A program made the position numbers and the translations under genes. The notes under the pieces were generated by a model. It saw only the letters and a program-made list of their open reading frames with translations. It did no database searches and was not told where the DNA came from. A DNA stretch of 29,476 nucleotides from Saccharofermentans sp. (GTDB lineage Bacteria > Bacillota_A > Clostridia > Saccharofermentanales > Saccharofermentanaceae): the NCBI GenBank assembly GCA_024692105.1, contig JAILMZ010000007.1, positions 1 through 29,476 on the forward strand, in the 5' to 3' direction. Below are positions 1 to 29,476 of the stretch, one piece after another (position 1 is the stretch's first letter; each line of letters starts with the position of its first letter).

Positions 1-200
1 GTGTATATGCTTCCGAGGGCAGCGACGATATCTCTGTCTTTAATACCGTCGCCGACAAAATCCAACCCGTAGACTGATACAAGCGTCTCGCGCATGTAGT
101 CGATAAAACCTTCCATACCTGCTACGCCTTTGTATTTCGCAGTCTTGTCATTCACGATATCCCTGAGACCGTCTAATGCATCTGACATTACGTTATCCAT
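1..200 (-). CDS. Hypothetical protein, C-terminus cut by window edge; paralogue of the next gene
   Basis: The first 66 codons of a gene that runs off the left edge, read leftwards from an ATG at 200. An AGAAAGGA ribosome site lies just upstream, inside the end of the preceding gene, whose stop is only 3 bases away, so translation is probably coupled. The product begins MDNVMSDALDG and looks soluble. Residues 18-32 follow the pattern D-K-x-A-x-Y-x-G-V-x-x-M-x-x-F, which recurs at exactly the same residue numbers in the adjacent 135-residue protein (E-K-x-A-x-Y-x-G-V-x-x-M-x-x-F). I therefore read the two as tandem paralogues. I recognise no family. The operon context, downstream of an AAA+ ATPase, suggests a partner or substrate of that ATPase, but this is inference. 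Confidence 0.75.
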   Translation of the reverse strand, partial: MDNVMSDALDGLRDIVNDKTAKYKGVAGMEGFIDYMRETLVSVYGLDFVGDGIKDRDIVAALGSIY

Positions 201-203
201 AAT

Positions 204-611
204 TCACACGTCCTTTCTTCTGTTAAAGATACTGTCCTTAAATCTCTTGAACCTGGCCTGACATCTCTTCTTCTCAAGAGCCTTGTAATCAATCTTGATG
301 TCGACCTCGGGCGGAAGATCGCACGGACTGTTCATGAAGTCCATGAACGCCTTCCTTGCGGCCACTTCCTCGGGTGAGAGGAGACCGGCCTCGGCCCTGT
401 AGTGACGTTCTTTCCAGGAGACGTCCTGACGAACGGCCTCGAGGTGGCCTGTGTCCAGACGGCCGTCTATGGCCCTGAACGCGTTATCGAGTTTGGCGCC
501 CTTGAGGAAGTAGTAGAAAGCCTTCATGCTCTCTACGCCTTCGTACTCGGCCATCTTCTCGTCGAGCAGCTTGTCTGTCTCCGCCCAATAGACTTCTAAC
601 TTCTTATCCAT
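204..611 (-). CDS. Hypothetical 135-residue protein, paralogue of its downstream neighbour
   Basis: Starts at ATG 611 behind a clear GGAAGGAG site. The protein is charged, appears soluble and helical, and has no signal peptide or membrane segment. Its N-terminal part carries EKMAEYEGVESMKAF at residues 18-32, aligning without gaps to the next gene's N-terminus. The C-terminal third is basic (KKRCQARFKRFKDSIFNRRK), unlike the acidic N-terminal half, and could bind nucleic acid or an acidic partner. It lies 33 bases after the AAA+ gene and 3 bases before the next gene, so the three form one transcription unit. I do not recognise a family. The reading frame is supported by both flanking ribosome sites and operon spacing. 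Confidence 0.75.
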   Translation of the reverse strand: MDKKLEVYWAETDKLLDEKMAEYEGVESMKAFYYFLKGAKLDNAFRAIDGRLDTGHLEAVRQDVSWKERHYRAEAGLLSPEEVAARKAFMDFMNSPCDLPPEVDIKIDYKALEKKRCQARFKRFKDSIFNRRKDV

Positions 612-644
612 ATCCTTACTCCTTCCCGGAGGACCGGCCGCGGC

Positions 645-3524
645 TTACGCCACGAAGCCGATCCTTCTGCTGTTGTGTGTATCCGGATCGAGTTCCGGAG
701 CTTCGATATCCTCGGCCGTGATGGTCGTGAGGATGTCGTTCGTGAGGACCGATTCGTCCATCTTGTACACCCTCAGGGCGAGGTTGGAGATGGCCAGTTC
801 GACGGCCTTCCTGACGTAACGTCCGTTACCGAAGGTCTTGTTGCGGGAGGCAATCTCGTAGATGGGCGCGAGCTTGTCGATGGCTTCGTCGGTAATCTTC
901 ATGTGCCTCTGAGCCACCTGGTAGCGGGTTATCTCGCACAGCTCCTTGACGGTATAGTCGTCGAAGTGGATGCGGTAGGCTATCCTCGAGGACATACCGG
1001 GGTTACGGTCGACGAAACGCTTCATCTCTTCGGGGTATCCCGCGAAGATGACGATGATGTCGTCCTTGCGGTTTTCCATCTCCTGGACGATGGTGTTGAT
1101 GGCCTCGTCGCCGAAGTTGCCGCGGGAGGTACCGTCGTCGAGCGAGTATGCCTCGTCGATGAAGAGCACGCCGCCGTTGGCGTCCTTGAACTTCTTCTTG
1201 ACCTTGGGCGCGGTCTGGCCGACAAACTCGCCAACCAGGTCGCCTCTCCCGGCCTCGACGAAAACGCCCGATGAGAGCACTCCCTCGTCCTTAAGAATCT
1301 GCGCCAGAAGGCGTGCGACGGTAGTCTTAGCGACGCCGGGATTTCCGGTGAAGCACATGGACATCGCGTTCCTACCGATGTCTATGCCGTCCTTGCTGAG
1401 ACGCTTCTGCATCTTGAACGTCGCTATGGCTTTCTCGATGACCTGCTTGGCGCTGGTAAGGCCTATCATAGCCTCGAGCTGTTCACGTGCGGACCTGCCG
1501 TCAGACGCTTCACCCTTGCGGGTCTCGCCGTCATTCGGGTTCACGTAAGAGTCGTCCGGGATGAATACGTCTTCCTTGGTTACCTTGTAGAGCTTGGATG
1601 CGGGGATTTCGTCCCCGTACTTCTTGGCAAGTCTCACAGACATATTGAGCGTGGACTTCTCGGCGAGGTTCCTCGCATAGCGGCCGTTGCCGAAATCTTC
1701 GATGCGGCAGGCCTTCTCGAAGATATCACGTGCGGATTCCAATGCACCCGGCGTGGCAGAATACCCGTCCTGCTTCAGGATGTACTCGTAGATATGCACG
1801 AGTTCATCCGCGTTGTAGTCAGGGAAGTTCACCGTGTACGGTATCCTGCTCTTGAGGCCCTCGTTCACTTCGATGAAACGCTGCATCCTCTCCTTGTAAC
1901 CGGCGAAGATGACGATGACGTCGTTACGGTACGTCTCCATCTCACGGATGAGCGCCGTGACCGCGGTATCGCTCGTAAGGGCATACGCTTCGTCTATGAA
2001 GAGCACGCCGCCCATAGCCGCTTCAAAGGCCTGGTGGATGCGGAATGCGGCAAACATACCGTTCAGTTCGACGCCGGTCCTGACCGCGAAAGCACCGCTC
2101 GCAAGGATGCCTTCCTGCTTCAGGATGCGAGCTACGAGCTCGGCGACCATAGTCTTAGCAGACCCGGGGTTGCCGGTAAAGCACATATGCATCGTGCGGC
2201 TCTGACCGCCGTGCTTCTTGCGCTGGCGCTCGGCCTTAGAAGCGAGGATGATGTTGTCGACCTGACGCTTGACCGACGTAAGGCCGGTCAGGCTCTGGAG
2301 CTGCTCGTAGGCGTCTCTGGTGTCCGTATCACGGTCGATGCGGAACCCCGCGTCCGTCTCGATATCGTACGCCATGAGGCAGTTCTTCCTGATGGCCCAG
2401 GACTCGAAATTCTCGAACGCCCTGAGCACGTCGGTCTGCGTGTATACCTTCTGAGGCATCGTCTTCAGGAACTCGCCCGCCTGATCGGCGTAAGCCGCAA
2501 GCTCGGAGTTCAGGATGATGTGCTTCAGGTAGTCCTCGGCCGCGCCGGCGTCGCCCTTACCCTCGCGAATCTTCATAAGGAAAGTGAAAGATTGTATCTG
2601 AGGGAGGAGAGTGAACGCGAACCCCGGGTCGTCCATATCGTAGACGAACACGAACAGGTTGTCGTTACGGTGCTTCTTGATGACCTTGCACAGGTAGTCG
2701 CAGGTTGTCTTGTAGGTGGTCGGATCCGTTCCGAACCTGCCTGACATATCCAGGACTATCGTGCCGCCGTGCGAGTTCTCGATGAGTTTCTCGAAGGTGG
2801 CGGGGTGCTTATAAAGGTCATAGTCTATGTCCGTGATAAGCTCCACTCTTCCGCCGGGAAGTCTGCCCGCTTCGGCGAGAGCCTGCATAAGCGTGAGCGT
2901 TATGTCGCGTCCGGCTTCCATGCCTTTCGCTGAGATAACGTAGTGCACGGGGATGGCACCGACCGGTTCAGCGTGCTTCTTGGAAGAATCACACTTCTTT
3001 ATCCTGCCGAGCTCGTCCGTAAGGGACGTGTCCGCAAGGTAGACCGCTGTGCCTGTGCCGGCACCCTTGCGTGCGACCGCTTCATCGAACTTGAAGCCGC
3101 ACCTTCCGGTTACGATGCACTCTCTGTCGTCCCAGATGAGGTTGTTCGCCTGGTCGATCATTCTCGACCAGTACTGCGTCAGACCTCTTCTCTTGGCCTC
3201 AAACATCTTGACGTCGAAATCGATCATCGTAATCTCGACCGGAGCTGTCGTCTTGACCTTGGTCCCGAGTACGTAGCCTACGGTGGCCATTATCTCGCCC
3301 ATAGCCTCGTCGGAATCTCTCTTTCTCTCGTCGACGGCGTAGACTGCCTTGAGGCAGTCGTTGTCCGTGTTGTAGATGAGAAACGACACTCCGTTCGTAA
3401 GATTTCTATACAGATAATTGACCAATGCTTCCACATTGCTCTCGTATGAGAAATCCTTCAGTCTGACTGTCTCGGACTTGATTTCTTCGGCCTTCATCTT
3501 CATCTCAAATTCGTAGTATCTCAT
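645..3524 (-). CDS. AAA+ ATPase of the CbxX/SpoVK type, two AAA modules plus a degenerate N-terminal AAA-like region
   Basis: A 959-residue ATPase. The start at 3524 was chosen because AGGAGG (3534-3539) sits 10 bases upstream; the longer frame from 3599 adds 25 residues with no ribosome site. Residues about 405-650 form one AAA module (P-loop GNPGSAKT 451-458, Walker B VLFIDE 507-512). Residues about 680-945 form a second (GNPGVAKT 727-734, VLFIDE 786-791, pore-type loop GDLVGEFVGQT 761-771). Both P-loops have alanine where GxxxxGK[ST] has glycine before the lysine. Residues about 205-335 look like a third, decayed AAA copy: GGTIVLDM at 253-260 replaces the Walker B, and there is no P-loop. 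Residues 1-200 match nothing I know. Tandem AAA modules of this family occur in CbbX-like remodelers, SpoVK and type VII secretion EccA. The gene leads an operon with two small paralogous genes and is divergent from a WYL regulator. Confidence 0.9.
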   Translation of the reverse strand: MRYYEFEMKMKAEEIKSETVRLKDFSYESNVEALVNYLYRNLTNGVSFLIYNTDNDCLKAVYAVDERKRDSDEAMGEIMATVGYVLGTKVKTTAPVEITMIDFDVKMFEAKRRGLTQYWSRMIDQANNLIWDDRECIVTGRCGFKFDEAVARKGAGTGTAVYLADTSLTDELGRIKKCDSSKKHAEPVGAIPVHYVISAKGMEAGRDITLTLMQALAEAGRLPGGRVELITDIDYDLYKHPATFEKLIENSHGGTIVLDMSGRFGTDPTTYKTTCDYLCKVIKKHRNDNLFVFVYDMDDPGFAFTLLPQIQSFTFLMKIREGKGDAGAAEDYLKHIILNSELAAYADQAGEFLKTMPQKVYTQTDVLRAFENFESWAIRKNCLMAYDIETDAGFRIDRDTDTRDAYEQLQSLTGLTSVKRQVDNIILASKAERQRKKHGGQSRTMHMCFTGNPGSAKTMVAELVARILKQEGILASGAFAVRTGVELNGMFAAFRIHQAFEAAMGGVLFIDEAYALTSDTAVTALIREMETYRNDVIVIFAGYKERMQRFIEVNEGLKSRIPYTVNFPDYNADELVHIYEYILKQDGYSATPGALESARDIFEKACRIEDFGNGRYARNLAEKSTLNMSVRLAKKYGDEIPASKLYKVTKEDVFIPDDSYVNPNDGETRKGEASDGRSAREQLEAMIGLTSAKQVIEKAIATFKMQKRLSKDGIDIGRNAMSMCFTGNPGVAKTTVARLLAQILKDEGVLSSGVFVEAGRGDLVGEFVGQTAPKVKKKFKDANGGVLFIDEAYSLDDGTSRGNFGDEAINTIVQEMENRKDDIIVIFAGYPEEMKRFVDRNPGMSSRIAYRIHFDDYTVKELCEITRYQVAQRHMKITDEAIDKLAPIYEIASRNKTFGNGRYVRKAVELAISNLALRVYKMDESVLTNDILTTITAEDIEAPELDPDTHNSRRIGFVA

Positions 3525-3533
3525 TCCCTTTTT

Positions 3534-3539
3534 CCTCCT
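3534..3539 (-). promoter_or_regulatory. Ribosome binding site deciding the AAA+ start
   Basis: A perfect AGGAGG on the minus strand, 9 bases before the ATG at 3524. It favours this start over the upstream in-frame ATG at 3599, which lies close to the predicted promoter and lacks a ribosome site. Confidence 0.8.
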
Positions 3540-3562
3540 GTGATTTCGTTTTGATTGACACA

Positions 3563-3592
3563 AACATAGCAAATTCGAAATGCCGTTGTAAA
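3563..3592 (-). promoter_or_regulatory. Candidate sigma-A promoter of the AAA+ operon
   Basis: On the minus strand, TTTACA (3587-3592) is followed after 18 bases by TATGTT (3563-3568). Transcription would begin near 3556, just ahead of the AAA+ ribosome site. The match is moderate. The divergent WYL gene begins at 3679, so the regulator could act here. Confidence 0.4.
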
Positions 3593-3678
3593 GGTTCAAA
3601 TGAAACTTGTATGGGCAAATTTTGACCTATCCTCGCGAATATATTATTCTTGTATAAAAGAGGGAAGGAGAAGTAAAA

Positions 3679-4731
3679 ATGGCTACCAAAAAATACTCCG
3701 TTCTGGCGGTGTTGGATGTGCTGAAAGAGTACTCGGATGAAGAACACTGTTTGAAGATCAAAGACATAAAAGAGCATATCCAAAAGCCGCCTTATAAGAT
3801 CGACGTCAGCGAGAAGACGATCAGAAGTGATCTTAGGGCACTTTATGATTTCGGGTACGATATCAGGTTCGCAAACATTTACTCGCGCGTTATGGTTCAC
3901 AGCGACGGCACTGTGCTGGATTCCGATATCAATACCGGGTGCTATCTCGTGGGAGATGTGTCGGATGAAGACATCGAGATATTGTACGATGCACTTCTCA
4001 GCGAGAAGTATCTGCCCGACAAAAAGTATAAAGAATTAGTCGGCAAGCTTACCGGACTCTCGTCGACTGTTGATTTCTCTTTGAACGAGAAGGGTGCTGC
4101 CAAAGAAAAACCAGACATCGTTGCTGCCGATATTATGTATGACAACATAAGGCGGATACGCAAAGCAATAGTCGAACATAAGAACATCACGTTTAGATAC
4201 ACTTCACTTGGAAACGGAAATGTGGTGGTGTGGCAGAGAGGTAAGACAAGATGTCTTTCGCCGGGCCGCGTGTTCAAAGAAGACGGTGTGTACTACCTTG
4301 CAGGTTTTGAGAGGACTGAGTCCGAAGGAGATCAGTATACTGTCCTTCGCATTGAGTTGATGCGTGATGTTGAGCAGACGGATAGACCGCGTTACGATTA
4401 CTACGATATATCCATGAGCGGTCTGGATAAGTATTACTTTGCGCGGAAAAGATTCAAATTGATGACGGATGATCAGTATCATGTGTCATTTAAATTCCCG
4501 GATGAGCTTGGTCAGGCAGTGATCGATTATTTTGGTCCTAAAAGTCTTATATTAAAAGCAATTGAAAAAGAAGAGGGGAAGCTATTCTATACTGCTCAGA
4601 TGACTATGCCGAGCGGGGCGGTTATTAAGTTTGCAAAGATGTACGCACCTGATGTCGAGATACTGGGGCCGGCAGAGCTGAGAGACTCGCTGAAGAAGGA
4701 TTTCGCGGCAGCTGCAAAGAAACACAAATAG
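3679..4731 (+). CDS. WYL-domain transcriptional regulator with N-terminal winged helix
   Basis: A 350-residue regulator of the DeoR/WYL type. The first 60 or so residues form a winged helix-turn-helix, with the recognition stretch SEKTIRSDLRALYDFGYDI. Residues about 150-235 form the WYL domain, an SH3-like ligand-sensing fold; its signature appears here as GVYYLAGF, with tyrosine for the usual tryptophan. A C-terminal extension resembling the WCX region follows. Start ATG 3679 is preceded by GGAAGGAG. It is divergent from the AAA+ operon (154 bases apart) and is the obvious candidate to regulate it. WYL proteins commonly respond to nucleotides or nucleic-acid fragments; the ligand here is unknown. 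It ends 147 bases before the SseB-like gene, and a short T-run after its stop lacks a convincing hairpin. Confidence 0.88.
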   Translation: MATKKYSVLAVLDVLKEYSDEEHCLKIKDIKEHIQKPPYKIDVSEKTIRSDLRALYDFGYDIRFANIYSRVMVHSDGTVLDSDINTGCYLVGDVSDEDIEILYDALLSEKYLPDKKYKELVGKLTGLSSTVDFSLNEKGAAKEKPDIVAADIMYDNIRRIRKAIVEHKNITFRYTSLGNGNVVVWQRGKTRCLSPGRVFKEDGVYYLAGFERTESEGDQYTVLRIELMRDVEQTDRPRYDYYDISMSGLDKYYFARKRFKLMTDDQYHVSFKFPDELGQAVIDYFGPKSLILKAIEKEEGKLFYTAQMTMPSGAVIKFAKMYAPDVEILGPAELRDSLKKDFAAAAKKHK

Positions 4732-4814
4732 CCTTTTTTGTTGTCAAGTCAAAAATGTCCGTTTATTTGGACACAACCTGTAGTAGATTTAGACCAACGA
4801 AGAAACTACTGCGA

Positions 4815-4850
4815 TGATCCCTTAAGCTCCGAACAAGGAGCCTGGGGTCA
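4815..4850 (+). promoter_or_regulatory. Leader hairpin ahead of the SseB-like gene
   Basis: An outer stem TGATCCC (4815-4821) with GGGGTCA (4844-4850), containing one G-T pair, encloses an inner stem GCTCC (4826-4830) with GGAGC (4837-4841) around a six-base loop. It ends 14 bases before the GCAGGAGG ribosome site. An upstream short dyad TGTCC/GGACA lies near 4755-4774. It could be a leader structure or a weak terminator; it has no T-run. Confidence 0.45.
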
Positions 4851-4878
4851 TTATTATCATCTGCAGGAGGAATTAATT

Positions 4879-5382
4879 ATGTTTGACGAGTTTGATTTTG
4901 ACTACAACAAGAGCCTGAAGGACGCACTGGCATCAGCTGCCGAGAACTACTCCGAGGAGAACTGGGCAGAAGTCATTTGCCACCTGACGGCAGGCATTAT
5001 CTGCAACGAGGAGATTCTCATCCCCGTCCCCAAGCTTGCCTTTATGAAGGTCGAGTTCGACCCGGACGCAGAGTTCGAGGACATCTTCCCTGAAGACCTG
5101 CCGGAGGACGACTACTCCATCGTGGAGATGCCCGACGGCCGCTTGTGGCTCCCGCTCTTCACTGACGAGGACGAGGTCAATGAGATGACCTCAACACACG
5201 ACCCCAATAGCATTCCTCTGCGCGAGGCCTTCGAGATGGCCTTGGCCAACGGGGAACTGGCAGGTGTCCTTATCAACATCTTCAGTGACATCTTCATCAT
5301 CCCCAGGGAGTTCCTCGAGCGGATTCTCGAGGAGGCCGACAAAAACGCCGACGGCTTCGATGACTTCGAAGACGCCGGCTAA
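4879..5382 (+). CDS. SseB-family protein (SseB N-terminal domain)
   Basis: A 167-residue acidic protein. The start at 4879 was chosen because GCAGGAGG precedes it by 8 bases; the longer frame from 4738 would read through the leader hairpin. The core matches the SseB N-terminal domain: a stretch IVEMPDGRLWLPLFTDEDEV, then ALANGELAGVLINIFSDIFI with IIPREFLERILEEA near the end. SseB was named for serine sensitivity in E. coli; in Firmicutes the domain is usually in small soluble proteins of unknown role, often near secretion or toxin genes. The protein is rich in Asp and Glu and its codons end mostly in C or G, more strongly than in the WYL gene upstream. Family assignment is fairly secure; function is not. 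Confidence 0.7.
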   Translation: MFDEFDFDYNKSLKDALASAAENYSEENWAEVICHLTAGIICNEEILIPVPKLAFMKVEFDPDAEFEDIFPEDLPEDDYSIVEMPDGRLWLPLFTDEDEVNEMTSTHDPNSIPLREAFEMALANGELAGVLINIFSDIFIIPREFLERILEEADKNADGFDDFEDAG

Positions 5383-5471
5383 AGCCGCCCCGCGCCTTGC
5401 GGTTGCCGCTGCGTCAGTTTGATGTCATATAGTATAGTTAGATATATCCGATTCTTGTCCGGAGGTACCGC

Positions 5472-6521
5472 ATGCCGCTTCACATCATCCGCAACGACAT
5501 AACAAGAGTCAAAGCCGACGCCATAGTCAACACGGCCAACCCGAAGCCGGTCGTCGGTGCCGGGACTGACACCGCAGTGTACAAGGCGGCAGGCGAGAAG
5601 ATGCTCCTTGCCGCGCGTAAGCGAATCGGCGTGATCGAGCCCGGACAGGCCGTCGAGACCCCCGCATACAACCTCGATGCAAAGTTCATCATCCACACTG
5701 TCTGCGTTGCTTGGAAAGACGGCAAGTCAGGCGAGTTCGATGTCCTGTCGGACTGCTATTTCAATTCGCTCACACTGGCGGCTGATCTCGGATGCAAGTC
5801 GGTCGCGTTCCCGCTGATCGGCACGGGCTCGTACCGTTTCCCTCGCGAGGATGCGATAGGTATTGCAAAAGATATCATCGAGAAGTTCCTTTTCGCCAAA
5901 GGGAGCAGCATGGACGTGATGCTCGTTCTTTTCGACAAGGAATCGGTGAAGTCCGGCGAGAGCCTTGCGGATAAGATCAAGGCGTACATCGACGACAACT
6001 ATGTCGAGAACGCGGTGGTCGACGAGTACGGATTCACGGCCGAGGACCTGCGCGAGATGTCGTCGCTCAAGAGAAGGCGTGAGAGGTTTGAGGAGACTCG
6101 CGCTACCGGGAATCTCAGGATGCACAGGCTCGAGGTCAAATCTCCCGAAGATGCGGTGCTCGACGTGCAGAAGAGCTTTACCGAGAGATTGTTCGAGCTC
6201 GCAGAAGAGCGCGGCGTCAAGGATTCCGAGCTGTACGGCGGCAAGTATGAGAGATTCTTCTCCAAGCAGGCTTTGAGCAAGATGCGCGCCGACCGCGATT
6301 ACCATCCGTCCAAATACGTCAGCGTGGTGGTGTGCCTCGTGCTCAGGCTTAACCTGCATGAGACGCTCGATCTGCTCGAACGTGCCGGGTTTACTTTAAG
6401 CCACAGCCGCAAGGCCGACATCGTCGTGCGCGCATGCATCGAGAACGGTGTTTACGATGTATATAAGGTCAACGCCAAGCTCGAAGAGTACGGCTGCGAG
6501 ACGTTAAGGCAGATCAAGTGA
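5472..6521 (+). CDS. Macro-domain protein with a C-terminal helical domain
   Basis: A 349-residue protein starting at ATG 5472 behind CCGGAGG. Residues 1-150 are a macro domain, which binds or hydrolyses ADP-ribose derivatives: it has DAIVNTANPKPVVGAGTD near the start and PLIGTGSYRFPREDA as the second ligand loop. A linker around residues 165-220 is highly charged and probably helical. The last 120 residues form a separate helical domain with the pattern SKMRADRDYHPSKYV, VLRLNLHETLDLLERAG and CIENGVYDVYKVNAKLEEYG. I recall this domain type fused to different partners in Clostridia and suspect a regulatory role, but I cannot name it. The protein stands upstream of a DUF6508 gene and an ADP-ribosylglycohydrolase, which fits ADP-ribose signalling or repair. 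No signal peptide is present, so it should act in the cytoplasm. Confidence 0.87.
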   Translation: MPLHIIRNDITRVKADAIVNTANPKPVVGAGTDTAVYKAAGEKMLLAARKRIGVIEPGQAVETPAYNLDAKFIIHTVCVAWKDGKSGEFDVLSDCYFNSLTLAADLGCKSVAFPLIGTGSYRFPREDAIGIAKDIIEKFLFAKGSSMDVMLVLFDKESVKSGESLADKIKAYIDDNYVENAVVDEYGFTAEDLREMSSLKRRRERFEETRATGNLRMHRLEVKSPEDAVLDVQKSFTERLFELAEERGVKDSELYGGKYERFFSKQALSKMRADRDYHPSKYVSVVVCLVLRLNLHETLDLLERAGFTLSHSRKADIVVRACIENGVYDVYKVNAKLEEYGCETLRQIK

Positions 6522-6560
6522 GGAGTTGTTCCTGATCTGGTTGTGTTTTCCCCGATTTTG

Positions 6561-6605
6561 CTACTGCAGATTCAACTATTTGTTGAATAGTAGAGTTCGC
6601 AGTAG
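6561..6605 (+). other. Hairpin with two alternative pairings downstream of the macro gene
   Basis: An inner stem ATTCAAC (6570-6576) pairs with GTTGAAT (6582-6588) around TATTT. CTACT (6561-6565) can extend it by pairing with AGTAG (6589-6593), or CTACTGC (6561-6567) can instead pair with GCAGTAG (6599-6605). The two outer pairings exclude each other. There is no T-run. It lies in the 227-base gap between the macro and DUF6508 genes. Confidence 0.5.
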
Positions 6606-6625
6606 AGATTGAGCGCATTTTGTGA

Positions 6626-6681
6626 CCGGAAAAAGAACACATTTTTCCCGGACAGCAAAAAGGTCAACCTGAGGTTTACCT
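6626..6681 (+). other. Two further hairpins in the macro-DUF6508 gap
   Basis: CCGGAAAAA (6626-6634) pairs with TTTTT-C-CCGG (6642-6651) around GAACACA. Directly after an A-run, AGGTcAACC (6661-6669) pairs with GGTTtACCT (6673-6681) around TGA and is followed by a pyrimidine-rich stretch to 6690. The second could work as a weak terminator of the macro gene. A TACAAT hexamer at 6701-6706 is a possible -10 element for the next gene, without a good -35. Confidence 0.4.
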
Positions 6682-6748
6682 ATTCCTTTTCCGAAGGTCT
6701 TACAATGAGGCCATACCAAGCAAACGGAATGAAGGGAAGGTGAAAGTT

Positions 6749-7186
6749 ATGTATGAGACATTGGTTGAGTTCTTGCCCATGTTGTCCGGTTCGAAATACG
6801 GCGAATGGGTAACATATCCGGGACACGCCGGGACAAGGGAGGACCCGCTCATATTCCCGTGGGTCAAATACGATAAGTGCATTCTGGGTCTGTGCAAGGC
6901 GGTCTACTTGTTCGTTGACGAACACAGGGAACTGGACCTCAGAAGCTACGAGGAGATTCTTTGGAAAAGTGGAATTAAGTGGAACTTGGAGTCCATGAGC
7001 AATGCAGATGTCTCGGTACTGGACGGGACAACGGTAATGGCACTGCTTGTCGCTACGGTGCGCGCCGAAAGGTTTTGCGACGGAGCACTTCTGCAACTGT
7101 GCAACAACGGCAGCATCGCAAAGTGGCTTGAGCGCCTTAAGAAAATCGATGAAGAACGCGAGAAGTTCGATAATTCGGACACTTGA
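6749..7186 (+). CDS. DUF6508-like protein
   Basis: A 145-residue soluble protein. ATG 6749 lies 8 bases after AGGGAAGG, whereas the GTG at 6740 would overlap that site, so 6749 was chosen. The layout matches what I remember of DUF6508: an N-terminal YETLVEFLPML, then DPLIFPWVKYDKC, YEEILWKSGIKW and a C-terminal VATVRAERFCDGALLQLC followed by WLERLKKI. In that family the arginine and glutamate of the RxERFxDG motif are strongly kept, and both are here. The family has no known function to my knowledge; members often stand beside ADP-ribosylglycohydrolase-like genes, as this one does (30 bases upstream of it, same operon). Family call by memory of the motif pattern, so moderately sure. Confidence 0.7.
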   Translation: MYETLVEFLPMLSGSKYGEWVTYPGHAGTREDPLIFPWVKYDKCILGLCKAVYLFVDEHRELDLRSYEEILWKSGIKWNLESMSNADVSVLDGTTVMALLVATVRAERFCDGALLQLCNNGSIAKWLERLKKIDEEREKFDNSDT

Positions 7187-7216
7187 TGTGATAAAAAAAT
7201 ACAGGAGGATAGATCT

Positions 7217-8023
7217 ATGTTTGGAGCAATAATCGGAGACATTGTAGGAAGCAGGTTCGAGTTTGACAGAGGACATAAGACAAAGGAGTTCGAGCTGTTC
7301 ACGGACGAGTGCGACTTCACGGACGACACTGTCATGACGGTCGCGGTGGCTGAGGCGTTGCTGGACGCAGGCAAGGATGCGGACGAGGCCGAGGTCAAAG
7401 AGCACCTCATCAAGTCTATGAAGAAGTGGGGGCAGAAGTACCCGCACGCAGGTTACGGCGCGAGGTTCTTCGGCTGGGTCTTATCTGACGACCCGGAGCC
7501 CTACGGAAGCTACGGTAACGGTTCGGGCATGAGAGTATCTCCCGCAGGCTGGCTGTACGATACCATCGAGCGTACGCGCGAGGTTGCCAGGTGGACCGCC
7601 GAGGTCACACACAATCACCCGGAAGGAGTAAAGGGCGCGGAGTCCGTCGCAGCTGCGATCTTCATGGCAAGGCACGGCGCGTCCAAGGACGAGATCCGTG
7701 ACTACATCGTGAGCGAGTTCGGCTATAACCTCTCCAGGACTTTGGACGAGATCCGCCCGAAGTATCAGCATGTGGAAGACTGCATGCGCACCATGCCGGA
7801 AGCTTTCGAGTGCTTCCTTGAAGCAGAGTCTTTCGAGGATACCCTCCGCAATGTCATGTATATCGGTGGTGACACCGATACATTAGGTGCGATCGCAGGT
7901 GCGGTGGCAGAGGCGTTATGGGGAGTGCCGGGTGACATCATCGAGCGTGCGGATAAGTTTCTGACGATAGATATCGTTGAGGTAATGGCGAGGTTTACAG
8001 TCAGTCTCGGCAAAACAAACTGA
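7217..8023 (+). CDS. ADP-ribosylglycohydrolase family protein
   Basis: A 268-residue enzyme of the DraG/ARH fold, which uses a di-magnesium centre to hydrolyse ADP-ribose bonds on proteins, nucleic acids or small molecules. The N-terminal GAIIGDIVGSRFEF and DFTDDTVMT (about residues 33-41) supply one set of metal ligands; NGSGMRVSPAGWLY is the conserved middle loop; GGDTDTLGAIAG (about residues 217-228) supplies the second set. All expected catalytic acids are present, so it should be active. Length is normal for the family. ATG 7217 follows AGGAGG by 11 bases. It is downstream of the DUF6508 gene and upstream of the SIMPL gene, all on the same strand with short gaps. Its in vivo substrate is not shown by the sequence. 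Confidence 0.93.
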   Translation: MFGAIIGDIVGSRFEFDRGHKTKEFELFTDECDFTDDTVMTVAVAEALLDAGKDADEAEVKEHLIKSMKKWGQKYPHAGYGARFFGWVLSDDPEPYGSYGNGSGMRVSPAGWLYDTIERTREVARWTAEVTHNHPEGVKGAESVAAAIFMARHGASKDEIRDYIVSEFGYNLSRTLDEIRPKYQHVEDCMRTMPEAFECFLEAESFEDTLRNVMYIGGDTDTLGAIAGAVAEALWGVPGDIIERADKFLTIDIVEVMARFTVSLGKTN

Positions 8024-8049
8024 CGGCAAAGGATAAGGGAGGGATGTTT

Positions 8050-8700
8050 ATGAGATCGATTAGAGTTACGGGAAAAGGTAAGATCAAGGTTCATCCTGAT
8101 ATCACCAGGATAACGATGACGCTTTCGGGCGTTGAAAAGGATTATGCTGAGGCGCTTGCGCGTTCGGCGCAGGAGACTGAAGCCTTGAAGGAGTTGCTGA
8201 CGGAGTTTGGATTCGAACGTTCGGACCTGAAGACACTCAGCTTTGATGTGGACACCAAATACGAGTACTACCAGAGCCACGGCGATAGCAAGAAACGCTT
8301 TGCAGGATATGAGTTCACTCACAGACTGAAGGTCGAGTTCTCGTCGGATAACAAAAGGCTCGGTAAGATCCTTTATGCACTTGCCGCAAGTGAGCTGCAT
8401 CCCGATTTCCAGATCAGTTATACGGTGGCAGACCCTGAGGCGTCTAAGAACGAGTTGCTGGGCAAAGCAGTAAAAGATGCGATGACGAAGGCTTCAGTCC
8501 TGGCTGATGTATCGGGAGTAAAGCTTCTGGATATACAGAGTATTGATTACTCGTGGAGCGAGTTGGATATAGAGGTGGGTTCGTTCAATAACTTGTGCAA
8601 GTATGATGGTTCGGTAGGTGGCGGCAGTCTTGATCTTGACATCGAACCCGACGATATCGATCTGACAGATACTGTGACAGTAGTGTGGGAGATCGGATGA
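8050..8700 (+). CDS. SIMPL-domain (DUF541) protein
   Basis: A 216-residue protein. ATG 8050 sits 6 bases after GGGAGGG (8037-8043) and is preferred to the in-frame ATG at 8044 that abuts that site. It opens with RSIRVTGKGKIKVHPDITRI, the typical SIMPL beginning, followed by TLSGVEKDYAEALARSAQET and, later, YEFTHRLKVEF and GKAVKDAMTKASVLADVSGV. The family includes BP26/OMP28-like and IRAK-signalling related proteins that form ring-like or channel-like oligomers, but bacterial function is unclear. Most members are exported; this one has no signal peptide and should be cytoplasmic. It follows the ADP-ribosylglycohydrolase by 26 bases and is probably the last gene of that operon, ahead of a hairpin at 8735-8763. 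Confidence 0.85.
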   Translation: MRSIRVTGKGKIKVHPDITRITMTLSGVEKDYAEALARSAQETEALKELLTEFGFERSDLKTLSFDVDTKYEYYQSHGDSKKRFAGYEFTHRLKVEFSSDNKRLGKILYALAASELHPDFQISYTVADPEASKNELLGKAVKDAMTKASVLADVSGVKLLDIQSIDYSWSELDIEVGSFNNLCKYDGSVGGGSLDLDIEPDDIDLTDTVTVVWEIG

Positions 8701-8734
8701 ACTGACAGCGTTGACGTTAGGCAGAAGAAAGAGG

Positions 8735-8763
8735 AAAGGCCTGTCGTTCGCGGCAGGCTTTGT
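8735..8763 (+). terminator. UUCG-loop hairpin, weak intrinsic terminator
   Basis: CCTGTCG (8740-8746) pairs with CGGCAGG (8751-8757) around a TTCG tetraloop, with outer AAAG and CTTT. The following T-run is short and broken, so read-through into the next gene is likely. It lies 35 bases after the SIMPL stop. Confidence 0.6.
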
Positions 8764-8787
8764 TGACCTTTAAGGGAGGGAATCGCT

Positions 8788-9093
8788 ATGGAAGAATGGA
8801 ATGACGAGAACAAGACAACTGATATCTGCTATGTGCGCACCGGAGGTTGGGAGTCGAGGGTGCTTCTTATCGAGTTTCTCGAGAAGAACGGCTATGTTTG
8901 CGAAGAAGATACTTATTCCGTGGATGTCATTCTTGAGACGAGGTTTCCGGTTAAGGTCGACATTGAGCACAAGAAGTACGGCTGTCTTCAGACCAGGACA
9001 TGCGCTGCTGCGGCAGTGTCTTCCGGGAATATGTTTACGATCCCGAAGTTTTATTCGTTCTTGGAGTTTGTTAGTCCGTATATTATTGTTTGA
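8788..9093 (+). CDS. Hypothetical 101-residue protein
   Basis: ATG 8788 follows AAGGGAGGG by about 7 bases, supporting a real gene. The product is soluble, with an acidic N-terminus and a predicted helix-strand pattern: VLLIEFLEKNGYVCEEDTYS, then DVILETRFPVKVDIEHKKYG, then TRTCAAAAVSSGNMFTIPKF. It has four cysteines but no metal-binding spacing. I do not recognise the family, although small clostridial proteins with an LIxFLxxxGYxxEED core seem familiar. It lies downstream of the SIMPL gene beyond a weak terminator and directly upstream of an AT-rich KptA remnant, so it marks the edge of the ADP-ribose operon. No function is proposed. Confidence 0.6.
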   Translation: MEEWNDENKTTDICYVRTGGWESRVLLIEFLEKNGYVCEEDTYSVDVILETRFPVKVDIEHKKYGCLQTRTCAAAAVSSGNMFTIPKFYSFLEFVSPYIIV

Positions 9094-9145
9094 GAGATGT
9101 CCTGATAGTATCTGTGATAAACTATATTATCGTGTCAATAGATCT

Positions 9146-9168
9146 CTTGAATCTATAATAGATTCAAG
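9146..9168. repeat. Perfect 10-bp inverted repeat
   Basis: CTTGAATCTA (9146-9155) and TAGATTCAAG (9159-9168) are exact reverse complements separated by TAA. There is no T-run on either side, so it is unlikely to be a terminator. It sits at the upstream edge of the AT-rich KptA remnant, where base composition changes sharply. Confidence 0.6.
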
Positions 9169-9184
9169 TGGTATATGTGAAAAC

Positions 9185-9400
9185 ATGTCCTACACTAAGG
9201 ACACAAAAGACGGTCCCCAAACAATAAACATATATGAAAACACTTGTAGAATCAAAGCAGGTCAAAAACGCAAAGAAACTGCAATATACGAATTGGATTG
9301 TAAAGCGTTAATTAGAGATGGCTATTATTTTTATTGTGATGTGAATAATACTTTTATTGTAAATGAAGTTCCAAAAGATTATTTAAGAAAAATATGGTGA
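9185..9400 (+). pseudogene. C-terminal remnant of a KptA/Tpt1-like RNA 2'-phosphotransferase
   Basis: The stretch of about 71 codons to the TGA at 9400 encodes RIKAGQKRKETAIYELD followed by ALIRDGYYFY and FIVNEVPKDYLRKIW. This matches the end of the KptA family, whose pattern is roughly VGxRxGxPxVLxIDAxxMxxDGYxFYxSxNxVWLTxxVPxxYL. KptA removes an RNA 2'-phosphate using NAD. The N-terminal RNA-binding half and the catalytic histidine region are absent; the open frame upstream runs antiparallel in sense to nothing recognisable and overlaps the 101-residue gene. No ribosome site precedes ATG 9185. Base composition is far more AT-rich than the neighbours, pointing to a different history. It could instead be a short expressed relative of the ADP-ribosyltransferase fold. 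Family call moderately sure; pseudogene status is inferred from length. Confidence 0.55.
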
Positions 9401-9486
9401 TTGGGAGGTGTTCCAAACTGGTTTGAGGTCGACTGTCTGTTGACAGTGACACTTTTCGCTAACATATAACTCCGCTATATTCGTTT
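9401..9486. other. Intergenic gap with a short hairpin
   Basis: Between the KptA remnant and the WYL stop. ACTGTC (9432-9437) pairs with GACAGT (9442-9447) around TGTT. No T-run follows on either strand. With the remnant, the whole stretch 9094-9486 has no intact gene. Confidence 0.4.
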
Positions 9487-10470
9487 TCAACTGTACGCTT
9501 CAAGGGCATCTGTGTAATAATTCTTAAGTCTATTCTTGAGCGACTTAGGCTTTACGACGACGGCATCCTTGCCGAAACGTCTGAAGTAGTCCTCGAGCTG
9601 CATTTCGGGCCAGTCGAAGTGGTAGAGGTCACCGTTTATGGTGGTGACGGCCGGCCTGTTCTTTACTATCATCCGATACATCTGTTTGCCGTGATCTGTC
9701 AGGCGGACTACGGCGTGGATATCGGGCGCGGCGGAGTGAGGACTGCGGCGGCCTATCTTGGTGAGGGTTTCGCGGACCTTGGGATCGACGGTGAAGGTCT
9801 CGTTTGTTACGAACACATCCTTGAGCCTCGAGATCCTGAAGGTGTGGTCCCTATAGTAAGTGTGGTTGTGGCAGAGAACATAGCTGAATTGCTCTTCCTT
9901 GGAAGTGGCTATAAGGTACGGTTCCATGTAGACCGCCTTGCCTTGAGAAGAGTTGGTCGAAGTGAAGGTGATGACTTTTTTCTCGGCGATCGCCCTGGTG
10001 AGAAGCTCGTATGTCTGCCTGAAGATAATCTGTTCACGCTTGTTACGGGGCATGGACAAATAAGACAGGAACATATCCTTGATATAGCCGGAGAGGGATT
10101 TGTCCCTAAGAAGATTGTTCTCGATTATCCTTATGACATTATAGGATTCGCCGCTCACCGTGAGGGTTATGACTGCACTCTTGCCCGTGGTCTGCTCTGC
10201 AGCGTTAATGTAAGTCGTGATTATCCTGTCGGCCAGGGCAGACGCTTCCTTGACCTTAAGGCCCTTGGCGGAAGTGATGTCTGCGATGAGGGCTTCCAGC
10301 AGTTCGTCGTTGTCGTTCCTGTACTGCTCGAAATAATTGACTAAGAGCTCTTTGAGAAATCCGTTGAGATTGACTGTGCCGTCGGGTCTTGTGAATTCGA
10401 AGAGCTCGGCATCGTTGATAAGCCTTGTTTTGGTGTCCTCGGAGAGGTAGATCTTGTGTTTCTCTGTCAT
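9487..10470 (-). CDS. Ribbon-helix-helix / WYL-domain regulator
   Basis: A 327-residue regulator. Start ATG 10470 lies behind TAGGAG. The first 60 residues (KIYLSEDTKTRLINDAELFE, then VNLNGFLKELLVNYFEQY) look like a ribbon-helix-helix DNA-binding module: a short strand followed by two helices. Residues about 70-145 may hold a second, divergent copy (VITLTVSGESYNVIRIIENN). Residues about 150-230 are the WYL domain, with YLIATSKEEQFSYVLCHNH and FRISRLKDVFV. The C-terminal part (MQLEDYFRRFGKDAVVVKPK) is the usual WCX-like tail. The WYL1 accessory proteins of some Cas13d loci share this RHH-WYL arrangement, but no CRISPR or Cas gene is seen here. A TAGGGGTT box lies directly upstream of its ribosome site, consistent with autoregulation. 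Confidence 0.82.
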   Translation of the reverse strand: MTEKHKIYLSEDTKTRLINDAELFEFTRPDGTVNLNGFLKELLVNYFEQYRNDNDELLEALIADITSAKGLKVKEASALADRIITTYINAAEQTTGKSAVITLTVSGESYNVIRIIENNLLRDKSLSGYIKDMFLSYLSMPRNKREQIIFRQTYELLTRAIAEKKVITFTSTNSSQGKAVYMEPYLIATSKEEQFSYVLCHNHTYYRDHTFRISRLKDVFVTNETFTVDPKVRETLTKIGRRSPHSAAPDIHAVVRLTDHGKQMYRMIVKNRPAVTTINGDLYHFDWPEMQLEDYFRRFGKDAVVVKPKSLKNRLKNYYTDALEAYS

Positions 10471-10483
10471 GCGTAACTCCTAA

Positions 10484-10610
10484 TAGGGGTTGTGAATACT
10501 GGCAAGATTTGCGTAAATGCCTTGATACTACTGATTATATAGGGGTTGCAAACATAAGTCAAACCGCATCTATCAAAACCCCTAACGGCAGAGTAGTATA
10601 AGGTTGCGAA
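10484..10610. promoter_or_regulatory. Repeated TAGGGGTT boxes between the RHH-WYL and Ro60-like genes
   Basis: TAGGGGTTGTGAA (10484-10496), TAGGGGTTGCAAA (10540-10552), an inverted AACCCCTA (10577-10584) and a weaker TATAAGGTTGCGAA (10597-10610) fall within 127 bases of the 289-base divergent gap. RHH proteins usually bind short repeated sites, so this is a probable operator array for the neighbouring regulator. The first box touches the regulator's own leader. The rest of the gap (10611-10745) shows nothing I can name apart from the ribosome site of the next gene. Confidence 0.6.
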
Positions 10611-10759
10611 GTGAAGACACTCACAGCAAATATAGCGGATTTTGATCATGGAAAATGCAGAAACAAAAGTGTCTTGTAAGCTCGCAAATAAAAGGTGCAT
10701 ACAGCAATAGTTTCCATGCAGATCCAGGAAAGCACCTTGTTTTAAAGGAGATAAAGAAA

Positions 10760-12220
10760 ATGCTTAGATTACTTAAAATGCAAGCTAATACCGCATATAC
10801 AGCAAACGGCGCGGTAAGCAATGCAAGCACAATATCTGACTGCCTCGACCTGTTTGCAACGGCCGGCGCTTTAAGAAACGCTTCTGACGAGGAGATCGTC
10901 ACAAGGTTCGTAAGAGCTTTCGCTGAAGACAGGGATATCGCGATGAAGACGCTGTTCTTTGCAAGAGACGTAAGAGGCGGCCTTGGCGAGAGAAGATTCT
11001 TCAGGGTCGTTATGAAGTATCTGGCTTCGAACTACCCTGAGACTGTCAGGAAGAATATCGCTAATATCGCCGAGTACGGCAGATACGACGATATCCTGGC
11101 GCTCATGGATACAGCTTGTGAGCAGGAGGCGGTCGCTTACATCAAGACCGCTTTGGATAAGGATATGGAGGCCATGCAGGCACAGGGCTCCGTATCGCTG
11201 ATGGCAAAGTGGCTGCCTTCTGCAAACGCGAGCAGCAAGGAGACCGTAAGGCTCGCAAGAAAGATTGCCCGCGGCATGGGCGTGAGCGAGGCCGAGTACA
11301 GGAAGATGCTCGTATCTCTGAGAAGCTATATCAAGATATTAGAGAATAACCTGAGGGAGAAGGACTATACTTTCGACTACTCAAAGCAGCCTTCGAAGGC
11401 GATGTTCAAGTACAGGGCAGCATTTATCAAGAACGACTATGACAGATACTGCGCTTTCCTGGACAGGGCGAAGGTAAATCCTTCCGTGCTCAAGACAGGC
11501 ACGCTTACTCCGTACGATATCGTTACTCCTATCGTACAGGGCAAGAAGATGACTGCCGAAGAGAAAGCGGCGCTGGATACTACCTGGAACGCTCTGGAGA
11601 ACTATGTGAACTCCGATAACACTCTGGTAGTGGTCGACGGTTCCGGTTCGATGTACTGTGGTCAGCCTGTATGGCCGGCGGCGGTAGCGCAGTCTTTGGG
11701 TATATATTTCGCCGAGCGTAACACGGGTGCGTTCGCAGGTCACTTCATCACATTCTCGGAAAACCCCAGGCTGGTCGAGATCAAGGGTAAGGATATCTTC
11801 GAGAAGGTGCGTTACTGCATGAGCTTCGACGAGGTAGCCAACACCGATATCGAGAAGACGTTCGATCTGATACTGGATACTGCCGTGAAGAACCATCTGA
11901 AGCAGAGCGATATGCTGGACAGGATAGTAATCGTGTCCGACATGGAGTTCGACTACTGCGCGGATGGTGCGGGTATGACGAATTTCGAGGCGGCCAAGGC
12001 GAAGTTCGAGGCCAAAGGCTATAGCCTGCCGCAGCTGGTGTTCTGGAACGTCAACAGCTGGAACAGACAGCAGCCGGTAACGATGAACGAGCAGGGCGTG
12101 GTGCTGGTGTCAGGTATGTCACCGCAGATCTTCGCGATGTTCAAGGACGACAGGCTCGACCCGTACGAGTTCATGATGAGCGTACTTTCTTCCGGGAGGT
12201 ACGAGAAGATAGCAGCGTGA
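10760..12220 (+). CDS. Ro60-like protein: TROVE-type helical repeat plus vWA domain (DUF2828 family)
   Basis: A 486-residue protein. ATG 10760 follows AAAGGAG by 9 bases and was chosen over a longer frame from 10655. The N-terminal 280 residues are all-helical and repeat-like: EDRDIAMKTLFFARDVRGGL, GERRFFRVVMKYLASNYPE, IANIAEYGRYDDILALMD and LMAKWLPSANASS, as in TROVE/DUF2828 proteins. Residues about 288-480 form a von Willebrand A domain with the metal-site motif VVDGSGSM and later DRIVIVSDMEFD. Ro60/Rsr proteins bind misfolded or Y-type RNAs and help exonucleases in RNA quality control; DUF2828 is a related, less studied branch. It is divergent from the RHH-WYL gene with shared boxes, and its transcript ends at a strong terminator (12262-12286). 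RNA binding here is inference from the fold. Confidence 0.85.
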   Translation: MLRLLKMQANTAYTANGAVSNASTISDCLDLFATAGALRNASDEEIVTRFVRAFAEDRDIAMKTLFFARDVRGGLGERRFFRVVMKYLASNYPETVRKNIANIAEYGRYDDILALMDTACEQEAVAYIKTALDKDMEAMQAQGSVSLMAKWLPSANASSKETVRLARKIARGMGVSEAEYRKMLVSLRSYIKILENNLREKDYTFDYSKQPSKAMFKYRAAFIKNDYDRYCAFLDRAKVNPSVLKTGTLTPYDIVTPIVQGKKMTAEEKAALDTTWNALENYVNSDNTLVVVDGSGSMYCGQPVWPAAVAQSLGIYFAERNTGAFAGHFITFSENPRLVEIKGKDIFEKVRYCMSFDEVANTDIEKTFDLILDTAVKNHLKQSDMLDRIVIVSDMEFDYCADGAGMTNFEAAKAKFEAKGYSLPQLVFWNVNSWNRQQPVTMNEQGVVLVSGMSPQIFAMFKDDRLDPYEFMMSVLSSGRYEKIAA

Positions 12221-12261
12221 ACGTTTGGTTTTAGAGTCGGATAGGGCAACTGAAGGACGGG

Positions 12262-12286
12262 CCCCGCACGTTGTGTGCGGGGTTTG
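12262..12286 (+). terminator. Intrinsic terminator of the Ro60-like gene
   Basis: CCCCGCAC (12262-12269) pairs perfectly with GTGCGGGG (12275-12282) around GTTGT and is followed by TTTGTT. It lies 42 bases after the stop codon. Confidence 0.85.
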
Positions 12287-12300
12287 TTCTGTTTATGCTA

Positions 12301-12343
12301 TTTGTACAGCAAAACGTACAGCACTGCGGTACGGATAGCAGTA
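12301..12343. repeat. 43-bp direct repeat, copy 1
   Basis: Begins TTTGTACAGCAAAACG and contains GTACAGC twice plus GCGGTACGGATAGC. Copy 2 begins 64 bases further on. ACTGC and GCAGT inside this copy can pair around GGTACGGATA. Together with copy 2 it fills most of the 173 bases between the terminator of the Ro60-like gene and the next promoter. Confidence 0.75.
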
Positions 12344-12364
12344 GATTTGTCCCGAAATGGGCCT

Positions 12365-12407
12365 TTTGTACAACAAAACATACAGCGCTGCGGTACGGAT
12401 AGCTGTA
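12365..12407. repeat. 43-bp direct repeat, copy 2
   Basis: Begins TTTGTACAACAAAACA and keeps the invariant core CTGCGGTACGGATAGC. It differs from copy 1 at only about five positions. Here TACAGC pairs with GCTGTA around a 15-base loop, a different stem from that of copy 1. No open frame of note crosses the pair. Confidence 0.75.
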
Positions 12408-12434
12408 TAAATGCCCGCAAATAACTCCTTACAG

Positions 12435-12464
12435 TTAAGCCTCCTTACTAGAACGGTGTATAAT
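12435..12464 (+). promoter_or_regulatory. Candidate promoter of the small membrane-protein gene
   Basis: A perfect TATAAT (12459-12464), directly preceded by TG, stands 18 bases after a weak TTAAGC. The same arrangement recurs at 12913-12942, and both have an upstream CCCGCAAA (12414-12421 and 12900-12907). Confidence 0.55.
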
Positions 12465-12498
12465 CAGAAAGGATAATGGGAATTAGGGGGATAGGAAT

Positions 12499-12762
12499 AT
12501 GTCGACTCAAGAACAAACAACTCAGGCAAAGAAGACCAATCTCAAATCCGTCGCATCGGTAGTGCCGTCTGTGGTTGCTGCCGCATTGGCGGTGCTCTCG
12601 ATCATATTCAGTCTGCTGGCGGCTTTGTGCCTTAACTATTCTTCGGGGTCTGTGCATCTGACCACCGAGGCGGCGTTGGTCATTTTCTCGTACATAGCGA
12701 TAATGGGCTTCGGTTTCCTTTTGGCATCGGCGGCTGCCATATGGGCTTTATCGGTGCGATAG
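12499..12762 (+). pseudogene. Small membrane protein, probably frameshifted; first part
   Basis: An 87-codon frame starting ATG 12499 behind AGGGGGATAGGA. It encodes a short polar N-terminus and two membrane segments (about residues 22-46, SVVPSVVAAALAVLSIIFSL and on, and 58-83, ALVIFSYIAIMGFGFLLASA and on) and then stops abruptly with LSVR inside what should be the second helix end. A -1 shift at the GGG of TATGGGC near 12744 joins it to the 12741-12875 frame, restoring AAIW-GFIGAIVTLVNKRFK and a further membrane helix. The simplest reading is loss of one G from an original run of four, by mutation or sequencing error. The alternative is two overlapping genes or programmed slippage. Function unknown. 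Confidence 0.6.
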
Positions 12763-12875
12763 TTACCCTGGTAAACAAACGCTTCAAGTTGATATGGATC
12801 CCGATCCTCGCGATCGCCCTCGGTGTCTTGGGTTTTTACTTGATGTCGACTATCGGGCATGTCAGGTTCTTTTAG
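12741..12875 (+). pseudogene. Small membrane protein, second part in the -1 frame
   Basis: A 44-codon frame from an ATG at 12741 to TAG at 12873-12875, overlapping the 87-codon frame by 22 bases. It encodes GFIGAIVTLVNKRFKLIWIP followed by a hydrophobic helix ILAIALGVLGFYLMSTIG. The basic loop NKRFK between two hydrophobic stretches is typical of the third and fourth helices of small clostridial four-helix membrane proteins. No ribosome site precedes the ATG, so independent translation is unlikely, although coupling to the upstream frame is possible. Confidence 0.55.
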
Positions 12876-12912
12876 AATGGCGGCAGCAATTCCATAATAC
12901 CCGCAAACTGCC

Positions 12913-12965
12913 TTAATTAGCACAAGTCAGCAAATGTATAATTACATAGGCATCCGAGCGGATGC
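12913..12965 (+). promoter_or_regulatory. Promoter and 5' hairpin of the 177-residue membrane-protein gene
   Basis: TATAAT (12937-12942), preceded by TG, stands 18 bases after TTAATT (12913-12918). Transcription should start near 12949, so the RNA would begin almost exactly with GCATCC-GAGC-GGATGC (12950-12965), a perfect six-pair hairpin. The ribosome site AAAGGG follows at 12970. A 5'-terminal hairpin of this kind can stabilise an mRNA. Confidence 0.55.
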
Positions 12966-12983
12966 GGCGAAAGGGTGACAATC

Positions 12984-13517
12984 ATGGAATGGATACTGAT
13001 ACTAAACGGAATAACACCGTACATATATCTCGGCATCGTGGCTTTTGTGGCGAACGAAGGAACAAAATCGTCGGATGACATTATCGGCGTGCTCGCGATC
13101 ATTTTCGCCGTGCAGCTTCTGTTGACCATCATCCTCAGCATCGTCAGCCGCGATAAGGCCAAACTCGCCAAGGTCACCATGATCAACAAGTTTATTCAGA
13201 TACCTTATTACATTTTCTTCTTTATAATCGCCGTGCTTGGCGTCCTGGTCATGATGGGCCTGATGGGCATCGGCATCCTGTTCATTCCCATCTTCATCGC
13301 CATAGACGTCGGAGTGTTCCTGACGACGGTAATTCCGGAGGAGATCTGCACCATAAAGCTCATATCCTCCAAGAAGATCCCGGTGTGGAAGTTTATCCTG
13401 TACCTAATAGGAAACTGCATCTACTGCGTGGATATTGTTTTCGCCGTGCTGGTGCACAAAGACTTTAAGAAAAGCCTGCAAACGCCTGTAACTGAGGCAT
13501 CTGCGGGAGAGACATGA
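12984..13517 (+). CDS. Hypothetical integral membrane protein, 177 residues
   Basis: ATG 12984 lies 8 bases after AAAGGG and is preferred to the GTG at 12975 that overlaps it. The protein has about four membrane helices: residues about 4-24, 34-57, 72-110 (a long or double hydrophobic stretch, PYYIFFFIIAVLGVLVMMGL and on) and 136-158. Loops are short; a basic SRDKAKLAK segment suggests the cytoplasmic side. The C-terminus is polar. I recognise no family. It has its own promoter, resembling that of the previous small membrane-protein gene, and is followed by the PadR operon with a separate promoter. Transport, immunity or sensing roles are all possible and none is supported. Confidence 0.7.
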   Translation: MEWILILNGITPYIYLGIVAFVANEGTKSSDDIIGVLAIIFAVQLLLTIILSIVSRDKAKLAKVTMINKFIQIPYYIFFFIIAVLGVLVMMGLMGIGILFIPIFIAIDVGVFLTTVIPEEICTIKLISSKKIPVWKFILYLIGNCIYCVDIVFAVLVHKDFKKSLQTPVTEASAGET

Positions 13518-13569
13518 CCCTTCGAAATCCCAAATAGAAACATATTCTGAACAAATACCTCTTATCGCA

Positions 13570-13628
13570 TAATACCCCTTGACACATAATACCTCGCGTT
13601 GTATAGTATGCCGTAACAGGAGGTATTA
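13570..13628. promoter_or_regulatory. Putative PadR operator
   Basis: TAATACCTC (13587-13595) and GAGGTATTA (13620-13628) form a perfect 9-bp inverted repeat around the -10 element; a third half-site TAATACC lies at 13570-13576, before the -35. The right half overlaps the ribosome site. PadR-type regulators often bind ATAC/GTAT dyads at their own promoters, so autoregulation is likely. Confidence 0.65.
13579..13607 (+). promoter_or_regulatory. Sigma-A promoter of the PadR operon
   Basis: A consensus TTGACA (13579-13584) and TATAGT (13602-13607) separated by 17 bases, the best-formed promoter in the window. The ribosome site AGGAGG is at 13618-13623. Confidence 0.85.
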
Positions 13629-13631
13629 GGC

Positions 13632-13949
13632 ATGGATGCACAGTTCAAAAGAGGCTTATTGGACATCCTTGTGCTTGCCGCCATCAAAAACGAAGATTCG
13701 TATGGCTACAAGATCATCAAGGACATAAAACCCTATCTGACGATATCCGAATCGACACTGTATCCGATCTTGAGAAGGCTTGAAGAGGGCGGATCCCTCA
13801 CGGTCAACTCCCAGGAACACAACGGAAGGCTTCGCAAGTACTACCACATAACGGATGTGGGAAGGAAGAGGATCGAAGATTTCGCGAATGAGTGGAAGGA
13901 AATACTTGAGATCTATGAGTACGTTGTAAGAGAGGGGGATGCCGCATGA
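13632..13949 (+). CDS. PadR-family transcriptional regulator
   Basis: A 105-residue winged-helix protein. It starts with the PadR hallmark KRGLLDILVLAAIKNEDSYG followed by YKIIKDI, then SESTLYPILRRLEEGG in the recognition helix and RLRKYYHITDVGRKRIEDF in the wing. The C-terminal helix mediating dimers is short, so it belongs to the small PadR-s2 type. ATG 13632 lies 8 bases after AGGAGG. It overlaps the start of the DUF1700 gene by an ATGA junction. In Firmicutes PadR, DUF1700 and DUF4097 genes commonly form one operon responding to envelope stress; the order here is the classical one. An inverted repeat over its promoter suggests that it represses the operon. Confidence 0.93.
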   Translation: MDAQFKRGLLDILVLAAIKNEDSYGYKIIKDIKPYLTISESTLYPILRRLEEGGSLTVNSQEHNGRLRKYYHITDVGRKRIEDFANEWKEILEIYEYVVREGDAA

Positions 13950-14551
13950 AAAGAAATGAATTTATGGAAGCCGTCAGGAAGAAACTCAAGGGCCTGAGCG
14001 AAGAAGACATCAACAAGGCACTGGAGTTCTATGACGAGATAATCAATGACAAGGTAGAAGACGGTGTACCGGAAGACGAGGCGGTAGATGCTCTGGGAAC
14101 ACCTGACGAGATAGCAGAGCAGATCCTTATGGGCATGTCGTTGCCGAAGCTCGTCAAGGCGAAAGCAAAGCCTTCAGGCGGCTTTAAGGCATGGGAGATC
14201 GTTCTTCTCATCCTGGGCTTCCCGCTCTGGTTCTCGCTCCTGGTCGCAGCAGCAAGCGTAGTATTTGCATTCTTCATAGTGATACTGTCGCTCGTCATCG
14301 CTTTCTTTGCGGTAGTTATCTCGTTCGGCATTGGCGGACTGGTGCTCATAGCAGCATCATTCATGGTCCTCATCACAGGCGGCGGTGCTTCCGCAATATA
14401 CCAGATTGGCGTGGCATTAATGTTCATTGGTCTTGCAGTTCTGTTGTTCATACCTGCAAAGGCGCTGGCGCTCTGGATGGTTAATATGTGCAAGAAGTTC
14501 GGAAGATGGGTAAAGCTTAAGGTTATTAACATGAGGAAGAAGGGAGAATAA
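13946..14551 (+). CDS. DUF1700 (HAAS-type) membrane protein
   Basis: A 201-residue protein. The N-terminal 65 residues form the helical HAAS/DUF1700 module: RNEFMEAVRKKLKGLSEED, FYDEIINDKVEDG and AVDALGTPDEIAEQIL. Residues about 72-180 are very hydrophobic, with about four membrane helices. The C-terminus is basic (KKFGRWVKLKVINMRKKGE) and cytoplasmic by the positive-inside rule. Such proteins are thought to pair with PadR regulators, the cytoplasmic helical module acting as a sensor or adaptor. Its ATG overlaps the PadR stop by four bases, and its stop is one base before the next start, so all three genes are translationally linked. Confidence 0.88.
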   Translation: MKRNEFMEAVRKKLKGLSEEDINKALEFYDEIINDKVEDGVPEDEAVDALGTPDEIAEQILMGMSLPKLVKAKAKPSGGFKAWEIVLLILGFPLWFSLLVAAASVVFAFFIVILSLVIAFFAVVISFGIGGLVLIAASFMVLITGGGASAIYQIGVALMFIGLAVLLFIPAKALALWMVNMCKKFGRWVKLKVINMRKKGE

Positions 14552-14552
14552 T

Positions 14553-15491
14553 ATGTTAAGGCTCACGAAAATATTACTTATCACAGGCGGTGCGATCTTC
14601 GCACTCGGAGTAGTGGTTACTGTCGGAGGCATATTTGCTATCCGCAGCTCCGCAAAGAAGAACACTGAAGTTACTTATGAGAAGCAGGAGGTCGTGATCA
14701 CTGATGATGTCTCCGCGATCAAGGTCGGTGAGGTCTCTCAGGACGTTGAGATAAAGCCATCTGAGGACGGCGAGATCAAGGTCGAGTATTATGACGCAGA
14801 TAATTACATCCATAAAGTAGATGTAAAAGACGATACCCTGACGGTAGAAGTAAACTCATTATCAGACAATATGCAATGGTGGGAGATGGTTACGATCAGT
14901 CAGAATTGGTTCAATGACAGCAAGTCCTTCGATCACCCGGTAGTTATCTATCTGCCTGAGGGCACTTATGATTCTGCTGAGATCAGTAGTGTTAGCGGCG
15001 ATATCACGCTTCCTGAAGGTTATGTCTTTAATGACATCAAGATGGACACGACAAGCGGTGAGATCACATCTTTATGCGGATCGACAGGCGAGATTGCTGT
15101 AAATACGATCTCAGGCGAAGTTAAGATCGCTAACTGCACACCTTCGAATATCTCGGTCAGCACGACCAGCGGTTATATTTTCTTTGATGATATGACTGTA
15201 GGAGGAAACACAGATCTCGATACCATCTCCGGTGAAGTTACGCTCACAAATCTTGAGACCAAAGACATCTCTGTCAGTACGACAAGCGGTGACATCATCC
15301 TCAAGAACCTGACAACCGGAAATGCCGACTTCGATACTACGAGCGGTGAAGTATCAGGCACTGTAACAGGCGATCACGAATTCGATGCAGATACTGTCTC
15401 CGGTGATATCGATATCGCTTCGAATGTCAAGGGCGAGCCCGAGTTCAGCATCTCGACGGTAAGCGGTGACATCACGATCGACGCGGCGTAA
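14553..15491 (+). CDS. DUF4097 beta-repeat protein, membrane-anchored and probably extracytoplasmic
   Basis: A 312-residue protein. Residues 5-28 form a membrane anchor (ITGGAIFALGVVVTVGGIFA). A beta-rich domain of about 110 residues follows, then a beta-helix or ladder of repeats spaced about 18-24 residues, each centred on [TSV]-SG-[DEY]-[IV]: SSVSGDITL, TTSGEITS, TISGEVKI, TTSGYIFF, TISGEVTL, TTSGDIIL, TTSGEVSG, TVSGDIDI and TVSGDITI. Nine copies are visible. This is the DUF4097 pattern, known from bacterial surface or cell-wall-associated proteins and often encoded with DUF1700. It is third in the PadR operon. Repeats are well conserved at DNA level (AGCGGTGAnATC), so copy number may vary between strains. 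Confidence 0.9.
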   Translation: MLRLTKILLITGGAIFALGVVVTVGGIFAIRSSAKKNTEVTYEKQEVVITDDVSAIKVGEVSQDVEIKPSEDGEIKVEYYDADNYIHKVDVKDDTLTVEVNSLSDNMQWWEMVTISQNWFNDSKSFDHPVVIYLPEGTYDSAEISSVSGDITLPEGYVFNDIKMDTTSGEITSLCGSTGEIAVNTISGEVKIANCTPSNISVSTTSGYIFFDDMTVGGNTDLDTISGEVTLTNLETKDISVSTTSGDIILKNLTTGNADFDTTSGEVSGTVTGDHEFDADTVSGDIDIASNVKGEPEFSISTVSGDITIDAA

Positions 15492-15507
15492 TTTCAGGCT
15501 TTTGATG

Positions 15508-15516
15508 TGGTAGAAT
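15508..15516 (+). promoter_or_regulatory. Extended -10 element just upstream of the HD-GYP gene
   Basis: TGGTAGAAT (15508-15516) matches an extended -10 (TGnTAnnnT). The start codon at 15527 is only about 4 bases after the expected start of transcription, and no ribosome site is seen. The message may be leaderless or nearly so. Confidence 0.45.
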
Positions 15517-15526
15517 TCACTTAAAT

Positions 15527-17203
15527 ATGACTGTACTTTTTTACGACATCAGTTTTGCAATATCGGTAGTGCTCATGCTGTCATATGTCTTCATATGGCA
15601 GAAGCACTTCGATGCGCATCTGTCGCTTATATTCCTGACGATCCCGTTAGCGAACTTAGGCTACTGTTTCATGGCCCGTGCGACGAATATCCAGGAAGCA
15701 TTGCTCGGCAATAAGATATGCTATTTCGGAGGGTGCTTCCTGCCGCTGTTCGTAACGCTGGCGATCTTCGGCATCTGTAAGATCAATCTCAACAAGCATC
15801 TCAGGGTAGTAATCCTGCTGTCGGGTGTCGTATCGTATCTGTCGGTACTGTCCATTGGATATAACAGATGGTTCTATACCTCCGTAAGCAAGAATGTCAC
15901 GGACGGCTATCTGGTCCTCGAGAAGACTTACGGCCCGATGCACACGGTCTACTATGTGTTTGTGATAGCCTATACGCTCATCGGACTGGCGGCGCTGATC
16001 TATGCTCTGTTCTTTAAGAAAGATATCTCAAACAGGGTCGTCTCGGTGCTTTTTATTCCGGAACTCGTTACGATGGCGTCGTATTTTGCGACCAAGATCT
16101 TTAATCTCAAGGTCGAGCTCGTGCCGTTAACTTACGACATCGCGATGGTGGTATTCCTCATCGTAGCATACAGGATCGCGATGTACGATGTCGCTGATGC
16201 CGCGATAGATTCCATCGTCGAGAAGGGCAACACGGGTTTTGCTTCGTTCGACTTCAAGCACAGGTTCCTCGGAAGCAACAGCGTAGCAGGTGAGATGCTG
16301 CCTTTCCTGAATAACCTGAAGGTCGACGGCGTGGTCAGGGAGCAGACTCTCATCAAGTGGCTTGAGGATTTCAAGGCTGACGAGAAAAAAGACAAGATAT
16401 CTTTCAAGCAGGACGATAAGATAATCCTTATCAACATCAACTACCTGGTCAGCGGCAAGAAGAAGGTCGGATACCAACTGCTCATTACGGATGATACCGA
16501 AGAACAGAAATACCTGGAGATGCTCCAGCACTTCAATTCCAAACTCGAGCAGGAAGTCGACCAGAAGACAAAGAACATCGTCGAGATGCACGACAGGCTC
16601 ATCATTAGCATGGCAACCATGGTTGAGAGCCGCGACAACTCGACGGGCGGCCACATCAGGCGTACGAGCGACTGCATGCGCATCCTCATAGCTGCGATGA
16701 AGGCAGGCGGATACCCCGGCATGACGGATAAGTTCTGCCACGACATCATCAAGGCTGCCCCGATGCACGACCTGGGTAAGATCGCAGTCGATGACGCGAT
16801 CCTGAGATTCGAGGGACGCTATAACGACGAGCAGTACAAAGAGATGAAGAAGCATGCGGCAGAAGGTGCCCGCATAGTCCATGAGATCCTTAAGGACACA
16901 GACGACTATGAGTTCCATATTCTTGCAGAGAACGTCGCGCACTACCACCACGAGCGCTGGGACGGATCCGGTTATCCGGAAGGCCTTAAGGGCACTGCCA
17001 TCCCGTTTGAGGCTCGCATCATGGCCATTGCAGATGTCTACGATGCCCTCGTAAGTAAGAGGTGCTACAAGGACAGCATGCCTTTCGACAAGGCAGATGC
17101 GATCATCATGGACGGTTTCGGAACGCAGTTCGATGCATCCCTTAAGCCGTTCTATGTCGCGGCAAGACCGAAGCTCGAAGAATACTACAGAAGCATCGGC
17201 TGA
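15527..17203 (+). CDS. HD-GYP c-di-GMP phosphodiesterase with seven-helix membrane sensor
   Basis: A 558-residue membrane protein. Residues 1-215 contain about seven membrane helices of the histidine-kinase N-terminal 7TM type, a sensor module. Residues about 225-325 look like a PAS domain (GNTGFASFDFKHRFLGSNSV and YQLLITDDTEEQ), linked by a coiled coil (about 327-355). The catalytic HD-GYP domain fills 355-558: GGHIRR at 374-379, metal-binding HDLGK at 414-418, HHERWDGSGYP at 474-484 with the GYP motif intact, and IADVYDAL at 501-508. All metal ligands expected for hydrolysis of cyclic di-GMP are present. The start has no ribosome site; an extended -10 lies 11 bases before it. It stands between the DUF4097 operon and the flavodiiron gene as a single gene. 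Confidence 0.9.
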   Translation: MTVLFYDISFAISVVLMLSYVFIWQKHFDAHLSLIFLTIPLANLGYCFMARATNIQEALLGNKICYFGGCFLPLFVTLAIFGICKINLNKHLRVVILLSGVVSYLSVLSIGYNRWFYTSVSKNVTDGYLVLEKTYGPMHTVYYVFVIAYTLIGLAALIYALFFKKDISNRVVSVLFIPELVTMASYFATKIFNLKVELVPLTYDIAMVVFLIVAYRIAMYDVADAAIDSIVEKGNTGFASFDFKHRFLGSNSVAGEMLPFLNNLKVDGVVREQTLIKWLEDFKADEKKDKISFKQDDKIILININYLVSGKKKVGYQLLITDDTEEQKYLEMLQHFNSKLEQEVDQKTKNIVEMHDRLIISMATMVESRDNSTGGHIRRTSDCMRILIAAMKAGGYPGMTDKFCHDIIKAAPMHDLGKIAVDDAILRFEGRYNDEQYKEMKKHAAEGARIVHEILKDTDDYEFHILAENVAHYHHERWDGSGYPEGLKGTAIPFEARIMAIADVYDALVSKRCYKDSMPFDKADAIIMDGFGTQFDASLKPFYVAARPKLEEYYRSIG

Positions 17204-17274
17204 CAGCCGCCGTTAATCTGCCCTAATCCTCCTTTATGTGTTAAAGTCATAGTGTCTGAAAACACATGGCAACA

Positions 17275-17286
17275 CCTTTGCAAAGG
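17275..17286. promoter_or_regulatory. Palindrome over the flavodiiron ribosome site
   Basis: CCTTTGCAAAGG is a perfect 12-bp palindrome whose right half contains part of the ribosome site AAAGGAG (17282-17288). A small hairpin GTGT/ACAC (17252-17265) lies just before it. Either an operator or an RNA element limiting ribosome access is possible. Confidence 0.4.
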
Positions 17287-17295
17287 AGACAGTTT

Positions 17296-19086
17296 ATGCA
17301 GGTTACAAATGACATTATTTATGTGGGCGTCAACGACCACAAGATCGATCTGTTCGAAGGCCAGTACATCGTTCCTAACGGCATGGCGTACAACTCGTAT
17401 GTCATCAAGGACGACAAGATCGCCATAATGGACACGGTCGACAAGAACTTCACGCACGAGTGGCTCGATAATCTCGAGAAGGCATTGGACGGCAGGAAGC
17501 CCGACTATCTTGTCGTACAGCACATGGAGCCTGACCATTCGGCAAACATCGCAAACTTTGTGAAGGCATACCCCGATGCTAAGATCGTATCTTCCTCGAA
17601 AGCATTCGCCATGATGCAGAATTTCTTCGGCACGGCGTTTGAAGACCGCCAGGTCGTTGTCGGCGAAGGCGATACGCTCGAGCTTGGAAAGCATACTCTG
17701 AACTTCATCCAAGCTCCGATGGTGCACTGGCCCGAGGTCATCATGACATATGATTCCGCTGACAAGGTACTCTTCTCGGCTGACGGTTTCGGCAAGTTCG
17801 GTGCGCTCGACGTCGAAGAGGACTGGGCGTGCGAGGCGAGAAGGTATTACATCGGAATCGTCGGCAAGTACGGCGCGCAGGTGCAGTCGGTTCTGAAAAA
17901 GGCTGCCGGGCTCGACATTCAGATCATCTGCCCGCTCCACGGCCCCGTACTGAGCGAGAACCTCGGCTATTACATCGGCCTCTACAATACATGGTCATCC
18001 TACCAGCAGGAGAGCGAGGGCATCGTCATCTGCTATACATCCGTCTACGGCAACACCAAGAATGCCGTCTTGAAACTCGCCGAAATGCTTCAGAACAAAG
18101 GCTGCCCCAAGGTCGTAGTCAACGACCTTGCACGCTGCGACATGGCTGAAGCCGTCGAGGACGCTTTCCGCTACAGCAAGATCATCCTCGCTACTACAAC
18201 ATACAACGCAGAGATATTCCCGTTCATGCGCGAGTTCATCAACCATCTGACGGAGCGCAATTTCTGCAACCACAAGATCGGCCTCATCGAGAACGGTTCG
18301 TGGGCGCCGATGGCGGCGAAAGTAATGAAGGGCATGTTCGAGAAGTCAAAGAACTGCGTCTTCGCAGAGAACACCGTTCACATCAAGTCCGCTCTGAACG
18401 AGGAGAGCAGCGCCCAGCTCGAGGCACTTGCTGCCGAGTTCTGCGAAGAGTACCAGGCAAGACAGTCTGAGACTGCTGACAAGAACGATCTGCGCGCTCT
18501 GTTTAACATCGGTTACGGCCTTTATGTTGTTACATCGAACGACGGCAAGAAGGACAACGGACTCATCGTTAATACTGTCTCTCAGGTTACGAACACGCCT
18601 AACAGGATCGCAGTCACGATCAACAAAGAGAATTACTCGCACCATGTCATTCAGCAGACCGGCATAATGAACGTCAACTGTCTGTCGACAGAAGCGCCGT
18701 TCTCCGTATTTGAGTGTTACGGTTTCAGGTCCGGCAGGACGATCGACAAGTTTGAGGGAGTTGAGGAGATGAGGTCTGATAACGGCCTTAGATTCCTGCC
18801 CCAGTACATCAACGCGTTCTTCTCTCTGAAGGTCGAAGATTACGTCGATCTCGGCACGCACGGCATGTTCATCTGTTCTGTTACCGAATCGCGCGTCATC
18901 ACCAAGAAAGAGACGATGACTTACACCTACTATCAGACAAACGTTAAGCCGAAGCCGGAGACTGAGGGCAAGAAGGGATTCGTCTGCAAGATATGCGGTT
19001 ATGTCTATGAAGGCGACGAACTGCCCGATGACTTCGTCTGCCCGCTGTGCAAGCACGGCGCGGCGGATTTCGAGCCGATAGGATAA
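17296..19086 (+). CDS. Multidomain flavodiiron protein: beta-lactamase-like diiron core, flavodoxin, flavin reductase and rubredoxin
   Basis: A 596-residue soluble oxidoreductase that should reduce oxygen (or nitric oxide), protecting an anaerobe. ATG 17296 follows AAAGGAG by 7 bases. Residues 1-245 are the metallo-beta-lactamase-like core with diiron ligands H76, E78, D80, H144, D163 and H215, plus H81. Residues 243-390 are a flavodoxin domain with the FMN loop TSVYGNTK. Residues 400-550 are a flavin-reductase-like domain (LFNIGYGLYVVTSNDGKKDN). Residues 562-594 are a rubredoxin with C564, C567, C582 and C585. The fused reductase and rubredoxin could deliver electrons from NAD(P)H within one chain. 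Two-domain flavodiiron proteins are about 400 residues; this composite kind occurs in Clostridia. It has its own terminator and is probably monocistronic. Confidence 0.93.
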   Translation: MQVTNDIIYVGVNDHKIDLFEGQYIVPNGMAYNSYVIKDDKIAIMDTVDKNFTHEWLDNLEKALDGRKPDYLVVQHMEPDHSANIANFVKAYPDAKIVSSSKAFAMMQNFFGTAFEDRQVVVGEGDTLELGKHTLNFIQAPMVHWPEVIMTYDSADKVLFSADGFGKFGALDVEEDWACEARRYYIGIVGKYGAQVQSVLKKAAGLDIQIICPLHGPVLSENLGYYIGLYNTWSSYQQESEGIVICYTSVYGNTKNAVLKLAEMLQNKGCPKVVVNDLARCDMAEAVEDAFRYSKIILATTTYNAEIFPFMREFINHLTERNFCNHKIGLIENGSWAPMAAKVMKGMFEKSKNCVFAENTVHIKSALNEESSAQLEALAAEFCEEYQARQSETADKNDLRALFNIGYGLYVVTSNDGKKDNGLIVNTVSQVTNTPNRIAVTINKENYSHHVIQQTGIMNVNCLSTEAPFSVFECYGFRSGRTIDKFEGVEEMRSDNGLRFLPQYINAFFSLKVEDYVDLGTHGMFICSVTESRVITKKETMTYTYYQTNVKPKPETEGKKGFVCKICGYVYEGDELPDDFVCPLCKHGAADFEPIG

Positions 19087-19109
19087 GTTGAACTGAAATT
19101 TGATTTTAT

Positions 19110-19136
19110 AAGCTGTCTCGGAAGGGGCAGCTTTTT
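19110..19136 (+). terminator. Intrinsic terminator of the flavodiiron gene
   Basis: AAGCTGTC (19110-19117) pairs with GGCAGCTT (19126-19133) around eight bases, with one G-T pair, and runs into TTTTT (19132-19136). It lies 24 bases after the stop. Confidence 0.75.
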
Positions 19137-19138
19137 AA

Positions 19139-19147
19139 TGGTAGAAT
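19139..19147 (+). promoter_or_regulatory. Extended -10 promoter element of the sodium channel gene
   Basis: TGGTAGAAT (19139-19147), the same nine bases as at 15508-15516, starts two bases after the preceding terminator. Expected transcription starts near 19154, giving a leader of about 24 bases that carries GAAAGGA before the ATG at 19178. Confidence 0.5.
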
Positions 19148-19177
19148 CTTCCCAGCAAAAGAAAGGACTTTATTCTT

Positions 19178-20011
19178 ATGATCAAGAGTTTAAAGAAGAT
19201 CGTTGAAGGCAAAGTGTTCCAGGGCATCATATTGTTCGTCATCGTGTTCAATGCGGTCATCATGGGCATTGAGACGATCAGGAACCTGAGTGCCGATGCA
19301 CAGTTCGCTCTCGCCACGATCAACACATTGTGTCTCTGCATATTTGTCGCGGAGATCATCGTAAAGCTTCTGGCGTACGGACTTGAGTACTTCAAGGATC
19401 CGTGGAACTGGTTCGACATCATTATCGTCGGCGTGTCCATGGTATCGGGCCTGGCATTCATGTCCGCGTTCCGTGCTGTAAGAGTACTGCGTGTATTAAA
19501 GTCACTCAAGGCTCTGAGGGGAACAAAGCTTATCGGGCATGTCAAAAAGCTCCAGATAATCATCGATGCGATAGTCAAGTCCATCCCGAGCATAGGATGG
19601 ACAGGAGTGCTGCTCCTTCTGATCTATTACATTTTCGCGCTGATCGGAGTCAATCTGTTCGGCGAGGCGTTCCCCGACTGGTTCGGTACGATAGGCAAGG
19701 CGATGTACACTCTCTTCCAGGTCATGACGCTCGAGAGCTGGTCCATGGGTATCAGCAGGCCGGTAATGGCTGAGTTCTCCTATGCGTGGGCGTATTTCGT
19801 GCCGTTCGTACTGCTGTCATCCTTTGTGGTCATGAACGTCGTTGTTGGTATCGTCGTCAATGCGATAGACGAGGTTAATGCCGAAGCCGCAGCAGAGGCG
19901 GCCAATGAAGCTGAGGAGAAAGCCCCCATATCGAACGCGGACCTCGTCAAAGAGATGCGTACGCTCAAGGAGCAGCTTGACCGGATGGAGAAGGCGCTCG
20001 CTGATAAATGA
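19178..20011 (+). CDS. Bacterial voltage-gated sodium channel (NaChBac/NavAb type)
   Basis: A 277-residue one-domain six-helix channel that should assemble as a tetramer in the cytoplasmic membrane. S1 is about residues 14-34, S2 45-68, S3 76-95. S4 (97-116) carries six positive charges at every third position: R99, R102, R105, K108, K111 and R114, a complete voltage sensor. S5 is about 140-162. The pore loop has the selectivity filter TLESWS (184-189), identical to that of NavAb and diagnostic of sodium selectivity; S6 is about 205-230. The C-terminal neck is acidic and ends in a coiled coil (LVKEMRTLKEQLDRMEKAL), as in BacNaV tetramers. Length is typical (NaChBac has 274 residues). Rare in gut Clostridia as far as I recall. 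Possible roles are pH or sodium homeostasis, or motility. Confidence 0.93.
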   Translation: MIKSLKKIVEGKVFQGIILFVIVFNAVIMGIETIRNLSADAQFALATINTLCLCIFVAEIIVKLLAYGLEYFKDPWNWFDIIIVGVSMVSGLAFMSAFRAVRVLRVLKSLKALRGTKLIGHVKKLQIIIDAIVKSIPSIGWTGVLLLLIYYIFALIGVNLFGEAFPDWFGTIGKAMYTLFQVMTLESWSMGISRPVMAEFSYAWAYFVPFVLLSSFVVMNVVVGIVVNAIDEVNAEAAAEAANEAEEKAPISNADLVKEMRTLKEQLDRMEKALADK

Positions 20012-20017
20012 TATGTT

Positions 20018-20048
20018 GTAAATAATTCGACTATATTTTATTATTTAC
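20018..20048. other. AT-rich inverted repeat after the sodium channel gene
   Basis: GTAAATAAT (20018-20026) and ATTATTTAC (20040-20048) are exact reverse complements around 13 bases. There is no T-run. It lies between two genes on the same strand and could be an operator or a weak hairpin. Confidence 0.45.
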
Positions 20049-20079
20049 GCGATGGCTGTTATGAAAGGAGATTTATTAT

Positions 20080-20823
20080 ATGGCTGACGAACAGAAGACA
20101 GTAGCTGTTGAGGAGGTCGCAGTTAGCGAGGCAGCTCCCAAGAAGGGCGGTATCAGCGAGCAGAAGCTCGAAGTTATCATCGCTATACTTCTCGGTCTTA
20201 CGGCAATACTTATGGCATGGGCAGGCTGGATCAGCTCGCTGCACGGTGGCAACCAGGCTACCAACTACACACAGAGCAACAACCTCTCCGCAATGGGTAA
20301 CTCCATGTACAACGAGGCAGCTCAGTACTATATGCAGGACATGCTCCTCTGGAACACGATCTATGATTATGCTTTCGATGCCGAGATCGCAGAGATGAAC
20401 GGCAGATCTGACGAGGCAGAGATGATCTATGCAAAGATCGACACTCTCATGAACGACAACTGCACAGACGAGTTCTACGATGCTATCGAATGGGCAATGG
20501 AGCAGGATTACGATGCGACACCTTTCGACAAGGAAGGCTATGTTGATTCCTACTTCACGGAAGCAAACGCAGTCCTCGACGAGGCTGACGCACTTCTCGA
20601 ACAGGGTAAGACAGATAATGCTAACGGCGATGCTTACGGCCTCGTATCAGTTATCTACTCGCTCGCACTGTTCCTGCTTGGTATCGTCGGAATCTTCAAG
20701 AAGATCCCGAACCGCGTTGTCATCACGATCTTCGCATGTGTCCTCATCGTTCTCGCAACGGTCTTCATGTGCACGATCCCGCTGCCGACAGGCTTCAACA
20801 TCGCAAGCTATTTCGTTCATTGA
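20080..20823 (+). CDS. Hypothetical three-helix membrane protein
   Basis: A 247-residue protein. ATG 20080 follows AAAGGAG. The N-terminus is polar. A membrane helix spans about residues 31-53, then a long hydrophilic region of about 140 residues rich in Asp, Glu, Tyr and Met follows (NNLSAMGNSMYNEAAQYYMQ), likely helical and facing one side of the membrane. Two closing helices lie at about 187-207 and 212-235. The layout, one helix, a helical soluble insert, then two helices, resembles DUF4337-type proteins, but I would not assert membership. Coding usage is strongly biased to preferred codons, suggesting high expression. It follows the sodium channel gene by 68 bases and is closed by a strong terminator. 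It may be co-transcribed with the channel. Confidence 0.75.
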   Translation: MADEQKTVAVEEVAVSEAAPKKGGISEQKLEVIIAILLGLTAILMAWAGWISSLHGGNQATNYTQSNNLSAMGNSMYNEAAQYYMQDMLLWNTIYDYAFDAEIAEMNGRSDEAEMIYAKIDTLMNDNCTDEFYDAIEWAMEQDYDATPFDKEGYVDSYFTEANAVLDEADALLEQGKTDNANGDAYGLVSVIYSLALFLLGIVGIFKKIPNRVVITIFACVLIVLATVFMCTIPLPTGFNIASYFVH

Positions 20824-20845
20824 TCATTAGTTGATAAGTGGATCT

Positions 20846-20877
20846 GAGGGCCGTCCCATCCGGGGCGGCTCTTTTTT
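20846..20877 (+). terminator. Intrinsic terminator of the three-helix membrane-protein gene
   Basis: GCCGTCCC (20850-20857) pairs with GGGGCGGC (20862-20869) around ATCC, with one G-T pair, and is followed by six T residues (20872-20877). Confidence 0.88.
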
Positions 20878-20895
20878 GCCTGAATACCGGGCATG

Positions 20896-20925
20896 AAAAA
20901 GGCTGACCCCGGAGGATCAGCCTTT
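20896..20925 (-). terminator. Intrinsic terminator of the minus-strand 128-residue gene
   Basis: AAAGGCTGA (20898-20906) and TCAGCCTTT (20917-20925) are exact reverse complements. Read on the minus strand the hairpin is followed by a T-run (complement of 20896-20900). It lies 25 bases after the stop codon of the convergent gene. Confidence 0.85.
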
Positions 20926-20949
20926 ATAGTTCCAAATATCTACAGAGTA

Positions 20950-21336
20950 TTAGAGTCCCATCTTGTTAAGCTCTGCAACAACTTCGTCAACCTGCTTCTG
21001 AGCGAGCTGGTTGTTCTTGCCGCCGATCTTGCCGAGCGCCGTGAAACCGCCTGAGAGGTCGTCGATGACAGCATTCTTCACGATGTTGCCTGTGCCTGCT
21101 TCTTCATTTCTCATGACAGTGAACTTGTTGCCTTCCTTGCCGCCGAACCAGCCCTGAACGATCTGGCACTGATTGTTCTTGTCGATTGCGGGGAATGCGA
21201 TGACATATGCGAAACCCTGCTTTACGAGCTCGGGCTTGCCGGGTGTGAACTCATGGTCCTTGATAGCCTCATAGAAAGACTCGACCGTGTAGTTCTTTGA
21301 TGTTGTGACCTTAACCTGCTTGATACCAAAAGCCAT
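20950..21336 (-). CDS. Hypothetical 128-residue soluble protein
   Basis: Start at ATG 21336, chosen because CAGGAGG lies 7 bases upstream; the in-frame extension to 21390 has no ribosome site. The product, beginning MAFGIKQVKVTTSKNYTVES, has a mixed alpha-beta pattern, with a glycine-rich centre (GWFGGKEGNKFTV) and a helical C-terminal tail (AQKQVDEVVAELNKMG). There is no signal peptide, membrane helix or cysteine cluster. I do not recognise a family. Codon use is strongly biased, the promoter is good (21419-21446) and the terminator is strong, all of which point to an abundantly expressed single gene. It is convergent with the preceding membrane-protein gene. Confidence 0.75.
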   Translation of the reverse strand: MAFGIKQVKVTTSKNYTVESFYEAIKDHEFTPGKPELVKQGFAYVIAFPAIDKNNQCQIVQGWFGGKEGNKFTVMRNEEAGTGNIVKNAVIDDLSGGFTALGKIGGKNNQLAQKQVDEVVAELNKMGL

Positions 21337-21353
21337 ATAAACCTCCTGAGTTT

Positions 21354-21370
21354 GGGGCGATTCCTGCCCC
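21354..21370 (-). other. Short hairpin in the leader of the 128-residue gene
   Basis: On the minus strand GGGGC pairs with GCCCC (21366-21370 and 21354-21358) around seven bases, ending 10 bases before the AGGAGG site. It falls within a leader of about 76 bases. Confidence 0.35.
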
Positions 21371-21418
21371 GTTGTTAGAACCCGACACACCGCACGGAGA
21401 TGTCAACATTCTTTTAAA

Positions 21419-21446
21419 ATTATAGCAAAGCAGAGGTGTTTTGCAA
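21419..21446 (-). promoter_or_regulatory. Promoter of the 128-residue gene
   Basis: On the minus strand TTGCAA (21441-21446) is followed after 16 bases by a perfect TATAAT (21419-21424), preceded by TGC, an extended -10. Transcription should start near 21412. The facing plus-strand gene has its own TATAAT at 21477-21482 with only a weak -35. Confidence 0.65.
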
Positions 21447-21530
21447 TGAACTGATTCCAACAGTTGCAGTCTCGGATATAATAATTGCACGAGGATATTT
21501 CAGATATAAATCTTTAGAAGGCAGCACGAT

Positions 21531-22373
21531 ATGACGATAATCGAGAACAAGACATTTGACGAGGAGAGAGCTCTGTACGGAAGCAGGCAGGTCGAGGCTG
21601 TAAGATGCCGTTTCGACGGTCCCGCTGACGGTGAAAGCGCTTTCAAGGAGAGCAGTGAGATCGTGGCAAGAGACTGCTACTTCAACCTCCGCTATCCCTT
21701 CTGGCATGTAAATGACCTGAAGATCGATTCCTGCGAGATGACAGAGCTCTGCCGCGCTGCGCTTTGGTACTCATCCGGCATGGAGATAACCGATACGAAG
21801 ATGCACGGCATCAAGGCCCTGCGCGAGTGTAAAGACGTAAAGATCGCGCACTGCGACATCGTCTCTCCCGAGTTCGGCTGGAGCGTGAACGGTGTGTTCA
21901 TGAACGACACATCCGCCCAAAGCGAGTACTTCATGATGAGGTCTTCCAAACTGGAATTCAATAAAGTCAGACTTACCGGCAAGTACTCGTTCCAGTACAT
22001 AGAGGATTCGATCTTTACCGGCTGCGAGTTCGATACCAAGGATGCGTTCTGGCATGCAAAGAACGTTACCGTCCGCGACAGTTATGTTAAGGGCGAGTAT
22101 CTTGCGTGGTACTGCGAGAACGTGACTTTCGAGAACTGCACGATCATCGGCACCCAGCCCCTTTGTTACTGCAAGGGTCTGCGCCTGATAAACTGCCGCA
22201 TGGAAGGGTGCGACCTGTCCTTTGAGAAATCAGAAGTCGATGCGGATGTTACGACGGCCATCGACAGTATCAAGAATCCCAAAAGCGGAAAGATCGTCTG
22301 CGCCGGCACCGGCGGTATCATCATGGACGATCCGGAAGCGCGCGGGGAGATAATAGTAAGAGAGGAAGAATAA
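21531..22373 (+). CDS. DUF3737-family protein (right-handed beta-helix)
   Basis: A 280-residue soluble protein opening with IENKTFDEERALYGSRQVEA, the DUF3737 start. Short repeated units follow in which a cysteine, aromatic or aliphatic residue recurs about every 20 residues (CRFDGPADGESAFKES, DCYFNLRYPFWHVNDLKI, CEFDTKDAFWHAKNVTV, YCENVTFENCTI, YCKGLRLINCRM). This is typical of a beta-helix related to pectin-lyase-like and pentapeptide folds. Family members occur widely in Firmicutes, often next to acetyltransferase or oxidoreductase genes; function unknown. ATG 21531 follows GAAGG. Its stop overlaps the next start (TAATG at 22371-22375), so the two are translationally coupled. The many cysteines suggest a reducing cytoplasmic location. 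Confidence 0.88.
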   Translation: MTIIENKTFDEERALYGSRQVEAVRCRFDGPADGESAFKESSEIVARDCYFNLRYPFWHVNDLKIDSCEMTELCRAALWYSSGMEITDTKMHGIKALRECKDVKIAHCDIVSPEFGWSVNGVFMNDTSAQSEYFMMRSSKLEFNKVRLTGKYSFQYIEDSIFTGCEFDTKDAFWHAKNVTVRDSYVKGEYLAWYCENVTFENCTIIGTQPLCYCKGLRLINCRMEGCDLSFEKSEVDADVTTAIDSIKNPKSGKIVCAGTGGIIMDDPEARGEIIVREEE

Positions 22374-23380
22374 TGATCCGTTATATTGAAGACGAGACAA
22401 GGCGTGCGGCGATCGCACGCGAGATCTTAGAGGCCCTGCCCGAGTGGTTCGAGGTGGAAGAGGGCCGCGAAGGGCTTATCAAAGAGTCCGAAGAGAACCC
22501 CGTATTTGCTGCGTTTGAGACGCGCGAGGATGCAGATTCCGATAATGGACGCGCCATAGGTTTTATCACGATCAAGGAGACCGGCAGGGATACTGTAGAG
22601 ATAGCTGCGATGGGCGTCCGTAAGGAGTGCCACGGCGGCGGTATTGGAACGAGGCTTTTCGAAGCCGCGAGAGATTATGCCGTGCAGAAGGGATACTCAT
22701 TCATGCAGGTCAAGACCGTCCGCGAAGGCATGTACGAGGACTACGACAAGACCAACCGTTTCTACCGCAGCGTCGGCTTTTCCGAACTCGAGGTCATCGA
22801 GGATCTGTGGGATGCAGATAACCCCTGCCAGATCTATGTCATGGGCCTCAAGTCAGCCGTAAACACGATCCTCACGCGCCACAGCTACCGCGGTGCATAT
22901 TCTTCCGAGGCGGTCCCGCGTACTGACCTCGAAACGATCGCACGCGCAGGCATCGGCGCACCTTCAGGATGCAACAAACAGACAACCGAGATCGTTGTTG
23001 TGGATGATGCTGCGACTTTGGATCAGATAAAGACCGTAATAGACCCGCCGGTCGCTGCTACTGCACCCGCTATGATCGTCGTTCTTACCAGAAGGATCAA
23101 CGCTTACCGCGACCGCTGCTTTGCCGTGCAGGATTATTCCGCCGCCATCGAGAACATGCTCCTGGCGATGGTCGAGCTCGGCTATCAGAGCTGCTGGTAC
23201 GAAGGCCACATCACAGACGAGGACCGCATCTGCGATAAGATCGCTGCTATCTTAGGAGTGCCCGATGACCTCGATGTCGTCTGCCTCCTGCCTGTCGGCA
23301 AAGCCGTCGACGAATTCCATGCCCCAAGCAAGAGACCGTTTGCCGAGCGTGTGAAGTTCAATAAGTGGAGTGAATCATAA
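22373..23380 (+). CDS. Fusion of a GNAT N-acetyltransferase and a nitroreductase-family domain
   Basis: A 335-residue protein. Residues 1-162 form a GNAT domain: the acetyl-CoA loop is CHGGGIGTRLFEAA (about 84-97), preceded by EIAAMGVRKE; NRFYRSVGF is the usual C-terminal motif. Residues 163-335 form a compact nitroreductase-like flavin domain: LTRHSYRGAYSSEAVP, GAPSGCNKQT (FMN-binding), DYSAAIENMLLAMVELGYQS and VVCLLPVGKA. No frameshift or stop separates them, and no second ribosome site is evident at the junction. Each half is a normal full-length domain. I do not know this fusion as a described enzyme; it may modify and reduce one substrate in succession. It is coupled by TAATG to the DUF3737 gene and ends at a two-way terminator. 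Confidence 0.88.
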   Translation: MIRYIEDETRRAAIAREILEALPEWFEVEEGREGLIKESEENPVFAAFETREDADSDNGRAIGFITIKETGRDTVEIAAMGVRKECHGGGIGTRLFEAARDYAVQKGYSFMQVKTVREGMYEDYDKTNRFYRSVGFSELEVIEDLWDADNPCQIYVMGLKSAVNTILTRHSYRGAYSSEAVPRTDLETIARAGIGAPSGCNKQTTEIVVVDDAATLDQIKTVIDPPVAATAPAMIVVLTRRINAYRDRCFAVQDYSAAIENMLLAMVELGYQSCWYEGHITDEDRICDKIAAILGVPDDLDVVCLLPVGKAVDEFHAPSKRPFAERVKFNKWSES

Positions 23381-23384
23381 TACA

Positions 23385-23412
23385 AAACGGGACCCGAGAG
23401 GGCCCCGTTTTT
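23385..23412. terminator. Bidirectional intrinsic terminator
   Basis: AAACGGGACCC (23385-23395) pairs with GGGCCCCGTTT (23400-23410) around GAGA with one mismatch. T-runs exist on both strands. It serves the convergent GNAT-nitroreductase and GGDEF-EAL genes. Confidence 0.85.
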
Positions 23413-23434
23413 GTAGTTGCCGGAGTAGTAGGTA

Positions 23435-25162
23435 TCAGCTCTGGAGGGATCGTACGAGCTGGCCGGCTTCTTCGGGCGGCATGGGCTTGCCCCAGACAAA
23501 ACCCTGAATGTAGTCGCAGCCGATGGACTTAAGGACATTGACCTGATCGGGGGATTCGACACCTTCGGAGATGACCTTAAGGTCAAGGGTGTGACCGATC
23601 GAGATGATCATGGCTACGTACTGCCTGGAGGAGTCATTGAGGCTCATGTTATCGATGAAGGACTTGTCGATCTTGAGGAGATCGGAGGGGAAATTATTGA
23701 GATAGCTTAAGGAGGAATAGCCTGTCCCAAAGTCATCGATAGCAACCTTCATGCCCATTGCCTTGAGTTCTTCGATGCGTTCAAGCGCTTTCTCCGCAGA
23801 GTCGATCATGATGGACTCAGTGATCTCGATCTCGATGCGGGAAGGGGAGACGTTGTGCTGTTCGAGAACCCGTTTTATTTCTTCAATAAAATTATTCTTC
23901 ATAAGATGTCTTACGGAGACGTTGCAGCTGATCATGACTTGTGAGCCTGTCTCCTTTGTGACGTTCTCAAGGAACTCCACTGCAAGTTCAAACACGCGCA
24001 TGTCGATGCGGTCCACGAGGCCGGTGTTCTCTGCGACGGGGATGAAGTCGACGGGGCTGATGAACGATCCGTCATCGTCCTGCAAACGTGCGAGAGCCTC
24101 AAAGCCGCGGAGCTTGTGATCAATGTCGTACTGAGGCTGGAGGTGGTAGAGGACTTTGTTGTCCGTAAGCGCGCTGCGGATCTTGCGTTCGATCTCGAGT
24201 GTGCGATCGGCGTTGATCATATCTTCGGTAAACCTTGCGATCATGCTGTCTGTGCCTGTCTTCTTGACATTGTGGAGGGCAGCATCTGCGTAGGTGAAGA
24301 TGTTCTCGAGGACCGTTGAATCGTCGGGGCAGACTGCGTAGCCGAAACATGCCGTCATGTAGTAGTCGCAGTCGTCGATGGTGAGCTTTTTCTCGAGCTC
24401 GGACTTATATGCCTCGATGGTCTTCTCGATGTCTTCTTCGGAGTCATAGTCGCTGATGATTATCATGAACTCGTCGCCTGTTGTGCGCGCCACGAACTCA
24501 GTAGTCTCGGTGGTCACATTGTTGGCAAGTTCCTTGAAACGATTTGCAATCTCCTTAAGGACCATGTCGCCCGTGTCGTGGCCCATGGTGTCGTTGATGC
24601 TCTTGAAGTTGTTAAGGTCTATGGAAACCGCTGCGAACTCTCCGTTGCGGTGGAGGAAATCCTCGATGAGTTCGCTGCACGCGAAACGGTTCGGCAGCCC
24701 GGTCAGCCTGTCGGTGACGGCCTGCTCACGGAGGCTGTTCTGGTAGTTGACGATCTTGCTGTTGCCGAGGAATATGATCGTGATGGCGATGAGCACCATC
24801 AGACTGTTGAAGAAGCCGGGGAGGCTGTTGTAATTCTGCCTGACGAAGGTGTTGATATAAAGTCCGGGAACTGAGAACAGAACCAGCGCGAGCGATGTAA
24901 AGTATCCGAGCTTACGGAACAGGAGCACCAGGCAGATGACGCATATGTTACCCAACATCGAGAACACGCCGGTAAGCGACGTGAACGCGAGGGGAATACC
25001 AAAGAACACGCCTTCACCCGGTGTCCTGGAAGTAGCGACAGTCAGGAATGATGCGATGCCGTAGAGGAGAAGGAGGAGGATAAACGCACTCTTCGGCGCC
25101 TCCCTTTTGAGAGATAGGTTACGCAGGGTCTTATCAACGCCGTTGTTTGCCCTTTTTGTCAT
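23435..25162 (-). CDS. Membrane-bound GGDEF-EAL protein, c-di-GMP metabolism
   Basis: A 575-residue protein. ATG 25162 is preferred to the in-frame GTG at 25171, which overlaps the AAGGGTGG ribosome site. Residues 25-135 hold four to five membrane helices. The GGDEF domain is about 140-310; its signature is T228-G-D-E-F, so the first glycine is lost, and there is no RxxD inhibition site in the usual place. The EAL domain is about 320-570 with E355-A-L, NVSVRHL, EITES, IDDFGTGYSSLSYL (475-488), LKIDKSFI, EGVES and QGF; the key residues for phosphodiesterase activity look complete. The likely activity is c-di-GMP hydrolysis, with the GGDEF part weak or GTP-binding only. Together with the HD-GYP gene it is the second c-di-GMP gene of the window. 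It ends convergently with the GNAT-nitroreductase gene. Confidence 0.92.
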   Translation of the reverse strand: MTKRANNGVDKTLRNLSLKREAPKSAFILLLLLYGIASFLTVATSRTPGEGVFFGIPLAFTSLTGVFSMLGNICVICLVLLFRKLGYFTSLALVLFSVPGLYINTFVRQNYNSLPGFFNSLMVLIAITIIFLGNSKIVNYQNSLREQAVTDRLTGLPNRFACSELIEDFLHRNGEFAAVSIDLNNFKSINDTMGHDTGDMVLKEIANRFKELANNVTTETTEFVARTTGDEFMIIISDYDSEEDIEKTIEAYKSELEKKLTIDDCDYYMTACFGYAVCPDDSTVLENIFTYADAALHNVKKTGTDSMIARFTEDMINADRTLEIERKIRSALTDNKVLYHLQPQYDIDHKLRGFEALARLQDDDGSFISPVDFIPVAENTGLVDRIDMRVFELAVEFLENVTKETGSQVMISCNVSVRHLMKNNFIEEIKRVLEQHNVSPSRIEIEITESIMIDSAEKALERIEELKAMGMKVAIDDFGTGYSSLSYLNNFPSDLLKIDKSFIDNMSLNDSSRQYVAMIISIGHTLDLKVISEGVESPDQVNVLKSIGCDYIQGFVWGKPMPPEEAGQLVRSLQS

Positions 25163-25348
25163 GATTACCACCCTTGTTTTTCTTCGTTGTCACGATACTG
25201 CCATTTTATCAAGACATAACAAGTGAATTCTTCGCGATTCTGTAACTAAAATGTCGGCAAGGCATACAAAGTGTAAATAAACAGTTAAGCAAATCCTACT
25301 GCTGTAAGGCTTCCACAAGAATATGACAATTAGTCGGGATTTATGGGA

Positions 25349-26233
25349 TTACTCCCACTGCTTCCTGTACTCGCGGGGAGATTTCTCGAAGAACTTCTTG
25401 AACGTCTCGGACATATAACTCACGCCGCCGAAACCGGTCTGTGCGGCGATCTCGCTCATGGACATATCGCTGGCCCTTAGGAGCTCTGCCACCTTGCGGC
25501 ACCTTAAGTGCATCAGGTAATTGATCGGCGACTCTCCGACATATTGGTGGAACAGGATATTGCACAATGACTTGCTTATGTTGCCGCTCTCGGCAATGCT
25601 TCCCAGCGTTATCTGATTCTGGTAGTTATTCGATATGAAATGCATCATCGCCTTGAACGACTGCATCCTCGGGTCGGAAACAGTTTCCTCGGTCGCGCCC
25701 CAGGATTCGGCCTGCTTTCTGACGATGGACCATATCTGGAAAAACTTCATCGTGACCGCGAAAGGATCGTGGCGGATGTCGGGCAGACTGAGGACCAGCT
25801 TGCGCATCTCTTCGGTATATTCATTTATATTTCTGAACCTGAAGAACGGCAGGTCGGGATTCTCTGTGATGGGCTTTATTGCCTGGAGGTCGACTGCGAC
25901 GGAGTTCGACAGGATGCCGGGGTGGAGCACGCAGATGACATATTTTGCCGTGCCGCCGTTAACGGTCATGTTGTAGTGGATCTGGTTGGAGTTGACGACT
26001 ATCGTATCGCCTTCGTGCAGGAGCACTTCGCGTCCGTTGACAACATACATGACATCGCCTTCCTTGACGGTCATTATCTCAATGTCTTCATGGTAGTGAG
26101 GCACGCCTTCCCAGGTAGCTTTGGGCACGATCCAGCCGTCGTATATATAAGAAGGAAAGTTAGGGTCGTCGTAGTTTACTATCTCTGAACCGTCGTCTCG
26201 TTTGACGATGAGACCCATCATTTCTCTTTTCAT
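25349..26233 (-). CDS. AraC-family regulator with N-terminal cupin
   Basis: A 294-residue regulator. ATG 26233 follows AGGAGA by 8 bases. Residues about 30-120 form a cupin sensor (HYHEDIEIMTVKEGDVMYVV, HEGDTIVVNSNQIHY). Residues about 190-294 hold the two AraC helix-turn-helix motifs: ITLGSIAESGNISKSLCNIL and MSEIAAQTGFGGVSYMSETF, followed by KKFFEKSPREYRKQ. Proteins of this kind usually sense a small molecule, often a sugar or drug-like compound, and activate a neighbour. It is divergent from the ABC exporter operon 148 bases away, with an imperfect dyad between them. The 177 bases between its stop and the GGDEF-EAL start hold no gene I can see. Confidence 0.9.
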   Translation of the reverse strand: MKREMMGLIVKRDDGSEIVNYDDPNFPSYIYDGWIVPKATWEGVPHYHEDIEIMTVKEGDVMYVVNGREVLLHEGDTIVVNSNQIHYNMTVNGGTAKYVICVLHPGILSNSVAVDLQAIKPITENPDLPFFRFRNINEYTEEMRKLVLSLPDIRHDPFAVTMKFFQIWSIVRKQAESWGATEETVSDPRMQSFKAMMHFISNNYQNQITLGSIAESGNISKSLCNILFHQYVGESPINYLMHLRCRKVAELLRASDMSMSEIAAQTGFGGVSYMSETFKKFFEKSPREYRKQWE

Positions 26234-26258
26234 AACTATCTATCTCCTGTCTGTTAAA

Positions 26259-26294
26259 AACTATAACAATCTTCCACGCACTTGGAATATAGTT
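26259..26294. promoter_or_regulatory. Imperfect dyad in the AraC-ABC divergent gap
   Basis: AACTAT (26259-26264) and ATAGTT (26289-26294) flank an inner TTCC (26272-26275) and GGAA (26284-26287). It is 26 bases upstream of the AraC start. On the plus strand a TACAAT (26336-26341) without a good -35 is the likely -10 of the exporter operon, the arrangement expected of an activator-dependent promoter. Confidence 0.45.
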
Positions 26295-26380
26295 ATAAAA
26301 ATCAGGCAAATCGGCACTGTTATCAAGTCTATACATACAATATACTTGCAATTGAACAGAAAAGAAAGAGGAAATTTGTT

Positions 26381-27334
26381 ATGAGCGACATTTCAACAAA
26401 CGAAGCAGTAGTAATGAAAAATGTCTGCAAGGACTTCAAAGTCTTGAACTGCCACGAAGGTCTGAAGGGCTCCATCCAGGATCTCTTCTCGAGAGACTAC
26501 AAGACGGTGTCCGCGGTAAAAGATGTCACGATGACCGTGCACCGCGGCGAGATCATCGGATACCTGGGTCCCAACGGCGCGGGCAAATCCACTACGATCA
26601 AGATGATGACCGGAGTACTCGAGCCCACCAGCGGCGAACTGCTCGTCAACGGCAAGGTGCCTTACAAGAACAGGACCGAGAATTGCGAGAACATAGGCGT
26701 TGTTTTCGGGCAGAGAAGCCAGCTGTGGTGGTCGCTGCCCCTGATAGAATCCTTCAAACTCCTCCGTGACCTCTACATGGTTCCCGAGAAAGACTACGAA
26801 GAGATGATCGAACTCTACCGTTCGCTCGTTGATATCGAGCCGATCCTGCATAAGCCCGTAAGGCAGATGTCTCTCGGTCAGAGGACACTGTCCGATATCC
26901 TGGCGGCGTTCCTGCACAACCCCGCGATCGTATTCCTCGATGAGCCGACTATCGGTCTGGACGTATCGATGAAGGCGAAGATCAGAGAGCTTATCTTAGG
27001 TCTTAACAAGGAGAAGAATACAACCGTTATTCTTACCACACATGACATGGGTGACGTTGATGCGCTGTGCAGAAGGATCGTCATCATCGACGAGGGCACG
27101 AAGATCTATGACAACGACATAGAGCACCTGAAGACGTATTTCGGTTCGTACAGGACACTGAAGATCCAGCGCACGGACGATACCTGGGAAGAGTACCTGA
27201 TCGACGAGAAGACCACGGATGTCATGGACGTCATCATGGAGAAACAGAAAGAAAAGAAGATAAAGGACGTCAAGATCCTCGAGATCTCGACGGAAGAAGT
27301 TATCAAGAAAATCTACGAAGGAGGCGCGAGATGA
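26381..27334 (+). CDS. ABC exporter ATP-binding protein, COG4586 type
   Basis: A 317-residue ATPase. ATG 26381 follows AAGAGGAAA; a longer frame from 26282 reads through the promoter region and was rejected. Walker A GPNGAGKST is at 63-71, the Q-loop at Q111 in VVFGQRSQLWW, the signature MSLGQR at 163-168, Walker B IVFLDE at 183-188 and the switch histidine in TTHDMGD. The long N-terminal part and the VFGQRSQLWWSLP stretch are typical of the COG4586 exporters, which pair with two different permeases. The C-terminal 80 residues form a separate accessory region. It overlaps the first permease by ATGA (27331-27334). It should energise export of an unknown compound. Placement beside an AraC sensor suggests inducible efflux. 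Confidence 0.92.
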   Translation: MSDISTNEAVVMKNVCKDFKVLNCHEGLKGSIQDLFSRDYKTVSAVKDVTMTVHRGEIIGYLGPNGAGKSTTIKMMTGVLEPTSGELLVNGKVPYKNRTENCENIGVVFGQRSQLWWSLPLIESFKLLRDLYMVPEKDYEEMIELYRSLVDIEPILHKPVRQMSLGQRTLSDILAAFLHNPAIVFLDEPTIGLDVSMKAKIRELILGLNKEKNTTVILTTHDMGDVDALCRRIVIIDEGTKIYDNDIEHLKTYFGSYRTLKIQRTDDTWEEYLIDEKTTDVMDVIMEKQKEKKIKDVKILEISTEEVIKKIYEGGAR

Positions 27335-28140
27335 ATCCCAAAAGGCTGATTGCCATAACGCGTGCCGGGATCATGGAGTCGCTGCAGTTCAGGCTCGGAA
27401 TTTTCGTGACGCTGTTTGCGAACCTCATATATCTCGTGCTTGTCTACTACCTCTGGAAGGCGATCTACGATTCGTCCGGTACCGACGTTGTCAACGGCAT
27501 GACATTCACGGACACGATGATCTACCTGATCCTCGCGACGGCGCTTTTCAACTTCCTCGAAATGTTCGTCGTCTGGGACATGAGCAGGAAGATCCAGTCA
27601 GGCGCGCTCGTGCTCGACCTGCTCAAGCCGATGCGTTTCAGGAAGTACACTTTCTGGAGCTACACCGGAAACCATGTCGTGCAGTTCGTGCTGACGTTCA
27701 TACCGACGTTCATCGTTGTCATGATCGTCACCGGCGGTGCGATCCCTATGGGCCTGAACATCGTCTGGTTCATCATCGCAACGGTGTTCGCGCTGATAAT
27801 AAACTACAACATCGAGATGCTCGTCGCGCCCATATGTCTTTTCACCGAATCGACCTGGGGCATCAACATAGTAAAGGAAACTATCGTGCTGCTGCTCTCG
27901 GGCGCTTCGATCCCGCTCGCGTTCTTTCCCGAGAAAGCAAGAATGGTGGTACAGTATCTGCCTTTCCGTGCGGTGTATGACATACCGCTGTCGATACTTC
28001 TCGGCAAGAGCGGATCGGACACATGGGAAGGACTTGCCCAGCTGTTCGCGCTGCAGATCGTGTGGATGGTCGTGCTGACCGTAGCAGGCAACTTATTCTG
28101 GAATTGTGCGGTGCGAAAGGTCACCGTGAACGGAGGCTGA
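27331..28140 (+). CDS. ABC-2 type exporter permease, first subunit
   Basis: A 269-residue integral membrane protein with six predicted helices: about residues 20-43, 55-83, 112-135, 140-165, 180-203 and 228-252. Typical features are the amphipathic start KRLIAITRAGIMESLQFRLG, the coupling stretch MSRKIQSGALVLDLLKPMRF facing the ATPase, and the late motif IPLAFFPEKARMVVQYLPF followed by IPLSILLGK. These fit the COG4587/DUF990 ABC-2 permeases that accompany COG4586 ATPases. The start overlaps the ATPase stop, so synthesis is coupled. The second permease follows one base after its stop. Substrate not shown. Confidence 0.88.
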   Translation: MNPKRLIAITRAGIMESLQFRLGIFVTLFANLIYLVLVYYLWKAIYDSSGTDVVNGMTFTDTMIYLILATALFNFLEMFVVWDMSRKIQSGALVLDLLKPMRFRKYTFWSYTGNHVVQFVLTFIPTFIVVMIVTGGAIPMGLNIVWFIIATVFALIINYNIEMLVAPICLFTESTWGINIVKETIVLLLSGASIPLAFFPEKARMVVQYLPFRAVYDIPLSILLGKSGSDTWEGLAQLFALQIVWMVVLTVAGNLFWNCAVRKVTVNGG

Positions 28141-28141
28141 T

Positions 28142-28945
28142 ATGCATAAAAGAGGACTGAAATTCTATGCGAGGATGTACCGCAAGATCCTCGTGCAGGA
28201 CCTTAAGAGCAAGATGAGCTACCGTGCGGACTTTGTCATCTCGACGTTCGGAATGATAATGACTAATCTCTCGGGCTTCGTCACATTCCTGATCCTGTTC
28301 CAGAACTTCCCGACGATCAACGGCTGGGACTACTACCACATGCTGTTCCTGTACGGGTTCTCTCTGGTCGCGCTCACACCGGTGCAGTGTTTCTTCGACA
28401 ACAACTGGAACCTCAGGTTCATGGTGCAGAGCGGAGACTTCATCAAGTACTGTTTCCGTCCGGTCAACGTCTTCTTCTACTTCATCTCCGAAGTGTTTGA
28501 CGTGAAAGGACTGGGACAGCTCGCGTTCGGTGTCGGCACGATAGTATACGCCTGGGTGCACATCGGCATTCCCGTGACTCCGCTGGTCATAGTAAAGCTG
28601 ATCGTATACCTGCTCACGGCATCGCTGTTCATGATAGCCCTCATGAACTTCGCTGCGGCGACCTGCTTCTGGATCAAGGGCTCAGGGTACGTCATGGTCA
28701 TAATGTTCCGTTTCAAGGACTTTGCCAAATATCCCGCGAGCATCTTCTCGGGCATCTTCAAGGTAATCTTCACGTTCATCATCCCGATCGCGTTCATTGC
28801 CTACTACCCGAGCCTCGTGATACTCCAGCCCGGCAACGTTCCGCCGCTGTCGTGGATCTCGCCGCTGTTCGGCATCGTGTTCGTGTACCTGAGCTACAAG
28901 TTCTGGATGCTCGGCGTCAGAAAGTACGATTTTACGGGTTCTTAA
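28142..28945 (+). CDS. ABC-2 type exporter permease, second subunit
   Basis: A 267-residue integral membrane protein with six predicted helices. ATG 28142 is one base after the stop of the first permease; GGAGG in the preceding coding end is its ribosome site. The soluble stretch NNWNLRFMVQSGDFIKYCFR followed by PVNVFFYF aligns in position with the coupling region of the first permease, and SIFSGIFKVIFTFIIPIAFI followed by YYPS is the usual late motif. It belongs to the COG3694 group. The two non-identical permeases and one ATPase form a complete ABC-2 exporter. A weak link to the next gene (24 bases, GGAGG) suggests that the operon continues. Confidence 0.88.
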   Translation: MHKRGLKFYARMYRKILVQDLKSKMSYRADFVISTFGMIMTNLSGFVTFLILFQNFPTINGWDYYHMLFLYGFSLVALTPVQCFFDNNWNLRFMVQSGDFIKYCFRPVNVFFYFISEVFDVKGLGQLAFGVGTIVYAWVHIGIPVTPLVIVKLIVYLLTASLFMIALMNFAAATCFWIKGSGYVMVIMFRFKDFAKYPASIFSGIFKVIFTFIIPIAFIAYYPSLVILQPGNVPPLSWISPLFGIVFVYLSYKFWMLGVRKYDFTGS

Positions 28946-28969
28946 ACCGCAGATATGGAGGATATTATT

Positions 28970-29476
28970 ATGGATGAATTAGTTAAGATCATCAGAAGGT
29001 CAGTTGTCCCGAACTTCATCAACATCAGGACATCGATCAAGACTTACGACAGGGATGCAGTCATCTGCGGCGCTCCCTGCTGGCGCTGGGTCTACCACGC
29101 TCTGCATTCGGCGGACAAGTGGTTCATCAACCCCAATGTCTACGACGAGCCGGACTTCCACGAGGAGGGTATGGACAATCCCGAGAATCCGACTTCCGTT
29201 GTACTCACTGACGAGCAGCTGCTGGCGTATCTTGACCACGTCGAGAAGAAAACCTTAGACTACCTCGATACACTGACAGACGACATGCTCTACGAGTGTC
29301 CCGAGAACTGCAGGTTCACCAGATTTGAACTCGTCCTGAGGCAGTTCCGCCACCTGCCGTTCCATACCGGCATGCTGAACGGACAGACAGCCTTGAGCGA
29401 GGGCGCGTTCCCGGTATGGGTATCAGATGCCGATAAGTTCATCGATGACGGTGTGCTTTTCGGGAGGTACCGGGAA
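28970..29476 (+). CDS. DinB-like protein, C-terminus cut by window edge
   Basis: The first 169 codons of a gene running off the right edge. ATG 28970 lies 8 bases after GGAGG. The pattern fits the DinB/YfiT four-helix fold, a metal-binding group including thiol-dependent transferases: an early helix followed by WRWVYHALHSADKWF, then LAYLDHVEKKTLDYLDTL and LRQFRHLPFHTGMLNG. Histidines in HALHSAD and in RHLPFHTG are placed where the family's three metal ligands lie. The region NPNVYDEPDFHEEGMDNP is an insertion between helices. It follows the exporter operon by 24 bases and may be co-transcribed, which would fit detoxification of the exported compound. Family assignment moderately secure; activity unknown. 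Confidence 0.75.
   Translation, partial: MDELVKIIRRSVVPNFINIRTSIKTYDRDAVICGAPCWRWVYHALHSADKWFINPNVYDEPDFHEEGMDNPENPTSVVLTDEQLLAYLDHVEKKTLDYLDTLTDDMLYECPENCRFTRFELVLRQFRHLPFHTGMLNGQTALSEGAFPVWVSDADKFIDDGVLFGRYRE

Follow-up and report, generated by a model that had tools for sequence, protein, structure and literature searches.

The window analysed here, a stretch of DNA of 29,476 nucleotides from a Saccharofermentans relative, carries at its left end a gene for a large AAA+ ATPase, followed by two small paralogous genes and divergent from a gene for a WYL-domain transcriptional regulator. The best explanation, to which we would give about an even chance, is that of a dedicated remodelling ATPase switched by the WYL protein, which would sense a ligand derived from damage, the small proteins either tuning the motor or being its clients. 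The features of the locus are as follows.

1..200, minus strand: small2, the second small paralogue, starting at 200 and cut by the left window edge (66 aa seen)
204..611, minus strand: small1, a helical family protein of 135 aa with a basic C-terminal tail
645..3524, minus strand: AAA+ ATPase of 959 aa (ATG at 3524, stop at 645-647)
3525..3678, no strand: divergent intergenic region, with ribosome-binding sites recognized by eye
3679..4731, plus strand: WYL-domain transcriptional regulator, divergent from the ATPase gene (WYL domain found; WCX below cut-off)

According to the open reading frame list and the sequence, the three minus-strand genes are ordered ATPase, small1, small2. The tight spacing described by the sequence-only reading is borne out, as 33 nt separate the ATPase stop from the small1 start and 3 nt the small1 stop from the small2 start; the divergent WYL gene that it had mentioned is likewise present. 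An AGGAGG is visible by eye upstream of the ATPase ATG. A longer open reading frame starting with the TTG at 3599 is disfavoured, M1 and Y3 of the MRYY start being invariant in 18 sequences. The WYL-proximal part of the intergenic region looks, by eye, like that of locus L040. Inverted repeats searched for between the ATPase and WYL genes were just short or chance-like ones.

Architecture and clade of the ATPase

The protein had been described as a large tandem-AAA ATPase, and its 959 aa do include two intact AAA modules. Its architecture is unusual, since these two modules, where shorter relatives have one, are preceded by an N-domain and by a degenerate AAA-like domain:

residues about 1-180: N-domain
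residues about 188-385: D0, degenerate and AAA-like
residues about 404-640: D1, AAA module, intact
residues about 678-945: D2, AAA module, intact

The protein ends 14 residues past D2. D0 is probably a dead AAA fold, although its profile match to D1 is weak (hhalign E 0.0027, probability 11%). The predicted structure has a pTM of 0.43 and its domain packing is therefore unreliable; the VIA-align coverage lies mainly in residues 405-950 and is thus uninformative on the N-domain and D0.

Within the AAA+ proteins, the ATPase falls into the published SpoVK/CbbX/EccA clade, but under the cut-offs of all three named families: it scores 420.3 bits against the SpoVK model TIGR02881 (equivalog cut-off 422.95, just missed), 375.5 bits against the CbbX model TIGR02880 (459.25) and 321.3 bits against the EccA model TIGR03922 (466.65). 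The clade features given in the published description include a GY at sensor 1, a sensor-2 arginine and a conserved N placed four positions ahead of the first arginine finger (PMC10659427). The GY signature is found at 542-543 in D1 and 829-830 in D2 and is invariant in 18 sequences, all 18 of which also carry the sensor-2 arginine as GNGR in both modules. The N of an NxGxxSR motif is invariant in D1 and D2 as well, and the always-kept R sits at N+6; at N+4, the family mostly has K (D1) or S (D2) and CbbX and EccA1 have R.

Two functional assignments can be weighed on these data. The idea of a secretion module, put forward in the sequence-only reading, finds no support, since the EccA cut-off is missed and neither WXG100 nor FtsK/EssC Pfam matches occur among the 15 window genes scanned. 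A housekeeping activase in the strict sense of CbbX, removing an inhibitor from one metabolic enzyme beside a WYL gene that is a chance neighbour, would be consistent with CbbX being the closest solved structure to D2; such an activase is nevertheless very improbable, as none of the three equivalog cut-offs is reached, no RuBisCO gene is present among the same 15 genes, and the association with WYL genes detailed below is far beyond expectation.

The small paralogues and their linkage to the ATPase

The small1 and small2 proteins both display [DE]-K-x-A-x-Y-x-G-V-x-x-M-x-x-F at residues 18-32, and they are true paralogues. BLASTP between them gives E=3e-4, and hhalign of small2 with the small1-family profile gives E=2.5e-6 and a probability of 88.8. 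With an HMM of 23 rows from which small2-type rows had been left out, full small2 (P0106) scores 41.9 bits and P0107 37.7 bits; the best of 4000 shuffles reaches 9.2 bits. The common N-terminal pattern noticed at the outset thus survives a full alignment of the family (26 rows) in part: V26 and M29 are invariant, and the remaining positions of the motif vary. The gene running beyond the left edge could be completed through P0106, a public copy of 81 aa that is identical over all 66 aa seen in the window. It indicates that small2 is a shortened member of the family, stopping shortly after the '..YRDKAGL' position. The basic end attributed to the second small gene does exist, on small1, which is the first in transcription order; it counts as second solely in plus-strand order. 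In the tree of the family, small2 sits on a long, deep branch and the branching order is not settled; therefore, the tree gives no date for the duplication.

Searches of Pfam, NCBIfam and PADLOC returned no match at E 0.1 for either small gene. A Foldseek comparison of the small-protein model with the PDB provided nothing usable (best E 2.6). This small helical family corresponds to a domain without match in the libraries or folds searched.

The distribution of both families was surveyed in 115 genomes belonging to the nearest family. Four of these carry small genes, and 13 have the full-length ATPase, which occupies 14 places in all (the match in G030 begins at position 72). The small gene is adjacent to the ATPase in a single small-bearing genome, G077, and its copies lie elsewhere in the other three. 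Viewed from the ATPase side, one of the three close relatives (G077, G078 and G071, 60-63% identical) has a small gene beside it, and none of the 11 remoter ones (41-44% identical) has one in a six-frame check. A scan of genome contigs with two short patterns retrieved one locus, which says little on spread. The duplicated partner proposed earlier is real as a duplication, and a small gene adjoins the ATPase in G077 too, but it is not a fixed part of the system: the small genes look like a rare, optional add-on.

Another explanation is one in which the small genes are unrelated passengers belonging to a lineage-specific helical family found at the ends of unrelated operons, the ATPase would work alone and the small proteins would have a job of their own, for example immunity- or antitoxin-like binding. 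Besides the ATPases lacking a small gene, several other contexts agree with it: the small gene lies 2 nt ahead of a DUF2779 gene in G030, overlaps a TMEM164-like gene in G001 and precedes in G085 a gene that by eye resembles one for a membrane protein (no Pfam match above cut-off). However, the window and G077 come from two clearly different species, whose ATPases are 63% and small genes 46% identical, and in both the small gene is adjacent to the ATPase and co-oriented with it (gap of 21 nt in G077). The small gene P0011 and the ATPase P0023, for both of which the longest contig measures 34670, may lie on one contig, which would add a further adjacency. Moreover, three of the four small-bearing genomes have the full-length ATPase, compared with 13 of 115 overall (hypergeometric p=0.0043, not corrected for kinship). 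The passenger explanation is a real possibility, although on balance a doubtful one.

The WYL regulator and a possible role in damage response or defence

The link of the ATPase with WYL genes is firmer than that with the small genes. The regulator contains a WYL domain (PF13280, 28.2 bits for a Pfam cut-off of 21.8), its WCX domain remains under the cut-off (20.2 bits for 23.9), and PADLOC WYL models match it. Among its 15 relatives, seven lie at most 10 kb from such ATPases, against 0.17 expected, and eight have no listed ATPase within that distance. Starting from the 14 places with a full-length ATPase, 13 have no WYL relative (E 1e-15) in the surrounding 10 kb, the exception being G071; in G078, the contig ends 154 bases from the ATPase start, so that the upstream side is unseen. 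The ATPase and small gene of G077 have an AlkZ-related gene upstream in place of a WYL gene.

Shorter relatives of N-D0-AAA organization can occupy WYL islands together with the RNA-repair and ribosome-rescue genes RtcB and PrfH; L073 and L082 are such RtcB-PrfH loci with a single-AAA relative. Neither RtcB nor PrfH was seen beside the ATPase of the window or its relatives in G071, G077 and G078. The link of the double-AAA ATPases with a damage response is therefore borrowed from their single-AAA relatives. A PrfH survey at a loose E-value retrieved all 115 genomes, mostly through ordinary release factors; matches exceed 150 bits in 22 genomes and the cut-off in seven. The N-D0 part of the 959-aa type occurs in three of 391 genomes of the class, two of which (G001 and G049) also formed part of the family set, and a broader N-D0 model finds four of 398 genomes of the phylum. 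Among the stress, defence or secretion roles suggested from the shape of the locus, stress is the best supported, through the WYL gene and the RNA-repair islands of the relatives. In the literature listings searched, titles and beginnings of abstracts describe no WYL-SpoVK or WYL-RtcB-PrfH system; a review on RNA repair might contain one.

An anti-phage module, in which the WYL protein would repress the ATPase and the small proteins would act as effectors or sensors, appears distinctly improbable. WYL regulators are reported to co-localize with defence islands (PMC9122601), a McrBC-type pair lies at most 5 kb from the ATPase at L049, and L038 has a LeoA-like gene upstream as well as another LeoA/LeoBC match in the neighbourhood. 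PADLOC models at 1e-15 number 66 near the ATPases (112 genes) and 16 in control regions (120 genes), but this is not an enrichment, as 12 of the 25 models listed are PD-T4-6, with one member each that may be the same protein throughout, and a count of models does not give the number of distinct proteins. The sample comprised 112 of the 113 genes lying at most 5 kb from 14 ATPases, the one left out being the small gene; 11 control regions were obtained for 14 wanted, one of 620 bases was left out, and the 10 others contributed 120 of their 148 genes, 28 having been left out without a fixed rule. The small proteins have no PADLOC match, and those of the ATPase (IetA, DolB, others) are partial and confined to its AAA part, so that no known anti-phage system is matched over its full length. 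In addition, neither family has relatives in viral contigs, and P0012 found none of the small family among plasmids and phages.

Proposed mechanism and comparison with known systems

If the locus is indeed a WYL-switched remodelling system, damage would generate a nucleic acid or nucleotide that the WYL protein senses as its ligand, and this protein would control both its own gene and the putative divergent ATPase operon. The ATPase would assemble as a hexamer, in which a single specific client may be recruited by the N-domain and D0; ATP would be hydrolysed by D1 and D2 and the D2 pore would thread this client, leading to its activation or disassembly. The two helical proteins encoded at the operon end would most likely be optional adaptors or inhibitors of the motor, or its clients. 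A bolder proposal, which we hold to be unlikely, is that a so far undescribed family of WYL-controlled N-D0-AAA chaperones serves nucleic-acid-damage machinery with the small proteins as adaptor pair. Single-AAA members would then serve RtcB-PrfH RNA repair and ribosome rescue and the double-AAA member another client; small1, of full length, may bind nucleic acid by its basic tail, and the shortened small2 may be a competitor.

With a WYL regulator beside stress or defence genes, the locus recalls PafBC, DriD, SiwR, BrxR and CapW, the ligand and operator being putative here. SpoVK of B. subtilis belongs to the same clade, but is described with a short N-domain (PMC10659427) where the window ATPase has an N-domain and D0, and the TIGR02881 model covers one AAA module instead of two. 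CbbX, the activase of red-type Rubisco, is 38% identical to D2 when the structures are aligned, and D2 has the pore loop, Walker, sensor and lid elements, whereas the window ATPase has two AAA modules. EccA, from type VII secretion, similarly combines an AAA module with an N-terminal extension. The accessory operon of type III-A CoCoNuTs encodes an ATPase with tandem AAA modules of the SpoVK family; as described there, Walker motifs are restricted to its C-terminal module and LRR or barrel domains follow (PMC11090510), while in the window ATPase D1 and D2 are intact, D0 is the putatively dead module and nothing comes after D2. The proteins WP_014431257, from plasmid pSRC1 of Selenomonas ruminantium, and WP_012740531, from a plasmid of Lachnospira eligens, share D0 followed by AAA and an annotated WYL gene in the neighbourhood, but have a single AAA module and no small-family gene in the stretch. 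Globally, the SpoVK/CbbX/EccA clade has been published as a group of dedicated chaperones, each of narrow scope, for which few clients are known. A branch that is linked to WYL genes and carries a putatively dead AAA-like front module, sometimes in line with RtcB and PrfH, offers the clade a concrete client space open to testing, namely RNA repair and the rescue of stalled ribosomes.

Locus layout and the small helical family

The ATPase and the two small genes follow one another on the reverse strand, and a WYL regulator gene is divergent from them.

Genes of the window
3524-645, reverse: AAA+ ATPase, 959 aa, first in transcription order (ORF and sequence)
611-204, reverse: small1, 135 aa, second in transcription order (ORF and sequence)
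from 200, reverse: small2, continuing beyond the left window edge, third in transcription order (ORF and sequence)
3679-4731, forward: WYL regulator (domain scan)
4738-8700, forward: run downstream of the WYL gene, with SseB, macro domain, DUF6508, ADP-ribosylglycohydrolase and SIMPL/DUF541

The intergenic gaps are 33 nt between the ATPase and small1 genes and 3 nt between small1 and small2. The complete small2 is known through the public protein cluster P0106 (81 aa), whose identity is complete across the 66 aa visible in the window. The motif that the sequence-only reading had placed at residues 18-32 of both small proteins is present exactly there, and their paralogy, also claimed, holds: P0106 scores 41.9 bits against a profile of 23 rows built without it, while 4000 shuffles reach at most 9.2. 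We are certain of the gene layout, of this paralogy and of the two intact AAA modules in the ATPase; that the enzyme is a remodelling ATPase, that the module following its N-domain (D0) is a dead AAA-like module and that the locus is associated with WYL are probable.

When a profile of the small family was run against 5.8 billion proteins, 28 clusters came up with E values of at most 1; the poorest of them, a 46-aa fragment, has an E of 2.8e-5. Neither small protein matches Pfam, NCBIfam or PADLOC models. The family core of about 104 aa includes the conserved stretch ..ERxYKAEAGLLSPEEAAARK..DF..SPCDLPPEV; beyond it, small1 adds a basic helix and small2 is shortened. The AlphaFold model has five helices (pLDDT 86.6, pTM 0.60), and its best Foldseek match in the PDB has an E of 2.6. 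Two relatives come from named sources, a MAG of Saccharofermentans sp. and one labelled 'Clostridiales bacterium' (P0099).

Possible partners of the ATPase

The family occurs in 4 of the 115 nearest-family genomes (G001, G030, G077, G085), and again only in these among 188 genomes sampled at order level. The proposal of a duplicated small partner fits the adjacency seen in the window and in G077 (co-oriented, 21-nt gap) but not the layout of G001, G030 and G085, where the small gene lies beside other genes; in G030 it is at a contig edge, and the ATPase, on a different contig, has another gene downstream. A third adjacency is suggested, not proven, by clusters P0011 (small) and P0023 (ATPase), whose longest contigs are equal in length (34670). 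Full-length (N-D0-AAA-AAA) ATPases are present in 3/4 small-bearing genomes versus 13/115 overall (p=0.0043, kinship uncorrected). The small genes are thus an optional feature that nevertheless shows some tie to the ATPase at the level of whole genomes. In G030, a small-family gene lies 2 nt ahead of a DUF2779 gene (L053 115-1940), and a member of the latter's BLAST cluster is also present in the ATPase stretch L049.

Relatives of the window WYL protein were found in 15/115 genomes (E 1e-15). Seven of the 15 lie within 10 kb of a listed ATPase (E up to 1e-60, 50 places), against 0.17 expected from a simple density estimate; the other eight, which speak against the link, have no listed ATPase within this distance. 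The G071 gene, 46% identical to the window WYL, is divergent and 160 bp from the ATPase, as in the window, and the remaining six (24-27% identical) are near single-AAA (N-D0-AAA) ATPases. The full-length ATPases also count against the link: 13 of their 14 places lack such a WYL relative within 10 kb, the upstream side in G078 being off the contig. At five of these 13, all belonging to the 11 remoter full-length ATPases, a protein family of a different type (about 290-330 aa), HTH-like by eye, is encoded no more than 0.5 kb away; the one member scanned has no Pfam match.

HTH-like genes near full-length ATPases
L042 6500-7366
L043 10855-11838
L046 6662-7525
L049 10533-11432
L051 6457-7359

The regions upstream of the WYL genes in the window (3600-3678) and L040 (4470-4530) share, by eye, AATTT(T)GAxCTATC and TATTATTCTTGTxTAAAAGAG, possibly a promoter or self-operator.

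RNA-repair and ADP-ribose neighbours

At four loci, PrfH and RtcB genes are in line with a single-AAA SpoVK-type ATPase; families were assigned by models run on L075 members and elsewhere via BLAST cluster.

Single-AAA ATPase/PrfH/RtcB stretches
L072 9393-14865
L073 12502-16311
L075 498-6119
L082 8239-12132

PrfH exceeds 150 bits in all four, a WYL gene lies within the stretch in three, and L072 and L075 additionally carry an FtsH-like AAA-M41 gene. Listed ORF starts give ATPase-PrfH spacings of 22 nt (L073) and 24 nt (L082). PrfH matches above 150 bits lie within 10 kb of 7/15 WYL relatives (G009, G010, G024, G063, G070, G073, G085; two tables compared by reading). Neither RtcB nor PrfH is among the scanned window genes.

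A second WYL gene in the window is divergent from a DUF2828/DUF7788 gene, which we take to be vWA-type. The pair recurs near the ATPase in G077 and beside an RtcB-like gene in G010, where that gene comes after the two ORFs over which DUF2828 is split.

Conserved divergent WYL-DUF2828/DUF7788 pair
window 9487-12220
L038 (G077) 15351-18139
L080 (G010) 10973-13778

Between the first WYL gene and this pair sit the macro-domain, ADP-ribosylglycohydrolase, SseB and DUF6508 genes of the window (4738-8700), with ADP-ribose-related genes beside the WYL gene. A microbial PARG gene adjoins the ATPase in two genomes (L047 6653-7513, scanned; L049 6702-7541, BLAST cluster). Upstream of the G077 ATPase is a LeoA-like gene (PADLOC; L038 419-4267), and the gene adjoining it is probably a second LeoA/LeoBC match. 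Elsewhere in the window, one ORF joins GNAT acetyltransferase and nitroreductase domains (22373-23380), and an Ion_trans-family channel gene (19178-20011) has a reading-frame start very similar to that at L052 2560-3384.

Possible function and known systems

Of the stress, defence or secretion roles first proposed, the neighbourhood points to nucleic-acid or NAD-linked stress and not to secretion, because of the PrfH/RtcB loci, the second WYL-DUF2828 pair and the ADP-ribose-type neighbours; a defence role is possible. Clade members studied so far are dedicated chaperones with narrow targets (PMC10659427) and several WYL regulators sense ssDNA (PMC10693628). We therefore favour a WYL-switched remodeler, in which the WYL protein would switch the remodeling ATPase and the latter would serve one specific client.

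The AAA+ clade (PMC10659427), WYL control and tandem SpoVK-type ATPases (PMC11090510) are already known. Searches of the open-licence literature turned up no published account of N-D0-AAA ATPases as a family, of their setting among WYL, RtcB and PrfH genes, or of the small helical proteins.
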